Source: a virus
Strand: one strand, 5' to 3'
DNA length: 62,498 nucleotides
Virus record (IMG/VR): IMGVR_UViG_3300036846_000351
Coordinates: 1 to 62,498 of that record
Part shown: positions 1 through 62,498 of the stretch, in pieces
Layout: every line of letters starts with the position of its first letter
Position numbering within the stretch: position 1 is the first letter of the stretch
Position numbers and translations under genes: made by a program
The notes under the pieces: generated by a model
Database searches by the model: none
What the model saw: the letters and a program-made list of their open reading frames with translations, nothing else
Told to the model about the DNA's origin: nothing

Positions 1-1
1 G

Positions 2-1678
2 TCGGATCGTGTCGCGATTACCGTCGCCGTCTACCACGACGAGCCTAACCACCGCAGCGGGCGCGAACTGTTCTCACTGCGCGGCGTCGACCTGCATGTG
101 TATAATTACAAACCATTTGTGGATTTGATCTTGGCCTGGATCGATGAACTGCTGGCCGCGTGCCAGCTCCGCAATGAACCGTTGCCGAGCTTTGGCTGGG
201 CAATGAACGACAAGGGCTACACCGGCTTCGCTGTCGGTGGAACGTTCTACGCGGCGGATGGCAGCGAGACGCCAGCGCTAGGTGCGGACCCGGCACTGCT
301 ACGCCGCTACGATCCGAAAGGCTCTCTAGCGCAGTGGCAACAGGCGGCGACGTTTGTTGCGGCAGACGTTCCCGAACTGCATACCGCCATCGCCGCTTCG
401 TTTGGTGCGCCGCTGCTCACCTTTAGCGGCGAAGCTGGCGGCTGCATGGCGTTTGTCGGGCCGAGCGGCGTCGGCAAGACGAGCGCCTTTGTCGCCGGCG
501 CGGCGGTGTGGGGCGACCCCAGGCACACCATGATCAGCCTCGACGACACCTCGAACTATCAGACCTTGGTGCTGGGGCAGACCCGCGCTATGCCGATCTA
601 CTGGGATGAGGCAAAGCTCGCGACCAAGGAACGGCAGGCCGACCTAGCGAATATGCTCCACAAGCTGACACAGGGGCGCGACAAGGGGCGACTGACAGCC
701 GATATCTCGATGCGAGAAGTCGGAGAATGGAACACCATCTTCCCGCTCTCGACCAACAACTCGGTGGTGGAGCTGATCCTCGGACAAGGTGGGCACATAA
801 GCGCGACGCTGGTGCGGGTGCTGGAAATCACGATCGAGCGCCAGGGCATGCAGGCGCTCGCCAGCGCCGCCAGTACGGTCGCCAGCATGCAGCAAAATTA
901 CGGACACGCCGGTCGGGTCTACGCCCACTATATCGCTCAGCACGCGCCTCGGATCGCGGCCATGGTGACGAAGGCAAAGCAGTACGTCATGGACCGTATC
1001 CGCCCCTACGAGAACGAGGAGCGGTTCTACGTCGCCGAGGGAGCGAGTACGTTGGTCGGCGCGAAGCTGGCTCGTGACCTAAAACTGATCGATCTGAATA
1101 TCGATAGGATCGGTAAGGTGATCTGCGACGCGATCTTGTCAGCTCGCGCTGAGCGCCACCGGCACGAGCCTAAGGACCCAGTGGCGATGCTGGCACAGAC
1201 CCTCGACCGATTTTGCAACGATCTTGCAAGCGCTTGGATCATAACCGCCCGGATCGCACGGACTGGTCCCCAGCCGCTAGGGACACAAGAGCGGCGGGAG
1301 CGGCTCCCAATAGGGGTCCCCAGCCGACCAACACCGGCGTACCAGATCGCCGTTGCTGATGGCATCATGCGCGTCGACCGAAACTGCTTCACAGACTGGT
1401 GCCGCAAGAAGGGATTGCCAGCGTCGGCACTGATCAAGCAGATGGTCGAGACGTGGAACGGGTTTGAGGGTCAGGGCACTATCGGCAGTCGCGCCATCTA
1501 CGTGGGCTTAAACGTTCGATACTTTCAGATATCGTTGGATAACCCAGACCTAACACATTTCCTTGATGAGTTCCCCGAGTATGCTACTACCGGTAGTATG
1601 GCGCCGGGTCAGAAGGTCGTGCCGCTGCGGCCTAGTGTATCGGTTAGTGTATCGGCTGCGCCGCCAACGATTAACTAG
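2..1678 (+). CDS. DUF927-type primase-helicase, 3' part (gene wraps round the circle)
   Basis: The frame is open from base 2 to the TAG at 1676-1678. The gene starts at 61611 and reaches this piece through the 127-bp terminal overlap (62372-62498 equals 109-235), giving a joined protein of about 776 residues. This part holds the ATPase core: a Walker A box GPSGVGKTS (residues about 371-379 of the joined protein), then a PIYWDEA segment, LTQGRDKGRL and a sensor-like STNN, the order seen in DUF927 helicases. It probably unwinds DNA at the replication fork with the primase just upstream. Bases 2-108 encode a diverged version of the segment at 62265-62371, so the true continuation before base 109 is uncertain. 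An internal ATG at 98 is unlikely to be the start. An exact motif 1 copy lies in the C-terminal tail at 1586-1597 and encodes TTGS. The family call is firm; the biochemical role is inferred. Confidence 0.85.
   Translation, partial: SDRVAITVAVYHDEPNHRSGRELFSLRGVDLHVYNYKPFVDLILAWIDELLAACQLRNEPLPSFGWAMNDKGYTGFAVGGTFYAADGSETPALGADPALLRRYDPKGSLAQWQQAATFVAADVPELHTAIAASFGAPLLTFSGEAGGCMAFVGPSGVGKTSAFVAGAAVWGDPRHTMISLDDTSNYQTLVLGQTRAMPIYWDEAKLATKERQADLANMLHKLTQGRDKGRLTADISMREVGEWNTIFPLSTNNSVVELILGQGGHISATLVRVLEITIERQGMQALASAASTVASMQQNYGHAGRVYAHYIAQHAPRIAAMVTKAKQYVMDRIRPYENEERFYVAEGASTLVGAKLARDLKLIDLNIDRIGKVICDAILSARAERHRHEPKDPVAMLAQTLDRFCNDLASAWIITARIARTGPQPLGTQERRERLPIGVPSRPTPAYQIAVADGIMRVDRNCFTDWCRKKGLPASALIKQMVETWNGFEGQGTIGSRAIYVGLNVRYFQISLDNPDLTHFLDEFPEYATTGSMAPGQKVVPLRPSVSVSVSAAPPTIN
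109..235. repeat. Terminal overlap, left copy
   Basis: These 127 bp are identical to 62372-62498. The length equals a common de Bruijn k-mer size, so this is most simply an assembly overlap showing a circular or circularly permuted genome rather than a biological terminal repeat. Unusually, it is preceded by 108 bp of non-identical but homologous sequence. Confidence 0.9.
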
Positions 1679-1897
1679 CTGATTTGTTTGAGCTTAACGG
1701 TAATGCGCTTGCATCATAATATGAAGTCCATACTTGTCCATGGGAGACCAATACTCCAATAATTTCAATGGTTCATACACCATAATACGGCCATTATATT
1801 TTCACCATTGACCACCACTGTCCACTACGGTACAGTGTACGGGACTACCCACCGAAAAAGTGGGTGTCACATGAATGGTCAATGGAGCTTACCTTCA
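1679..1897 (+). promoter_or_regulatory. Integrase upstream region with two motif 2 sites
   Basis: This AT-rich gap holds two copies of the interrupted dyad: 1716-1736 (ATAATAT, 7-bp centre GAAGTCC, ATACTTG) and 1782-1802 (ATAATAC, centre GGCCATT, ATATTTT). They lie about 160 and 100 bp upstream of the chosen integrase start. A region like this beside the integrase is also the usual place for attP, but no core can be named from the sequence alone. A control role over integration is inferred. Confidence 0.5.
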
Positions 1898-3091
1898 ATG
1901 AAAATCGTGCGTAACCAACTGACGGCGCGTCAGGTCACGACGCTTGCGCCAGGCTTCTACTGCGACGGCGACGGGCTCTACCTGCGCGTCACCCCGACCT
2001 CACGCAACTGGATGTTCCGCTACACCCCGCCAGGCTCGCGCAAGCAGCGCCACATGGGCCTTGGCCCGACGCGGCATGTCACGCTGGCCGAGGCACGCGA
2101 CCGCGTGTACGAGGCGCGCAAGCTGATCCGCGACGGCAAGGACCCGATCGAGGAACGGCGCAAGGCTGGTGAGCAGACCGCTCAAGCAGCGGCGAAGTTC
2201 TCCAAGATACCCACCTTCGCTGAATGCGCGCGGCTGCACCTGCCTGAGCGGCTGAAAGGCCGGACGCTAGGATATCAAAAACAAATGCACCGCTACATCG
2301 AGGCGACGTTCCCGATCCTAGGCGACATGCACGTCGATGCCCCGAGGGCTGATCACATCAAACAGGTCTTAGAGCCCATATGGCTCGCAGAGCCGAGGAA
2401 GGCGCAGCACACGCGAACCGCACTTGGCTGGGTGTTCAACTACGCCAGGGCGTGCAACTACCGCGTCGACAATCCGGCGGATTTAGTAGGGACAATTCTG
2501 CCTCGACAAAACCACCAGCCTCGACACCACGACGCGGTTCACTACGAAGATATCCCCGCGTTCATGGCGAAGCTGCGGACCTATGACGGCATCGAGTACC
2601 GCGCGGTCGAGTTCACGATCCTGACGGCGACGCGTTCCATCGAAAGCCGAGGCGCGCTGTGGGACGAATTCGAGCTGGACCCTAAGCGTCGCGTCTGGAC
2701 GATCCCGGCCAAGCGCATGAAGATGCGCATCGAGCACCACATCCCGCTCAGTCGCCGCGCGCTGACGATCCTCGACGAGCTGAAGGCTATCCGGCAAAGC
2801 GACTACGTTTTTCCGGCGATGATCGCCAAGCACATCCATGAGCACCAGTTGCTCGAAGCGCTGAAAGAAATCGCTGGTGACCGCAGTAAGACAATCCACG
2901 GCACCGCGCGCTCATCGTTTGCCACCTGGGCCGAGGAAGTCACTGACTTCGACGAGCGCATGGTCATGATGGCAACCGCGCACAAGGTCAAAGGCGACAC
3001 TGAGGCAGCCTACGCGCGAGGGACCAAGCTCGAAAAACGTCGCGCGTTGATGGAAGCCTGGGCTGACTACTGCAATGGTGGTCTCCGATGA
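1898..3091 (+). CDS. int: P4-type tyrosine recombinase (integrase)
   Basis: This is the site-specific recombinase that would insert the phage genome into the host chromosome. The N-terminus has a DUF4102-like arm-binding domain (DGDGLYLRVTP followed by a WMFRYTPPGSRKQ stretch). The C-terminal catalytic domain shows ATRSIESRGALWDEF with the first Arg, a conserved KMKMRIEHHIPLS segment, HGTARSSFATW (His-x-x-Arg box) and AHKVKGDTEAAYARG with the catalytic Tyr. It ends with the usual KRRALMEAWADYC tail. The chosen ATG at 1898 gives about 397 residues, near family length; ATG 1871 and a start at 1808 are possible but add residues not typical of the family. P4-type integrases often target tRNA genes, but no tRNA fragment was recognised here. 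Confidence 0.93.
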   Translation: MKIVRNQLTARQVTTLAPGFYCDGDGLYLRVTPTSRNWMFRYTPPGSRKQRHMGLGPTRHVTLAEARDRVYEARKLIRDGKDPIEERRKAGEQTAQAAAKFSKIPTFAECARLHLPERLKGRTLGYQKQMHRYIEATFPILGDMHVDAPRADHIKQVLEPIWLAEPRKAQHTRTALGWVFNYARACNYRVDNPADLVGTILPRQNHQPRHHDAVHYEDIPAFMAKLRTYDGIEYRAVEFTILTATRSIESRGALWDEFELDPKRRVWTIPAKRMKMRIEHHIPLSRRALTILDELKAIRQSDYVFPAMIAKHIHEHQLLEALKEIAGDRSKTIHGTARSSFATWAEEVTDFDERMVMMATAHKVKGDTEAAYARGTKLEKRRALMEAWADYCNGGLR

Positions 3092-3297
3092 TCTTTCGCC
3101 CCTACCGATGGCACGGATCAGATTACGTCTCGTATGAGTTCGACGGCGCTCGGGCCGACCTGTTGCGGGTGATCCTCATTGCCTTTGACGATGGTCTGCC
3201 TCTTGGGTTCAGCATTGAGGATGTCGTGGTGGCGCCCCATGGCAGCGGCGAAATTGTCAGCGCGCCGGGTTATGGCGTAATCGGCTGGATCGATTGA
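3088..3297 (+). CDS. Small hypothetical protein after the integrase
   Basis: This 69-residue protein begins in an ATGA overlap with the integrase stop, so it is probably translationally coupled to it. It is a compact acidic protein with no membrane segment or known motif. The C-terminus is rich in Gly and Val. I do not recognise the family. Confidence 0.55.
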   Translation: MIFRPYRWHGSDYVSYEFDGARADLLRVILIAFDDGLPLGFSIEDVVVAPHGSGEIVSAPGYGVIGWID

Positions 3298-3329
3298 CTA
3301 CTGTGGGGGATAGGAGTTGACCCTTGAAC

Positions 3330-3355
3330 ACGGGTGGCGCTACGGTGCCACCCGT
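3330..3355 (+). promoter_or_regulatory. Hairpin upstream of the excisionase-like gene
   Basis: ACGGGTGGC (3330-3338) pairs with GCCACCCGT (3347-3355) around an 8-base loop. No U-tract follows, so it is more likely a regulatory stem or operator than a terminator. A TTGACC at 3317-3322 could be a -35 element running into it. Just downstream, 3362-3375 resembles the centre and right half of motif 2 and overlaps the ribosome binding site and start codon of the next gene. Confidence 0.4.
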
Positions 3356-3373
3356 AAATAGGAGGGTCATACT

Positions 3374-3553
3374 ATGGCGTCCTCGTCCCCTATCGTCGCC
3401 TGGACCGTCCGCGACTGGGCGCATCACACGAGCCTCTCTAAGAGCTACGTCTACATCCTGCTCACCAAGGGCGTGATTACCTCCGTCAAGGCCGGCAAGC
3501 GCCGCCTGATCACCACGCCGCCTGACGAGTACATCGGCTCGCTGGCGGCGTGA
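3374..3553 (+). CDS. xis: Excisionase-like HTH protein
   Basis: This 59-residue protein starts at an ATG preceded by GGAGGG. It has the form of a MerR/AlpA-like winged helix used by phage excisionases: a DWAHHTSLSKSYVYILLTKG helix-turn-helix, then VKAGKRRLI as the wing, and a short tail. It lies two genes after the integrase, the usual place for a directionality factor, and is therefore the likely Xis. The gene is too short to prove function by motif alone. Confidence 0.65.
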   Translation: MASSSPIVAWTVRDWAHHTSLSKSYVYILLTKGVITSVKAGKRRLITTPPDEYIGSLAA

Positions 3554-3557
3554 TGCC

Positions 3558-3872
3558 GTGCGGGTTCCGCGACCCGCGCGGGCTGACGTGTCCGCACGGT
3601 CGGTACTGGGCGAGCTGCCCGCGCTGCCGCGTAAAAGAGGTCGACCAGTCCTCTGGACGCCACGCCGCGTCCTCAAGCTGCGCAGATACGCCGATCGCGG
3701 GTTCAGCATGGCCGAGGCAGCCAAGCTGCTTGACACGACCTACGGCGCGGTTATCAACGCCGCGTCTAGGCTAGGCATCAGCTTTCATGGCCCGCCGGGC
3801 GCGCCCAAGATGAACCGCAACCGGAAGCTAGGGCTATGGCGTCAGGAGCTGCGCAAGATCGCGGCTGATTAG
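3558..3872 (+). CDS. GcrA-like helix-turn-helix protein
   Basis: The segment LWTPRRVLKLRRYADRG followed by a helix-turn-helix ending in AASRLGISF resembles the N-terminal DNA-binding domain of GcrA, an alphaproteobacterial cell-cycle regulator. The protein here is 104 residues from a GTG at 3558. The N-terminal 27 residues look unlike protein in this frame. The overlapping frame from ATG 3553 encodes a Cys-rich segment with CPHGRYWASCPRC that leads up to the HTH. A frameshift at the AAAA run near 3634-3637 would join the two. Rho-independent termination follows at once. DNA binding is likely; the target is unknown. Confidence 0.6.
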   Translation: MRVPRPARADVSARSVLGELPALPRKRGRPVLWTPRRVLKLRRYADRGFSMAEAAKLLDTTYGAVINAASRLGISFHGPPGAPKMNRNRKLGLWRQELRKIAAD

Positions 3873-3876
3873 AAAA

Positions 3877-3905
3877 TGCCCGGCTAGATCAGCCGGGCAA
3901 GTTTT
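3877..3905 (+). terminator. Rho-independent terminator
   Basis: TGCCCGGCT (3877-3885) pairs with AGCCGGGCA (3891-3899) around a 5-base loop and is followed by GTTTT. An AAAA run precedes the stem, so it could act in both directions between the converging genes on either side. Bases 3906-3992 hold nothing I can recognise. Confidence 0.85.
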
Positions 3906-3992
3906 CTCGTGCTACGCACTCACCCACCAATCCAGGCGCTACGCCTTTCATGAGCTAGGGTTGATACGCAGTGCAGCGAGGATACACCCGCG

Positions 3993-4232
3993 CTACCAGT
4001 TCTGCCAGGGCGCACGGCGCGACCAGTCGATTTTCCAGCCGATGACGCCGCCCAGCCACTCGGCCCAAAAGAACCGCTTGGGCTTGCCGTCCATCGCCGT
4101 CTCGATCTCCGGGGTCATCGGGGTCTCCACCATGCGGCTGCGCCCCTTGGCGTAGACCAGCGCCGGCCAATCGGGGTCGATGCTGGCGACCGGCACCTGC
4201 ACCTTGACGATTTCAGCAGACACGATCATCAT
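3993..4232 (-). CDS. Hypothetical protein
   Basis: This 79-residue protein contains VQVPVASIDPDWPALVYAKG and a Trp-rich C-terminus (FFWAEWLGGVIGWKIDW). It is the last of four small leftward genes downstream of the XRE repressor. No known family is recognised. Composition and the tight packing of the block support it being real. Confidence 0.6.
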   Translation of the reverse strand: MMIVSAEIVKVQVPVASIDPDWPALVYAKGRSRMVETPMTPEIETAMDGKPKRFFWAEWLGGVIGWKIDWSRRAPWQNW

Positions 4233-4244
4233 TGCACCACCCCT

Positions 4245-4550
4245 TCAAAGCCGCTGCTTGAGCTGCTCGACCGCACGCTGGTGCCCGGCGAGCGCGTCGG
4301 CGCGGCTGGTGTAGCGCTCGCACTCGATCGGCCCATAGTCGTTGAAGGTCATCGTCTCCCAAAGGATCGGATCGCCTACGGTGAGATACCGATGGTCGAG
4401 ACCAAGAAAGACCGTCGAGACTCGGTGACCGTGCGCCAATACGTCATCCGCGACCTGGCGGTCGGCGGTCTCGAACCACACCGCCCATTTGAACAGGTCG
4501 GGTTCGAGGACCGGGTTGCCATCGGCGTCGAGAATGTACCTGCCGATCAC
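4245..4550 (-). CDS. Hypothetical protein
   Basis: This 101-residue protein has a compact beta-rich pattern (FKWAVWFETADRQVADDVL, then STVFLGLDHRYL) and a C-terminal amphipathic helix. The pattern recalls small phage proteins of unknown role that follow repressors. It lies 12 bp from the next leftward gene, consistent with one operon. I cannot name the function. Confidence 0.65.
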   Translation of the reverse strand: MIGRYILDADGNPVLEPDLFKWAVWFETADRQVADDVLAHGHRVSTVFLGLDHRYLTVGDPILWETMTFNDYGPIECERYTSRADALAGHQRAVEQLKQRL

Positions 4551-4565
4551 TGCGCTAAAAGCTCC

Positions 4566-4817
4566 CTATGGTAGGTGTCGCCAGAGATTGAACGCGCTCG
4601 CTATCCACAGCCCACCGCACACCGCCCACAACACGGCGAGGTGCCGCACTAGCTTCAACAGCCTTATGAGCTGATCGGCGAGCTGCTCTTGCGACTGCGA
4701 CAGCGACACAATCAGCGCAAACATGTCGAGCTTCTCGCTGAGCCCCGGCACATAGCCGGACAGCACACTCTCCTTGCCCCAAGGATGTTTAGGTCGCGAG
4801 CGTAGCGGGTTCCGCAT
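4566..4817 (-). CDS. Small protein with C-terminal membrane segment
   Basis: The protein has 83 residues. The N-terminal half is polar and contains a heptad-like stretch (SQSQEQLADQLIRLLKLV). The C-terminal half has one hydrophobic segment (LAVLWAVCGGLWIASAF) ending in a basic tail. It starts 4 bp after the repressor stop, so it is probably co-transcribed with it. It could be a small membrane protein acting in lysogeny, such as superinfection exclusion, but that is speculation. Confidence 0.5.
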   Translation of the reverse strand: MRNPLRSRPKHPWGKESVLSGYVPGLSEKLDMFALIVSLSQSQEQLADQLIRLLKLVRHLAVLWAVCGGLWIASAFNLWRHLP

Positions 4818-4820
4818 AGT

Positions 4821-5192
4821 TCAAGTCCCCACAAGCTGAACAAGGGCAATCATCGAGATGATCGCCTTCTCACGCGCGCAAGGGTTACTGATCGCGCTAA
4901 GGCGACGCATCAGCTCCAACGCTTTCGGGTCCTCCATCCAGGGTTCGAGCGACTTGTTATCTTCAACACCCTCAAAAAACCAACAGACCGGAACGTCGAG
5001 CGCATCCGCGATCATCTGTAATCGCGACGCGCTGATCCGATTGGTTCCTGTCTCGTACTTTTGTACTTGCTGAAACGTCAGCCCGACCTTGGTCGCTAAG
5101 TCGGTCTGTGAAAAGCCAAGTAAGTTGCGCCGAAATTTGACTCGACTGCCCACGTATAAGTCGACCCTTTCCGGGCCGTTCACTCGTGTCAT
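4821..5192 (-). CDS. XRE/Cro-CI family repressor
   Basis: This 123-residue protein has an N-terminal helix-turn-helix at about residues 28-50 (FSQTDLATKVGLTFQQVQKYE), the classical Cro/CI fold, followed by RISASRLQMIADALDVPVCWFFEG and a short helical C-terminal domain. It matches the single-domain repressors common in alphaproteobacteria. It lacks a LexA-like protease domain, so release by RecA-stimulated self-cleavage is unlikely. A consensus TTGACA and a motif 1 palindrome lie directly upstream, which suggests that it controls its own promoter and may be the protein that binds motif 1 around the genome. That link is inference. Confidence 0.85.
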   Translation of the reverse strand: MTRVNGPERVDLYVGSRVKFRRNLLGFSQTDLATKVGLTFQQVQKYETGTNRISASRLQMIADALDVPVCWFFEGVEDNKSLEPWMEDPKALELMRRLSAISNPCAREKAIISMIALVQLVGT

Positions 5193-5276
5193 ACTGCGCC
5201 TCCCTGGTATCTTTTTATACGTTACTACTGGTAGTGCAGATTATTGTCAAATGCCGTACATAAGTACAATAACGGC
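5193..5276 (-). promoter_or_regulatory. Repressor promoter and operator
   Basis: Read leftward, a perfect -35 TTGACA (plus-strand 5245-5250) is followed after 17 bp by a weak -10 (TAGTAA). The motif 1 copy at 5224-5235 lies in the spacer and overlaps this -10, so a protein bound there would block the promoter. A second dyad, GTAC-ATAA-GTAC, lies at 5256-5267. A Shine-Dalgarno GGGAGG precedes the repressor start. Confidence 0.6.
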
Positions 5277-5441
5277 GATGGCGCCTCCTAGTTCAAGACA
5301 CAGGCGCAGCCACGTCCACACGCGGTGACGGCGGTGCAGCAGGTAGTGCTTGTGGGGAAAGGCGTTGGCGCAGTGAACCGCGAGCGGAGACACCAACACG
5401 CGAACCTCCACCGGTATGGAGCTATTTAGGCGGGCGCTCAC
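5247..5441 (-). CDS. Possible small membrane protein
   Basis: This frame encodes 64 residues with one C-terminal hydrophobic helix (LCLELGGAIAVIVLMYGI). It overlaps the region that appears to hold the repressor promoter, and its ribosome binding site is unclear. It may be a spurious frame. It is listed because no other feature covers 5280-5440. Confidence 0.25.
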   Translation of the reverse strand: MSARLNSSIPVEVRVLVSPLAVHCANAFPHKHYLLHRRHRVWTWLRLCLELGGAIAVIVLMYGI

Positions 5442-5484
5442 GGCGCCCCAACGTCTCCGCGTAGAACACGCTAAGAGCGTCCTT

Positions 5485-5505
5485 ATAATATTGAGGTTAT
5501 ATGAC
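5485..5505 (+). promoter_or_regulatory. Motif 2 site
   Basis: ATAATAT (5485-5491), a 7-bp centre TGAGGTT and ATATGAC (5499-5505) match the dispersed dyad. It contains a perfect TATAAT at 5484-5489. It lies in the lysogeny control region and overlaps the 3' end of the small leftward gene next to it. Confidence 0.5.
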
Positions 5506-5679
5506 AGGTCGAGTCAATCGTGGATGATGTTGGCCGCGCATCAACGCCTGTCGATTGGCCTGGCGCATCGCCTGGGTAAAATTCCGTGGGTCCAGCTCGT
5601 ATTCGAGCAGGCGCCGCTGAATATCCTCGGCGGTTTGACGGACTACGGATTGATCATAATCTGGCGGTAAGGACTTCAT
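5497..5679 (-). CDS. Hypothetical protein
   Basis: This 60-residue charged protein has the segment SVVRQTAEDIQRRLLEYELDP followed by Gln- and Arg-rich helices. The ATG at 5679 is preceded by GGGGAAG and is preferred to the longer frame from 5754. It is probably helical; I do not recognise a family. Confidence 0.45.
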   Translation of the reverse strand: MKSLPPDYDQSVVRQTAEDIQRRLLEYELDPRNFTQAMRQANRQALMRGQHHPRLTRPVI

Positions 5680-5796
5680 CGCTTCCCCATGTTTTTGCAG
5701 TATGACATAGAAGATTTCTGGGTAAAATACCCAATCATGACGGAAAAAGCCCATTCAGTTGTGCTCAGCGTCGAACCCGCGCTGAGATGCAGCCGA

Positions 5797-6054
5797 ATGA
5801 TTACCGGCGCTCAAATACGCGCGGCGCGTGCCCTGCTTGGGTGGACCGCCGCTGACCTAGCAGAACGCTCAGGACTCAGCACTTCATCAATCCAACGCGC
5901 AGAAGCAGCTCAGGGCGTTGCCTCAATCCGCGCAGATAACTTGTTCCGTCTCCAGCGCGCACTCGAAGAAGCTGGTATTATTTTTATATATTCCGGTGAA
6001 TGCCGCCCTGGCGGTGATGGTGTACGCTTTCGTTCCTCCCCAACAAATAATTGA
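5797..6054 (+). CDS. XRE-type helix-turn-helix protein
   Basis: The protein begins MITGAQIRAARALLGWTAAD, the standard opening of a large family of short alphaproteobacterial XRE regulators. It continues with LAERSGLSTSSIQRAE as the recognition helix and ends in a beta-hairpin (GIIFIYSGE with GVRFR), typical of the family. The length is 85 residues from ATG 5797. Upstream ATGs at 5737 and 5689 stay in frame but add residues foreign to the family. It probably acts as the second lysogeny regulator, a Cro-like partner of the repressor at 4.8-5.2 kb. Confidence 0.75.
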   Translation: MITGAQIRAARALLGWTAADLAERSGLSTSSIQRAEAAQGVASIRADNLFRLQRALEEAGIIFIYSGECRPGGDGVRFRSSPTNN

Positions 6055-6061
6055 CTAACCT

Positions 6062-6229
6062 TCATTTCTTCGCCGCCGGCTGGAGGCCCTTCTTGGTCGG
6101 CTTGTTGCCGTGCATCAACCCGGCCTTGTTGAGCGTGCCGTAGACTTTGGCTTGAGCCGCACGCGACCCGGTGCCGTATTCAGCCTTGAGCTTCGACTCG
6201 ACATCAGCAACTTTTGTTCCACGCGGCAT
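6062..6229 (-). CDS. Small basic protein at the end of the virion operon
   Basis: The 55-residue protein is Lys-rich with a SAP-like or HeH-like helical pattern (VADVESKLKAEYG, then AAQAKVYGTLNKAGLMHGNKPT). The ATG at 6229 has AGGAGG 8 bp upstream and is preferred to 6247. It is the last gene of the leftward block. Nucleic-acid binding is possible from its charge, not shown. Confidence 0.6.
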   Translation of the reverse strand: MPRGTKVADVESKLKAEYGTGSRAAQAKVYGTLNKAGLMHGNKPTKKGLQPAAKK

Positions 6230-6249
6230 TTCATCCCTCCTGTTCACGG

Positions 6250-9200
6250 TTAATTGAACCGGCCCGCCTCCAGTGCGCCCTTGAGGCGGTTCTTCGGCAC
6301 CTGCACACCGTAGGTGCCGGGCACCGCGATCTTGCCCTGCGCCCGCTGCACCGCGCGCTGCAAGTCCTGCACGGTGATCACATAGCCGCCGTTGAGCTGG
6401 CGGTTGGCGTTGTAGGCACGGACCTTTGACATGTCGCGGTTCTGCACAAAGGCGTCCTCGGCCCGCGAGCGGGCGTAGTTAATCTCGTTGTTCCGTTCCT
6501 GAATGGCAGCGCGGCGGTCGTAGATCGTCGCTGTCTCCATCGGGTTAAAGCCCAGCGTGCGCAACACCGGTGTCGATGGCGACAGCCGGTTCGCCGGCAC
6601 GATAACATTGCCCCGCGCGTCAAGCAGCCCTTGGTGCTCCATCTGGTACGACTTGGCGATGTCACCGGCAATGCGCGGCATCAGCCCCAGCACGCCGCGC
6701 TGGAAGTTGCCTGACAGCATGTCGTGGCTCGCCTGGGTCAGTTGCTCCGCCACCTCGCCCGACGCGCCGGTGAGCGCCGTGGCGAACGCCGTCGCCACCC
6801 CCTGCCGGTCAAACGTCTTGATCTCTGGCAGGTCGATCATGTTCGAGATTTTCAAGCTACGGTGCAGGTCGACACCGGCGAGCCCCAGCGCACCCCGCGA
6901 CAGGAAGGTGCTGGCAGTCGGGCCGAGTGCGTCGGTCATCCACCGCCGCAAGTCAGTCTCGTAATTGTGCGGCCCCGGCTCGCCACGCAGCAGGTCCCAC
7001 GCTCCGGTGAGCGCGTTCACCGGCACGCCGAACATGTTGGCGGTGAGCCCGACAAGCAGCGAGTGCGTCGCGACCAGCCCCGCCAGCGCCTTCAACGCCT
7101 CGGCCCGCTCACCCGGTCGGGTCGCCGCCTGCTTCACCAGCGAGCCCATCACCGAATAGAGGTGCATGCCGTAGATTTTGTACTGGAAGGTCGCCGCGAC
7201 CAGCGGGTTGCGCAGCGGGCCGCGCTCGGTCGCGAGGCGCGGCTTGTTCCAGATGTTGTAGTTGGGCATCGCGCGCTGGGCGTAGCGCATCGCGTCCTGA
7301 ATGGCGCCGTCGACATTGCCGCCGTTCTCTCGCATCGCCAGGTCAAACCCAGCCTTGAGGATCGCCACCCGGTTTGTCGCGTCGACCGCATGCTCGGCGC
7401 TGGCGAACAGGTCCATCATGTTGCCGGCCATGTGCCCCAGCCGGGTCGTGGCGTCACCGCCAAAGTTGAAGGCGCCGGGATGCGCCATACGTTGCAGCTC
7501 ACGCGAGCGTGACACGTCGATCATGCCGTACTGGTTGGCGGCGGCGATCAGCGCCTTGGCGTGCGCCGGGTCCATCTTTGCCGCCGAGACCAGCCGCTTC
7601 TCCAGTACATCGGACAGCACCCAGTTCGATTGCTGGAGCTTACCCTGCACCGCCGCGACCATGTTGCGCATGCCGCTGCGCGCGCCCTCGGGCGCAAGCT
7701 GGGTCATCGCCTTCATCAGCGCCCCGCCAGCGCGGCCATGTCCGTAGCGCGCCCCCAGGAACGCCTGGGCGTTGGACATGGCGTCGAGCTGCTGCACCGC
7801 GAGGTGCGCCGGGCGCACGAGGTGCATGACAAAGCTGAGCCCGGTGAAGCGCTTTGCAATCGTTCCAAAGAAGCGCGAGCTGCTGTCGCCGTCGATCGGC
7901 GTCTGCCGCTGGCGCAGCTCGTCGAGCACCTGGCGGGCGCGCTGCACCTGCGAGCTGGTCGGCGGGTTCTTCAACCACTCGTGTTGCTGGCGACTGTCAG
8001 CGATTTCTTCGGCGCTGACCGCCGGGTCCTTGTTGGCAAAGCGCTGTTCGAGGTCCGCCAGCCGCTGCGCCGACGCAGTGATATCCGCCGGTGTCACCTG
8101 CCCGCGCCGCTGGCCCATCTGCTGGAGCCGACGGTCAGCGTCCGCATAGATACGGCGTTCCTCGGCGCCGTTGAGCAGGTAGCCCATGCGCTCGCGGTGC
8201 GCCGCGAAGTCGCGGACAAGGTTCTGCGCCCCCTCGGTCGACGCGCCCTGAATGCCGCGCCGACGCATTGAGTACCGCGCCGCCTGGCTCTGAGTGGCGT
8301 GGGTCAGCATCATACCCGTGAAAGCGTCGAGTGCGTTGTTGGCCGCGTCACCAGTGATCCCGCGCGCCGCGAGCGCGCGTTCCAGCTCGACCGTTGAGGT
8401 TTCTGGCATGAACTCACGGAACCGGCGACCACCACTACCGGTAGTACTCTTTAATTTTACCGGTGACAGATCGACGCCCTGATTGATCGGCTTGCCAGTG
8501 TCGGGATCGGTGTAGAACTGGTCGCGGAACGCCTCGGCCTGGCTGTTGCGGTCGAACATCCGCACGCCATAGCTGTCGGTGCCAGGCTCGCCAAAGCTGA
8601 CGATATAGTCACCGTGGCGTTGCAACGGCGTAAAGTCACCCTCCATCCAGCCGGCGCGTTGCATCTTCGCGATTTCGCGCGCCATGCCGCGTACACCGGG
8701 GTTCCAGCGATCCGCCATCATCGTCGCCAACGGCGAGGCGTCGGGGTTCTTGATGAGCTGGTCGATCGTCGGTTTGCTGCGCGCCTGACGTGCCAGCCAC
8801 GCACGTTCCTCGGGTGTAATGGTATCGCCCAGCCCCAGATCGATCGCGTGCTCAAACGCCGCCTGGCGCTGCGCCCAACCGGTCTCGGTGTGGTAATCGC
8901 GCAGGTCGAGGTAGAGCTTCTGCTGCTCGGGGGTCAACGCGTTAAACTCAGCCTGCAAACCACGCGCGACATCGAGCTGATCAGCATTGAGGTGCGCGTT
9001 GGCTGCCTCGAAATCGGGTCGGCCTAGGCTCGCCTGTGCCAACGAAGCGCGGTTGCGCAAATCCTCGAACTTGTCGCCGGCCTGCGCGAGCTGCTTCGCC
9101 CATGCCTGGACTCGGTTGCCCCACTCCTTCTCGACCTCGGCAGCGGTCGCCGACATCTTCGCCCGCACACCGACGATCTTCTGTGCTTCGGGCAGCACAT

Positions 9201-12200
9201 CCTCGTTGTAATTGGCGATCTCGTTGGTCGTGCTTGCTGGCAGTATCAAGTCGCGCATCGACCGTGAGAGACCGCCGCGCTCGGCCAGGGCACGACGCCA
9301 CAGCGAGGCGCGCACCGGCTTAGTCTCGTCGGGTGTGCCAAATATGCCCTTGTCGCCGATCGCCTGTACTCGGTCGCCAAAGTCTTGCAATCGCTCCGGC
9401 AGGTCACCGGGTGCCGCGTCGGTGATCCGCTCACGCCCACGCGCCGCCGCGCGCAGCTCGGGCGCCCGATAGGTCGCCGGGTCCGGCGTCATCCCCTCGC
9501 GACGGAACCTACCGCCCTGCTCGACCGCCTCTGTCAGTGGACGCATCGCGGCGTCAAGGACGCTGGTGTGCTGCGAGCCTAGCCCGAACACCCGACCAAC
9601 CAAGTCCCTAAAGGTGCTCCACAGGCTACGCCCGCCCTTTGGCGCCAGCCCCAAATAGTGCAAGTCCGCCATCAAATCGTCACTAGCCGCGTGACGTGAC
9701 ATCAAGTCCATCACATGCGGATCAGTCAGTGCCTGCGTCACCAGCTCGGTGAAGTGATCACGCGACAGCGCATAGTCCACGCCAAAAGTTTCTTTGTCGG
9801 TCTGTGCCTTTTCTGTCCCTAGCTCGTCGATCTCACGCGCGACCGACCGCAGCCCCTCGTAAATATTCCGCTCGCGTGTAGTGACCTTCCCACCGTTCTC
9901 GATGCGGTCACCTACATCCTCCAGCCAGCGCACAGTGCCGGCGTGCAGCCCCTCGTGCAGGATCACCCTAACAGGCGGCTCTACTGAACTGGACTTAAGA
10001 GCAATGAAATCACCTTTTGAACTGTAAACACCCGCGAACCTTGCCTCCGTCGGCGCTTTAACAATCGCGACGCCGCGATCGATCGTAGCTTTCAAAGCCT
10101 TCGCCAGCGCGACGAGGTGCGGGGTTGTCGCGCGAGCCGTTGGGTTGTCGATGATATCGTCGAGATAGTCGTGCAGGTCGTGTGCCCTGCCTTCGCGTTC
10201 CCCCGCAGCAAGGCGGTCCCTGAGCGGCTTATTGATCCTCGGGTCCTGCTCAAGCCGCGCGAAGCGCCCGCCGCGCGAGTGTGCGGTTTCGTCCGGCGCG
10301 CCGAACTCGCCCTCACCTAAATCCCGGCGGTTCTGTTCCTCCATCGCTCGGAGCGCGGCGTCGGACTCGGCCTCGCTAACAGCGGGTCGCGCCACAGGTT
10401 TTCTGCGCAACGCGTTTTGCAGCTTGCCGCGCTCCTGAACCATCTGTGGCAGCCGCTCTTGGTCGTCGAATACCCGCTGGTATTCCTTGCCAATGCGATC
10501 GGCCTCGGCCAGGCGCTGCTCGGGGGTGATCGACCGGTTACGATCGTTCGCCGTCGCCGCCTGGGCGAGCTTGCCCAGCGCCTTGGGATCGCCGGCCTGT
10601 TTAATACGATCGTTGAGATAGTCGAGAAACGTCGCGAACTTGCGCGGCCTGCCGCCAGTCTTACTTGGCTCGCCATAAGCGCTGTGCGCCTCGGCGGCAC
10701 TCATCCTGCCTTCCAGCACATCGTGCAGCAGGTCGGCGGCGTGCAGCTCCTTATCGGTCGTTGAGGCGGCGCGCTGCCCCGACTTCAGCTCGCCCGCTTC
10801 CTCGCCCGCCGCCTCGGCGACGGTGGTCACACCCCGCTTAGTCTCGGTCGGCGCCTTCTCAGCTTCCCGCGCCGCAACCTCGCCCACATTCTCCATACCA
10901 CGCGCCGGCGCCCGCGCAGCGGCGGGCGGCTCAGCGGCTGCCTCGAACTCAGCGGCGGCCTCGGCCTTGATCCGCTGCGCCCGCTGCGCGGGCGTTTCAC
11001 GAGGCGCCGTGCTCGCCGTGGGCTCCGCTGGCGCCTCTGTAGGGGCGCGTTTTCTTAAAAGGCTCACGAGCCCCGGCGGCTGGGTAGGCGCCTCAGGCGC
11101 CGCCGCACGCGCCTGCTCGGCCTGTTCGAGCACCTCCCGCGCCGCCGGCTTCATCCGTGCCCGCGCCGCCGCGCGGCGCTGCTGCGCGGGAGACGGTGGT
11201 GTCTCCCCAACAGAGGATACTGTTTCGGGAGACAGCGGTGTCTCCGGCGCAGACGGAGGGGTAGGAGTTGCCTGCGCCGGAGCCCGCTCTCCGGTCGGGG
11301 CGATGGGTTCCACCATCGCTGCCGGTTCGGCTGCGACCGCCTCGACCGGTGCCCTTGCTGCTGCTTCCTGTTGACGCGCCTGCTCGATCTGCGCCGTCGG
11401 CGCGCGGCGTGTCGGCTCGACGGTGGTCGCTGGCACCTGGCTCTGGCTCGGCAGTGTCGCGGGTGATAGTTGCGGTCCTGCCGGCGGCTCTGGTGCCGGC
11501 GGCGCCTCGGGGGCGAGCTGACGCGCCTCGATCCTCGGCGGTGGGAGCTGGGCCTGCGTCGGCTCGACCGTGGTGCGCGGCACCTGGCTTTGATTGGGGA
11601 GCGTCGCGGGTGATAGCGGCGCCGTGCTCGCCGTGGGCTCCGCTGGCGCCGGTGGCGCCTCCGGGGCGAGCTGGCGCGCCGTGATGGATGACGGTAGCGC
11701 CGGCAGCTCGGGCTGCACCATGGCCGCGTTGAGTGCCGCTGCCTCGGCGGGATCGACCCCCCGACTCTGCGGCGGTGCGGGGCCTGGCCGCTCCGTCACA
11801 GGCGCCGGCTCGGGTCCACCCGGCACAGTAAATTCCGCAGGTCCGGCAGCGGCTCCCGGCGGCTGCACCGTTGGCGCCCGGCGCAGCGGGTTGACCGTTG
11901 GCGCGCCCGGCTCGGTAATCGGCGGGACTTGATCGGGCGGCACCGCCTCGCCAGGGCTCGTCGGCGGTCGGAACGGCGCCTGTCGCGACGGTGGCAGCTC
12001 GGTCGGTTCTGCCGCTGGCGGCGGTGTTCCGCGAGTAAAGTCACCGGGACCTGGCGGGTTGACTGCTTGTGTTGTCGCGGCGGCGATATCGGGATCGCCC
12101 GCTGCCGCCGCTGGTCGCTCCGCACGCGCGCCGCCAGCTAGCGCCAACGGCGCCATCAGCGAGCCGACGACACCACCCTGCGCGATCTGACCCATCGACG

Positions 12201-13152
12201 GCGCCTCGAAGGCGCCGCCACGCACCATCTTCTGGACCGGTTCCTCAAAGGTCTGAGCCGCGCCCAGCCCGCCAAAACCTAGCGCACCTGCCGCCAGTTT
12301 GGTCAGCCAGGACTGCCCCTGGACGCCGTGCATCAGCGCGATCGGGGCGCCCATCGAGGCCGCGCCCATGGCACCGCCGGTGAGGATCGAGCCTTGGGTC
12401 GCGTCGGGCTTCTTCGCTTCCTCGTTCATCCCGACCAAAGCGCCGTACACGACCGGTAGTATCGGCGAGAGCCGCGCCATGCCCAGCAGGGCGACACTCG
12501 GCAACACCTGCTCCGATGCCTTGCCGGCGAGCCACGGCATGATGACGCCCTTATCCCAGGCGTCCTTCATCGGCATGGTGCCCAGGCTGTACTTCTCGTC
12601 GGCGGCTTTCTGTGTCTGCTCATCGAAGTTGTCGATCGCGTCGGCGCCCTCTTGCAGCCACTTGGTGTCGGTCCACTGCCCGGTCTTGCGCATCACCGTG
12701 GCGAGCAGCCCACCGCCCTCACCCAGCAAGTGCGCGCCGCTGCGGGCGAGCCCACCGACCAGCTCGGACCCGATGCCCTGCTCGGCCTCGGGCGGCGCCA
12801 TATCCTCGGGAGCGCCAAACGTAAAGGTGTCAGCGCCACCAAACTTGAAACCTTGCTTCCCTTGCGGTGGAGGCGGCGGTGCTGGCGCCGCCGGTGCCGG
12901 TGCCGGTGCCGGTGCCGGCGCTGGTGCCGGTGCCGCTGGAATAATAATCTGATCTTCGCCGCCGGTGGGTTGCGGCGCGCCGATCGCCTGCTGCTGCGGC
13001 TGGTACGCAGCGAGGCGGGCGTCATCCGCCGCGTCCATGTCATCCGGCGCCGGCGCCGGGCGCGGGGTGTAGTCCTCAACGAGAGGCGCTACCGGCGCCG
13101 TCGGCGTCGCGCCAAGGTCCTGATCCTCGTAGAACTGGCGCAGGTCACTCAT
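6250..13152 (-). CDS. Giant ejected virion protein with zinc-peptidase motif (polyvalent protein)
   Basis: At 2300 residues this is the largest gene. Its place at the end of the structural operon after the lysozyme-type proteins, and its size, match the internal proteins that podoviruses eject with their DNA. The N-terminal 130 residues are Pro/Ala-rich, including an AP repeat encoded near 12.89-12.94 kb. A Gly/Ala-rich hydrophobic stretch follows (about 220-330). A long Pro-rich linker then runs to about residue 750. The middle holds HEGLH at residues 1066-1070, an HExxH zinc-peptidase signature. The C-terminal third is helical and resembles large-polyvalent-protein domains (MPNYNIWNKPRL and PLVAATFQYKIYGMH). 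A motif 1 copy (8434-8445) encodes TTGS. A role in DNA delivery and early modification of host proteins is inferred. Confidence 0.8.
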   Translation of the reverse strand: MSDLRQFYEDQDLGATPTAPVAPLVEDYTPRPAPAPDDMDAADDARLAAYQPQQQAIGAPQPTGGEDQIIIPAAPAPAPAPAPAPAPAAPAPPPPPQGKQGFKFGGADTFTFGAPEDMAPPEAEQGIGSELVGGLARSGAHLLGEGGGLLATVMRKTGQWTDTKWLQEGADAIDNFDEQTQKAADEKYSLGTMPMKDAWDKGVIMPWLAGKASEQVLPSVALLGMARLSPILPVVYGALVGMNEEAKKPDATQGSILTGGAMGAASMGAPIALMHGVQGQSWLTKLAAGALGFGGLGAAQTFEEPVQKMVRGGAFEAPSMGQIAQGGVVGSLMAPLALAGGARAERPAAAAGDPDIAAATTQAVNPPGPGDFTRGTPPPAAEPTELPPSRQAPFRPPTSPGEAVPPDQVPPITEPGAPTVNPLRRAPTVQPPGAAAGPAEFTVPGGPEPAPVTERPGPAPPQSRGVDPAEAAALNAAMVQPELPALPSSITARQLAPEAPPAPAEPTASTAPLSPATLPNQSQVPRTTVEPTQAQLPPPRIEARQLAPEAPPAPEPPAGPQLSPATLPSQSQVPATTVEPTRRAPTAQIEQARQQEAAARAPVEAVAAEPAAMVEPIAPTGERAPAQATPTPPSAPETPLSPETVSSVGETPPSPAQQRRAAARARMKPAAREVLEQAEQARAAAPEAPTQPPGLVSLLRKRAPTEAPAEPTASTAPRETPAQRAQRIKAEAAAEFEAAAEPPAAARAPARGMENVGEVAAREAEKAPTETKRGVTTVAEAAGEEAGELKSGQRAASTTDKELHAADLLHDVLEGRMSAAEAHSAYGEPSKTGGRPRKFATFLDYLNDRIKQAGDPKALGKLAQAATANDRNRSITPEQRLAEADRIGKEYQRVFDDQERLPQMVQERGKLQNALRRKPVARPAVSEAESDAALRAMEEQNRRDLGEGEFGAPDETAHSRGGRFARLEQDPRINKPLRDRLAAGEREGRAHDLHDYLDDIIDNPTARATTPHLVALAKALKATIDRGVAIVKAPTEARFAGVYSSKGDFIALKSSSVEPPVRVILHEGLHAGTVRWLEDVGDRIENGGKVTTRERNIYEGLRSVAREIDELGTEKAQTDKETFGVDYALSRDHFTELVTQALTDPHVMDLMSRHAASDDLMADLHYLGLAPKGGRSLWSTFRDLVGRVFGLGSQHTSVLDAAMRPLTEAVEQGGRFRREGMTPDPATYRAPELRAAARGRERITDAAPGDLPERLQDFGDRVQAIGDKGIFGTPDETKPVRASLWRRALAERGGLSRSMRDLILPASTTNEIANYNEDVLPEAQKIVGVRAKMSATAAEVEKEWGNRVQAWAKQLAQAGDKFEDLRNRASLAQASLGRPDFEAANAHLNADQLDVARGLQAEFNALTPEQQKLYLDLRDYHTETGWAQRQAAFEHAIDLGLGDTITPEERAWLARQARSKPTIDQLIKNPDASPLATMMADRWNPGVRGMAREIAKMQRAGWMEGDFTPLQRHGDYIVSFGEPGTDSYGVRMFDRNSQAEAFRDQFYTDPDTGKPINQGVDLSPVKLKSTTGSGGRRFREFMPETSTVELERALAARGITGDAANNALDAFTGMMLTHATQSQAARYSMRRRGIQGASTEGAQNLVRDFAAHRERMGYLLNGAEERRIYADADRRLQQMGQRRGQVTPADITASAQRLADLEQRFANKDPAVSAEEIADSRQQHEWLKNPPTSSQVQRARQVLDELRQRQTPIDGDSSSRFFGTIAKRFTGLSFVMHLVRPAHLAVQQLDAMSNAQAFLGARYGHGRAGGALMKAMTQLAPEGARSGMRNMVAAVQGKLQQSNWVLSDVLEKRLVSAAKMDPAHAKALIAAANQYGMIDVSRSRELQRMAHPGAFNFGGDATTRLGHMAGNMMDLFASAEHAVDATNRVAILKAGFDLAMRENGGNVDGAIQDAMRYAQRAMPNYNIWNKPRLATERGPLRNPLVAATFQYKIYGMHLYSVMGSLVKQAATRPGERAEALKALAGLVATHSLLVGLTANMFGVPVNALTGAWDLLRGEPGPHNYETDLRRWMTDALGPTASTFLSRGALGLAGVDLHRSLKISNMIDLPEIKTFDRQGVATAFATALTGASGEVAEQLTQASHDMLSGNFQRGVLGLMPRIAGDIAKSYQMEHQGLLDARGNVIVPANRLSPSTPVLRTLGFNPMETATIYDRRAAIQERNNEINYARSRAEDAFVQNRDMSKVRAYNANRQLNGGYVITVQDLQRAVQRAQGKIAVPGTYGVQVPKNRLKGALEAGRFN
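12886..12945 (-). repeat. Tandem 6-bp repeat coding for Ala-Pro
   Basis: A GCCGGT-type hexamer is repeated about eight times with minor changes and encodes an alternating Ala-Pro rod near the N-terminus of the giant virion protein. It is prone to slippage, so copy number may vary between isolates. Confidence 0.8.
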
Positions 13153-15893
13153 AGCGACGCCGCCCCGCCAGTGACTAAGCGCGGCGTTGGCTGTTGCTGC
13201 TGTTGCGGTTGCAGTTGCTGCCCCTGCGCGCTTGGCATGATGCTGCGCATCACCGAGTCGGGCAGATACGCGCGTTTAGTACCAGTCGCGTCAACAACCG
13301 CCCACACCGGCTGATTATTCTTGTCCATAAAAGCTGGCGTCCGCAGCATCGAATACTTCTGCCCCTTTGTACCGTCGGGCACGACCAGGGATCGCACGAT
13401 GTCCTGCACTAGGCGCGTGGCGATGTTATCGTTGTAGCGGCGCAGGCCAAAATAGAGGTCCTGCCCCTTGTCCTTCATCGCTGCTGTCATTTCATTGCCG
13501 TTGAGATCAAGCGGCGCGACAGGCGCCTGATCGCCGTATAGATCAGCAGCTTCCTTGTTGTAGGCGTTGATGCGCCCGGCGGTCATGTCTTTCTGCGTAG
13601 CGTCGAGGCGCTGGCGCAGCCGGTCCTGCGCCGCCGCAAGGGCATTAGCAGCGCGGGTATTTGTCTCGCCTTCCTTATACTGCGCAAGACTTCTCGCCGC
13701 CGCGATGTTCGCCTGGGTGGTCTCTTGCGCGATCCGCTCACGGGTCGCCAGTTCTTCGCGACCGTGCTGCTCCAGCTCTTGGTTGTGCGCGATCGTCTCG
13801 TTGGTCGTGCGCTCCTGATTGACAGTCGTCAGAAACGCCTGCGGGTCGGTCGTCTGGTTAATCATCCCCCGGATGCCGTCCTTGGTGATCTCGAACGGCT
13901 GACCCAGCGGCTGATGCGTATCCTCACTATAGCGCTGCCCAAACACCCGATTACCCTGGACTTGAAACCCTAGTGCCGCGCCGTCATTGGCAAAGGCGTG
14001 GCTCGCGGCCAGGAGCTGCGCCGCACCCTGCGGGTCGGTGTCGAACGTATTGTAGGCGCGCATCAGAGACTGCACCGCGCCCTGATGCTGCAAGCGGAAC
14101 ATCCACTCCTGGGCGTGCATCCCACCAACGGGATCGCCCTTGAGGATGAAGTAACCTGTCAGATCGTGCAGCGCCCGGTCCCAATTCTGCCCGACCGTGT
14201 TCCCCGCCGCACCGTTATGAGACATATAAGTCAACACCTGCATCGGCCCGCCCGCGACATCGGCACGCACGAGACCCTGCGGCGTCATGTTGTTGACCCG
14301 GTTCGACACGCGATTGATCGGTCGCTCCGGTGTCGCTCCCGGTGTCGAGATCGCCGGGGGTACACTACCGGTAGTACCGACTTCCGGCGGCGCTGGCTGA
14401 CCTTCACCATGAACCTGTGGTGCGGTCGTAACTGGCGGTGTTGTCGGTGTTGTCGGTGTTGTCGGTGTTGTCGGTGTTGTCGGTGTTGTCGGTGTTGTCG
14501 GTGTTGGGCTCGGTGGTGCCGCAGCGGCAGGTGCTGGCGCTGCGGCAGGTGTAGTTGGCGCGAGCGCTCCACCCGCCGCCGTTAATCCAGTCGGCGCGGC
14601 CCCTGACTGCGGCGGCAGCCCTGTAACGAGGTTAGGTGCCGGCGCGGCAGGGGTAGCACCTGGCGCACCGATCGCCGGCGGCGCAGCTGCGGGCGCAGGA
14701 GCGGGTGTTACCGGAGCCCCGGTGGGATATTGAACCGGCGTAGCCGCAGCTTCGCCTGTCGCCGTTGGATAAATCGGAGGCGCGTTCGGCGCGCTCCCGC
14801 TTTCGCGCACGATATCGATAATGCTACGGCCCGGCGGCGGCTGTCCCGGTGCTGGCGGTCCACTGCCACTGCCGTACATGTACTGTGGAGGCATAACCGT
14901 TGTGGAAGTCGGAGGCCCTACAATCGCCGTCCCGATCCGGCTAAGGGCCTCGCGGTTGCGCACGTCAGGATCAACCGGCGGCATCGTCGTGCCACCAATG
15001 TTCATCTCCATCGCGGCGTTGTCACCACCGCCGCCCGTGTCAACATCGGTGTCGCGACCCACCACCCGGTTGACAAAATCGAACGTCCCGTGCGGCGCGA
15101 TCTTCTCATGATCGTCGCCGTGCCGACGCTGCATCGCGTCGACCGTCCCCGGCCCGGCATAGTAGGCGGCGAACACATCGGCGGTGCCACGCCCGTACTT
15201 CTGCGCCAGGTCCTTGTATTTGAGCGCGCCGAGATAAAGGTTCTGGATCGGGTTGGTGGGATCGAAATGCCCACCGGCGTCGTACTGCTGCACGTCGTCA
15301 GGGGTGATCCCCATATACCCGACCCGGTTCCCGTTCTTCGCGTTGGGGTCGTTGTCGCTGTTGGCGTAAACCAGCGCGGCCAGGTCGAGACGCGGGATAC
15401 CCACATCGTCGGCGACGTGGTTGACCGCCTCGTAGAGCGTCGGGTTGTGTTCTTCGAGGTCCTTGTAGCGCCCGACCGGAACCTTGAGGCGTGGCTCACG
15501 ATCAGGATACTCAGGCGTGCCGAGTACCCCGGCCCCGCCGGCTGAGCCCTTAAGATTAATCGGTGGCGGAGCCTGGGCGATGATCTCCTGCGGCGTCGAC
15601 TGCGGAGGCGCAACGTCAGGACCTGCTGTCGTGCCTTCTGGTGTAGGTGGAGGCGACGCTGGCGCCGGTGCCGGTTGCACCGGCACAGCCGGACCTAAGT
15701 CAGCTGGCACACCCGTAGAAGGCTGCAACGCGGCGGGCGGCAACGTATCGGTGCTATCCGCCGTACCGGCAGGCGGAGGCGGCGGGCTCGCCGGCGCCCC
15801 GATCGCCTGCGCCGCTCCACCCGGCACCAGCACCGGCGGCGGTGCGTTGCTAGGGAACCCCAGCGTATTGAGGGGGTCGTTATCCGTTGCCAT
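13149..15893 (-). CDS. Virion transglycosylase-like protein with degenerate SLT domain
   Basis: The protein has 914 residues and overlaps its downstream neighbour by 4 bp. A Pro-rich N-terminus is followed at about residues 150-260 by an SLT-like fold: DLAALVYANSDNDPNAKNG, GYMGITPDDVQQ, DPTNPIQNLYLGALKYKD and DVFAAYYAGPGTV, in the order of lytic transglycosylases. The catalytic Glu expected before S-x-x-x-P-x-A appears to be Asn. A TTP tandem repeat follows in the middle linker. The C-terminal third is helical. It is probably an internal virion protein ejected at infection, like T7 gp16 in role. Whether it still cuts peptidoglycan is doubtful. A motif 1 copy (14364-14375) encodes TTGS. Confidence 0.75.
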   Translation of the reverse strand: MATDNDPLNTLGFPSNAPPPVLVPGGAAQAIGAPASPPPPPAGTADSTDTLPPAALQPSTGVPADLGPAVPVQPAPAPASPPPTPEGTTAGPDVAPPQSTPQEIIAQAPPPINLKGSAGGAGVLGTPEYPDREPRLKVPVGRYKDLEEHNPTLYEAVNHVADDVGIPRLDLAALVYANSDNDPNAKNGNRVGYMGITPDDVQQYDAGGHFDPTNPIQNLYLGALKYKDLAQKYGRGTADVFAAYYAGPGTVDAMQRRHGDDHEKIAPHGTFDFVNRVVGRDTDVDTGGGGDNAAMEMNIGGTTMPPVDPDVRNREALSRIGTAIVGPPTSTTVMPPQYMYGSGSGPPAPGQPPPGRSIIDIVRESGSAPNAPPIYPTATGEAAATPVQYPTGAPVTPAPAPAAAPPAIGAPGATPAAPAPNLVTGLPPQSGAAPTGLTAAGGALAPTTPAAAPAPAAAAPPSPTPTTPTTPTTPTTPTTPTTPTTPPVTTAPQVHGEGQPAPPEVGTTGSVPPAISTPGATPERPINRVSNRVNNMTPQGLVRADVAGGPMQVLTYMSHNGAAGNTVGQNWDRALHDLTGYFILKGDPVGGMHAQEWMFRLQHQGAVQSLMRAYNTFDTDPQGAAQLLAASHAFANDGAALGFQVQGNRVFGQRYSEDTHQPLGQPFEITKDGIRGMINQTTDPQAFLTTVNQERTTNETIAHNQELEQHGREELATRERIAQETTQANIAAARSLAQYKEGETNTRAANALAAAQDRLRQRLDATQKDMTAGRINAYNKEAADLYGDQAPVAPLDLNGNEMTAAMKDKGQDLYFGLRRYNDNIATRLVQDIVRSLVVPDGTKGQKYSMLRTPAFMDKNNQPVWAVVDATGTKRAYLPDSVMRSIMPSAQGQQLQPQQQQQPTPRLVTGGAASL
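14436..14507 (-). repeat. Tandem 9-bp repeat coding for Pro-Thr-Thr
   Basis: Eight nearly perfect copies of CGGTGTTGT run head to tail and encode a (TTP)n linker in the 914-residue virion protein. The linker joins the transglycosylase-like half to the helical half. The purity of the repeat suggests recent expansion. Confidence 0.9.
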
Positions 15894-17103
15894 AGATACC
15901 CCCGCCGTAGAGCCCGGTGTTTGGCACCGCGAGCGCGAACTGTTGCTGCTGTGGTGCCACGAAGTACGATTGCTGCTGCGGCGGCGGTACCACGACCACG
16001 CCGGGGCTCGGGTGCGCTGGGATCATCACGCCGGACGGCGCAGCGCCCTGCGCGCCGCCACTCACCATGTCGGGGTTGTAGGCCACACCCTGCGAATTGA
16101 ACTTCACATTTGGCCCCAGCCCACCGTACCCCCGACCGGCGGCGCTCTGCGGTATCGGAGCTGAAGGTGCCAACGCTGCCTGTGGCGCCAGCGCCGGCAC
16201 ACCCTGCGGGAACAGCGGGCTCGACGTGGAGACTGGCGATGTAGCCGGCTGCGAGGGGTCCATGCTGTGGGTCAGCACCTGCGGTAGCCCAAGCGCTGCT
16301 GTTTGTGGCGGCGCTGCTGTTGCCGGCGGGTTGGCAAGATATTTCTGCGCCGTCGCCAGTTGCCCGTAACGCGCGCCCGGATAGTTGTATTGAGCCGCAG
16401 GGTTCTCAAAACCCTTCAAAACTAGATCAGTCGCCGCCTTAGGGTCCGTTGCCTGCCCATAGTGTGGGTCGATGTCAGTCATACGCTTCGCGAAGAACTT
16501 CGCCTGGTTAACACTATCTTGTAGAACTGCCGGGTCGTCAGGATTAAGACCGTTACCTTTGAGCCAATCTTTGTACGGCTCTAACTCACCACCTTGGTGA
16601 AATTGCCAATGACCAAAACTCGACCCTTTATCTCCTGCCTTCCAGTTCGTACCGAAGCCGCCTTCAGCTAATCCATTCGCAATAGCTCCTTGGATCGCCG
16701 CGTCACTCCAGCCGATTGACTTAAAATAATCGACGACTTGTTGCCCCGCCGGCCCCCACTCACCGCCGCCACCGCCGCCGCCACCGCCGCCGCCACCGCC
16801 GCCGCCACCGCCGCCACCGCCGCCACCGCCGGGCGCACCGGTCGGTGATCCGCTGGCATCGCGAACAAACGTGTCCTGCGGCGTACCTTTGTCCCCGCCC
16901 CCACCTTGCGTGCCAGTATCAGCGGTGTCGTAGCTCTTTAGTGCCTTGCGCTTCTGAGCGTTCTCCGCAAGTGTCTGTTCGAGATCATCTGCCTTCTTGC
17001 GCAGGTCGATCATCTTCTCGAAACCGGTCTGCGCACCGGTGACGAACTGCGCGAGCGGACTCGTGGGGTAGTTGCTGGTCGGATAAATCTCAATGCCAGC
17101 CAT
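15880..17103 (-). CDS. Virion protein with tail-lysozyme domain
   Basis: This 407-residue protein has a helical N-terminus (residues 1-60), a run of about 23 Gly residues, and then a phage tail-lysozyme (lysozyme-2-like) domain. The domain shows SIGWSDAAIQGAIANGLAEGG with the expected catalytic Glu, FGHWQFHQGG, and a YKDWLKGNGLN helix. The C-terminal 150 residues are Pro/Ala/Gln-rich. It would locally open peptidoglycan during DNA entry. It overlaps the next leftward gene by 14 bp. A motif 1 palindrome sits 12 bp upstream of its start codon, directly before GGAGAG. Confidence 0.8.
   Translation of the reverse strand: MAGIEIYPTSNYPTSPLAQFVTGAQTGFEKMIDLRKKADDLEQTLAENAQKRKALKSYDTADTGTQGGGGDKGTPQDTFVRDASGSPTGAPGGGGGGGGGGGGGGGGGGGGGGGEWGPAGQQVVDYFKSIGWSDAAIQGAIANGLAEGGFGTNWKAGDKGSSFGHWQFHQGGELEPYKDWLKGNGLNPDDPAVLQDSVNQAKFFAKRMTDIDPHYGQATDPKAATDLVLKGFENPAAQYNYPGARYGQLATAQKYLANPPATAAPPQTAALGLPQVLTHSMDPSQPATSPVSTSSPLFPQGVPALAPQAALAPSAPIPQSAAGRGYGGLGPNVKFNSQGVAYNPDMVSGGAQGAAPSGVMIPAHPSPGVVVVPPPQQQSYFVAPQQQQFALAVPNTGLYGGGIYGNG
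16762..16831 (-). repeat. GCC/ACC triplet tract coding for poly-Gly
   Basis: An almost pure run of GCC and ACC triplets on the plus strand encodes about 23 consecutive Gly residues. It forms a flexible hinge in front of the lysozyme domain. Such tracts are hard to assemble, so the exact length is uncertain. Confidence 0.85.
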
Positions 17104-17157
17104 CGCGGCTCTCCACTACCGGTAGTAACCGAACCTCATAATACGACTGTTGTATTA
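17104..17157. promoter_or_regulatory. Intergenic control site with motif 1 and motif 2 side by side
   Basis: In only 54 bp, motif 1 (17115-17126, exact) is followed by the best dyad form of motif 2 (17138-17158: ATAATAC, 7-bp centre GACTGTT, GTATTAT). It is the only motif 2 site inside the long virion operon and one of two places where both motifs adjoin (the other is 44442-44475). It may be an internal control point for the lysozyme, transglycosylase and giant-protein genes. Confidence 0.55.
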
Positions 17158-18225
17158 TTAAGCGAACGCCATGATCGCAGCCCCGCCAAGCCCACCAGCG
17201 ATATTCCCGATTGCGCCCCACGGCGACTGCGCCGCCTTGGCCTGGTAGTTCGCCATCTGCGCCGAGAACATGTTGCTCATCGCCCCGGCGCCGGCGCCGA
17301 TCGCGCTGGAGATATTGCCCAGGTTGGAAGCCTGATTGCCGTAGAGGCCGACGCCCTGAGTGCCGTAGGCGCTGGTGAGCTGGGTGTAGGGGTTGAGCGC
17401 GGCATACTGCGTGGGCGAGCCCATCGCCGTCGTGCCCGATGTGAGCAAGCCGCTCCCCGCCGCGACCCCGCCACCGCCGATCGCGGCGCCGCCAAGCCCG
17501 GAAGAGGTCTGGTTGAGCCCAAGACCAGCCTGGGCAATCGCCTGGGCTGGCAGCTTCTGCCCGATTTCCAGCGCCGCCGTCTCGTACTGCTTGCCCTGCG
17601 CTTCGGTCTGCGCTCGCGACATCGTGCCGGCAGCCGCCGATGCCGCTGCTTTCGAGATGTCCATGGCGCTCATACTTCGGGCATAGGCACCCTGCGACGG
17701 GTCGATGCCGTAACTCGCAAGCTGACGACCGGCAGCATCCTTCTGTGCCTGGAATGCCGTCGCCACGTCCCCCCGCGCCGCAGCCGCGTTCTGCTCGATC
17801 CGTGCCGGGCTGGCATAGGCGAACGCCTCGTTGGCGAACTGATCCTCCTTGGGCGCGTAGGTCGTCTTGTAGCGGTCGTAAGTCTCCTGCGCCTGCTGGT
17901 TGCTCAGCGCCGCCGCTGCAACCTGCTGCCGTTCGTTGTCCGCCGCCGCACCGGTGAAATCGAGTTGCGACTGCATGTACTTTGTCAGGTACGGCTTGAT
18001 GTCCTCGTATTGCTGCTTGCCGTAAGCCGCCTGGTCCTGCGCCATCTGCGCGTAGCGGTCGCCAAGATCGGCGGCTCGCTGGGCGTAGACGCCCTGCTGC
18101 GCAAGCTGCTGTCTGCCTAGGTCGGCCTGGACTTGCGCCGCTGCCGCGTCGGACGCCGCCGCGTTCTGCGATGCCGCGATGAACGGCGTATAGTCGGGGG
18201 CTGGCGGCGGCGAGGACTTACCCAT
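17158..18225 (-). CDS. Internal virion protein (helical, Ala/Gln-rich)
   Basis: The protein has 355 residues and opens with MGKSSPPPAPDYTPF, typical of internal core proteins of podoviruses. Residues 15-240 are Ala/Gln-rich and predicted helical, with repeated AAA and QA patterns. The C-terminal 120 residues are Gly/Ala-rich and hydrophobic (NIAGGLGGAAIMAFA). It lies in the same order relative to the lysozyme and giant protein as gp14-like proteins in T7-type phages. It probably forms part of the ejected channel. The role is from gene order rather than a clear domain. Confidence 0.65.
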   Translation of the reverse strand: MGKSSPPPAPDYTPFIAASQNAAASDAAAAQVQADLGRQQLAQQGVYAQRAADLGDRYAQMAQDQAAYGKQQYEDIKPYLTKYMQSQLDFTGAAADNERQQVAAAALSNQQAQETYDRYKTTYAPKEDQFANEAFAYASPARIEQNAAAARGDVATAFQAQKDAAGRQLASYGIDPSQGAYARSMSAMDISKAAASAAAGTMSRAQTEAQGKQYETAALEIGQKLPAQAIAQAGLGLNQTSSGLGGAAIGGGGVAAGSGLLTSGTTAMGSPTQYAALNPYTQLTSAYGTQGVGLYGNQASNLGNISSAIGAGAGAMSNMFSAQMANYQAKAAQSPWGAIGNIAGGLGGAAIMAFA

Positions 18226-18680
18226 CAGGCAGCCCTCTCATTGTGCGGGACCCAGAGCTTTGGCGGGGAGCGCTTAAGCCAGGGGCACGCTTCTCGCGTC
18301 ATCCCCAGGATCATCAGATGGACCCCCGGCGCATAAGCGTCGCGGACCACCGCTTCCAAGCCCCACCCGGCGCGCATATCCATGGCGATAGTCCGATGCT
18401 GATCGGAACGCAGTGGGGCAAGCGCTTTATAGCACCCAAGCTGATCGAACGTATAGTGGAAGACCATCCATAAGAGATCGCGCGAGCACCAGTGCTTGTC
18501 TTCGCCGGCCATGTGGAGCGTCACCGAATTGCCGAGATAGGCGCTGACGACAAAGCCGCCGATCAGCACGCCGTCGCGGTGGGTCGTGAACGAGTGATCA
18601 TAGCCGGAGGTAAAACACCCCCCAGCCCGCTGCATAACCCACTCGCCCGCGCCCGGCGCGTCTATGCGAATTTCCCGCAT
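18225..18680 (-). CDS. GNAT-like acetyltransferase
   Basis: At 151 residues it fits the GNAT family: a beta-rich N-terminus (GVLIGGFVVSAY), a central helix (RDLLWMVFHYTFDQLGCYKALAPL) and RSDQHRTIAMDMRAGWGLEAVVRDAYAPG, which resembles the usual N-x-x-x-x-R-x-x-x-K-x-G-F-x-x-E-x-x-x-R region. Podoviruses often carry a GNAT protein at this place among the internal virion genes. Its substrate is unknown. It overlaps the gene downstream by one base. Confidence 0.7.
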   Translation of the reverse strand: MREIRIDAPGAGEWVMQRAGGCFTSGYDHSFTTHRDGVLIGGFVVSAYLGNSVTLHMAGEDKHWCSRDLLWMVFHYTFDQLGCYKALAPLRSDQHRTIAMDMRAGWGLEAVVRDAYAPGVHLMILGMTREACPWLKRSPPKLWVPHNERAA

Positions 18681-18686
18681 ATCAAT

Positions 18687-19811
18687 TCACCAATGCCAAG
18701 TCTGAACGCTCACAGCGTATTGCCGGGGAGACCCTAGGATCGGCGGTGCCGCCGCGAGATAGCTCTTGGCGTAAATCCGACCGGTGATCAACTGCGCGGC
18801 CCCACCGCCCGGTCCGCCGGTGCCGGGACCGCCGCCGCCACCAGTCCCGCTGCCACTGGGGATACCACCGTGGCTGGGGTCGATAGGAACCGGCGGCGTG
18901 CCGCCGGTCGTCCCGTCACCATTGACCCCCGGCGGCGCCGAGTAGCCCCCGAACACCGTGTTGCCTTTAACGCCGGCACAGACTTGTGCGGCTGAGGGGA
19001 TGTCGATGGGGATAACCTGACCGGGCGTGAAGAGATCGGTGTTGACCGCGCCGATTACCGAGCCGCCACCGCCGCCCCCGCCGCCTGTCGTCAGCCCGCC
19101 ATTCTTGCCGCAGCCACCGGCCCCGATGATGAGCACGGTATTGCTCGACATGCTCCAGTTGGCCGGGATGGTGTACGAGCTGCCGCTGTCCTTGGTCAGG
19201 GTGATGTAAACCGGACCGGTGCCGGGGTTATATTCGAGGAAGATAGCTCCCTCGCCACCAAGCGCCCCCAGACCGCCGCCGGCTAGCCCGCCGCCACCGC
19301 CGCCACCGCCGCCACCGTAGAGCCCACCGACACCACCATTGCCACCGTGACCGCTACCGCCCCAGCTACCACCCGAGCCGCCCGAGCCACTACCGGTAGC
19401 GCCGCTGAACTCAGTGCCGGTGTTACCGGTCGAGCTTGGCGTGGTCTGTCGTGCGGTGTAGTAGTCATCGCCCGCCCCGCCGTAACCCCCCGTCCCGTCA
19501 TACTGCCCGGTCTGACCATATTCGCCGGGACCATACAGCCCAGCCGCACCGCCACCTCCGGCGCCACCGGCGACAGTAGTCACCCCACCGGTAACGTTTA
19601 GACTCCCCCGGATAAACGATTTGGAAGAAGACCGAGCATTGGCAAACTGAGCGATGTCCAGACGACCACGAACCGACGACTTAGCTGTCATCCGCCCATC
19701 GACGCCGGTACCCGAGATAAGAGCCTCGCGAGCAAGGCCGGCGAGCTGCGCCTGCCCAACTGAGGCTATGAGCGCTTCGCGGGCAATATTGCCGAGGCGC
19801 CCGTCCGTCAT
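18687..19811 (-). CDS. Glycine-rich tail-associated protein
   Basis: The first 80 residues are helical with repeated SSVRG/SFIRG-like units. The rest of the 374 residues is strongly Gly-rich with GG and GGY patterns broken by short beta segments (IFLEYNPGTGPVYITLTKD, NTVLIIGAGG). Such proteins in tail-fibre clusters often form polyglycine sandwich tips that bind the host surface. Receptor binding is inferred. A one-mismatch motif 1 copy lies at 19389-19400. Confidence 0.6.
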   Translation of the reverse strand: MTDGRLGNIAREALIASVGQAQLAGLAREALISGTGVDGRMTAKSSVRGRLDIAQFANARSSSKSFIRGSLNVTGGVTTVAGGAGGGGAAGLYGPGEYGQTGQYDGTGGYGGAGDDYYTARQTTPSSTGNTGTEFSGATGSGSGGSGGSWGGSGHGGNGGVGGLYGGGGGGGGGGLAGGGLGALGGEGAIFLEYNPGTGPVYITLTKDSGSSYTIPANWSMSSNTVLIIGAGGCGKNGGLTTGGGGGGGGSVIGAVNTDLFTPGQVIPIDIPSAAQVCAGVKGNTVFGGYSAPPGVNGDGTTGGTPPVPIDPSHGGIPSGSGTGGGGGPGTGGPGGGAAQLITGRIYAKSYLAAAPPILGSPRQYAVSVQTWHW

Positions 19812-19814
19812 GGA

Positions 19815-21305
19815 TTACGCGTCGATCTTAAAGCCGGCCAGCGCAGCGTTGAGCGCCGCTCCGGTCCAGACAATCGAACCGTTAGGATCACGCTCGAAAT
19901 TCGAGCCAATCCACCCATAGCTGGTGGCCGGCACCTGTCCAGTCAAACTCCCGCCGCTATCAGTGCTGCCTGACTTAATGCGAAGGGACACAGTTCTCGC
20001 GCCGCTGTCGCTCCGAGCACAGTACGCCTTGACCGCAACCGCATAGACATTCAGCGGCACCACGCTGAGCGTGGGAAAATTATAAAGGTCTTCGTGGTTT
20101 ACGGTGCTATCGTAAACATAGGAGTTGACGCCGGCGGGCGGTTGCTGGTTGACCTCGTAGAAGTTGACCGGGGTGGTCAGGGTGATGTTGCCCCAGAGCA
20201 GGGCGGTGGTGGTGGCGGTGAGTGTCGGTGGGGAACTCGGCGCACCACTGGCAAACGTGCTCGCCCCGTTACGCCCCTGGTTCGCACTATCAGCAAGTTG
20301 AAGGCCATTCGTTAGATTAGCGTCGCACATATATCCGAGCCAATATTGGGTGCCGGCGCTTAACGACTGCGGGGTCGTTAGTGGCATGGTGGTTTGCGAT
20401 CCAGAAGTCAGCCCGGTCACGGTTGAGCCAGTGGTGAGCAACGAGCTTGGCGATCCCGCGCTGTCTGAATAGACAATCGGTCGCAGATTAATCGTGCCGC
20501 CTGATGCGCCTGCGACAACGGTCAACGAATTGAGCGTGCAAGCGCGACTCGGCGTGAATGGTCGCACATAAAAGTCGTTAGTACCCAAAGTCCGGTTAAT
20601 TCCGGTGCGGTTGACTGTGCCGCCCAGCACGGACGACCCGATCGCGAATTGCACCGCGCTATCCGACGTTGGCAACGTCGTCTCGATGCGCGGGCTGGTC
20701 AGGAGGACCGCGTTGTTTGTCGTACCGGTCGTGTCGAAGAGGTATAGGTCATCCCAAATAGTCGTCACCAACGTACCCATCGCCAGTTGAATGCCGTTCA
20801 TCGTATTGTTCGCAGTGGCTGTCGTGTCGCCCGTGCCGGAGATAATCGACACACCATCCAAGTAAACACTATAGTTTGCCGAGTTGCCTAAACTAATGTC
20901 CCACTCTAGATAATGCGTAGTATTGGCAGCAACCGGGGATGCGGCGGAACCAAGAATAGTTCCAGAACTGAAAGTCGAATTTCTGATGGAAATTGTTCCT
21001 GTTGAAGCAATTGAGATGCTGCATTGCGCCGTGCCGGCATCTAAGAATTGAATGCCAGATACTCCGCCTAAGCTGGAATTAAACCGCACGCCGCCAATGA
21101 TCCGACCATAACTAGCCGAAAGCGTCTTAGTGGCGCCTGAGCTGTTCGCGGCGCATTGCAGAGCCTGACCAGTCGCGCTCAGCGGCGCGCCGATATTAGC
21201 GGTGGTTATCGTCGTCCACTCGCCCGCCATCAGCGCGGCAACGCTTGTGCTGTTGCTGTTCGCCGGCCCGTACTTATCGAACCCATCCATAAAGAGCAGA
21301 GCCAT
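19815..21305 (-). CDS. Tail fibre-like protein with lectin-type jellyroll
   Basis: This 496-residue protein begins MALLFMDGFDKYGP, the usual opening of virion proteins carrying a concanavalin A/LamG-like beta sandwich. The first 210 residues show the alternating beta pattern of that fold (YLEWDISLGNSANYSVYLDG). The second part has a DUF-like beta domain (FYVRPFTPSRACTLNSLTVVAG) also seen in fibre or decoration proteins. It probably binds carbohydrate on the host surface. Confidence 0.6.
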   Translation of the reverse strand: MALLFMDGFDKYGPANSNSTSVAALMAGEWTTITTANIGAPLSATGQALQCAANSSGATKTLSASYGRIIGGVRFNSSLGGVSGIQFLDAGTAQCSISIASTGTISIRNSTFSSGTILGSAASPVAANTTHYLEWDISLGNSANYSVYLDGVSIISGTGDTTATANNTMNGIQLAMGTLVTTIWDDLYLFDTTGTTNNAVLLTSPRIETTLPTSDSAVQFAIGSSVLGGTVNRTGINRTLGTNDFYVRPFTPSRACTLNSLTVVAGASGGTINLRPIVYSDSAGSPSSLLTTGSTVTGLTSGSQTTMPLTTPQSLSAGTQYWLGYMCDANLTNGLQLADSANQGRNGASTFASGAPSSPPTLTATTTALLWGNITLTTPVNFYEVNQQPPAGVNSYVYDSTVNHEDLYNFPTLSVVPLNVYAVAVKAYCARSDSGARTVSLRIKSGSTDSGGSLTGQVPATSYGWIGSNFERDPNGSIVWTGAALNAALAGFKIDA

Positions 21306-21310
21306 CGTAT

Positions 21311-21970
21311 TTAACTCGATGTGATAACAAACGACGCTGGCGGAAATGTTGCAGAGGCACCGTTGATAATTGCTTGAGGAGTTAACTTCCGCACCATCCC
21401 GCTGCCACTACTGGTCGTATTGACCGCCGTCCCGCCATTGGTGACAGTAAACGTGTCACTCGTCGGACCCACCACGGCCAGCACGCCGGTAAAATTACTC
21501 GCGCTAAAAGTCGGGTTCCTCCCGCCGTGCTCGATCGTCCACTCAATGCTGTCAGCGGCAGCGAACCCGTGTAGCGGTAATGTAATTACAGCAGGCGAAG
21601 CAGCGTTTACCGTCGCGGGGAACCACGCGTAGTTCCCAAAATAATCCCACGCCAGGAGGTTGCCGCTGGTCAGCGCGTCATAGAGACCAAACGCGGTAAC
21701 AATCCCCCAATCAGCGGTAGCCGTCGGGAAGACCAACGACGCCGCATTCTGGATGGTGCTGGGTGCGGACCCACTAGCAGACCCCCAGTCCGCCGCCACC
21801 GTCGATCTACGGGCGTAAGCGCCGCCACTGACTTCGGTAAATCCAGCCCCACCATCCGTCCCGCCCGCCGTAAACAAGGCGATGTAGGTAGCCGGTAGAC
21901 TGAATATCGCCGCCTTGCCGGTGATGTGGTTGAGTATCCCCTGAGATGTTCTATCAGTGAACCCGGTCAT
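21311..21970 (-). CDS. Tail fibre accessory protein
   Basis: The 219-residue protein has the pattern YIALFTAGGTDGG, EVSGGAYARR and GIVTAFGLYDALTSGNLLAWD, found in a common family of phage tail proteins encoded next to fibres. The C-terminal part is a beta-rich ALP/FN-like domain. It overlaps the next leftward gene by 4 bp. A one-mismatch motif 1 copy is at 21407-21418. Confidence 0.7.
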   Translation of the reverse strand: MTGFTDRTSQGILNHITGKAAIFSLPATYIALFTAGGTDGGAGFTEVSGGAYARRSTVAADWGSASGSAPSTIQNAASLVFPTATADWGIVTAFGLYDALTSGNLLAWDYFGNYAWFPATVNAASPAVITLPLHGFAAADSIEWTIEHGGRNPTFSASNFTGVLAVVGPTSDTFTVTNGGTAVNTTSSGSGMVRKLTPQAIINGASATFPPASFVITSS

Positions 21971-22446
21971 GTCTCAAACCCCACCAGATTAGCGGCGAAA
22001 TCGCCAAAGGTGGCGTCCACCGTTGCGGGGGCGAAGATGCCCATCGTATCGCCCTCCGCGAAATTGAGCGGAACCCCCGATGTTGATAGCGTACCCAGCA
22101 AGGCACCGGCGGGTATCAGACCGCTAGCGACGGCGGTGAAACTGCCCGGCGCGGCGGCGGTCGCCTGCATGATGCTGATCGTCACATTAGCAGTCGCGGC
22201 AAACCCGCCCCTGATCTCACTGACATGGCCGAGGTAAGAGCCAAAATCGATCGGGAAGGTTACGTTCTTGGAGAACCGGTGCATTAATAAACTTTGGTTC
22301 GCCTTGAGCTTATCGGGCACAAAGCAAGCGACGATGTAGCGCGGGTGCGCGCTCGACACGTCCCACTTAACACCGTCCCAAACCCAGCTCGACCGGTGGG
22401 CGCTGAATATCTGGCCGACGACCGGCGCGTCAGGAAAGTCGATCAT
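21967..22446 (-). CDS. Tail-associated protein
   Basis: This 159-residue beta-rich protein starts MIDFPDAPVVGQIFSA and contains WVWDGVKWDV, a short repeat typical of fibre or baseplate-associated proteins. The rest resembles a small fibre head domain (TFPIDFGSYLGHVSEI). It lies between two other fibre genes in the same operon. The exact role is unknown. Confidence 0.6.
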   Translation of the reverse strand: MIDFPDAPVVGQIFSAHRSSWVWDGVKWDVSSAHPRYIVACFVPDKLKANQSLLMHRFSKNVTFPIDFGSYLGHVSEIRGGFAATANVTISIMQATAAAPGSFTAVASGLIPAGALLGTLSTSGVPLNFAEGDTMGIFAPATVDATFGDFAANLVGFET

Positions 22447-22447
22447 C

Positions 22448-22705
22448 TCACGCCGCCATCACTGTCCAATTGGTGCCGTTGTGAAACGCCAGCACGCGGT
22501 TTGTCCCACCGCCGGCGATCGTCGCGCCCCAGGTCGCAGTGCTGCTGTCGGTGATCACCGCCATCATGCCGAGCGCAGCCGCCGGCAGCCCGGCAAAAGC
22601 CACACCGGTGAGCCTGACGGTGACGCCAGCCACCGTCAGCGGGCCGTCACTTAGGACCGTCGCACCGGTCGCAACGGGTATCCTATTAGGGGTCAGGTCA
22701 GCCAT
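22448..22705 (-). CDS. Small tail-associated protein
   Basis: The protein has 85 residues and contains ALGMMAVITDSSTATWGATIAGGG and ending VLAFHNGTNWTVMAA, a pattern often seen at the end of phage fibre proteins. It may be a stand-alone fibre tip or chaperone domain. The gene packs tightly between fibre genes. Confidence 0.6.
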   Translation of the reverse strand: MADLTPNRIPVATGATVLSDGPLTVAGVTVRLTGVAFAGLPAAALGMMAVITDSSTATWGATIAGGGTNRVLAFHNGTNWTVMAA

Positions 22706-22711
22706 CGCCCC

Positions 22712-23188
22712 TCACGTCACGATATGACCAGAGGTCGTCGTTATGATCGCCCCATCGCCAGTTATCCGAAACGCAGCCACACCAGGAGGCCCAGCGGGTC
22801 CAACAGGCCCAGCCGGGCCAGCAGGCCCGACAGGTCCAACAGCGCCATCAGCGCCAGTAGCGCCGACAGGCCCGACCGGACCCACCGGCCCAGGCGGACC
22901 CTCTGGACCTGGTGGACCCGGTGTAGCAGCGCCACTTGGGCTCGACACCGCGCCTGGTTCAAGCAGCCCAAAACTAATCAGATCGCGAAACGTCACCGCC
23001 CGGTTCGCCGCGTCACCGCGTTGCCCGATGATGCTCTCAAGCGACGCCTTAATCGCCTCGACGCAAGCCCGCAAATTATTAACGTCGGTCGTCGGCGCGG
23101 GGATCGGCGGCGTGAACGGGTTGAGGATCGGACGCGTCGAGATACGACGTGGGATCGTCGTACCAAGCGGTGGGTTAGGACTAGCCAT
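22712..23188 (-). CDS. Collagen-like protein
   Basis: Residues about 85-145 of 158 form Gly-x-y triplets ([19 protein letters not shown] and so on), the collagen triple-helix signature. The N-terminal part is a short helical head, and the C-terminus is a small beta cap. It is probably a thin trimeric fibre or a spacer of the tail. It overlaps its upstream neighbour's stop by one base. Confidence 0.75.
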
Positions 23189-24936
23189 CAGACAGTCTTC
23201 AATTCTTCCAGCGTCGTCGCCAACTGGATCGACGACACCGGCACACGCGCCACAATTTCGGCCTGGTGGTCAAACGCCTTGAAACCTTTTGGCAGACGAA
23301 AAATCTCCATCTGCTTCGTCAGGTTCCGCGTCATAATCAACACCAACTTTGGCCCGGCGTAATAGCGGAACTGCGCGTTGATCCCCGCCGGGAGCTGCAT
23401 CGACGGGTCGCCGTTGTCGAGCGGAGGCGCGCCGATGGGCGGCGGGTCAAGCACCTGCGGGTCCAGCTCGACCTGAGCTGCACCAAGGCTCAGCGGCAGC
23501 GGCGTGAAGAACCGCTTTGAGCGCCAGCGGTAATTAAGCGGCGGCATGCCGGGGCAGTCCCACTCATAAATCTTACCGCCGGCACAAACCAGCGTGTCGC
23601 TGGTATATTCGTCGTTCCAGATGCACACGACCCCATTGAGCGCGCTCAACTTCTCGACGCCTAACCGCACCTCGGAGTAGTCGACGATAAACCCGACATT
23701 GGTGCCATTGACCGCCATGTACTGCGAACGGTGCCGCGCCGAGACTAAGCTACCCGCGTGGTAGTCCTCGACCCAGTTGAGCTTCGACATGATCTGTTCA
23801 GTGATGTTCTGCATCGCGTAGCCGGTGAACATGATCAAGCCGTTCTGCGAGGCGTAGTAGACCCCCGTCGTATCCACCACGACCGACCCGCGCGCGATGC
23901 ACGGCTCTGCTACCTGGGTTTGCGTGAAGAGGATGTTGCTGGGCATATTGCCCGAACCGGCTGACGGAAACCCTTGTGTCAGCACCATCAGGTACTGTTG
24001 CCAGACCGCGAGCGCCACGATCGGGTAATGTGCGCTTTGATCATAAACCTGCGGCCAGGTGTGTGGCCGGTCAGGCTCACTAAAATGCACGGTGTTCGCG
24101 GTGAAGCCACAGAGAAACCCACCGGGCATCGCCACCAGCCCGTCGAGCCCGACAGGCGGATTATCCCAATTGGTCGACTCCAGTATCTCGTTGTTGACGA
24201 CCGTATCATCGTGCAGGGTATCAACATAAGTGCCGCTCCCCGTAGGTAGAGCGACTTCGGTGACCATGTAAAACTGCGCCCCCGAGGTGGCGCTGGTAAT
24301 CGTGCGGTAGATGCGATACTTGGTAATCGCCGGATAGTTGCGGCCTGACGGGTTCACCGGCACAGCGGTCGGGAACCCCGAGACCGTCCATGTCGCGTCG
24401 GGCGGACCTGATCCCGTAGGGCTCGCCGACGAGGGCGCGCTCTCTTCGCCAAACGAATTGATGTAGGTGTAGAGGTAGCTGCGGTCGATCGGTTGCACAG
24501 CAGGCGGCGGTGTGCCGCCTGTCACACTATCGATGTTTGGCGCCGTCGTTGGCTGCACAGTCCCCAGATTATAGGCCGGCTGACCCGCCTTGATGTTCGC
24601 CCGTGTGTTGAACCATGGCGCGGGGTCGCCGGGGTTTGTCCAGTACACCCGCTGCTGCGTGTCGTTCGCCAGCGGCGAGCGCACCACGCAGCTATAGCGG
24701 GACGGCAGCGGCAGCCACACCTCCGGCCCAGTACTGTCAGCCGGGAAGCGATATGCCCTTTCCACTACTGGTAGTATCGCGGAGAGATCAATCTGAAACT
24801 CGGCCTGCGGCAGCCCTTCGAGCTTACCGCCGGTCAAGTCAACATTCACCGACTCGACCGCCATATTGTCACCAATAAGGCGGTCGTCGGTGCGGGGGAT
24901 CATACCCCCGTTTTGTTTGATCTCCCACGCGACCAT
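23188..24936 (-). CDS. Tail nozzle/stabilisation protein
   Basis: This 582-residue protein opens with [22 protein letters not shown], which matches the start of the large ring protein that forms the nozzle of short podoviral tails. It continues with LEGLPQ, an FN3-like segment ([16 protein letters not shown]) and long beta propeller-like stretches ([21 protein letters not shown]). It would form the distal tube below the adaptor. A motif 1 copy (24764-24775) lies in the N-terminal part. Confidence 0.75.
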
Positions 24937-25451
24937 TATCGCTTTGGCGTGTGAGCGCCACCACTACCGGTAGCGGACAAGGACGAAGCATGCGTCCGCG
25001 TCTCCTCGTGCTCCTGCGCGCGAGAGTGACGCGGATGCGGCACGGCCTGCTCGTAGAGCTGGTGCTGGTGCGCCTGCGCCGACTGATGCGGGTGGGCCTC
25101 GCCCGGCTCTGGCGGAACCTTGAGGGGTTCCCCTGGCTGCTCACGCTGATTACGGTAGAGGTTCTCGTTCCACGGTTCACGCGCCGGAGGAACCCCCGCC
25201 AGGTCAGGATCGTAATCTTTGATCGAATAGAACATAGACCCAACAACGACTTCATCCTTATCGGGTGAAATCGCCTGCCCACCGTGAACCGGAGACCGCC
25301 ACGGGTCCGGTCTATTGCCTTCGGCGAACCACTTCATATAGTCGTCCCACTCCTTGCTGTTCGCCTCGCAAGGGATGAATTTGCCGCCGCGAAGCACACC
25401 CGAATAGGCGCGCTCGTCAAAACCATCGTGTGCAAGCTGATACTCTGCCAT
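24936..25451 (-). CDS. Hypothetical virion-operon protein
   Basis: The protein has 171 residues from ATG 25451, which has AAGGAGG upstream; the longer frame from 25478 lacks a site. The N-terminal 90 residues look folded (KEWDDYMKWFAEGNRPDPW). The C-terminal 80 are Pro/His/Glu-rich and probably disordered. A one-mismatch motif 1 copy at 24963-24974 encodes ATGS near the end. No family is recognised. Confidence 0.55.
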   Translation of the reverse strand: MAEYQLAHDGFDERAYSGVLRGGKFIPCEANSKEWDDYMKWFAEGNRPDPWRSPVHGGQAISPDKDEVVVGSMFYSIKDYDPDLAGVPPAREPWNENLYRNQREQPGEPLKVPPEPGEAHPHQSAQAHQHQLYEQAVPHPRHSRAQEHEETRTHASSLSATGSGGAHTPKR

Positions 25452-25467
25452 GTTGTCCTCCTTTCCG

Positions 25468-25728
25468 TTAGCGAACACTGCCCGCGCCAGTGGTGTTGCG
25501 GTTGGGCAGCCCCGGCCCAGCGCCGTTGACGCTGGCGCCGCTCTTAGGCGCGAGTGCCTTCTTCATCGAGACCGGACCACCGGTGCTCTCCGGGCCAGGG
25601 ATCGGCTTCTGCGAAAAGCTCTTGCCCGGCCCACCAGGGCTGTTGTTAACCGTGTTGCCGCCCCCGCTGCCGGTGGTGCCGCTAGGCCCCTTACCCTTAT
25701 AGTAGGGGCCGCCGATCGTGCCGTGCAT
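25468..25728 (-). CDS. Small Gly/Pro-rich hypothetical protein
   Basis: The 86-residue protein starts at ATG 25728, preceded by AGGAGGA. It is rich in Gly, Pro, Ser and Lys (GKGPSGTTGSGGGNTVNN) and probably disordered. A similar sequence style is seen in the small genes at 32.5-33.1 kb. It may be a minor head or tail component. Confidence 0.5.
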   Translation of the reverse strand: MHGTIGGPYYKGKGPSGTTGSGGGNTVNNSPGGPGKSFSQKPIPGPESTGGPVSMKKALAPKSGASVNGAGPGLPNRNTTGAGSVR

Positions 25729-25741
25729 AACAATCCTCCTC

Positions 25742-25915
25742 TTAGCTAACCGGTTGCAGTCGGGGCCGTTCAGTTTCCTGATCCTGTTGCTGTTGCGCAC
25801 GAGCCTGATCGATGATCTTCTTGATGAGGGGGCTGGCCCGCTTAAACGACCCATCGCCCAAGAGATCGAGCACCTGATCCCATTCTTCACCCGCTAGCGT
25901 AACCGAGATATCCAT
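25742..25915 (-). CDS. Small helical hypothetical protein
   Basis: This 57-residue protein starts at ATG 25915 after GATAGGAG. It reads SVTLAGEEWDQVLDLLGDGS and then a helix ending in a QQQQDQE tail, the pattern of small phage proteins of unknown role found next to fibre genes. It lies between the fibre gene and the Gly/Pro-rich gene without gaps. Confidence 0.6.
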   Translation of the reverse strand: MDISVTLAGEEWDQVLDLLGDGSFKRASPLIKKIIDQARAQQQQDQETERPRLQPVS

Positions 25916-25923
25916 GTGATCTC

Positions 25924-28134
25924 CTATCGCATCCGCCGGGCTATGAGCTTACCCCAGCCGGTAACCGTGCCGCCGCCGATCGTGCAGGTCATTCCAAACC
26001 GCACGGCTGTGGTCGCGGCCAGCGGTATCCGGATCGGGGAAACCGGCTGGATCACCAGAGGTATGTTATTCGCCACCGGCATCAGCATGTTGCCGCCGAT
26101 CTGGTCGATCGATGGGGCGGCTGTCCCGCCCGTCGGGTTGATCCAGGCTTTGAAGGTTATCCCGTTCCCGTTGGTCATACTCAGGCCGGCGCTGGCAAAG
26201 ACAAGCCAGTCACCGGGGCCAAGCGACAGGGTTATAATCGAGGCATCGACATTATTGGTCAGCGCGATCCCGGAGGTGCTGAGCACCTGAGCCGTGAGAT
26301 ACTCACCAACCTGACCGGCGGGCGCGTCGTCGTTGGTTGTCGTGCCGGTGCGGACAAACGCCGTCGTCGCGAGTTGTAGCGAAGCGTCGGTCGGCACCGG
26401 CGCCGGCGCGGTGGGCTTCCCGGTAAAGACCGGCGACGCCAAGGGTGCGTAGTTCATATTGGACGCACCGGTCACCAGCCCCTTAGCATTGACGATCAGC
26501 CCCTGAAACGTGCCGGGATTGGAGTTCACTACCGGTAGCGTCGTCGCGATCGTCGGCGTGCCTGAGCCGGTGATGTCCCCGGTCAGGGTGATCACCGGCG
26601 GAGTGTGCCCCTCGACGATAGTCAGCCGGTCGTCGAGATCGTCGCTCGTCGTCGACAACTCCTTGACCGCATTGGTCAGCACATAGACCAGATGGGTCGG
26701 CGCGATCGTCGCCAGTGGTACGTTCGACGGCAACCCCTGCGCGATGTCAAGAAACTCCACCTCGGAGACCATCTCCGGCAGCACAGGATCGACGTTCGAC
26801 GCTAGCAGACCGTAATGCACCGTCGGCGTGGTCGTCCCCAACGGGTCGGCAAACGGGCTCCACTTAGCCTCACGCTTGCTGCCAGGCACGTAATAGTTAA
26901 ACGACACCGGGTTCAGTTGGAGTATCTCAGCGAGACCCTTTGAGTACGGTGTGACGTTTTCCTTCACCGTATCGTCTGAAATGACAATCCACGACCCGCT
27001 CTGGTTAGCAGTGCCGCCCGCGTTGAAGACAGCAAACGTGGCAAAAGTGGGTAAGCTCCAAAAGTTATGAACGTCGGATTTATAGTAAGCCGTCCTGTTG
27101 GCACAAAGATCAATACGCGACGCACCACTAGCAACGGCATCGGGGCCAAAGATTACCGCCGCCTCGGTGGCAAGACCGGTATCATATCCAAAATCAACAA
27201 AAGCATAATCAGTACCAGCGTCGCGGAGAAAAACCTGACCCGTAACGACACGGCCTAAAACCCCATCACCAGTTACATTTAAGCTAGCCCCGGATACATC
27301 ACCCGACGAGCTAAGCGTACTCCCGCTAATCGTCGTGCCGGTGATCGCACCGCTCACACCCAGCGACGCACCGGTGATCGCGCCGCTTACACCCAGCGAT
27401 GCGCCGGTGATCGCGCCGCTTACACCCAGCGACGCACCGGTGATCGCGGCGCCGGTGATCGCCCCGGCGTTGAGTGTACCGAGCGTCGTCGTGCCGGTAA
27501 CATTCAGCGTACTGTCGAGAGTAACCGCGCCAGTGGCGTGTAACGCACCCACCGTCAGGCTGCCCAACGACGCAGCACCAGATACGCCCAACGTCGCACC
27601 GTTAATCGCACCGGTTACATCCAACGACGCGCCGGTGATCGCACCGGCGTTAAGCGCGCCAAGCGTCGTCGTGCCGGCGACATTCAACGTGCTGTCAAGC
27701 GTCGTGGCACCAGTAGCGTGCAGCGTGCTCACCGTCGTCGCGCCGGCAGTCAAAGTTCCCAGCGTCGAGGCACCGGTTACGGTGAGCGTATTAAGGTGAG
27801 TGGCGCCGCTCACGGTAAGGTCGTGAACATTCAAAACGCCGCTGCCACCGGTAAAGTCTACGTTGTCAGTATTGAAATGAAATTTCGCGCCGGCGATATC
27901 GATGACCCCGAGAGTGATCCACTCAGCCGGAACGTAGACCCCCGCCGTGGCGCGCGCAGCGATGCACTGACGCAACGACGAGCTGGTCGTGTCCACCCAA
28001 TAACGATACCTGCCAGCACCTCCTGCTGTGCCCGAGGGCGGCACCGGCCCTGGGCTGAACTCCAGATCGAGGTCGAGATTAACCCCGATCCGGCGATCGT
28101 GCTTGGTATAGGGGTAGGTCAGTCCAGAGGTCAT
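25924..28134 (-). CDS. Tail fibre with internal S74-type chaperone domain and C1q-like end
   Basis: The 736-residue protein starts at ATG 28134. Residues about 20-100 form a small N-terminal domain. Residues about 100-290 are Gly/Ala/Thr/Ser-rich tandem repeats (period 11 residues in part: GASLGVSGAIT). Residues about 385-500 match the S74 intramolecular chaperone: SDDTVKENV with the Ser-Lys pair five residues apart, LNPVSFNYYV, HYGLLASNV, VLPEMV and a final helix. Unusually, about 235 residues follow: a TGDITGSG-type repeat, APLASPVFTGKPTAP, and a C1q/TNF-like domain at the C-terminus. S74 domains normally end the protein and are cut off. A near copy of motif 1 lies at 26528-26539. Confidence 0.8.
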   Translation of the reverse strand: MTSGLTYPYTKHDRRIGVNLDLDLEFSPGPVPPSGTAGGAGRYRYWVDTTSSSLRQCIAARATAGVYVPAEWITLGVIDIAGAKFHFNTDNVDFTGGSGVLNVHDLTVSGATHLNTLTVTGASTLGTLTAGATTVSTLHATGATTLDSTLNVAGTTTLGALNAGAITGASLDVTGAINGATLGVSGAASLGSLTVGALHATGAVTLDSTLNVTGTTTLGTLNAGAITGAAITGASLGVSGAITGASLGVSGAITGASLGVSGAITGTTISGSTLSSSGDVSGASLNVTGDGVLGRVVTGQVFLRDAGTDYAFVDFGYDTGLATEAAVIFGPDAVASGASRIDLCANRTAYYKSDVHNFWSLPTFATFAVFNAGGTANQSGSWIVISDDTVKENVTPYSKGLAEILQLNPVSFNYYVPGSKREAKWSPFADPLGTTTPTVHYGLLASNVDPVLPEMVSEVEFLDIAQGLPSNVPLATIAPTHLVYVLTNAVKELSTTSDDLDDRLTIVEGHTPPVITLTGDITGSGTPTIATTLPVVNSNPGTFQGLIVNAKGLVTGASNMNYAPLASPVFTGKPTAPAPVPTDASLQLATTAFVRTGTTTNDDAPAGQVGEYLTAQVLSTSGIALTNNVDASIITLSLGPGDWLVFASAGLSMTNGNGITFKAWINPTGGTAAPSIDQIGGNMLMPVANNIPLVIQPVSPIRIPLAATTAVRFGMTCTIGGGTVTGWGKLIARRMR
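27336..27445 (-). repeat. Tandem 33-bp repeats in the fibre gene
   Basis: Three to four near-identical 33-bp units encode ITGASLGVSGA. Longer, more diverged repeats continue to about 27800. They form a beta-helical or collagen-like shaft. High identity between units suggests recent expansion. Confidence 0.85.
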
Positions 28135-28138
28135 GCGC

Positions 28139-28918
28139 TCACCCCAATATCGGGAACAGCTTCGTACCCACCGCCCAATAAATGCCGGTCCACTCAAACG
28201 TTAGATCGTCGCCGTTGATGTTGGAGACAAACTCGGTGCCGATATCGCCAAAATTCTCCGAGCCGAAGGCGCCGATAAAGGTCACCGGGTAGGTACTCGC
28301 GGTCAGCCCATAATCGAGGACCATCACCACATCGCCCAGTGCCGGCGATGGCGGCAAGGTCACGGTAATCGGCGCCGACTGCTGGTTATCGATATAGACC
28401 CGACCCTGAAACCCAAGCGGGAGCGCCGTCGTCATCGTGATGAACAGCGGATAGACGTACACCGGAAAGGTCGGCGCAAGCGCAAGCATGCCCGGATTGA
28501 GCGGCTGATCAATCTTCAGAAGGACATCAACCTCGCGCTTACGTAGCGACACCCCAGCGGTCGCTACGAAACTAACCACATAAGTCAGCCCCGGCGTACC
28601 CGACGCCATGTCAAGCGCCACCGCCTTACCAGCTTGAACGATGTTGTTCCGCCAGAATGACAGCGGGTAGAGGTCCTCCGGTATGACGATCGAACTCGTC
28701 TGATCAAGTGGGTAATTCGCCTGCCAAGGGGGCACCGTCTGCGGTGGATCGGCGGCGATCAGCAAATGCTCCAGTAAAGTGATGGACTCACTAGGGTCAA
28801 GCCAACAGCTAAAATCAATAAGCAGCCTGGATATATCCATATTATCCTTATCGACAGGCCCAAACGGCACGCCTTTATCATCGTCAGTATTAACCGCGAA
28901 GTAGTATTCGTTTGCCAT
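28139..28918 (-). CDS. Virion protein, possibly head-tail or fibre-associated
   Basis: This 259-residue protein opens MANEYYFAVNTDDDKGVPFG and contains DISRLLIDFSCWLDPSESIT and IDQPLNPGMLALAP, the pattern of a conserved phage protein in which two beta domains are fused. The C-terminal half has a beta pattern and ends GIYWAVGTKLFPILG. Such proteins lie between tail adaptor and fibre genes. The precise role is unknown. Confidence 0.6.
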   Translation of the reverse strand: MANEYYFAVNTDDDKGVPFGPVDKDNMDISRLLIDFSCWLDPSESITLLEHLLIAADPPQTVPPWQANYPLDQTSSIVIPEDLYPLSFWRNNIVQAGKAVALDMASGTPGLTYVVSFVATAGVSLRKREVDVLLKIDQPLNPGMLALAPTFPVYVYPLFITMTTALPLGFQGRVYIDNQQSAPITVTLPPSPALGDVVMVLDYGLTASTYPVTFIGAFGSENFGDIGTEFVSNINGDDLTFEWTGIYWAVGTKLFPILG

Positions 28919-29763
28919 CAGTGCCGCCGTCCTAAAGCAAAGTATGGGTAGTACCAGGACGCGCCGTCGGTAATGAACTGCGACTGAACGTGCGCCCTCG
29001 CCTGAATGACCCCGTGGCGAAACTCTAGCGCTTTAAGCCTGCCCATCTGCGGATCGGTGTAGGGCTTACCCGGCTGCAAAAAAAGCCGCGACAGCGTGCC
29101 GGCAACAAAAGCGTCGTACCACATCGCCCAGATGTCATCGTCAAAAGGCGCGTCGACACAATCAGGACGAAGGGACAGCAGAACCTCACCGGTGCGGGTA
29201 TTATCTGGGATCGGCCATGTCAGGTCGCGCAACCGTCCCGGAGGCTCGAATTTGGGCTTATTCAGTCCACCCGAAAAGCCAAGGAACCGCGACACGCGCC
29301 AGTGCGCATCCCACGGGTCAAAACTAAGGGTGACAACCCCAGGGTCCATCCGCCAGTAAACGTGCTCGCGGCGGTAGGTAGAGTCGACAAAAAACTTATG
29401 GATCGTCCGCCACGCTTCGAGCTGAACAACATCCGTGGTCACCCCAGGCAATTGCAACTGCACCTCATCGTAGAGCGCGTCCAAACCCGTCTTACAGACA
29501 AAGGGCTCGCATTCCGGTGTAACGATGACCGGCAAGATAGGATCGCCGCTATTGCGGCCTGGACGACCAGGCGTGCCCGGCGGTCCCTGCGGCCCAACAC
29601 CAGGGCCGGGCGCACCGGGCTGGTTGACCGCCGCGACCCATTGATACGAGCCGCTGGGGTCCGGTCCGAACCACAGATAGAGTTGACCTCCGACACTATC
29701 CCACCAACCGTCGCCGACGGCGGGAGCAGGTGGAGGAGTATCGCCGACGCTGATCGTACTCAC
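28918..29763 (-). CDS. Tail-associated protein with short collagen-like segment
   Basis: The first 50 residues show GDGWWDSVGGQLYLWFGPDPSG, a small fibre head pattern. Residues 50-70 are collagen-like triplets (GPGVGPQGPPGTPGRPG). The remaining 200 residues form a conserved domain (DALYDEVQLQLPGVTTDVV, FDDDIWAMWYDAFVAGTLSRLF) typical of podoviral adaptor or tail proteins next to the DUF6682 gene. It overlaps its neighbour by one base. Confidence 0.6.
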   Translation of the reverse strand: MSTISVGDTPPPAPAVGDGWWDSVGGQLYLWFGPDPSGSYQWVAAVNQPGAPGPGVGPQGPPGTPGRPGRNSGDPILPVIVTPECEPFVCKTGLDALYDEVQLQLPGVTTDVVQLEAWRTIHKFFVDSTYRREHVYWRMDPGVVTLSFDPWDAHWRVSRFLGFSGGLNKPKFEPPGRLRDLTWPIPDNTRTGEVLLSLRPDCVDAPFDDDIWAMWYDAFVAGTLSRLFLQPGKPYTDPQMGRLKALEFRHGVIQARAHVQSQFITDGASWYYPYFALGRRH

Positions 29764-29767
29764 GGCG

Positions 29768-30145
29768 CTAACCCGAATGCTTTAACAACATTGAGGTGAA
29801 TTTTGACATCAATGCTACCGCCCGCCCGTCCTCGCTAAACGTGTCCTCGGTCAGCTCCGACCGGCCCACGACATAGAACAGCAGCGGCGAATAGAACTGA
29901 TCGTCGAACGAGAATACCAAGTCTTGGTCACGCGGATACGCATAGATAGGCACCGTCTTGCGCAGCCCATAGCGCAGAAACGCGTCAGGCCGCTTGGCGC
30001 GGATTTGCAGCACGCCCTCATTGAGCGCCGCCACGAGGTCACCATCGGGGAACCTCGGCACCCCGTTGTTGATCGGCACCTCGTCGTTCAGCAGTTGCCG
30101 TGCTTCGGTGATCAACTGGCCGACCGTGCGGCTCGCTAGCGTCAT
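29768..30145 (-). CDS. Head-tail adaptor (DUF6682-type)
   Basis: The 125-residue protein has the adaptor pattern VGQLITEARQLLNDE, RFPDGDLVAALNEGVLQIRAKRPDA and a C-terminal VALMSKFTSMLLK helix. This is the form of the small ring protein that docks the tail to the portal in podoviruses. It follows the coat gene and precedes the tail genes, as expected. A rho-independent terminator and a motif 1 copy lie just upstream. Confidence 0.75.
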   Translation of the reverse strand: MTLASRTVGQLITEARQLLNDEVPINNGVPRFPDGDLVAALNEGVLQIRAKRPDAFLRYGLRKTVPIYAYPRDQDLVFSFDDQFYSPLLFYVVGRSELTEDTFSEDGRAVALMSKFTSMLLKHSG

Positions 30146-30156
30146 CTACACCTCCG

Positions 30157-30183
30157 AAAAGGGAAGGGGGTCACCCCCCTCCC
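30157..30183 (-). terminator. Rho-independent terminator after the coat gene
   Basis: Read leftward, GGGAGGGGGGT and ACCCCCTTCCC form a GC-rich stem with almost no loop, followed by TTTT. It lies 16 bp after the coat gene stop and immediately next to the motif 1 copy at 30184-30195. It would let the coat gene be expressed above the tail genes. Confidence 0.75.
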
Positions 30184-30198
30184 ACTACCGGTAGTGGC

Positions 30199-31152
30199 TT
30201 ACGACGGAGCGGCGTACAACTCAACGAGCGCGGTGCCGTCCAAGACCTTAAAGCCGTAAACCTGCAACCCGCGCAGCAGTGTGCCAAAGGTCGACTCCGA
30301 CCGCAGCGTTTCCATCTGGCTGATCTGCGAGGCGAAGGTGAGCCCCGCACTGATCCCACCAAAAATCCGCGTTACGGTGTGGGTGGTGTCGGTCGCCGTC
30401 GGCAACAGGTTCGAGCTGTAGAGCGTGAACCGGTCGATCATACCGAGACGCCCATTCCGCGCCAGCGAGATGCCATCACCGGAGATCGAGGCGTCACGCA
30501 GGTCCGACTTCTTGATAAGCGAACCCAGCCACGGCGGGATAACTAGCCACCGCCCAGTCTCGGGCATATTCTGCTCATCCAGCACCTGACCCATATCAAC
30601 GATGTGGTCGATGATATCGGCCTTAGTCGGGACAATAGGCGCGCCGGTCGCGCCCAGGTTAATGTTGGCGCTCTTGATCCCCGCCGTCGCACCCTTGTTT
30701 GCCGCAACGATCCCCGTATCGATACCTGCCAGAACGCCGGTGTCGATGGTGATCTTAAGCTGCTCCGACGCATCGTCCGCCCACATCGACATGAGGTTCA
30801 TGTCGCTCTGGCGCTCCATAATGTCGTCGAGGACCAGGTTGAAGTATTTGGCGAAGTCGATGGTCAGCTCGACCGCTGTCGAGGACGGACGATCAACAGT
30901 CAACGTCTGGTCGAGGGTGTAATCGCGGATCGTGATCGTGGGCTTGGTGCGGATTTTCACCTTATCGCCCATGTTCTTGATCTCGCCCTCGTAATCGGTG
31001 TTGCTGATCGCAGTCAGCACCGTCGCGGCGTAGAACTTCTCGATGAGCTTGCCACTCCAAATTTCGGGGATAAACACGCCACCGGCGGGTGCCCCCGAAT
31101 AAGCAGGATTGGCAGCGACGCCCAGATAGGGCGTACCCTGCGCAATAGCCAT
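30199..31152 (-). CDS. Major capsid protein
   Basis: The protein has 317 residues and follows the scaffold gene directly. It shows the order of podoviral HK97-fold coats: an N-terminal arm with GGVFIPEIWSGKLIEKFYAATVL, IKNMGDKVKIRTKPTITIRDY (E-loop region), TVELTIDFAKYFNLVLDDI (spine helix region) and a C-terminal ESTFGTLLRGLQVYGFKVLDG. It has no transmembrane or enzyme motif. The gene is preceded by a strong AGGAGGA. Confidence 0.9.
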   Translation of the reverse strand: MAIAQGTPYLGVAANPAYSGAPAGGVFIPEIWSGKLIEKFYAATVLTAISNTDYEGEIKNMGDKVKIRTKPTITIRDYTLDQTLTVDRPSSTAVELTIDFAKYFNLVLDDIMERQSDMNLMSMWADDASEQLKITIDTGVLAGIDTGIVAANKGATAGIKSANINLGATGAPIVPTKADIIDHIVDMGQVLDEQNMPETGRWLVIPPWLGSLIKKSDLRDASISGDGISLARNGRLGMIDRFTLYSSNLLPTATDTTHTVTRIFGGISAGLTFASQISQMETLRSESTFGTLLRGLQVYGFKVLDGTALVELYAAPS

Positions 31153-31161
31153 TTAGTCCTC

Positions 31162-32238
31162 CTACTGGATGCGCCCCTCCTGCGCCGCCTGGAGGATGTC
31201 CCTTTCGAGTGCGTCGCCCTCGGCTTCGCGCCCCCGGTATCTCCCATCCGTGCGGTCCCGGTAGAAGCGTGTGATTTCGGGTCGTGACCAGATACGCGGT
31301 TGTGGAGCGCCGTCTGATCCGCCGGAGCCGCCTGCGGCTCGGCCCGGAACCACCAAGTCCTCTAGCCGGGTCCCCGCTGAAGCGTAGTGTCCGTTTCCGC
31401 TACCATTCGGGCGGACACCATTGCCAGTCTGAGGCTGTGCTGGTGGAGGTGGAGGTACGGTGTGCTCAGCCATGTACTTCCTGAAGAACCTACCCGTGCG
31501 CATGGCGTCGCCGTTGGCGTAGGCGTGCTGAAGCATCGTGTTACGCGACACTCCAGAATACTCGTCGACACCCTGAAGCCAGCGGATGAACTCGGGGTCA
31601 GTGTTGACACCGCGCCAACCTGCCAGCTCAGGGTCCTTATCAAGCGCGTCAAAGACGCGATCCTGAATGTTCTGATTGCTAAGGTTCTGCTGTCCCCCTT
31701 CAAGCCTCGCGATCTTGCCGTTTAGCTCGGCGATGATCGGCTCATAACGTGCGGACGCGGCCCGCGCCGCCGCCTGAAGAAAATCCTCACCGTAGAGGTC
31801 GATGTCGCCCTGCTCGAACGTCATCGGCCCCGGCGGCGCTGGCGGGGCGGCAGCCGGCGCTGCCGGCGGCGCCTGCATCGTCGCCAGGAGGCGCTCCATG
31901 CCCTGGACCTGCGCCCGTAACCCGGCGGTCTCGCTGTCGTACTTACCCTGAAGCGTGCGGTAACGCTGCTCCCAATTATCGGCGGAAGCATGCGGCGGCG
32001 TTGGTGGTGCCGCCGAGGGCTCGGCTGCGGCAGCGGGCGGGGGAACGGGAGGTGGTGTTCCCCTACCGACTACCGTAGTGTCACCGCCCTCCGGCGGCAC
32101 CACCTCCGTCGACGGCGGAGCCTCGTCCCCACGATCGCCACGCCCTGCCGCCAATTCACGCTGCAATTCCTCGGCGCGCTCGGCCTGGCGGCGCACCTGC
32201 TCGGGAATGACAACGCTGGTGTCGATAGCGTCAGCCAT
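31162..32238 (-). CDS. Capsid scaffold protein
   Basis: This 358-residue protein is Pro/Ala-rich in its first 110 residues and then has a coiled-coil (WEQRYRTLQGKYDSETAGLRAQVQGMERLL) and a charged C-terminus. This composition and its position directly upstream of the coat gene are typical of scaffolds that are lost from the mature head. It overlaps its upstream neighbour by 8 bp. An 11-bp motif 1 copy (32069-32079) encodes TTVV in the linker. Confidence 0.8.
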   Translation of the reverse strand: MADAIDTSVVIPEQVRRQAERAEELQRELAAGRGDRGDEAPPSTEVVPPEGGDTTVVGRGTPPPVPPPAAAAEPSAAPPTPPHASADNWEQRYRTLQGKYDSETAGLRAQVQGMERLLATMQAPPAAPAAAPPAPPGPMTFEQGDIDLYGEDFLQAAARAASARYEPIIAELNGKIARLEGGQQNLSNQNIQDRVFDALDKDPELAGWRGVNTDPEFIRWLQGVDEYSGVSRNTMLQHAYANGDAMRTGRFFRKYMAEHTVPPPPPAQPQTGNGVRPNGSGNGHYASAGTRLEDLVVPGRAAGGSGGSDGAPQPRIWSRPEITRFYRDRTDGRYRGREAEGDALERDILQAAQEGRIQ

Positions 32239-32497
32239 TGTGCTGTGCCTTCACATGCGTTTTTGGCACACGATTGCCGGGCAACGGGTTCTCGATCATC
32301 TCGATGTACGACCGCAGGTCGCGCAGCGCCCGCGCGTAACCAGTCGCGTCGACCCGCCCGTTACCCGCCTCGATATCGAGCGCCTTGTGCATAAAAACCG
32401 ACATCTGCTCGTCGAGCGCAGTGACGAACTGCCGCCAATCCGAGTTACCCCGCAGATTGGTGATCGCCTCAAACGCCGCTGAGCCGAGATTAACCAC
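32231..32497 (-). CDS. Small virion-operon protein
   Basis: The 88-residue protein is helical (FEAITNLRGNSDWRQFVTALDEQM and YARALRDLRSYIEMIENP). A similar small helical gene lies between portal and scaffold in many podoviruses. It overlaps both neighbours. Function unknown. Confidence 0.65.
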   Translation of the reverse strand: MVNLGSAAFEAITNLRGNSDWRQFVTALDEQMSVFMHKALDIEAGNGRVDATGYARALRDLRSYIEMIENPLPGNRVPKTHVKAQHNG

Positions 32498-32883
32498 TAG
32501 AGCAGCCCTCCTCCGACCAACCCACCAAAACCACCGCCCGGCTTGCCCTTCTTGCCGTAGTGATTGACCGAGTGAGCGCCCTGGTCGCCGCCGGTAATCT
32601 GCGACAGACCGGCGCCCCGGCGCCCAACGACGCTGCCCATGTCCTGGCGCTTGAGCGACTTGGGCGGTCCCGCAGCCTCGGGGTCCTTCATCGGGCCAAA
32701 CATCGGCCCCATGCCGCTAGGACCGTCATTGTCGGTCGACTGAAGATAGGTCGGCGCTTGCTTGGGCTCGGACGCGTGCGACGGCGCAGTGCCGTAATCA
32801 GTCGTTGAAAGCGGCTTCGGCCTCGCTACCGGTGGCACTAACGGTGGCGATACGAATGGCTTCTTGTCGTATCCGCGTGCCAT
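32497..32883 (-). CDS. Small virion-operon protein, disordered
   Basis: The 128-residue protein is rich in Pro, Gly, Lys and Ser with no clear fold, ending in a run of Gly and Lys. It overlaps both neighbouring genes by one base. It may be a minor head component. No family is recognised. Confidence 0.6.
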   Translation of the reverse strand: MARGYDKKPFVSPPLVPPVARPKPLSTTDYGTAPSHASEPKQAPTYLQSTDNDGPSGMGPMFGPMKDPEAAGPPKSLKRQDMGSVVGRRGAGLSQITGGDQGAHSVNHYGKKGKPGGGFGGLVGGGLL

Positions 32884-33128
32884 TAGTCGACTCCACCGAC
32901 GTAAATGTCGGTCGCCGGGACATTCCGGGGGTTGAACGGCGCATCCTGGGTATCGCTCGGCTTCGAGCCACCCTTGGGGTAAGAGCGCGAGCTGCCGGTC
33001 GGACCCGACCCGCTGTTCGAGCGGTCCTCGGCGCTGTCATAACCTGCGCCACCCCCGCTGCCGGACCCGCCCTTGGTCATTTCCAAGTTCTTGGTGGAGA
33101 GCTGCTTGCTTTGTCCAAGTGCCGCCAT
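32883..33128 (-). CDS. Small virion-operon protein
   Basis: The 81-residue protein is Gly/Ser-rich and probably disordered; the C-terminus reads NPRNVPATDIYVGGVD. The start codon overlaps a motif 2-like element on this strand (33147-33127: AAAATAG, GAGGTTC, ATATTAT) that includes the AGGAGG ribosome binding site. Confidence 0.6.
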   Translation of the reverse strand: MAALGQSKQLSTKNLEMTKGGSGSGGGAGYDSAEDRSNSGSGPTGSSRSYPKGGSKPSDTQDAPFNPRNVPATDIYVGGVD

Positions 33129-33151
33129 AATATGAACCTCCTATTTTAAGC

Positions 33152-35332
33152 CTAAGCGGCTTGCGGTTGAACCGTGTTGACCGGCGGCGCCACCTGCGAC
33201 AGCGACGGTCCCGGAAGGTTAGGTGGTGTGCCACCAGGCGGGCCTATAGCGCCCGTAGGAGCCCCGCCAGGTGGTGGAGCCCCCGGCGGGGCTCCACCAC
33301 CCTGCCCGGCCTTTGCCAGCCCCGCCAGCGCCTGCATCTGCGTCGCAGCGGCGGCTTGCTGCTCCATCTGTGTCTGCTTTTGCTCTAACTGATCGTCGCT
33401 CGGCACGATGTCGTCGGGCATGCCCAGCGCCTTTGCCAGCGAGCGCAACACCCGGCCCCGCCCCACAAGCCCGACGATCTGCATGTCGATCGGGTTGCCG
33501 GTGATCTGGAGGAACTGGAGCTGCTTCTGCTGCTCGGTCTCTTTTTGCAGCGCTACGACAACCCCATTGACCTTGATCTGCTCGTCGCCCGACAGCAGCC
33601 CCGATTGGTCAGTCAGCATGATCATGTCGTAGAGCGAGCTGAGGATGCCGCGCATGACATCGATATCGACATTCGCGGCGACGGTCTGGAGAACCTTCTG
33701 AGCGTTGCCCATCAGCATCGATAGGCCGGACGCGGTACGCCCCGCCCCGCCTGATAAACTCTCACCCGTCACGTAGCGCGGGATCGCCGAGGTGTCGTCG
33801 CCCAGCGATGACATCCCCTGGTAGATCGTCATCAGCTCCTGGGCGTTGGACGCCGGCTGGAAGAAACTCACCGGCGCCTGGGTCGAGCCCAGCGGATCGG
33901 AGTTGACCTTCCACCGCTTCCACGGGTAGAGCTGATCCTCGTTGACCGTCGGATCAAGTAATTCTGTGTTGATAACGACCTGCGGACCGCTAGCAATGCT
34001 CATGTTGTTCACAAGAGCGCGCAGCGTTGCATTGGCGACTTCTTGAACGTCTTCAAGAATATCGGGCAGACCGTGCCCCGCTATTGTACCGGGGACTTTC
34101 TCAAATGACGTAACGTAGTAGGGATGCCGCTTACGCGGGCTGGGGCTGATCTGCGTCTTGATCGTATAGCGCCCAACAACCCAGGACTGGATCAGGTAAT
34201 CCCGGTCGGGGTCGGACACCTGCTGCGTGCTCACGCCCTCGTTTAGCAAGGTGCGGCCCTGAATATTGCCGTGATACTCGATCGCATCGATCAGATTGGA
34301 ACGGTTCTGCTGCGGCGCCTCGCGCCCGGCGTTGAGCGCCGTCTCGGTATCCGGCGCGTCCATCCAATCACGCAGTCCGTTACCGTAATCCTCCAACACG
34401 CCGCGAATAGCCGCGTCGTTGTAGCCTGGTAGTCCCAGCACATCATTAAGATCAGAGCGGGTTAATTTCTTACGCTCGATCAGCTCGGCGTGCTCGATGC
34501 TAGTCGCGCCAGGGTCCCAATACAGATTAAATGGGTCTACCCGTTCCCAAAATAGTTGCGGAACGGTCTGCATAATGGGGGTGCGCCCCTGCCAGGTCAG
34601 CTTGGGCACCATCCGCACAACCGGACCTTTGATGATCGCGAACGGGAATAGCGCCAGGTCGACAAGAAACTCGGCGAGCGCGTCGTAAAAATTCCCCGCT
34701 TCGAGGATGTCCTCGACCTTGTTCCCCGCCGCGTCGGCTTGGCTCTGCGCCGTGCGCCGCGCCGCCTGTTGCGCCTGGCGCACCAGGCCAACGTAACGCG
34801 CATGCGTGTCCTCGCCGCTGAGCTGCTGCCCGGCCATGTGCATCTGCCCGGCCTCGGTGGCGATGAGCTGAGTAATCGTCGCCATGATCTCCGGCGGCAC
34901 CGGCGGGTCCGGCTGCGGGTCGATCGTCCACGGGCGATCGGCGCCGAGATACACATCCCTGAGTAAGGATGTCGCGCCCCGGCACTTCACCGCGACGATG
35001 CGGGCATAGACTTCCGACCCGCCAAATTTCCTAATCTCGGCCAGCTTTGACGGATCGTACTGTCCCTCGAACATGCGCTGCGCGCGGAGCAAGCGCTCGT
35101 TTAGCGGGTTCCGGTTCGAGTTGCGGTGGTTGCGCATCGCATCCCACCGACCCCGGATGTAGTGCCCCAGATCGGCGGGCTGCACCGGACGATTGGCCTG
35201 GCTGAGCTGGGCAAGCCGCTGCTGTTCCTGCAAGTCCAGTTGGGCTGGACTTACAACACGCAAAAACCCCGGCCCCATCTCGCGTGCAGGCGGGATGTTG
35301 GTAGGTCCCGGTATCGGCAGCGCGTAGGGCAA
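33152..35332 (-). CDS. Portal protein
   Basis: The 726-residue protein carries the podoviral portal pattern: NRNPLNERLLRAQRMFEGQYD near the N-terminus, an A/Q-rich helix at about 165-200, FPFAIIKGPVVRMVPKLTW, FWERVDPFNLYWDPGA, and ATLRALVNNMSIASGPQVVIN before the stem. The C-terminal 100 residues are Gln/Ala then Pro/Gly-rich. It forms the ring through which DNA enters and leaves the head. The chosen start is TTG at 35332 with AAGG upstream; ATG 35278 is the alternative. It is the first gene of the leftward virion operon. Confidence 0.88.
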   Translation of the reverse strand: MPYALPIPGPTNIPPAREMGPGFLRVVSPAQLDLQEQQRLAQLSQANRPVQPADLGHYIRGRWDAMRNHRNSNRNPLNERLLRAQRMFEGQYDPSKLAEIRKFGGSEVYARIVAVKCRGATSLLRDVYLGADRPWTIDPQPDPPVPPEIMATITQLIATEAGQMHMAGQQLSGEDTHARYVGLVRQAQQAARRTAQSQADAAGNKVEDILEAGNFYDALAEFLVDLALFPFAIIKGPVVRMVPKLTWQGRTPIMQTVPQLFWERVDPFNLYWDPGATSIEHAELIERKKLTRSDLNDVLGLPGYNDAAIRGVLEDYGNGLRDWMDAPDTETALNAGREAPQQNRSNLIDAIEYHGNIQGRTLLNEGVSTQQVSDPDRDYLIQSWVVGRYTIKTQISPSPRKRHPYYVTSFEKVPGTIAGHGLPDILEDVQEVANATLRALVNNMSIASGPQVVINTELLDPTVNEDQLYPWKRWKVNSDPLGSTQAPVSFFQPASNAQELMTIYQGMSSLGDDTSAIPRYVTGESLSGGAGRTASGLSMLMGNAQKVLQTVAANVDIDVMRGILSSLYDMIMLTDQSGLLSGDEQIKVNGVVVALQKETEQQKQLQFLQITGNPIDMQIVGLVGRGRVLRSLAKALGMPDDIVPSDDQLEQKQTQMEQQAAAATQMQALAGLAKAGQGGGAPPGAPPPGGAPTGAIGPPGGTPPNLPGPSLSQVAPPVNTVQPQAA

Positions 35333-35410
35333 AACTGCGCCCTTATAATATGAAGGTCATAGTGTTATACCATCAAATTTGGCGAGTGCAATAGTACGTG
35401 AGCATTTCGG
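35333..35410. promoter_or_regulatory. Divergent control region between portal and terminase
   Basis: This 78-bp gap separates the leftward virion operon from the rightward terminase operon. It holds a motif 2 site at 35345-35365 (ATAATAT, centre GAAGGTC, ATAGTGT), with a TATAAT at 35344-35349 and a TTATAC at 35366-35371. No consensus -35 element is visible, which suggests activation by a phage factor. It is the best candidate for the late switch. Confidence 0.6.
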
Positions 35411-36007
35411 ATGGATGCCCTCGACAGCCTGGTCAGCGAGCCCCTTGACTTGGTGCTCGCTGATAATCCCCAGCTCGATGATGCCTTAATCCTTCGGATG
35501 ACTTACGATCTCGCGACCGGCATGCACAACGGCGAGGTCATCGCAAGACGCTACGGTCTCGCCGACGCGGATCAACTTAAAGATTACCTGCGCCAACACC
35601 CCAACGTTGTGCATGAAGCGAAGCGGTTACGCTCGTTATTTCAGAGCGACGAAGCGACCGAGGGGCGCATCCGTGCCAAATTTCTCCGCGCGACCGAGCA
35701 GCTCATCATCCCAATCGCGGCGCTCGTCGCCGATCCGCGCACCCCGATCAACAGCCGGATCGACGGGTTTAAGCAAATCCAACGCGGCGCCGGGGTCGAT
35801 GGCGTCGCCGCCGGGGCGAAGGACCAGGGGCGTAGCGGCGCCGCGTTCAGCCTGACGATCAACTTCGCCGGAGGCCGCGAGAGCGCCGATCGGCGCGCCG
35901 AGGAGATCACCGGCACTACCGTAGTGGACGCTGGTGATATCCCAGGTCCTGACCATCAGCTCCGTCTTACCGCCGACGACACCGACATCCCCGAGGAGGA
36001 CGTGTGA
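35411..36007 (+). CDS. terS: Terminase small subunit
   Basis: The 198-residue protein has helical DNA-binding features at the N-terminus (LILRMTYDLATGMHNGEVIARRYGL followed by LKDYLRQHP), a central helical part (FLRATEQLIIPIAALV) and an acidic C-terminal tail. It lies first in the operon that carries the large terminase, the usual order. It would recognise the packaging site. An 11-bp motif 1 copy (35915-35925) encodes TTVV in the tail. Confidence 0.7.
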   Translation: MDALDSLVSEPLDLVLADNPQLDDALILRMTYDLATGMHNGEVIARRYGLADADQLKDYLRQHPNVVHEAKRLRSLFQSDEATEGRIRAKFLRATEQLIIPIAALVADPRTPINSRIDGFKQIQRGAGVDGVAAGAKDQGRSGAAFSLTINFAGGRESADRRAEEITGTTVVDAGDIPGPDHQLRLTADDTDIPEEDV

Positions 36008-36165
36008 TGGTCATCGAAATTTTATTGGTGGTGGATTTATTCCTTTGGTTCCTCACCCTGCTGCCGGTGCCACCAGCGACGCAATTTAGCTGGGCGTCGA
36101 GCTGGTTTGCGTGGATCGCCGCGCTGTTGCTCGCGCTGTTCCTGTTCATCCCCGGTATGCGCTGA
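36007..36165 (+). CDS. Small membrane protein
   Basis: This 52-residue protein starts in a TGATG overlap with the small terminase stop. It has two hydrophobic segments (about residues 3-20 and 30-49) joined by a short polar turn, so it is probably a hairpin in the inner membrane. It may be a holin-like or accessory lysis protein. Function unknown. Confidence 0.6.
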   Translation: MVIEILLVVDLFLWFLTLLPVPPATQFSWASSWFAWIAALLLALFLFIPGMR

Positions 36166-36176
36166 AGGAGGCTGTC

Positions 36177-36380
36177 ATGGCAGGACGGATTTATTGGGAG
36201 AAGCTGCGCCCACTCGTGCCGGCAAACGCGACCACCGTCAACAACGCACTCGCCGCCGATCCGACACTCTCGATGTACGCCAAGCTCTACTACCGCCGGC
36301 GCTATGCCAACGCACGGGCGTCGATGGGGTTTGGCCCAAGCCCATTCGAGGAAGATGAGGATACGCAGCCAGCCCCATGA
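36177..36380 (+). CDS. Small hypothetical protein
   Basis: The 67-residue protein starts at ATG 36177, preceded by AAGGAGG. It is helical in the middle (PTLSMYAKLYYRRRYANAR) with an acidic C-terminus. It overlaps the large terminase start by 4 bp, so the two are translationally coupled. Its conservation next to terminase suggests a packaging accessory role, which is inference. Confidence 0.65.
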   Translation: MAGRIYWEKLRPLVPANATTVNNALAADPTLSMYAKLYYRRRYANARASMGFGPSPFEEDEDTQPAP

Positions 36381-37786
36381 TCTATACGCCTCCGCCAACG
36401 GTACAGGACTTCATGCTCGACGAGCTGCACCGGATACGGGTGCTGGTCGGACCCTTGGGCAGCGGCAAGACGATGGGCTGCATCATGGAGCTGCTGCGCT
36501 GGGCATGTGAGCAGTGGCCGCATAACGGCACCCGCTACACCCGCTTCGCGCTGATCCGCAACACGCTCCAGCAGCTCCGTCAGACAGTGCTGTCGGACGC
36601 CGTGCAGTATCTCGGCGAGTGCGTACATTACTACGTCACCGACAGCACCTTGCAGGTCAGGTTGAACCTGCCTGACGGTTCTTCAGTACACTCCGACTGG
36701 ATGCTGGTGCCGCTCGACAGCAAGGAGGACGTGCGTCGGCTGCTGTCGATGCAGCTCACCGGTGCCTATGTCAACGAGCTGCGCGAGGTGCCATTTGAGA
36801 TCATCCGGCCTTTACTAGGCCGCTGCGGGCGGTATCCCTCCAAGGCGCTGGGCGGCGCCCGGCGACGCGGGATCATCGCCGATACCAACCCGTGGGACAC
36901 AGACAGTCTTTACCATGATCGAATGGTGCTTAATCCTCACCCCTCATGGGCTCTTTATCATCAACCTAGTGGTATTGGCCCGGATGCTGAGAACGTAGAG
37001 AACCTCCCCGAGGGCTACTACGACGAGCTGATGAGCGACAAGGACATCGAGTGGGCGAGTGTCCATGTCGAGTCGCAGTGGGGTTCATCACTCGCCGGCC
37101 AGGCGGTGTTCCGCAAGACTTTCAACCCCGACTACCACGTCAAGGATATGAGCGTGACGGTCAATCCCAACCGGCCCCTGATGGTCGGTCTGGATTTTGG
37201 CCGCACCCCCTGCGCGGTGATCGGGCAGCACGACAATTTTGGTCGGGCGATCATCATGAAGGAGATCGTCACCGAAGGCATGGGCCTCGTACAGATGCTT
37301 CAGGAGCACCTAAAGCCAGTGCTGTTCCAGCCGCCCTTTGCCGGCAAGCGGGTGTTTGTTGTTGGTGACCCTGCCGGAAGGCAGAGGTCACAAACCCGCG
37401 AGGAAACGCCGTTTGATGTTCTCAGAGATGAGGGTTTTCTGGCGTACCCCGCGAGTACGAATGTCATTGATATGAGGTTACTCGCGGTCGAAAAGATGCT
37501 GCGGCAGACCGCGATGGGTCAGCCGGCGATGCAGATCAGTCGCAGCGGCTGCCCGATCCTGATCAGCTCGCTAGGCAACAAGTACCGCTACCGCCGCCGG
37601 CGCGACGGTGTACTCGACGACGTGCCTGAGAAACTCCACCCCTGGTCGGACATCTGCGACGCGCTCCAGTATTTTTGCCTGGGCACCCAGAGCAACTACA
37701 CCGGGCGGGTGATGCAGCGCGAGCGACGCTACTTCCAACCCGATTTTGCACCCGCGCAGGCGCCTAGCGCGGCGGGCTGGACATGA
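36377..37786 (+). CDS. terL: Terminase large subunit
   Basis: The 469-residue protein has a Walker A box GPLGSGKT at residues 25-32, an adenine-contact RNTLQQLRQTVL segment, GAYVNELREV as the Walker B region, DTNPWDTDS as coupling motif, and a C-terminal nuclease half with LMVGLDFGRTP (first acidic residue) and VVGDPAGRQR. This is the ATP-driven DNA packaging motor and its headful or site-specific nuclease. The length is normal for podoviral TerL. Confidence 0.93.
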   Translation: MIYTPPPTVQDFMLDELHRIRVLVGPLGSGKTMGCIMELLRWACEQWPHNGTRYTRFALIRNTLQQLRQTVLSDAVQYLGECVHYYVTDSTLQVRLNLPDGSSVHSDWMLVPLDSKEDVRRLLSMQLTGAYVNELREVPFEIIRPLLGRCGRYPSKALGGARRRGIIADTNPWDTDSLYHDRMVLNPHPSWALYHQPSGIGPDAENVENLPEGYYDELMSDKDIEWASVHVESQWGSSLAGQAVFRKTFNPDYHVKDMSVTVNPNRPLMVGLDFGRTPCAVIGQHDNFGRAIIMKEIVTEGMGLVQMLQEHLKPVLFQPPFAGKRVFVVGDPAGRQRSQTREETPFDVLRDEGFLAYPASTNVIDMRLLAVEKMLRQTAMGQPAMQISRSGCPILISSLGNKYRYRRRRDGVLDDVPEKLHPWSDICDALQYFCLGTQSNYTGRVMQRERRYFQPDFAPAQAPSAAGWT

Positions 37787-37893
37787 CCTGGCTGGTGCTG
37801 ATGTTCGTCGGCGTCCCAATCGTCATGCTGATCGGCTGGGCGCTGGAAAAGCCACCACCTCGTGACCCGGAGTTTGACGATGACTGGCCCTAA
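37783..37893 (+). CDS. Very small membrane protein
   Basis: The 36-residue protein starts in an ATGA overlap with the large terminase. It is one membrane helix (LVLMFVGVPIVMLIGWAL) with an acidic C-terminal tail. It also overlaps the next gene by 14 bp. Such single-helix proteins are easily missed; coupling by overlap supports it. Confidence 0.5.
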   Translation: MTWLVLMFVGVPIVMLIGWALEKPPPRDPEFDDDWP

Positions 37894-38143
37894 TCTGGAA
37901 GTGGTGAAACTCGATAAGCCAACCACCTCCGACGAGATCATTGCCGGGCTAGAGCGACTGATCGCGCGCCTGCGAGAGGGCGAGTTTGAGACCGTGCTGG
38001 TGTGTGCCTTCACCCCCGGCGGTCAGTGGCTGAGCCAGGAGCTGGGGCGCCACCACAGCCGGCTGGAGATGGTCGGCGTCCTCGAAATTCTCAAGTCGGA
38101 TGTGATCGAGGCCACCTCGACCGGCGAGCGTGCCGGAATTTAA
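37880..38143 (+). CDS. Small hypothetical protein
   Basis: This 87-residue protein from ATG 37880 contains TSDEIIAGLERLIARLREGEFETVLVCAF and a C-terminal helix, an alpha/beta pattern seen in small conserved phage proteins of unknown role. A GTG at 37862 would add 6 residues. A strong AAGGAAGGGGG follows for the next gene. Confidence 0.6.
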   Translation: MTGPNLEVVKLDKPTTSDEIIAGLERLIARLREGEFETVLVCAFTPGGQWLSQELGRHHSRLEMVGVLEILKSDVIEATSTGERAGI

Positions 38144-38160
38144 GGAAGGGGGAACTTACC

Positions 38161-40038
38161 ATGCCTTCACCCAAAGTGATTGCGTCTATTGCTCTTGCTT
38201 TGCTGGTCTCGGTGGGCGCCGATGCCCAAACGCAAACGCACCAACTGCGCGACACCACCGGCAAATGCCTGACCAATAGCCTCGCGCTGCTAACGTGCGA
38301 CGGAAGCCCGACGCAAAGCTGGTCCTATGAGGCGCAGCAGGCAGCCGCGCCGGTCGGTTTGTTCCCCACCGACGCCACGCCGGGGACAGTTGCCGAAAAT
38401 GATCCCCATGCTGTCGTGCTCGGAATGAAGTTTTTGGTGAACGCGGACGGGAAGATCAGCGGGCTGCGGTTCTACAAGAGCGCGCAGAACACCGGCACGC
38501 ATGTCGGCGATCTGTGGGATGCGCAAGGCAAGAACCTCGCCACAGTGACGTTTGCGAACGAGACCGCGAGCGGCTGGCAGAAGGCCGATTTTGCCACGCC
38601 GGTCAACATCACCGCCGGCACGACGTATACCGTCTCCTATCACACGACGACGGGGCATTACGCGGGCGACGAGGGATACTTTAACGCTGCCAAAACCAAT
38701 AACGGCATCACCGCCCCGGCAAACGCCGGGGTGTTTGTCTACGGGGCCAACGCCTACCCCAACGAAACATGGAACCACAGCAATTACTGGGTCGACGTTC
38801 AGTACAACCCTGGGGTATCGGTCCCGATCAACGGCGCGTGCGGCAGCGCCAACGGCGTCCCAGTTTCCAGCGCGCCCAGTCAGAACCTGTGCTCGGCTGG
38901 CACGGCCTCGGCGGTGACGGGGGCGGGACCGTGGAACTGGTCGTGCAATGGCTCGGGCGGCGGGACGAACGCATCGTGCAGCGCGCCAAAGGCAACGATA
39001 CCGCCAAGCCAGAGCACGCTGTTGCTCGGCGTGAATAGTCCATATGACACCAGCATCCAACCCCGCCCGATGTGGGTCGAGGGGCCGGACGGTCAGGGTT
39101 TCCAAGCGTGGACGATCCCCGAGGACTACGCCTACTGGGAAAAGTCGATTGGCTATCCGGCGGGCAGCATCGCCTCCAGCGGGGCCGGGATCGCGATGGA
39201 CCCCGACCCAAGCCGGGGTCCGTGGGACAATTACGAGGGCTCGGCCTGGACGATGGTGCAGTGGATGTACACCCAGGGGAGAGGGGCGGATAAGCTCTGG
39301 CTGAACATCCCGCCGTTCCCGCAGCACCTCGGCATGAAGCTGCCCGAAGTGGCAACCGGAGCCTACGACGAGCATTACCGCAAGGTCGCCGCGCAATTGA
39401 TGGACCACGGCTACGACAAGATTGTCTGGCGACCGATCTGGGAGTTCGAGGGCGGGTGGTACGAGTGGGGCTGGAAAAGCGGTCACCAGAACGGCCCCAC
39501 CTACTGCACCGATTACATCGCCGCGTTCCGGCGGATGGTGCAGGTCATTCGCTCAGTCATGCCGGAAGCCAAGTTTGCCTTTAACGCGGCGGACGGCACG
39601 ATCATGACCCCAAACAACGGCGCGCCCGAAGGATGGCAGGCGTGCTATCCCGGCGACGACGATACGGATTTTGTCGCGATCGACACGTATGATGGGCTGC
39701 GCAGCCGAACCACGCCCGCCGAGACGCGATGGCAGCAAGACCAAGTTCCCGGCATCCGCGACAGTCAGGCGTTGGCGTTGGCGCATCACAAGGGCTGGGC
39801 CGTGCCCGAATGGGCGCAGGGCGACATGGGCGATAACCCGCTCTACGTCAAAAACATGCACGATGCGGCGGTGGCGTTTATGGCGCACGGGTTGCCGGCG
39901 ATGCTCGGCTACTGGAACAGCGGCGATCCGGCGTCCGGTTATGCCGGCTATATGAACACCGACCACAACCCGCAAAGCTGGGCCGAGTTCACAAAGGACT
40001 TTCACGTCCAGAGGAAGGGGCGGATCATCTATCACTGA
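38161..40038 (+). CDS. Secreted DUF4082 / GH26-like glycoside hydrolase
   Basis: The 625-residue protein starts at ATG 38161, giving a clean Sec signal peptide (residues 1-22, ending GADA). Domains in order: DUF4082-like beta sandwich at about 65-215 (VLGMKFLVNADGKISGLRFYKS, YTVSYHTTTGHYAGDEGYF); a small Cys-rich domain at about 218-272 with WNWSCNGSGGG; and a GH26-like catalytic domain at about 280-625. In the last, RPIWEFEGGWYEWG matches the GH26 acid/base region with Glu428, and VPEWAQGD gives Glu550 as likely nucleophile. The usual His before the acid/base Glu is Trp. It would be exported and cut beta-mannan-like or related exopolysaccharide. It may free progeny from capsule or change the lysogen's surface. 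It looks bacterial in origin. Confidence 0.75.
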   Translation: MPSPKVIASIALALLVSVGADAQTQTHQLRDTTGKCLTNSLALLTCDGSPTQSWSYEAQQAAAPVGLFPTDATPGTVAENDPHAVVLGMKFLVNADGKISGLRFYKSAQNTGTHVGDLWDAQGKNLATVTFANETASGWQKADFATPVNITAGTTYTVSYHTTTGHYAGDEGYFNAAKTNNGITAPANAGVFVYGANAYPNETWNHSNYWVDVQYNPGVSVPINGACGSANGVPVSSAPSQNLCSAGTASAVTGAGPWNWSCNGSGGGTNASCSAPKATIPPSQSTLLLGVNSPYDTSIQPRPMWVEGPDGQGFQAWTIPEDYAYWEKSIGYPAGSIASSGAGIAMDPDPSRGPWDNYEGSAWTMVQWMYTQGRGADKLWLNIPPFPQHLGMKLPEVATGAYDEHYRKVAAQLMDHGYDKIVWRPIWEFEGGWYEWGWKSGHQNGPTYCTDYIAAFRRMVQVIRSVMPEAKFAFNAADGTIMTPNNGAPEGWQACYPGDDDTDFVAIDTYDGLRSRTTPAETRWQQDQVPGIRDSQALALAHHKGWAVPEWAQGDMGDNPLYVKNMHDAAVAFMAHGLPAMLGYWNSGDPASGYAGYMNTDHNPQSWAEFTKDFHVQRKGRIIYH

Positions 40039-40076
40039 CCTGCGCCGAGGGCAAAGACTATGACATCACCTAAGCC

Positions 40077-40313
40077 ATGAGCGACCAACAGCAACAACAC
40101 TCTGGCGTAATTGGTGCGGTGACTGACCTTGGTTCAAAGTTAGTCACCGCGCTTCCACCTGCGTTCATCATGCTCTGCTTGGTGAATGCGCTCTTCATTT
40201 TCGCAGTCCTCTATTTTTTGGACGACCAGCTCGACCAACGAACGGCGTTGGTGAAAGGTTTAGTCGATAAGTGTATGGACATCGCACTCCACGCGCCGCC
40301 GCCCCCACATTAG
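40077..40313 (+). CDS. Holin candidate
   Basis: The 78-residue protein has a polar N-terminus, one strong membrane helix (FIMLCLVNALFIFAVLYFL) at about residues 30-48 and a charged C-terminal region. The size and topology fit a class III or pinholin-like protein, but also other small membrane proteins. It lies last in the terminase operon, where lysis genes are common. No soluble endolysin accompanies it. Confidence 0.45.
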   Translation: MSDQQQQHSGVIGAVTDLGSKLVTALPPAFIMLCLVNALFIFAVLYFLDDQLDQRTALVKGLVDKCMDIALHAPPPPH

Positions 40314-40316
40314 GAG

Positions 40317-40640
40317 CTAAACTCGACGCTTCCTACGGCGCCGCTTGTTTGGCGGCGCCAACGTCACCCACATCTGGTTCCCAACCAATCCCCGAGCCAC
40401 CATCCGGGGGTAACCAAACTCGTCCATAATCTGGTTAATCTTATCGAGTTGCGACTGTACCTCCGCGATGCGTTTAGCGACATCATCGGGAGCAACGATC
40501 ATCTCAGCGCCGCATGCGTTGCACAACCACGCGTCTTCGTCGTCAACCGCGTGATCGGGAACGATGCGCCCATCTTCGAGGCGGCAGTACCAAAGCTGCC
40601 GCAGCGCCGCGCCGCAGTGGGGGCATCGTGGGTTTTCCAT
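40317..40640 (-). CDS. Zinc-ribbon protein
   Basis: This 107-residue protein has two CxxC pairs (CPHCGAAL at residues 6-13 and CNACGAEM at about 40-47), a four-Cys zinc ribbon. A helix follows (AKRIAEVQSQLDKINQIMDEFG) and a very basic C-terminus (NKRRRRKRRV). It probably binds nucleic acid and may act as a transcription factor. It is convergent with the holin candidate. Confidence 0.7.
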   Translation of the reverse strand: MENPRCPHCGAALRQLWYCRLEDGRIVPDHAVDDEDAWLCNACGAEMIVAPDDVAKRIAEVQSQLDKINQIMDEFGYPRMVARGLVGNQMWVTLAPPNKRRRRKRRV

Positions 40641-40661
40641 CCTCCAAGTTTAGTACACGAA

Positions 40662-40695
40662 AAAACCGGGCACCACTACTGTAGTGCCCGGTTTT
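40662..40695 (-). promoter_or_regulatory. Long hairpin built on motif 1
   Basis: AAAACCGGGCACCACTAC pairs with GTAGTGCCCGGTTTT around a single central base, so the 11-bp motif 1 copy (40675-40685) is the tip of a long stem. It lies upstream of the zinc-ribbon gene start at 40640 and also fits a bidirectional terminator because it has flanking A and T runs. Confidence 0.65.
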
Positions 40696-40733
40696 AGTTT
40701 GTTCACCACCACGAAACGATGAACCAACCCAAC

Positions 40734-40905
40734 CATACTGCACGCTGCTCGACTTTCGTCTCCGCTCGTGCAGGTAGTCGCGGACAGCCATGGAGCTTCA
40801 AGAGCCATCCCACTACTGACGGAGTTTTTCCGGCACCGCCCGTCTAACCCGGCCTAGACCCATACTGCTCGATGCTCGACTTTCGTCTCCGCTCTCGCAG
40901 GGTGG
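40734..40905. repeat. Direct repeat pair, possible small RNA or operator region
   Basis: Two copies of a segment of about 40 bp lie in the gap between 40640 and 40934. Each begins CATACTGC and shares the exact 21-bp core TGCTCGACTTTCGTCTCCGCT split at 40746-40766 and 40873-40893. Flanking bases differ by scattered changes. No frame explains the region. Confidence 0.75.
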
Positions 40906-40933
40906 TACTAGGCAAGAAGAGAGTCTACCAGAT

Positions 40934-41407
40934 TTAGGAGCTTCTGGCTACCCGGCGTCTTTTAGAGCGATGACCCACAACCCGACGGGCAACTTCAGCC
41001 CTGGTGACGCCTTCTGCCAACAGTAGCTGTGCTTTTTCGTATGCTGTCCAAAGGTCCTCCGAAGGCTCGATAAAGCGGTGGGTTATGACCGACTGCCGCT
41101 GCTTCACAAACCCCTGCGTCGTCTCGATCACGACCTTGATCAGCCTCTGTGCCCGGCGCTGCGAGATGGCGCGGTCGACAAGCGGCAGTGACACATCGAG
41201 GTGCTTCGCCACCGCCGGTCGGGTGGGCCAGGGCGTGCGGTCCTTGTGTAGCTTGCAGACGAGGATCAGCAGCTTTGCCGACGCCTCGGGGCGACGTTGC
41301 GATTTCTCTCGTGACAAAAGGAAGTCGACCATCGCGTCGATCTCGACGGGATCGATCGGCGGCAGCGGCGCGTCCCCTGCCGGCTGCGCCAAGACAGAAC
41401 TTATCAC
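40934..41407 (-). CDS. Winged-helix DNA-binding protein
   Basis: The chosen GTG at 41407 has GGAG 8 bp upstream and gives 157 residues. The longer frame from TTG 41503 would run through a motif 2 site, so is less likely. The middle has a winged helix (LLILVCKLHKDRTPWPTRPAVAKHLDVSL, then LVDRAISQRRAQRLIKVVIE) and the C-terminus is very basic (GHRSKRRRVARSS). It is probably a transcription regulator. Confidence 0.6.
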   Translation of the reverse strand: MISSVLAQPAGDAPLPPIDPVEIDAMVDFLLSREKSQRRPEASAKLLILVCKLHKDRTPWPTRPAVAKHLDVSLPLVDRAISQRRAQRLIKVVIETTQGFVKQRQSVITHRFIEPSEDLWTAYEKAQLLLAEGVTRAEVARRVVGHRSKRRRVARSS

Positions 41408-41430
41408 CTCAGAAGCTCCAGAGCCCAGTT

Positions 41431-41451
41431 TAATTATGAGGTTTATATTAT
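41431..41451. promoter_or_regulatory. Motif 2 site
   Basis: TAATTAT, 7-bp centre GAGGTTT and ATATTAT match the dyad, with a perfect right half. It lies 24 bp upstream of the winged-helix gene start on the other strand. The gap 41508-41681 beyond is AT-rich and holds nothing else I recognise. Confidence 0.5.
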
Positions 41452-41681
41452 AACCCCAGCCCAATAAACCATGGAAATCTCTAGGGGTTCCTACCTGCGA
41501 CAATTAACAACTGACCCTATGGTATATAGATCGTATTTAAGATTTTTCCTATTTTGCCTTACAAAACAACAACCCAGGGGTAGGAATGCCATACTGCCGT
41601 AATCTTATGCTAGTAACGTTTGCTTAACGATCGCGTCATCTATGTGTCATATGCGACGATCCGCCGCACACTTAAAGTTGA

Positions 41682-41903
41682 TTACGCCGCCTGTATTTCT
41701 AGTGGATGTTTACAATACGATGCAGCGCTGAGCTGCTCGACGCGAGCGCGATCCTTTTGGTGCTGCTCGTAGCCGCGTACCCACGCACTGTATAAAACAA
41801 AGTCGTCGCGGCGCCTGTCGAGCGGACAATGCTCGATCGAGGGGGCGCGGTAGCCCATCTGGTAATAGTGTTTTTTCAGTTCATCAAGCCGCCACGTCTC
41901 CAT
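41682..41903 (-). CDS. Small hypothetical protein
   Basis: The 73-residue protein is helical and charged (METWRLDELKKHYYQMGYRAPS, YSAWVRGYEQHQKDRARVEQL). Similar short proteins with a YxxG(Y/F)xA pattern are common in phage early regions and are of unknown role. It overlaps the next leftward gene by 20 bp. Confidence 0.55.
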   Translation of the reverse strand: METWRLDELKKHYYQMGYRAPSIEHCPLDRRRDDFVLYSAWVRGYEQHQKDRARVEQLSAASYCKHPLEIQAA

Positions 41904-42582
41904 GGTTTGTCACCTCCTTTACAGTGTCAGGAAGTCGTCCTGACATGTCACGAAAGCGAATGACACACGTATCCAGGCTACCATCGTCGTTGAGCTTCAC
42001 CTCGACGATGGTGCCACCATAAACCAGTGGCGGGTTGCGGGTGTTGGGCGGGGCGGAGAACACCCCGACCGTGCCGATAAATGCCCTATCATGGTCGTAG
42101 TATTTACAGCTTACCCGGCGCGCGCCGCCGACCAGCGTGATCGCCGGAGGTTGCATGGCGTGGAGAGTATCTCGAATGAAGGTCTTAAATTTCAGGTGGG
42201 GGCTACGGAGCAGGAGAAGATCAGTCGAGCAGCTCGCGAGGACGCTAGACCCCCTGTGAGCCCCGTGGGTGAGCTTTAGCGTGGGGCCGGTCCCAACCAC
42301 GTCGTCTCGACGATTGCCGCACAGGCGCGGCTCCAGCGCCGGCAGAAGGCCAAGCCCCAGCTCGTAGGTGGTGATGCCCTCGACCTGGGGGTATGCGATG
42401 GGGGGCTCGACCCCTAGCCCCACAGCGCCGCCGAGGTGGAGGACCGTGGAGATGCCCAGGTCGGGCAGGCCCCGCAAGAACCACTCAAGGTCCTCAGGCC
42501 GGGCGGTGCGCGACCCCAGCCAAGTGTCGGAGATCGCGGCAAAGCGTAGAAAACCTTGGCTGTCGGTAGCCAGGGACGGCAT
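41884..42582 (-). CDS. Degenerate metallophosphoesterase-like protein
   Basis: This 232-residue protein has the layout of a calcineurin-like phosphoesterase but with changed metal ligands: AAISDTWLGS where DxH is expected, VLHLGGAVGLG where LHLGD is expected, CGNRRDDV where GNHD is expected, then LTHGAHR. The C-terminal half has VFIG-type beta strands and an acidic stretch. It may be inactive, or it may bind ligand. The mapping of motifs is by eye. Confidence 0.5.
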   Translation of the reverse strand: MPSLATDSQGFLRFAAISDTWLGSRTARPEDLEWFLRGLPDLGISTVLHLGGAVGLGVEPPIAYPQVEGITTYELGLGLLPALEPRLCGNRRDDVVGTGPTLKLTHGAHRGSSVLASCSTDLLLLRSPHLKFKTFIRDTLHAMQPPAITLVGGARRVSCKYYDHDRAFIGTVGVFSAPPNTRNPPLVYGGTIVEVKLNDDGSLDTCVIRFRDMSGRLPDTVKEVTNHGDVAA

Positions 42583-42907
42583 GGGGGAGTCCCTGTTGGA
42601 GTGGATTTAGTGAACTTTAGGAGTCGCGGGGAGAGGGGGCAAGAGCTAAAATATCAGGGTTGTATGTTAACGAAGATTAATTTCGCTGTAGGTGCTTCGC
42701 GTCTACGCGCCTCAGGTGGCGGCGGGTGGTGGGGTGGGGGCCATGGACAGCCTCCCCTCCCCTGGCCCCCTGCCGAGGTGGTGCCAACGCGCGCGTGCGA
42801 CGCGACGGCAAACCGGTCGAGCCGAGCCGAAACTACCAGTAGTGGACGCCAGTAAATCAGCTTGGCCGGTAGTGGACATCCCGTCCCTCATACACATGGA
42901 GCATGAC
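42583..42907. other. Intergenic region with motif 1
   Basis: This 325-bp gap separates divergent genes. It holds an exact motif 1 copy at 42832-42843 (centre CA) and, 30 bp further on, a half copy CCGGTAGTGGAC, each followed by GTGGAC-like bases. An AT-rich stretch lies at 42650-42690. An open frame crosses the gap upstream of 42896, but its residues are Gly/Pro/Arg-rich and unlikely to be real. Confidence 0.45.
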
Positions 42908-43822
42908 ATGCCTGCCAAGACGCCCAAGACACTCCCGAACACGACTGCACAGGTTGTGCAGGCGGTCCCACACCGCGATCTCGTTGCGGCGCAAGCCGCG
43001 TTCGACGCGATCATCCCACGCTTCACCGCAGCGCGTAGCGACGTGGACGACGCCAGAACGGCGCTCGACGCTGCCAACGCCAGCGAAAACGGCGTTCGTG
43101 GCGATATCCTGATCGAACTCGCCAAAGCCAGCATTGCCGGCGATTGGTCGTTTGAGCACGCTCAGATGGGCGTCAAGGCGTCACTGAAGGCGTATGAGGC
43201 GACGCACAATACGCTCCCGAGCACGCTCACCACGTTCGCTGCCGAGTGCTACCGCGCCATCCACCCGAAAGCGCGGGATCACGTCGAAAGCGCGTTTAGC
43301 GACGCGGCGGAAGCCTGGGAAGCGGAAGGCGCTAGGATCAAAGCGGCGCAAGCCAGCGCTTTGGCAGCGAAAACCAAATACATCGCCGATCCCGAGGAAA
43401 CGCCACTACGCGAAGCGTTCAAGCGCAAGTATCACATGGTCGCAGGTACGAACGGCATGCTCGCCGCCCATGCAAGCAACGATGATGAGCGCAACATGCT
43501 GGCGAACGATCCCGTCATGCTCGCCGATACGATCGTGGGCAGCGAGAAGCGCGACGAAAAGCGCGCTGCCCGTGCCATCGCCAAGGTCGTTGCCACCATC
43601 GAAGATGTGGCGAATGAGTTTCCGTCACCGCGATGGGATACGGTAGTGAAATTCCTTGGCGGTCTGAACGCGAAAACGCTCGTGGCGTTCCGCGATGCCC
43701 AAGTGCGCCAACAGCGCATGGAACAGCGCGAGCGTCCCGCAAAGCGCAATGCGTCACCAGCACCCGCAAGCGTCACTGCCGACGCGGTGAATGCCGCTAG
43801 CGACGATTTGCTGGCAGAATAG
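42908..43822 (+). CDS. Hypothetical helical protein
   Basis: The 304-residue protein starts at ATG 42908, with GGAG 6 bp upstream (ATG 42896 is the alternative). It is Ala-, Asp- and Arg-rich and probably almost all helical, with coiled-coil-like parts in residues 20-60 and 120-160. The C-terminal 30 residues are basic and Pro/Ala-rich. No known family is seen. It is followed by one of the strongest terminators of the window, so it forms its own transcription unit, perhaps an early or lysogenic gene. Confidence 0.65.
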   Translation: MPAKTPKTLPNTTAQVVQAVPHRDLVAAQAAFDAIIPRFTAARSDVDDARTALDAANASENGVRGDILIELAKASIAGDWSFEHAQMGVKASLKAYEATHNTLPSTLTTFAAECYRAIHPKARDHVESAFSDAAEAWEAEGARIKAAQASALAAKTKYIADPEETPLREAFKRKYHMVAGTNGMLAAHASNDDERNMLANDPVMLADTIVGSEKRDEKRAARAIAKVVATIEDVANEFPSPRWDTVVKFLGGLNAKTLVAFRDAQVRQQRMEQRERPAKRNASPAPASVTADAVNAASDDLLAE

Positions 43823-43841
43823 CACTCTACACACTCACAAA

Positions 43842-43872
43842 CCCGCGATGCCAGCGCATCGCGGGTTTTTTC
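43842..43872 (+). terminator. Rho-independent terminator
   Basis: CCCGCGATGC (43842-43851) pairs with GCATCGCGGG (43856-43865) around CAGC and is followed by TTTTTTC. Flanking AAA on the left extends the stem. It ends the 42.9-43.8 kb gene. Confidence 0.92.
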
Positions 43873-44490
43873 TTGCGCGCGCGACGCCTAACGCCAGGCT
43901 TTGCCTCGCTTGACTGTAGGCCGTATAGTAGGCTAGACGCCACATTACCGTCTAACCCATTGATTTCAATAGAGAATACGATGATGTCGTATCCGTCGAA
44001 CAGGCATTTAACGCTATTAACAACAGAAAATCTCGAATTGCCCACAGCGCGCGGGTCTCGACTGTTGTTAATTATCTCGACCAAACCGTTGAAACACCTA
44101 TATATAATTATATTAAAAACAATAACAACAATAAACACATGCTTTTCGACAAGACGCTTATGGCCGGGCCTACGCATTGCGAGTGATGTGAATTTTAGAG
44201 TTAGACGTATGTAGGCCGTTCTTGAAAATCGTGTGTTTATTGTTGTTAATTTGTTTATTCCTATAACATCAACGGCTTAGCGTTGTTGATAATAGCCAAA
44301 AAACCGTGGTTAACAACAATACGACGCCACGTCGTACCGACATGCGAGCCCATTTCGCATCAAAACCCCCCTAAAACGCTATTCTCAGCAATCACCATTA
44401 TCAAAACAGCATCACTTCGCGCTGAAAAGCGATGCACTTTGACTACTGGTAGTGATAATATGGCGTTCGTATTTTTTAAGGAGGCTCAAA
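43873..44490. other. AT-rich iteron-like region, possible replication origin
   Basis: About 600 bp of low GC lies between a strong terminator and the next gene. TTAACAACA or close variants occur at 44017-44025, 44063-44071 (inverted), 44122-44130, 44241-44249 (inverted) and 44310-44318. A 17-bp perfect inverted pair (TAACAACAATAAACACA and its complement) lies at 44123-44139 and 44232-44248. Open frames exist on both strands but overlap the terminator or lack ribosome binding sites. At the right end, motif 1 (44442-44453) and motif 2 (44455-44475) adjoin just before the next gene. Confidence 0.6.
44455..44475 (+). promoter_or_regulatory. Motif 2 site next to motif 1
   Basis: ATAATAT, centre GGCGTTC and GTATTTT match the dyad well. 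It begins one base after the motif 1 copy at 44442-44453 and ends 15 bp before a GTG start. It lies directly upstream of the Shine-Dalgarno AAGGAGG. Confidence 0.6.
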
Positions 44491-44694
44491 GTGCATCGTT
44501 TTTACCTCACGTTGGCGCCAAAACTGGAACGCCATCTACGTGACACGAAGCTTGCCACCGGCGACGTGGCTCCGTTTTCGCGCTTCCTCGTGCGCCTGAT
44601 CGAGCTTGGCTTAGAGCAGCTCGACGCAAAATTCTACGCGGAACTCGTAGAACTAGCCCAAATCGAGGACGACATGCACGATACGCGTGAGTAA
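44491..44694 (+). CDS. Small hypothetical protein
   Basis: The 67-residue protein starts with GTG at 44491, which has AAGGAGG 7 bp upstream; no ATG fits. It is helical (HRFYLTLAPKLERHLRDTK, then RFLVRLIELGLEQLDAKFY) with an acidic end. The pattern resembles small ribbon-helix-helix or helical regulators, but no family is certain. Confidence 0.55.
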   Translation: MHRFYLTLAPKLERHLRDTKLATGDVAPFSRFLVRLIELGLEQLDAKFYAELVELAQIEDDMHDTRE

Positions 44695-44732
44695 TAACAC
44701 GTCTAACAGGCAAGACTAGCAAACTAATAAAT

Positions 44733-44761
44733 TTGACATCGGTCGAGAATTATTGTACGAT
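44733..44761 (+). promoter_or_regulatory. Sigma-70-type promoter
   Basis: A perfect TTGACA (44733-44738) is followed after exactly 17 bp by TACGAT (44756-44761). It precedes the gene at 44818 by about 55 bp and is the best host-type promoter seen in the window. It probably drives the small early genes to about 46.08 kb. Confidence 0.75.
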
Positions 44762-44817
44762 CAAAATAAAAACGTCGCGTTACATAAGCATCACCCAAGC
44801 ATGGAGCAAGTACACAC

Positions 44818-45009
44818 ATGAGTAATACACGAGACATTACCAACGGCGACTTGTGGTCCGCAATCCGAGGGCTCGGATTGTACGGCATGACCCGCGACGA
44901 GCTTCTTATGCTCGCGGAGACCTATGAAGCCAACCCGCTGTTCTGCGGTCGCGTTATCGCGGTTGCCGCACGCCAGGTCGCGGCGACAAAGCGTGGCTGC
45001 GAGCAGTAA
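44818..45009 (+). CDS. Small hypothetical protein
   Basis: This 63-residue protein starts at ATG 44818. It contains DLWSAIRGLGLYGMTRDELLMLAETYEANPL and ends in a basic, Ala-rich helix. It is the first gene after a strong promoter and is probably an early protein, perhaps a host-takeover factor. I do not recognise a family. Confidence 0.6.
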   Translation: MSNTRDITNGDLWSAIRGLGLYGMTRDELLMLAETYEANPLFCGRVIAVAARQVAATKRGCEQ

Positions 45010-45021
45010 ACTTCACCCAAC

Positions 45022-45059
45022 GCTCTGTCACTACCAATAACTACCCGTAGTGACAGAGC
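45022..45059. promoter_or_regulatory. Long hairpin containing motif 1
   Basis: GCTCTGTCACTAC (45022-45034) pairs with GTAGTGACAGAGC (45047-45059). The exact motif 1 copy (45040-45051, centre CC) lies partly in the loop and partly in the right arm. No U-tract follows, so a regulatory role in the transcript is as likely as termination. The next gene starts 20 bp downstream. Confidence 0.6.
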
Positions 45060-45079
45060 TTCAACATTGGAGCTTCAAC

Positions 45080-45268
45080 GTGAGACAAAAACTGACCAAG
45101 GACCAGCAGGTCGCGATCAAGCGCTTGCATGAGCGCAGCGCCGACGGCGCGGCGTCGTACCTGCAATTTCGCAGACGCGCGTACTATTCCAGCCTCATGG
45201 GCTGCGTGATGCTCACCTGGCACAATATGACCGTCGGCATCGAGACCGACGGCTACACCCACTCGTGA
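45080..45268 (+). CDS. Small conserved phage protein
   Basis: The 62-residue protein from GTG 45080 (GGAG 7 bp upstream) reads KLTKDQQVAIKRLHERSADG, SYLQFRRRAYYSS and ends MTVGIETDGYTHS. This pattern is common among small phage proteins of unknown role. A GTG at 45050 would put 10 residues inside the hairpin and is less likely. Confidence 0.65.
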   Translation: MRQKLTKDQQVAIKRLHERSADGAASYLQFRRRAYYSSLMGCVMLTWHNMTVGIETDGYTHS

Positions 45269-45277
45269 GGTTAGGCG

Positions 45278-45637
45278 ATGTGTAAAATCTTGTTTGTCGG
45301 CGCGATGCTGGCATCCCTCGCGTGTGTCGCACAGGCACCAGCGCGCGCTGATCGGCTGCGCGACATGCAGTGGCAACTCGACGATATTCAACGCCAGATC
45401 GAGGACCAGCAGCTCGAACGCGAGGACGCCGACATGATGTTGCGCATGCGGATCGAGAGCCTGCGGTCTGAGCGCGAGATAGAGATCGAGGAAGATCGTT
45501 TAGAGCGCGACATACAGGCCGGCAGGTGCTGCGCGGCGTTGCCCGAGGTGCCGCCTGAGATCAGGCAGCTTCAGCTCCACCCACCGGCGCCTGACCCAAG
45601 CCGCTGGAATAACGCAACTTCGTTCGGCGCAAAGTAA
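45278..45637 (+). CDS. Exported coiled-coil protein
   Basis: The 119-residue protein has an N-terminal signal peptide (MCKILFVGAMLASLACVAQAPARA). The mature part is a charged coiled coil (WQLDDIQRQIEDQQLERED and following heptads) ending with a Cys pair and a Pro-rich tail. It would sit in the periplasm. The form recalls spanin-type proteins, but there is no lipobox at the right place and no partner is clear. Confidence 0.6.
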   Translation: MCKILFVGAMLASLACVAQAPARADRLRDMQWQLDDIQRQIEDQQLEREDADMMLRMRIESLRSEREIEIEEDRLERDIQAGRCCAALPEVPPEIRQLQLHPPAPDPSRWNNATSFGAK

Positions 45638-45663
45638 GGTGTGCTATAATGCCGGAGGATGCG

Positions 45664-45876
45664 ATGAGCGCAGACATGACCGACGACGATAATCTTAAGC
45701 GTGAGCTGCTGCGGCTCGACGTGCTGTTGCGCCGCAAGCAAGCCTGGTGGGAGCACCCACGCAACGCCGCTGTTATATTAGGCGTTGCTGTCGCTGCCGC
45801 TGGGTTGCTGGGCTACAAGATCGGTGCCACACCACCGGCACCGATCATCATCCATCTCGATCATGCCCCAACCTAA
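45664..45876 (+). CDS. Small membrane protein
   Basis: This 70-residue protein from ATG 45664 (GGAGG 5 bp upstream) has a charged helix (DNLKRELLRLDVLLRRKQAWW) and one membrane segment (AAVILGVAVAAAGLLGYKIG), then a short periplasmic tail. It could pair with the exported coiled-coil gene before it, for example in lysis. An ATG at 45649 would overlap a TATAAT at 45645-45650. Confidence 0.55.
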   Translation: MSADMTDDDNLKRELLRLDVLLRRKQAWWEHPRNAAVILGVAVAAAGLLGYKIGATPPAPIIIHLDHAPT

Positions 45877-46075
45877 CCCCATCGCCACCGCCCTCCGGGC
45901 GTTCCTACGAGAACACCCGGAGGGTGTGCGCGAGCGCGTGCTGATCATAGCCTTTGTCGAGTTGGCCGGTCAGTCACGCGAGGACTATGATCGTGTGATG
46001 CGATCATTCTTCAACGCCGGTTGGATTTGGCGCGACGCCGACGGTTTGATCAAACCAAACGACTCCATCCTCTAG
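45863..46075 (+). CDS. Small hypothetical protein
   Basis: The 70-residue protein overlaps the previous gene by 14 bp. It is helical with LREHPEGVRERVLIIAFVELAGQSREDYDRVMRSF and a C-terminal wing-like GWIWRDADGLI, a pattern that would fit a small winged helix. It ends just before a terminator. Confidence 0.6.
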   Translation: MPQPNPIATALRAFLREHPEGVRERVLIIAFVELAGQSREDYDRVMRSFFNAGWIWRDADGLIKPNDSIL

Positions 46076-46102
46076 CAATCCTCAACAATCGTCGAGAATA
46101 CG

Positions 46103-46137
46103 CCCGCCCGGCACCCAGCCGAGGCGGGTTTATTTTT
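46103..46137 (+). terminator. Rho-independent terminator
   Basis: CCCGCC (46103-46108) pairs with GGCGGG (46123-46128), with an inner CGG-CCG pairing, and is followed by TTTATTTTT. It separates the small early genes from the replication operon. Confidence 0.85.
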
Positions 46138-46154
46138 GGCGTAAATTTATTTTG

Positions 46155-46183
46155 TTGACCTCATAGTATGAGGGTGATATGCT
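46155..46183 (+). promoter_or_regulatory. Promoter with motif 2 in its spacer (replication operon)
   Basis: TTGACC (46155-46160), a 17-bp spacer and TATGCT (46178-46183) form a sigma-70-type promoter. The motif 2 dyad lies at 46163-46183 (ATAGTAT, centre GAGGGTG, ATATGCT), so its right half is the -10 box. A protein bound there would control the whole 46.3-62.5 kb operon. An exact motif 1 copy (46289-46300, centre TC) lies 10 bp before the first gene. Confidence 0.7.
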
Positions 46184-46309
46184 TATGATCCCGTAACCTA
46201 CTGAAAAGGTTGATGAAAACGCCGCCGCACGAGCGGCTTGCGAGACCGTCCCTTCCGGCAGCGATACTGCCGCCGGTCAACCTTCAATACTACTCGTAGT
46301 GGAGCTACT

Positions 46310-47533
46310 ATGAACCTCGAACAAGCTAAGGATATCCTGTTTCACACCCACATCGCGGCGATCGAGAGCGGTGAGCGGGCACACGGCTATGTTTTGCAGT
46401 CGGGTCCCGGCATCGGCAAGACCGATGGCATCTTTCAACTGGCCGAGCGGCTCGCGCGACACCTCAACGAGCCGGTCGGCGTCGTCGTGACGATGATCGC
46501 CGAGCTAACCGGGCCGGACATGAAGGGCTTTATGCTGCCTGTCCGTGGGGATGCGGGTAGCGTCCCCAAGACGGTATTCACCTGTCCGCCGTGGATGCCA
46601 ACGCACGACAACATCTACGTCGTGCTGCCTGATGGCACCTGGCACGACCCGTCGCTCGACGGTCCCTGGACCGGCGACATCCCCATTACAGGGATCGAGT
46701 TTCTCGACGAGTGGGGCCAGGGTGACGAGGATGTGCGCAAGCCGGGCGCGCCGCTGATCCACCGGGGCTATGTCGGGACTTACTCGCTGCCACCCCTCTG
46801 GAGGGTGGTAGCCGCGCAAAACCGGGTCAGTGACCGGTCGGGTGTGCAGCGCGAGCTGATGCACATCGTCAATCGTCGTTTTCTCTTGGACATCGAGCCC
46901 GACCTAGCAACCTGGCTCAACTGGGCCGACGATCAGCCGGTGCACAAGCGTCCGCACCACCTAACGCGAGCCTTTGCGCGCTCCGAAACCCAAATCGTGT
47001 TTCGGGCAACGCTCCCCGACAGCACCGACCCATACTGCACCCCGCGCTCGCTGTGCATGATGGACCGGGATATTCGGGTTTTACGGAGCGACGAAGATAA
47101 GGAGCACGACAGGCTCCCCATGAGCGATCTCGCTCGCGAGCTGTGCGCGGCGGCGATCGGCAAGGGTGCGGCAGCGCAGTTTTTCACTCATCTGCGCTTT
47201 GCCGATGAGCTGCCCGACCTACAAGACATCATCGACGACCCCACCGGGGCTAAGGTGCCACCGGGCAAGGACGCGCAGATGATCGTCGCCTACATGCTGG
47301 CGGACACGATCGACGAAAACACCGCCAAACCGTGCTTCCGCTACCTCACCCGTCTCGACCGGCGGATGCAGATGCTGGGTGTCGGGACGATCACCGGCAA
47401 GAGCGACGTTGCCATCGCCGACGCGGCGCGCTCGCAATCACAGGTGCGCCGCACCAAGGCGCTGGTGATCCTGCCCGAGTACCAGCGCTGGCTGATGGAG
47501 CACAAGGACCTGTTGTTGGCATCGCAGATGTAG
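46310..47533 (+). CDS. MoxR-like AAA+ ATPase
   Basis: The 407-residue protein starts at ATG 46310. The Walker A box is GPGIGKTD (residues 32-39). IEFLDEWGQG gives Walker B, and VVAAQNRVSDRSG gives sensor 1. The C-terminal half is helical, ending with a QAQ/RRTKALV region. It matches the MoxR-type ATPases that work with a VWA protein. Here the next three genes include DUF3150-like and metallopeptidase/VWA proteins, so the set forms one module. It may remodel a protein or DNA complex. The substrate is unknown. Confidence 0.85.
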   Translation: MNLEQAKDILFHTHIAAIESGERAHGYVLQSGPGIGKTDGIFQLAERLARHLNEPVGVVVTMIAELTGPDMKGFMLPVRGDAGSVPKTVFTCPPWMPTHDNIYVVLPDGTWHDPSLDGPWTGDIPITGIEFLDEWGQGDEDVRKPGAPLIHRGYVGTYSLPPLWRVVAAQNRVSDRSGVQRELMHIVNRRFLLDIEPDLATWLNWADDQPVHKRPHHLTRAFARSETQIVFRATLPDSTDPYCTPRSLCMMDRDIRVLRSDEDKEHDRLPMSDLARELCAAAIGKGAAAQFFTHLRFADELPDLQDIIDDPTGAKVPPGKDAQMIVAYMLADTIDENTAKPCFRYLTRLDRRMQMLGVGTITGKSDVAIADAARSQSQVRRTKALVILPEYQRWLMEHKDLLLASQM

Positions 47534-47542
47534 AGGTGAGCG

Positions 47543-47854
47543 ATGACACCTGCGGAGTTTCTTTTGTGGGAGGCGTGTAATCGGCCCCCCACAACAGCGG
47601 AGTGGCTCACCTGGCTCAGACGGACCAACCAGCCGAAGTGCTTTCTGCGGTACACCAAGCGCGGCTGGGTTCGCCATCGCCGATTGCGGCCCTTTATATG
47701 CCCGATGACGCTCCCGCTCTATCGCGTGACCTGCGGTGGGTACTGGTGGGTGCCTCTCTTGTTGCGCCGCATGGATAAGTCACCGATAGCGACGCCGCAG
47801 CACCGCCGCGCCGCACCGTTGCAACTAACTACCGGTAGTAAAGGAAATGACTGA
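47543..47854 (+). CDS. Hypothetical protein
   Basis: The 103-residue protein is rich in Arg, Trp and Pro (EWLTWLRRTNQPKCFLRY, VRHRRLRPFICPM). It overlaps the next gene by 8 bp and lies within the MoxR module. The last codons carry an exact motif 1 copy (47828-47839, encoding TTGS). Nucleic-acid binding is possible from charge. Confidence 0.55.
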   Translation: MTPAEFLLWEACNRPPTTAEWLTWLRRTNQPKCFLRYTKRGWVRHRRLRPFICPMTLPLYRVTCGGYWWVPLLLRRMDKSPIATPQHRRAAPLQLTTGSKGND

Positions 47855-48791
47855 CATGAACGATATTACACCGATCGGAGTGGTTATCCTTGAGAACTCC
47901 GATATCACTCAGGCCGTGCGTGAGGCCGCGATGCTGGCTTATGTCAGCATCGGCGCGTGGAGCGCGACCGAGAAAGACGACGCGCTGATCGAGGAAGTGA
48001 AGTCGCGCCATGGCGCGACAGGCGAGGTCGGAACCGTGATCAAATATCTGCTCTCAGGAGCAGATAGCAAGCTTAAGGAGGTGCGCGCGGCGTTTCACGC
48101 CGTGCGTAACCACCACTACAAGCTGACGCTGCCATGGGTCAACGACCCGCACGCGCCGACGAACAAGGGGCCGAGGTTACTTCCACATTTAATTTATCCT
48201 CGGTACATGGTGGAGATTTCAGAAAAACGTCGCGCCGCGCTCGCCGCGCTGGAGGAATTTCTGGTGGTCTACCCTGACCTTGTTATCCAGGCTAAGGCCA
48301 ACCTCAGCTCCATGGTCGGGCAAAGCTCGTACCCGACGCCCGAGCAGCTTCGCAAGCTGTTTAGGTTACACGTTGACTTCTCACCCATCCCAGCGGGTCA
48401 GCACTTCACCGGGCTCAACGAGCACATGCGGGAGCGTCTAACCGAGAACCTGCGCAAAAAGCAGGAGCGCCAAATCATGGAGGCATCCTCCATGATGTGG
48501 GCACGGGCGCGCGAGCGTATCGAGCGCCTGGCCGACAGGATGGAGGTCAAAACCGACGAGGATAAGAAGCGGTTTAAAGAGGCGACCATTGAAAATGTCA
48601 GGGACCTCTTAACCTTGCTGCCCGGCTGGAACATCGCCGGCAACCCGATGGTTGACGAGATCACCCAGGACATCGAGCAGATGTTGCACGGGCTCGACGC
48701 GGGTCAGCTCCGGCGCGACGACGAGTTGCGCAAGGAGGTCGGCGACGAGGCGAAGAAAATCGTCGACAAGATGGCGCGCTGGGGCCTGTGA
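47847..48791 (+). CDS. DUF3150-like protein of the MoxR module
   Basis: This 314-residue protein begins MTDMNDITPIGVVILEN, and ATG 47856 has the better spaced AAGGA. It is mostly helical with EVRAAFHAVRNHHYKLTLPWVN and a central SSYPTPEQLRKLFRLHVDFSPIP, the pattern of DUF3150 proteins that phages and plasmids encode beside MoxR ATPases. The second half is a long coiled coil (EASSMMWARARERIERLADRM). It probably bridges ATPase and VWA protein. Function inferred from context. Confidence 0.75.
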   Translation: MTDMNDITPIGVVILENSDITQAVREAAMLAYVSIGAWSATEKDDALIEEVKSRHGATGEVGTVIKYLLSGADSKLKEVRAAFHAVRNHHYKLTLPWVNDPHAPTNKGPRLLPHLIYPRYMVEISEKRRAALAALEEFLVVYPDLVIQAKANLSSMVGQSSYPTPEQLRKLFRLHVDFSPIPAGQHFTGLNEHMRERLTENLRKKQERQIMEASSMMWARARERIERLADRMEVKTDEDKKRFKEATIENVRDLLTLLPGWNIAGNPMVDEITQDIEQMLHGLDAGQLRRDDELRKEVGDEAKKIVDKMARWGL

Positions 48792-48800
48792 GAGGCTGGC

Positions 48801-49223
48801 ATGGGATACAACTCCATGCCGGCGCCTCCGCCGCAGCTGCCAGGCCGCGCCGAGCATGTCAGCCGCTTTGAGGTGCTGAGCGAGCTGGAGGACGTGTGGA
48901 ACGACAGCCAGCTTCGCACGGCGATCCTGCATGTGACCGGCGGGCACATCAATATGCGCACCGTCGTCGTCGAGACCAAGGTGGACGCCCAGCGTCTGCC
49001 CGTGGTTTGGAGCGATGCTCAGTCGGTCGGGCGGGTGCTCTACATGAGTCCCTGGCTGCCCCACAAGAACGAGCTGGCGATCGAGGTTTACGCCGCTTGT
49101 GAGCGCGTGGTCACCGCGATGAACCGCATGAACCTCGCGCTACAAGCCAACGACGCCCAGGACGTTTTCAACCACCTTTGGAGTATGGAGCAAATCGATG
49201 TTACCGACACGAGCAAAACTTGA
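48801..49223 (+). CDS. Hypothetical protein of the MoxR module
   Basis: The 140-residue protein lies between the DUF3150-like gene and the metallopeptidase/VWA gene and overlaps the latter by 26 bp, so expression is tightly coupled. It has an alpha/beta pattern (LHVTGGHINMRTVVVETKVD) and a C-terminal helix rich in Met, Asn and Ala. No family is recognised. It may be an adaptor of the module. Confidence 0.65.
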   Translation: MGYNSMPAPPPQLPGRAEHVSRFEVLSELEDVWNDSQLRTAILHVTGGHINMRTVVVETKVDAQRLPVVWSDAQSVGRVLYMSPWLPHKNELAIEVYAACERVVTAMNRMNLALQANDAQDVFNHLWSMEQIDVTDTSKT

Positions 49224-50538
49224 CTATCAACAGCGCAAAGCCATGGACGAAGGCATGGTTGCCTTTATGAATTTCTGTCCGTTCTTTGCCTATTTCTTCA
49301 ACGACCAGATGGAGGAATACCCGACGCTGGAAGTGGAGACGGCGGCGACCGATGGCCGGCGGCTGTTCTACAATCCGTCCTACATGATGACGCTCAAACC
49401 CATGGAGCGCTGTTTCGCCTTCGCCCACGAGACCTATCACGTCATCTACAAGGACCCGATCAAAATGGCGTATTACATGGCGCAAGGTACGGTGAAGGGG
49501 CTGCCCTTTATCCGCGACCTGATGAACTGCGCGATGGATTACGTCATCAACGCGGACCTTGTGGACAGCGCGATCGGCACCTGCAACCCGGCCTGGCTCT
49601 ACGACGCCGCCATCAAGGCTAGCGAGATGGCCGAGGATGTCTACGTCAAGCTCTACAAAAAGCTCCCCCCGCCCCCGCCGCAACGACCCCAACAAGGCCA
49701 GGGCCAAGGCGGTGGCAGCGACGGTCAACAACAGCCGGGGCCAACTACCGGTAGTGGGCAGCAACAAATGCCACCACCTAAAACGCGTGGGCAGACAACC
49801 GGGCAAAAGGCTGGTCACGACCAGACGGCGCAAGCCGCCGGTGGGCGCTTTGACGAGGTGCTCGAACCCCACCGCGACGCAGCGTCGGGCAAGGAGGATT
49901 TGCCCAGCGAGATGGAGTTCCGCGAAGCGGTTTCGCGCAGCGAAGCCGCTGCGAAGCGGGTGGGTAAGATGCCCGGCAACTTACAGAGGATAGTAAGAGA
50001 AATTATCGAACCTCAGATTTATTGGAAGGATGAATTACGCCTCAGGATTACAGGGAAAATCGGCGCGCGGCGCGAGAATTGGGATCGTCCCAACCGTCGG
50101 CGCCTGGTGCTCAACCCGATGGTCTACATGCCCAGCCGCCAGGGGCATGGCGCGGAGCTGATCACCGTCGTCATCGATAACTCTGGCAGTATTGGAGATG
50201 ATGAATTAACCGTGTTCTTCTCCGAGGCCGCGTCGATCCTGGCCGATTGTAGACCTAAGAAGGTCCAAATCATCTGGTGCGACGAGCAGATCAAGCGCGT
50301 CGAGGAAGCGCGCTCGCTAGATGAACTCCTTCATCTACGCGAAGCTCCTGGTGGCGGCGGAACAAGTTTTATACCACCCTTTGCTTACCTTGAGCGCGAG
50401 CGCATCCAGCCAGATACACTCGTGTATCTGACTGACATGATGGGGCCTTTTCCTAAGGAACCAAATTATCCCGTAATTTGGTGCGCCACCACCGACATCA
50501 AGGGGCCGTTCGGCGAAACGGTGAGAGTGAAGGTATAA
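49198..50538 (+). CDS. Metallopeptidase-like / VWA protein (DUF2201-type)
   Basis: The 446-residue protein has two domains. Residues 1-150 form a zinc metallopeptidase-like domain with HETYH at 77-81 (HExxH). A Pro/Gln/Gly-rich linker follows (155-215), which carries an exact motif 1 copy (49744-49755, encoding TTGS). Residues about 240-446 form a VWA domain with the MIDAS motif DNSGS at 327-331, plus IIWCD and YLTDMMG. This is the DUF2201 arrangement found with MoxR ATPases. It could act as a metal-dependent peptidase or binding partner controlled by the AAA+ ATPase. Activity is not shown. Confidence 0.82.
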   Translation: MLPTRAKLDYQQRKAMDEGMVAFMNFCPFFAYFFNDQMEEYPTLEVETAATDGRRLFYNPSYMMTLKPMERCFAFAHETYHVIYKDPIKMAYYMAQGTVKGLPFIRDLMNCAMDYVINADLVDSAIGTCNPAWLYDAAIKASEMAEDVYVKLYKKLPPPPPQRPQQGQGQGGGSDGQQQPGPTTGSGQQQMPPPKTRGQTTGQKAGHDQTAQAAGGRFDEVLEPHRDAASGKEDLPSEMEFREAVSRSEAAAKRVGKMPGNLQRIVREIIEPQIYWKDELRLRITGKIGARRENWDRPNRRRLVLNPMVYMPSRQGHGAELITVVIDNSGSIGDDELTVFFSEAASILADCRPKKVQIIWCDEQIKRVEEARSLDELLHLREAPGGGGTSFIPPFAYLERERIQPDTLVYLTDMMGPFPKEPNYPVIWCATTDIKGPFGETVRVKV

Positions 50539-50549
50539 GGGAGGTGACA

Positions 50550-50870
50550 ATGACCCTAACCCCAGGAGTGTATGACCATAGCGAAGCGCCTTGGTGGGAG
50601 TTTACTCGCGACGATGACACTACGGTAGTGGTGAAGCAGTGGATGTCACAAGCAGCGGAGGTGTTCGCACAAGAGATCGCAAATCGTGCCGCCGGCGGGC
50701 TTGCCCGCGTCGAGAACGAAGGCATGTCGCTCGACGGCATGCAAGGATATTACACCTGTTACCTAGAGTTTCACCCCAATCACCCGGTTTACTTCACGGT
50801 TCACCGGGGCAACCAGACCATGGAGCCAAAAGATGCCACGACGCAAACCATCGACGGTGATCAAAAGTAA
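50550..50870 (+). CDS. Hypothetical protein
   Basis: This 106-residue protein has GAGGTGACA before ATG 50550. It is a beta-rich acidic protein (WWEFTRDDDTTVVVKQW, YYTCYLEFHPNHPVYFTVHRG). An 11-bp motif 1 copy (50619-50629) encodes TTVV in the middle of the domain rather than in a linker. It overlaps the next gene by 38 bp. Confidence 0.55.
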   Translation: MTLTPGVYDHSEAPWWEFTRDDDTTVVVKQWMSQAAEVFAQEIANRAAGGLARVENEGMSLDGMQGYYTCYLEFHPNHPVYFTVHRGNQTMEPKDATTQTIDGDQK

Positions 50871-51582
50871 TTACCCGCTGCGTGATACTTTTCGGAGCGA
50901 GCTTAGACACAAGGCCGAGAGCTTGCTGCTACGGGCGGTCGAGCTGCACGAGGCGTTCTGCCCGCTCGATGTCGACGACGTGATCAACGCAATCACGCAG
51001 GAGGAAGAACGCGCGGCGTGGATGCTGCTGCGCCATCGCCAGTTCTATGTGCCGATGGCGCACAGCCTACAGCCGTGGGTCCGTGCCGACGAGGACGTAA
51101 AGCTGCCGGCCAAGGTAAACTTTATAAGTTCGTCGCGCTTCCCCATGCTCCACACGGACCCGCTGTTCTTCGATCTCGACACGCTCGACGACGACAAGCG
51201 GCAAGCCTTTGTCGAGTGGCTCAACGCGGCGACGCGGCAGCGCCGCATCTTCAAGACCGCGAAGGCGTTGACCGACGCCTTTGTCGATCACCATTGCGGC
51301 GACAGCATCGCCTCGCTGCACACCCGCTGGCCCGAGTTCACCATCGTCCTGATTGAGATGGGAGACCCCTGGCCGACGCGGGCGCGCAACCTCACATCGA
51401 TCAAGCGCAGCGAGTATGACTGGCCGCGCTCCGGCGAGACCTATGACTGGTATCTCGACAACATGCGCAAGCTGGAGATCGTCGGCGGGCTGCTCGCCGA
51501 GGCACAGATGCTCAGCGTGCCCGAGGAGAAAAACGCGCTGGTCAGGGCGAGCGTGGTTGACTGGAAGGTCGAGCCGAGCTGA
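50833..51582 (+). CDS. Hypothetical protein upstream of DNA polymerase
   Basis: The 249-residue protein is mainly helical (RHKAESLLLRAVELHEAF, WMLLRHRQFYVPMAHSLQPW). The same general pattern of a 250-residue helical protein next to the polymerase occurs in other podoviruses. It has no enzyme motif. A role in replication is inferred from position. Confidence 0.65.
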   Translation: MPRRKPSTVIKSNYPLRDTFRSELRHKAESLLLRAVELHEAFCPLDVDDVINAITQEEERAAWMLLRHRQFYVPMAHSLQPWVRADEDVKLPAKVNFISSSRFPMLHTDPLFFDLDTLDDDKRQAFVEWLNAATRQRRIFKTAKALTDAFVDHHCGDSIASLHTRWPEFTIVLIEMGDPWPTRARNLTSIKRSEYDWPRSGETYDWYLDNMRKLEIVGGLLAEAQMLSVPEEKNALVRASVVDWKVEPS

Positions 51583-51602
51583 TAATATAACAACCATATT
51601 AT
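51582..51602 (+). promoter_or_regulatory. Motif 2 site before DNA polymerase
   Basis: ATAATAT, a 7-bp centre AACAACC and ATATTAT form the most symmetric copy of the dyad: both 7-bp half-sites are perfect complements. It overlaps the TGA of the previous gene and lies 12 bp upstream of the polymerase start. Confidence 0.65.
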
Positions 51603-51614
51603 GCAGGTCCGCCG

Positions 51615-53543
51615 ATGATCATCAGCGGCGACTTTGAAACGTTCTACGACCGCGAATACTCGCTGTCAAAGCTCACCGAGGTTGAGTACATCCTCGATGA
51701 TCGCTTTGAAGCGATTATGCTGTCGCTCAAGCTGGGGTCCGGTCGCTCCCAAATTTATGTTGGGAGCGACGCCATCGCCGCCGCGCTGGCTGAGATCGAC
51801 TGGTCAACAGCGGCGTGGCTCAGCCACAACACACGCTTCGACGGCGCGATCCTGGCCTGGCGCTTTGGCTACATCCCCTCGCTTTACCTCGATACCTTGT
51901 CGATGGCTCGCGCCACCACCCATTGGAACCTGGGGCGCTCGTCCCTGCGCGCTGTCTCCGATTACCTTGGACTTCCTCCGAAGGGGGATGAAGTCGTGCG
52001 CGCGATCGGCAAGCGGCTCGCGGACTTCACGCCTGAAGAGCTGCGCGCCTACGAGGCGTATTGCATCAGGGATAATGATAACTGCTACGAAATTTTCCAG
52101 CGCATGCGACCGTGCTTCTCCGCCGTCGAGCTGCGGCTGATCGATCTCGTACTGCGCATGTTTATTCTCCCTCAAGTTTTGTTGGACGAGGATATCCTGC
52201 AAGACCATCTAAACGAAGTTCAGGCGGAGAAAGCGGCGATCCTGGCTGAGGTCGAGGCAACCATCGACAAAAGCGTATTTAGCTCCAACGCCAAATTTGC
52301 CAAGTTGCTTGAAGATCGTGGGGTTGTCGTCCCGCTCAAGCGGTCACCGACGACCAACGAGTTTATTCCTGCGGTCGCCAAAAATGACTGGGCCTTTAAA
52401 GAGCTGTGCGTCGACGACACGCAGCCGCTGTTTGTCCAGGCGCTGCTGGCTGCGCGCCTCTCGATCAAATCTACCATCGAGGAAACCCGCACGCGCCACC
52501 TGCTCCGCTTGTCGCGTACCGCGTGGCCTACCCAAGGGGTAGGTTGGGGCGTGGTGCCCCTGAAATATTCGGGCGCGCGTACCCACCGTCTCAGTGGAGA
52601 TGGGGGTACGAATTGGCAGAACCTCGTGCGCGGCTCGACCATTCGTAAGGCCATCCGGGCACCGGATGGCATGCGCGTCGTGCATCGCGACGCCAGCCAG
52701 ATCGAGGCGCGGATGGTCGCGTGGCTGGCTGGGTGCTGGGCGCTGCTCAACGCGTTCGCCGAGGGGCGCGACATCTATTCCGAGTTTGCGTCGGTGATCT
52801 ACCACCGGCCTATCGACCGTACACCCGTGGAAAAGGGTGGCGCCGGTGACATCAAGGAAGGCTTTGTCGGTAAGACCGCGATCCTTTCACTGAGCTACGG
52901 CGCCGGTGCGGTGCGGTTCCGCCACATGCTGTTTATCGGCAACGGCGGGATCAGTTACCGGATCGAGCTGGACGAGTCGGTGCGCATCGTTCGCATCTAC
53001 CGTGACCAACACCCTGAGATACCCGAGCTGTGGAACGCTATGGGCGTGCTACTCGCCGAGATTATCGAGACGCGATCGATGCACGGTGCCGTGACACTGG
53101 CGACGGCGCATGCCATCCTGCGCCGGCTGCCAATCGCAGCGGACCACGACAGCATCGTGCTGCCCAACGGGTTGAAGATCGCCTATCCCAACATCCGTCA
53201 CTACCGTAGTGCCATGAAACTGGAGGTTTGTTACAACGACCCCTACGGCGGGACGCAGAAAATCTACGGCGCCAAGACGCTGGAGAATGTCAGCCAGGCA
53301 CTGGCGCGCATCATCGTCACCGACATCGCCGTGCGTGTTCACCACACCACCGGCTACTGCCCGTTCCTCTCGACCCATGACAGCCTCGACTACTGCGTAC
53401 CCGTCAGCGAGGCCGAGGATATGGACACCGAGCTAGAGCGCGAGTTCGCCCTTGTGCCTTCCTGGGCACAAGGACTGCCGCTCGCCAGCGAGGGCGGCTG
53501 GGGCGTGACGCTACACGACGCCGAGCGGAGGGTGAACGCATGA
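51615..53543 (+). CDS. DNA polymerase, family A with 3'-5' exonuclease
   Basis: This 642-residue replicative polymerase carries an exonuclease domain (GDFETFYD with Asp6 and Glu8; LSHNTRFDGAIL at about 73) and a polymerase domain. Motif A is HRDASQIEAR at 357-366. Motif B is the region GKTAILSLSYG at 419-429, where the usual K-x7-YG helix is recognisable. Motif C is THDS with His588 and Asp589. It is shorter than T7 gp5 and lacks a clear thioredoxin-binding insert. It overlaps the next gene by 4 bp. An 11-bp motif 1 copy lies at 53200-53210. Confidence 0.95.
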   Translation: MIISGDFETFYDREYSLSKLTEVEYILDDRFEAIMLSLKLGSGRSQIYVGSDAIAAALAEIDWSTAAWLSHNTRFDGAILAWRFGYIPSLYLDTLSMARATTHWNLGRSSLRAVSDYLGLPPKGDEVVRAIGKRLADFTPEELRAYEAYCIRDNDNCYEIFQRMRPCFSAVELRLIDLVLRMFILPQVLLDEDILQDHLNEVQAEKAAILAEVEATIDKSVFSSNAKFAKLLEDRGVVVPLKRSPTTNEFIPAVAKNDWAFKELCVDDTQPLFVQALLAARLSIKSTIEETRTRHLLRLSRTAWPTQGVGWGVVPLKYSGARTHRLSGDGGTNWQNLVRGSTIRKAIRAPDGMRVVHRDASQIEARMVAWLAGCWALLNAFAEGRDIYSEFASVIYHRPIDRTPVEKGGAGDIKEGFVGKTAILSLSYGAGAVRFRHMLFIGNGGISYRIELDESVRIVRIYRDQHPEIPELWNAMGVLLAEIIETRSMHGAVTLATAHAILRRLPIAADHDSIVLPNGLKIAYPNIRHYRSAMKLEVCYNDPYGGTQKIYGAKTLENVSQALARIIVTDIAVRVHHTTGYCPFLSTHDSLDYCVPVSEAEDMDTELEREFALVPSWAQGLPLASEGGWGVTLHDAERRVNA

Positions 53544-53854
53544 GCTGGTGTAATCCACCAACCACAAAGGCTAAGCAGCGCGCCTTTCTCACCGTCATTG
53601 CTGACCGGATCGAGCGCGACGCGCCGCATCTGATAGCGCATGTCGCCGCGCTGCGAGCGCTCGAACGGCATATGTATAACCGCAAGCCGGCGCACATTTG
53701 TCGCAAGCAATCCGTGCCCATGTCGCCTGCGGTCAAGCGCCAGATCAGGCTCTGGCGCGCTGTCGATCCAGACTTGCCACAGCACGTCATCGGTACGCGT
53801 GTCGGCGTGAACCAAGGTCGGGTCAACAACACACTGAGGGGGGTTCGTATATGA
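53540..53854 (+). CDS. HTH-containing hypothetical protein
   Basis: The 104-residue protein is basic and ends with a helix-turn-helix (DLPQHVIGTRVGVNQGRVNNTLRG) that resembles the DNA-binding parts of resolvases. It overlaps both neighbours by 4 bp, so it is within the polymerase operon. It may bind phage DNA. Confidence 0.65.
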   Translation: MSWCNPPTTKAKQRAFLTVIADRIERDAPHLIAHVAALRALERHMYNRKPAHICRKQSVPMSPAVKRQIRLWRAVDPDLPQHVIGTRVGVNQGRVNNTLRGVRI

Positions 53855-54384
53855 ACGTCGACACACTAAAGCGCGCTCTCACAGCTGTCCGTGAGAAGAT
53901 CGCCGCAGCGGATCAAGAGGCGTCTGAGTGGCTCGCCGAGCGTGATCGCCGGCGGCGACAGGAAGCCGCGTTCTTGCGTGGGATCGTGCGGATCGAGGGG
54001 TCGCAGCGTAAGGCCGCGATCGTTACTGGGATTAGCCAGGCGACGATTTCGCGAACCCTCGACCCTCAGGGATACGAGAAGAAGCGAGAACGTGATGCCG
54101 TTTATCGGCAAACGGCATCAGCTAAACCGCTGACAGTCGGGCAGACGCCGCCAGCTAAGCTGAGGCGCCGATCCGGCTGGCAGCCACATGAACCGAACCG
54201 GCACGAAATGGATAGGTGGTATCAACAATATTTAGGCTGGACAAAAACCAGCCAGGCGCAGGCAAGGATGTTGGTGTTTAACTCAACAGGGAGACTCCCC
54301 GATGCAGCCTACTACACCCCTAACGACACCAGTCGTGAAAGTTCCTTGGGCGCGCAAGGCGGACCTGCCGAGAGCGCTGATTGA
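53851..54384 (+). CDS. HTH-containing hypothetical protein
   Basis: The 177-residue protein starts at ATG 53851 inside the previous gene's stop. The N-terminal half is a charged helix, and residues 50-75 form a helix-turn-helix (SQRKAAIVTGISQATISRTLDP). The C-terminal 80 residues have a second helical motif (YQQYLGWTKTSQAQARMLV) and a Gly/Ser-rich end. It overlaps the following gene by 83 bp, an unusually long overlap, so the stop-proximal part may serve two frames. Confidence 0.6.
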   Translation: MNVDTLKRALTAVREKIAAADQEASEWLAERDRRRRQEAAFLRGIVRIEGSQRKAAIVTGISQATISRTLDPQGYEKKRERDAVYRQTASAKPLTVGQTPPAKLRRRSGWQPHEPNRHEMDRWYQQYLGWTKTSQAQARMLVFNSTGRLPDAAYYTPNDTSRESSLGAQGGPAESAD

Positions 54385-54799
54385 GCGCGCTTACGAAACG
54401 TGCAAACGCGGTGACGAAGGGCACTGTATCAACACCAACCTCGTGCGCGCGTTTGCTACGCATTTGGGCCGGACGATCCGTCACCCTCATACCTATAAGG
54501 GCAACTTTCATTGGTCAGAAAAAATCAATGGTCAATGGTGTATGTTTGTTGCGCCGCTCGCACCTAAGTACGCCCGCCGGATCGACGCCTTTGATCACGA
54601 CGGCAAGCATTTTTGGCCTCCGGTCAAATGCCCGATGGGTCCGGTCCACTTTGTCGGGTTTTGTGAGCCGCGCAAAGTAGACCCGGCGACCATTAAGGAA
54701 CGTCGGGATCGCCACGAGGCCAGGATCGCCGCCGGTAAGCTAGTCCCCGGCTCGCGGTTCCGTGAACGGCAACTCCCCTATGTAGAAATCGGGACCTGA
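54302..54799 (+). CDS. Hypothetical protein
   Basis: The 165-residue protein is basic with a compact core (FATHLGRTIRHPHTYKGNFHW, SPxGPVHFVGF-like FVGFCEPRKVD). It begins 83 bp inside the previous gene; a later start would shorten the overlap. No family is recognised. Confidence 0.6.
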   Translation: MQPTTPLTTPVVKVPWARKADLPRALIERAYETCKRGDEGHCINTNLVRAFATHLGRTIRHPHTYKGNFHWSEKINGQWCMFVAPLAPKYARRIDAFDHDGKHFWPPVKCPMGPVHFVGFCEPRKVDPATIKERRDRHEARIAAGKLVPGSRFRERQLPYVEIGT

Positions 54800-54802
54800 A
54801 AC

Positions 54803-55465
54803 ATGGCGTTCACATGGTCCTACTCCCGGCTCAAGAACTTCGAGACCTGCCCGCGCCGGCATTGGCACTACGACATCGCGAAAGATATCGGCGAACCTGA
54901 AACTGTTCAGGTCGCCGACGGTCACGACGCGCACAAGGCGTTCGAGCTGCGCATCCGCAAAGGCCAGGCGTTGCCCCTGCCCTTGCTTCAGCACGAGCCC
55001 ATCATGCAGAAACTCGCCGCGCTGCCCGGTGAAATCTATGCCGAGCAGAAGCTGGCGCTGACCGCCGAGTACAAGCCGGTCGACTTCTTTGGCAAGGGTG
55101 TGTGGTTCAGGACGGTCGTCGACTTCTGCAATATCAACAGCGGCGTCGCGGCGGTCATCGACTACAAGACCGGCAAGCCGGGGCCGGACGTGACGCAGCT
55201 CCAGCTTATGAGCGCGACCGTCATGCACTACGACCGGCGGGTGCAGCGGGTCAAGGCGCGGCTGCTGTTTATGAACCACGACCATGCCGAGCGGGCGGAG
55301 TTTGTACGGGAAGATTTACCTGAAATATGGTCGGAGGTTCTGCCACGCGTCGCCAACCTGCGTATGGCGGTCGAGACCCAGGAGTTTCCGCCCAAACCGG
55401 GCGGCTTGTGCAAGCGCTACTGCGCGGTGGTGAGCTGCCCCTACCATGGGAGGGGAACGCGATGA
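54803..55465 (+). CDS. Cas4/RecB-like PD-(D/E)XK nuclease
   Basis: This 220-residue protein starts SYSRLKNFETCPRRHWHYD, the usual opening of RecB/Cas4-type nucleases with its Cys. The catalytic core is AAVIDYKTGK with Asp120 and Lys122, followed by QLQLMSAT (Q-x3-Y-like motif). The C-terminus has CKRYCAVVSC, three Cys that with the N-terminal Cys could hold an Fe-S cluster. It would act in end resection, recombination or degradation of host DNA. Confidence 0.85.
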   Translation: MAFTWSYSRLKNFETCPRRHWHYDIAKDIGEPETVQVADGHDAHKAFELRIRKGQALPLPLLQHEPIMQKLAALPGEIYAEQKLALTAEYKPVDFFGKGVWFRTVVDFCNINSGVAAVIDYKTGKPGPDVTQLQLMSATVMHYDRRVQRVKARLLFMNHDHAERAEFVREDLPEIWSEVLPRVANLRMAVETQEFPPKPGGLCKRYCAVVSCPYHGRGTR

Positions 55466-55683
55466 GTGAAATTAAATTAACGGAAGAAGAACGCCGCGAG
55501 TATGTTCGCCGCGTCGATGAAGCTGTAGCCGATCTCAATAACGGAGAAATGCTAAGGGTTATCGGTATATTTCTAACCGACAGAATTTACGATTGTAAAC
55601 CGGAAGGTAGATTAGTTATCGCCGCAGGTTTTGCGTCACACTTAATAAGCGTTACTTTAAATATGGGTGCCCGTGATGACTGA
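55462..55683 (+). CDS. Small hypothetical protein
   Basis: The 73-residue protein overlaps the nuclease stop by 4 bp. It is helical and acidic (TEEERREYVRRVDEAVADLNNGEML). Its codon use is less GC-rich than that of its neighbours, suggesting separate acquisition. No family is recognised. Confidence 0.6.
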   Translation: MSEIKLTEEERREYVRRVDEAVADLNNGEMLRVIGIFLTDRIYDCKPEGRLVIAAGFASHLISVTLNMGARDD

Positions 55684-55993
55684 CTTATCCAACCACAACT
55701 TCGCGCCGCGCCCGGCGTTCCCTAGCACGCCGTTCCGCTCGATTGGGGAGAGCAGGCTGCTGCGCAGCCCGTTGTTCCTGGCGATCCGCGATCAGCTCCC
55801 CGAGGGTGTCGCGCGCCGGGTCATGGTGACGCTGATCACCGATCCCTATTTCCTCGCGACCAAGGCGACCTTTATGACCGAGGACGGGCGCGCGTTTGAC
55901 GTGACGCTCGAACCGATGACACTACCCAACGGCAAGTGGGCATGTGCGAGGGTGCCCGAGCTGTTCATCGCCCATCTGTGTGTGGCGTTATGA
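55676..55993 (+). CDS. Hypothetical protein
   Basis: The 105-residue protein from ATG 55676 has a central alpha/beta pattern (RRVMVTLITDPYFLATKATF). It overlaps both neighbours by a few bases in a run of coupled genes. Function unknown. Confidence 0.55.
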   Translation: MTDLSNHNFAPRPAFPSTPFRSIGESRLLRSPLFLAIRDQLPEGVARRVMVTLITDPYFLATKATFMTEDGRAFDVTLEPMTLPNGKWACARVPELFIAHLCVAL

Positions 55994-56316
55994 CTCCTGA
56001 AGCCAAGGTCAAGGCTGGGATCAGGGCGGTGCTGCGCCGCCACGAGCCGCATGTCTACGACTATATGCCGGTGCCCGGCGGTTATGGTCGCAGCGCGCTC
56101 GACTATATCGGCTGCTGCTGCGGGATGTTCTTCGCGATCGAGGCAAAGCGCCGGGGCAAGGTGCCGACACCACGACAGGAGACAACCATCGAGGCAATGG
56201 AGCTTGCCGGTGCACGGGTCTTTATCATCGACGGACCCGACGGTATGGGAGAACTAGACCGATGGCTCACTACAGTAGTGACAGCGAAGGCGAGCCTTTC
56301 TATGTCATCGAGCTAG
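55990..56316 (+). CDS. VRR-NUC nuclease
   Basis: This 108-residue protein starts at ATG 55990. It has the VRR-NUC pattern: an N-terminal helix, YDYMPVPGGYGRSALDYIG, FFAIEAKRRGK with Glu51 and Lys53 as catalytic residues, and PRQETTIEAMELAGARVFIID. Phage VRR-NUC proteins are structure-selective nucleases, likely Holliday-junction resolvases. The last 18 codons overlap the next gene, and an 11-bp motif 1 copy lies there (56269-56279). Confidence 0.85.
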   Translation: MTPEAKVKAGIRAVLRRHEPHVYDYMPVPGGYGRSALDYIGCCCGMFFAIEAKRRGKVPTPRQETTIEAMELAGARVFIIDGPDGMGELDRWLTTVVTAKASLSMSSS

Positions 56317-56447
56317 GGAGTGGTGAACTACAGCTTTCGTTCAGTGGTGAAGTTATTGAAATCATCGAGCCGCGTGTTGTGTGGCCGATGCGGAGGTTAC
56401 CTATGTCGAGAGAGGATTTGAAGAAACTCTATGTATGTGACTGCTGA
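56262..56447 (+). CDS. Small hypothetical protein
   Basis: The 61-residue protein overlaps the VRR-NUC gene by 55 bp and the helicase gene by 17 bp. It is beta-rich and acidic at the N-terminus (YVIELGSGELQLSFSGEVIEI). No family is recognised. Confidence 0.5.
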   Translation: MAHYSSDSEGEPFYVIELGSGELQLSFSGEVIEIIEPRVVWPMRRLPMSREDLKKLYVCDC

Positions 56448-57987
56448 CACCAACCACATCGTCGTGCCGTGGCGGGCCGACCTTGCCAACATCATGCCGC
56501 AAGCACGTTCGATCGACTACCAGGGGCAGAAGATGCTGCTGGTGCCCAACGGGCACGCCGAAGCCAAGGTTGCGCGGAACCTGGGTGTGCCGGTCCCGGC
56601 GCCGATCTTTACGCGCTATCGCTGGGCCGGCGGGCAGAAGCCGTGGGAGACGCAAAAGGTCACGTCGGCGTTGCTGACGGAGAGCCCTAGAGCGTATGTC
56701 TTAAATGAGTTTGGAACGGGGAAAACTAGATCGGTCATATGGGCGGCGGACTACCTGCGCCAAGCGGCCAAAGTTGGCCGCGTATTAATCACCGCACCTT
56801 TGTCGACGCTTACCCCCGTTTGGGAAGCTGAACTCTTTAGGCTCTTGCCATTAGCCAGAGTTCAGGTGCTGTACGGCGACAAGCGCCAGCGTCTTGAGCG
56901 TTTAGCAAAAGACGCCGATTACTACATCGTCAATCACCATGGGCTGTCGTTGCTGCGCGACGCACTGATTAAGCGCGGGTTTGATATCTTCGTCATCGAC
57001 GAGCTGGCGATCTTTCGTAATAAATCAACCGACCTGTGGAAGGCAGCCAACGCGATCATCCGCACCAGTGCGGGTATGCAGTATGTGTGGGGCCTGACCG
57101 GCTCGCCGACGCCCAAGGCGGCGACCGACGCCTGGGCGCAGACCATGCTGCTGACGCCCGACCGCACGACCGTCTCGCTGACCCGCTTCAAAGACATGAC
57201 GATGCGGCAGATCACTGGGTTCAAATGGGTTAACCGGCCCCAGGCCCAGGAGATTGTGCAGGAGACCATGCAGCCGAGCGTGCGCTTCGCGCTCTCGGAT
57301 GTGACGGAACTCCCTGCAACCTCGTACCAAACCTATCGGATCGAGTTAGAGGCGCCGACGCGCGCCGCCTACAAGATGCTGTTCGACAAGATGGCGGTGA
57401 TCACCAAGAACGGCGAGAGCGTGACCGCCGTCAATGAGGGAGTGCTGCAATCTAAACTTTTACAGGTCTCCCTCGGCTACATCTATACCGACAAGCGCGG
57501 CACCGTCGCCCTGCCCAACGCCAATCGCTTGGAGCAGCTCCGTGAGCTGGTCGAGCAGACCAGCCGCAAGGTCATCGTCTTTGTGCCCTTTCTGCACGCG
57601 CTCGAAGGCGTCGCTGCCTTTCTGCAAAAGCATACGTCGATCGCGGTTGTGCATGGACAAACTCCGATCGGCGCTCGCAACAAAATCTTTCGCTCATTCC
57701 AAGAAGAATATAAGCCTCATACTATTGTCGCCCATCCCGCTTGTATGTCGCACGGGCTGACGCTGACCGCCGCCAACATGATTGTTTGGTTCGGGCCAGT
57801 AAATAATTACGAAACATACGAGCAGGCCAATGCGAGAATTATCAGACCAGGGCAAACATCAAAAACAATAGTTGCCCATTTAGTGGGCTCTCCGGTCGAG
57901 CGTCTGGCTTACAAGAGACTACAAGAACGTGGTACATTCCAGGGGATGCTCCTGGAATTGTTTCGCCAACAGGAGCTGGAGTTCTGA
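56431..57987 (+). CDS. SNF2-type DEAD-like helicase
   Basis: This 518-residue protein has the two RecA-like folds of SF2 helicases: FGTGKTR as motif I (Gly95-Thr99), APLSTLTPVW as Ia, VIDELA as motif II (Asp190-Glu191), LTGSPTP as III, and QANARIIRPGQTSKTIVAHLV as VI. The RPGQ ending is typical of SNF2/phage helicases. It probably unwinds or remodels DNA in replication or recombination near the two nucleases. Confidence 0.9.
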   Translation: MYVTADTNHIVVPWRADLANIMPQARSIDYQGQKMLLVPNGHAEAKVARNLGVPVPAPIFTRYRWAGGQKPWETQKVTSALLTESPRAYVLNEFGTGKTRSVIWAADYLRQAAKVGRVLITAPLSTLTPVWEAELFRLLPLARVQVLYGDKRQRLERLAKDADYYIVNHHGLSLLRDALIKRGFDIFVIDELAIFRNKSTDLWKAANAIIRTSAGMQYVWGLTGSPTPKAATDAWAQTMLLTPDRTTVSLTRFKDMTMRQITGFKWVNRPQAQEIVQETMQPSVRFALSDVTELPATSYQTYRIELEAPTRAAYKMLFDKMAVITKNGESVTAVNEGVLQSKLLQVSLGYIYTDKRGTVALPNANRLEQLRELVEQTSRKVIVFVPFLHALEGVAAFLQKHTSIAVVHGQTPIGARNKIFRSFQEEYKPHTIVAHPACMSHGLTLTAANMIVWFGPVNNYETYEQANARIIRPGQTSKTIVAHLVGSPVERLAYKRLQERGTFQGMLLELFRQQELEF

Positions 57988-58001
57988 CGGGAGGAAATCG
58001 G

Positions 58002-62498: not shown

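Follow-up and report, generated by a model that had tools for sequence, protein, structure and literature searches.

The window analysed here is a whole virus record of 62,498 bases from IMG/VR (IMGVR_UViG_3300036846_000351), with tailed-phage genes for a portal/adaptor, a major head protein, a terminase and an integrase. Because it carries the integrase (1808-3091, + strand), the phage is probably temperate. At 46310-50538 lies a module of five ORFs on the + strand, whose reading frames, start/stop overlaps and order are as the initial annotation described them. Three of the five are conserved genes, coding for an AAA+ ATPase, a DUF3150-like helical protein and a DUF2201 protein with a zincin-like and a VWA domain. 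As that annotation had also stated, the module stands at the head of the replication genes, directly 5' of polA (51615), an exonuclease (54803), a nuclease (55936) and an SNF2-type helicase (56431), and it lies on the strand opposite to most structural genes of the window. The helicase (56431-57987, + strand) is similar to the helicase parts of the ZorD/DpdE defence proteins. A DNA-level search of the module against phages returned no match, and a promoter scan around it gave about chance level. Elsewhere in the window, a 2300-aa protein with the polyvalent-protein domain LPD39 (6250-13152, - strand) has as its neighbour a 914-aa protein that contains a transglycosylase SLT domain; both are likely ejected internal proteins. 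The ORFs at 60978-61610 and 98-1678 (+ strand) match different parts of the primase-like PHROG_25314, a gene that could be interrupted or could continue past the ends of the record, and a 678-aa protein at 38002-40038 (+ strand) combines DUF4082 with a glycosyl hydrolase 26-like stretch and has no PHROG match.

The first gene of the module (46310-47533, ATG at 46310) encodes a 407-aa ATPase of the MoxR/midasin class that matches PHROG_1297 (E=2e-45). Its set of AAA+ catalytic motifs is complete, with Walker A GPGIGKT (residues 32-38, 46403-46423), Walker B FLDE (residues 131-134, 46700-46711), sensor-1 N171, arginine finger R189 and sensor-2 R246. Across ten diverse phage homologues the key residues are invariant, including G34, G36 and K37 of Walker A and E134 of Walker B, while D133 is nearly so. 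Against solved proteins the ATPase profile matched midasin at 2.7e-33 and NorQ at 2e-7; Clp proteins scored about as NorQ did, on short matches. Judged by its sequence, the ATPase belongs to the MoxR/midasin clade and has its catalytic motifs intact. Together with the intact MIDAS described below, these results agree with the original assignment of the module to the MoxR-VWA class.

The last gene (49198-50538) encodes a 446-aa protein with an N-terminal zincin-like and a C-terminal VWA domain. It matches PHROG_1314 and, above the curated cut-offs, both Pfam DUF2201_N (PF13203, E=2e-31, 110 bits) and DUF2201 (PF09967, E=4e-23, 82 bits). The HExxH motif reads HETYH (residues 77-81, 49426-49440), and D114 and N118 in the motif AxDxxIN (49537-49551) are the likely third metal ligand and its partner residue, invariant together with HExxH in phages. 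In the VWA domain the MIDAS motif DxSGS (residues 327-331, D327-x-S329-x-S331; 50176-50190) is completed by T389 (50362-50364) and D413 (50434-50436), and phage homologues retain the five residues of this site. The claim that an HExxH domain is joined to a MIDAS-bearing VWA domain is therefore upheld by the Pfam domains and the conserved residues. The structural model (pLDDT 79.5) contains the VWA fold, with NorD among the fold matches, and a Pfam scan found no CobT domain in the protein. Searching IMG/VR with the VWA protein alone returned no match, and a ten-sequence alignment was too diverged to yield usable patterns. Matches of the VWA profile to pentatricopeptide proteins covered only 20 residues and were dismissed. 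The label of PHROG_1314 is 'HNH endonuclease', and this name or 'homing endonuclease' stands on DUF2201 zincin-VWA proteins in many phage records. We consider the label false; a possible source is contamination from homing genes, G7C gp24.1 being an example.

The two active sites of the VWA protein have had different histories. A complete MIDAS is present in all 86 VWA proteins compared (T389 being serine in two), whereas the zinc site H77-E78-H81-D114-N118 is intact in 78. The eight altered sites all belong to bacterial or plasmid-type copies; every phage copy long enough for scoring retains HExxH with D114 and N118. In the plasmid-type copies with LKQQx and RIAQH all five zinc-site positions have changed together, which supports the placing of D114 and N118 within the zinc site, and the ATHDH, QLHDN and mild HDHDN variants retain D114. 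D114 is thus probably the third zinc ligand. HExxH and D114 likely make up a zincin signature; peptidase activity is putative. On the tree the eight altered sites fall in about five places, several with intact sister rows; this number of lineages was not taken from the automatic tree count, which ignores ungrouped rows.

Between the two outer genes lies a 314-aa helical protein (47847-48791), the candidate third partner. It has no Pfam match, the PF11348 (DUF3150) model staying below its curated cut-off; its best relative reached 22.1 bits against a cut-off of 24.9, and a direct PF11348 search of the phages that bear its relatives (hereafter H3) found no match. When profiles were compared by hhalign, the alignment between the 314-aa family and genuine PF11348 proteins spanned 247 columns (prob 96.1, E=3.6e-9). 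The AF2 model of the protein (pLDDT 85.3, pTM 0.78) matches a phage protein named DUF3150 (E=1e-13, TM 0.76/0.81), and the PDB fold search with it gave no match (best E=0.98). From the profile comparison and the predicted fold the protein is related to DUF3150, distantly, and the label DUF3150-like holds in that sense. The middle gene of SCTP-2 was also considered as a DUF3150 relative and rejected, as it is not similar.

The two remaining ORFs of the module fare less well. The small basic protein of the initial annotation exists as a 103-aa ORF (47543-47854), but it is a doubtful gene, with a score per codon of -0.05 compared with 0.23-0.35 in its neighbours. The supposed adaptor, a 140-aa protein (48801-49223), has normal coding statistics and appears lineage-specific. 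No relatives were found for either, even in the phage contig L017, the nearest relative (helical protein 59% identical), in which about 20 bases separate the helical and VWA genes. Neither ORF is therefore part of the conserved set, and of the four or five coupled genes originally proposed, it is the ATPase, helical and VWA genes that keep together across phages and plasmids, even where their order changes.

Among phage records 261 match the ATPase and 329 the VWA protein, and PHROG_1297 and PHROG_1314 link these outer genes of the module to gp24 and gp25 of phage N4. In most phage records examined the two genes are adjacent or a few genes apart, with a homing-type insertion in G7C. H3 accompanies them in two gene orders: ATPase-H3-VWA in the window, L003, L017 and L018 (L019 ends before any VWA gene), and H3-ATPase-VWA in L016, L025 and L026/27. 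L016 and L025-27 were located via their ATPase and VWA genes. The co-occurrence that the initial annotation had proposed to look for in other phages was found for the ATPase-helical-VWA set; the IMG/VR scans were pattern-based and will have missed diverged members. The module also lies beside replication genes in Rhizobium phage RHph_TM3_14A. In L003, Planktothrix phage Pag-Yong1, a gene annotated as the anti-CRISPR AcrVA2 (9692-10732) stands two genes 3' of the VWA gene; here we have the annotation only. The helical protein was not found in whole genomes of N4-like and other phages, which shows that it is not needed everywhere. In seven phage contigs of the window's own VWA clade a conserved gene of about 72 aa (MRTYTIELRVDFED...) lies between the ATPase and VWA genes, 5' of the latter (L002 11369-11590; L013 3987-4202; L014 5752-5964; L021 7624-7863; L022 7353-7586; L023; L024). 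The family also occurs at L020, with a weak match at L015; the members scanned have no PHROG match, and whole-record searches found no H3 in those of the contigs that were tested. On sequence grounds the third partner appears to have been exchanged, the small gene replacing the helical protein in one phage clade. The 140-aa protein was rejected as a relative, since the profile of the small family has no match in the window's six frames.

The ATPase/VWA pair itself is already known from N4 and from jumbo phages, and the statement that its role in phages is not known was right even so. The core set of N4-like phages has only 14 genes, among them gp24 and gp25, which are middle genes and are listed without a function (PMC4193335). 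The main text of a CRISPRi-ART paper holds no fitness data on them. Iyer et al. 2021 (PMC7824862) described a MoxR-vWA pair with a fused metallopeptidase in jumbo phages and proposed it as a virion-assembly chaperone. What is new is, in our reading of the sequences, the helical protein as a constant third partner of ATPase and VWA protein, in bacterial loci as well as in diverged phages, where the genes come in two orders. Also new are the contrast between a constant MIDAS and a zinc site altered in several lineages, and the small gene that stands in for the helical protein in one phage clade.

The same trio also occurs outside phages. Plasmid searches returned 44 records. When 84,980 species genomes were scanned with the plasmid version of the helical protein alone, 62 loci came up, nearly all in Burkholderiales, and 58 of these have the three genes adjacent. 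Three of the others (L046, L093 and L095) have lost one trio gene to a contig end, and L094 is degenerate, with a 75-residue fragment, no VWA gene and no masked bases. PRTRC_ThiF scores above its cut-off in 44 of 49 trio-bearing genomes and lies 5.9-14.5 kb 5' of the trio on the same strand in 32 genomes, the shared contig being deduced from matching position and strand. The location of the trio on Burkholderiaceae plasmids, as a rule at a distance of 6-15 kb from PRTRC genes, has not been described before. This linkage counts as few independent events, because it comes largely from one plasmid lineage. A device particular to phages, as first suggested, does not fit this distribution. Genuine DUF3150 genes, for which the literature searched contains no mention, have a similar setting. 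In each of the five PF11348 loci from a search of 274 genomes, a neighbouring protein carries HExxH and MIDAS and matches VWA and CobT-type models, and a CobS-like AAA+ ATPase is nearby in four; the trio recurs here with DUF3150 genes and CobS/CobT-like partners, also a new observation. Because the CobT-type and DUF2201-type partners barely align (hhalign prob 26, VWA part only), the helical family appears to be paired with two different types of zincin-VWA protein.

We propose, with a probability of about one half, that the trio is a three-part ATP-driven remodelling machine whose target is shared by phages and plasmids and which works during replication or establishment, not in virion assembly. 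If it operates as NorQ/NorD and midasin do, the ATPase would form a hexameric ring, on which the VWA protein would dock and with its MIDAS grip an acidic residue of the substrate. ATP-driven movement of the ring might then twist or pull the VWA protein, and the substrate would change conformation or be extracted from a complex. The DUF3150-like protein could be the adaptor or scaffold coupling ring, VWA protein and substrate, and the zincin domain an accessory that holds or clips the substrate. Targets could be the element's own replication or maintenance assemblies, or a host protein limiting them. In NorQD, a finger of the VWA protein enters the ring pore, the linker twists, and MIDAS or linker contacts the client (PMC13036017); we transfer this mechanism as a possible model, not as a claim of membership. 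The sequences show the gene content, the intact motifs, the constancy of the trio and its occurrence on plasmids, and a MIDAS that persists where zinc sites are lost; physical complex, adaptor role, timing and target are what we infer. Action in replication or establishment is favoured by the replication neighbourhood of the module and by the middle expression in N4, although a position beside replication genes need not imply action on replication, and the function of the trio may differ between phages and plasmids. More tentatively, and at somewhat worse than even odds, DUF3150 proteins could be the third subunit that defines a remodelling machine of mobile elements. On two or more occasions they would have joined a different zincin-VWA protein (CobT and DUF2201 types), and the machine would serve one shared replication or establishment step in phages and plasmids, for which the MIDAS grip would be essential and the peptidase dispensable.

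A chaperone for virion assembly or maturation that proteolytically processes structural proteins, as Iyer et al. suggested for jumbo phages, has a precedent in Acidianus two-tailed virus (PMC7824862) and would account for the zinc site being kept in most members. In roseophages, moreover, the pair adjoins a second structural module (PMC4193335). Still, plasmids with a homologous trio make no virions, so the role that phages and plasmids share cannot lie in virion assembly, and the middle timing of gp24 and gp25 points the same way. The virion-protein table of RPP1/RLP1 contains no homologue of either in the part covered (PMC4193335), and the window module is placed with replication genes, away from the strand of most structural genes. 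We therefore regard this explanation as unlikely.

Alternatively, the module might provide a protease for host takeover or anti-defence, directed at a host protein to cleave or inactivate it, as the initial annotation supposed. Host defences are met by phages and plasmids alike, the module precedes the replication genes, and the zinc site is preserved in all scorable phage copies. Against this, about five plasmid-type lineages have altered that site and kept the MIDAS, which speaks against a strict need for proteolysis, on plasmids at any rate. The PADLOC models gave no match to the module proteins, nor was any other defence link found, and a pair that belongs to the core genes of N4-like phages from many hosts (PMC4193335) is unlike typical anti-defence genes. 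The idea is thus unsupported, and we give it rather longer odds than the assembly chaperone. Insertion of a metal or cofactor, with a chelatase- or NorQD-like machine supplying a metallocofactor to an enzyme, seems very improbable. It is suggested by the CobS/CobT-like neighbours of genuine DUF3150 and by NorQ/NorD as structural relatives, but the window VWA protein is without a CobT domain, no CobN domain was found in the largest window protein, the one with LPD39 (part of the window ORFs having been scanned), and the partners are mobile-element genes with no client enzyme nearby.

The presence of the trio on plasmids weakens the existing virion-assembly proposal and opens up another genetic system, and copies that lack the zinc site in nature predict which of the active sites is the important one. 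The trio also gives a genomic context to DUF3150 and reveals a widespread false 'HNH endonuclease' label. Among known systems, NorQ/NorD, RavA/ViaA and midasin combine a MoxR-clade AAA+ protein with a VWA cochaperone, as the window does, although their known clients are absent from it; to our knowledge, none has a DUF3150 partner or a fused HExxH domain. N4 gp24/gp25 and their Schitoviridae homologues (PHROG_1297 and PHROG_1314) share gene order, catalytic residues and MIDAS residues with the window, but at about 25% identity and with no DUF3150-like gene, and the window phage belongs to another, integrase-bearing lineage. The jumbo-phage pair has the window's domain architecture and, in the part of PMC7824862 covered, was described as a pair, with neither a third partner nor plasmids considered. 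DUF3150 (PF11348) operons have the same three-part layout as the window and related helical proteins, with a VWA partner of the CobT type (PF06213/CobT_C) that carries HExxH...EDxRxE, unlike the DUF2201 protein of the window.
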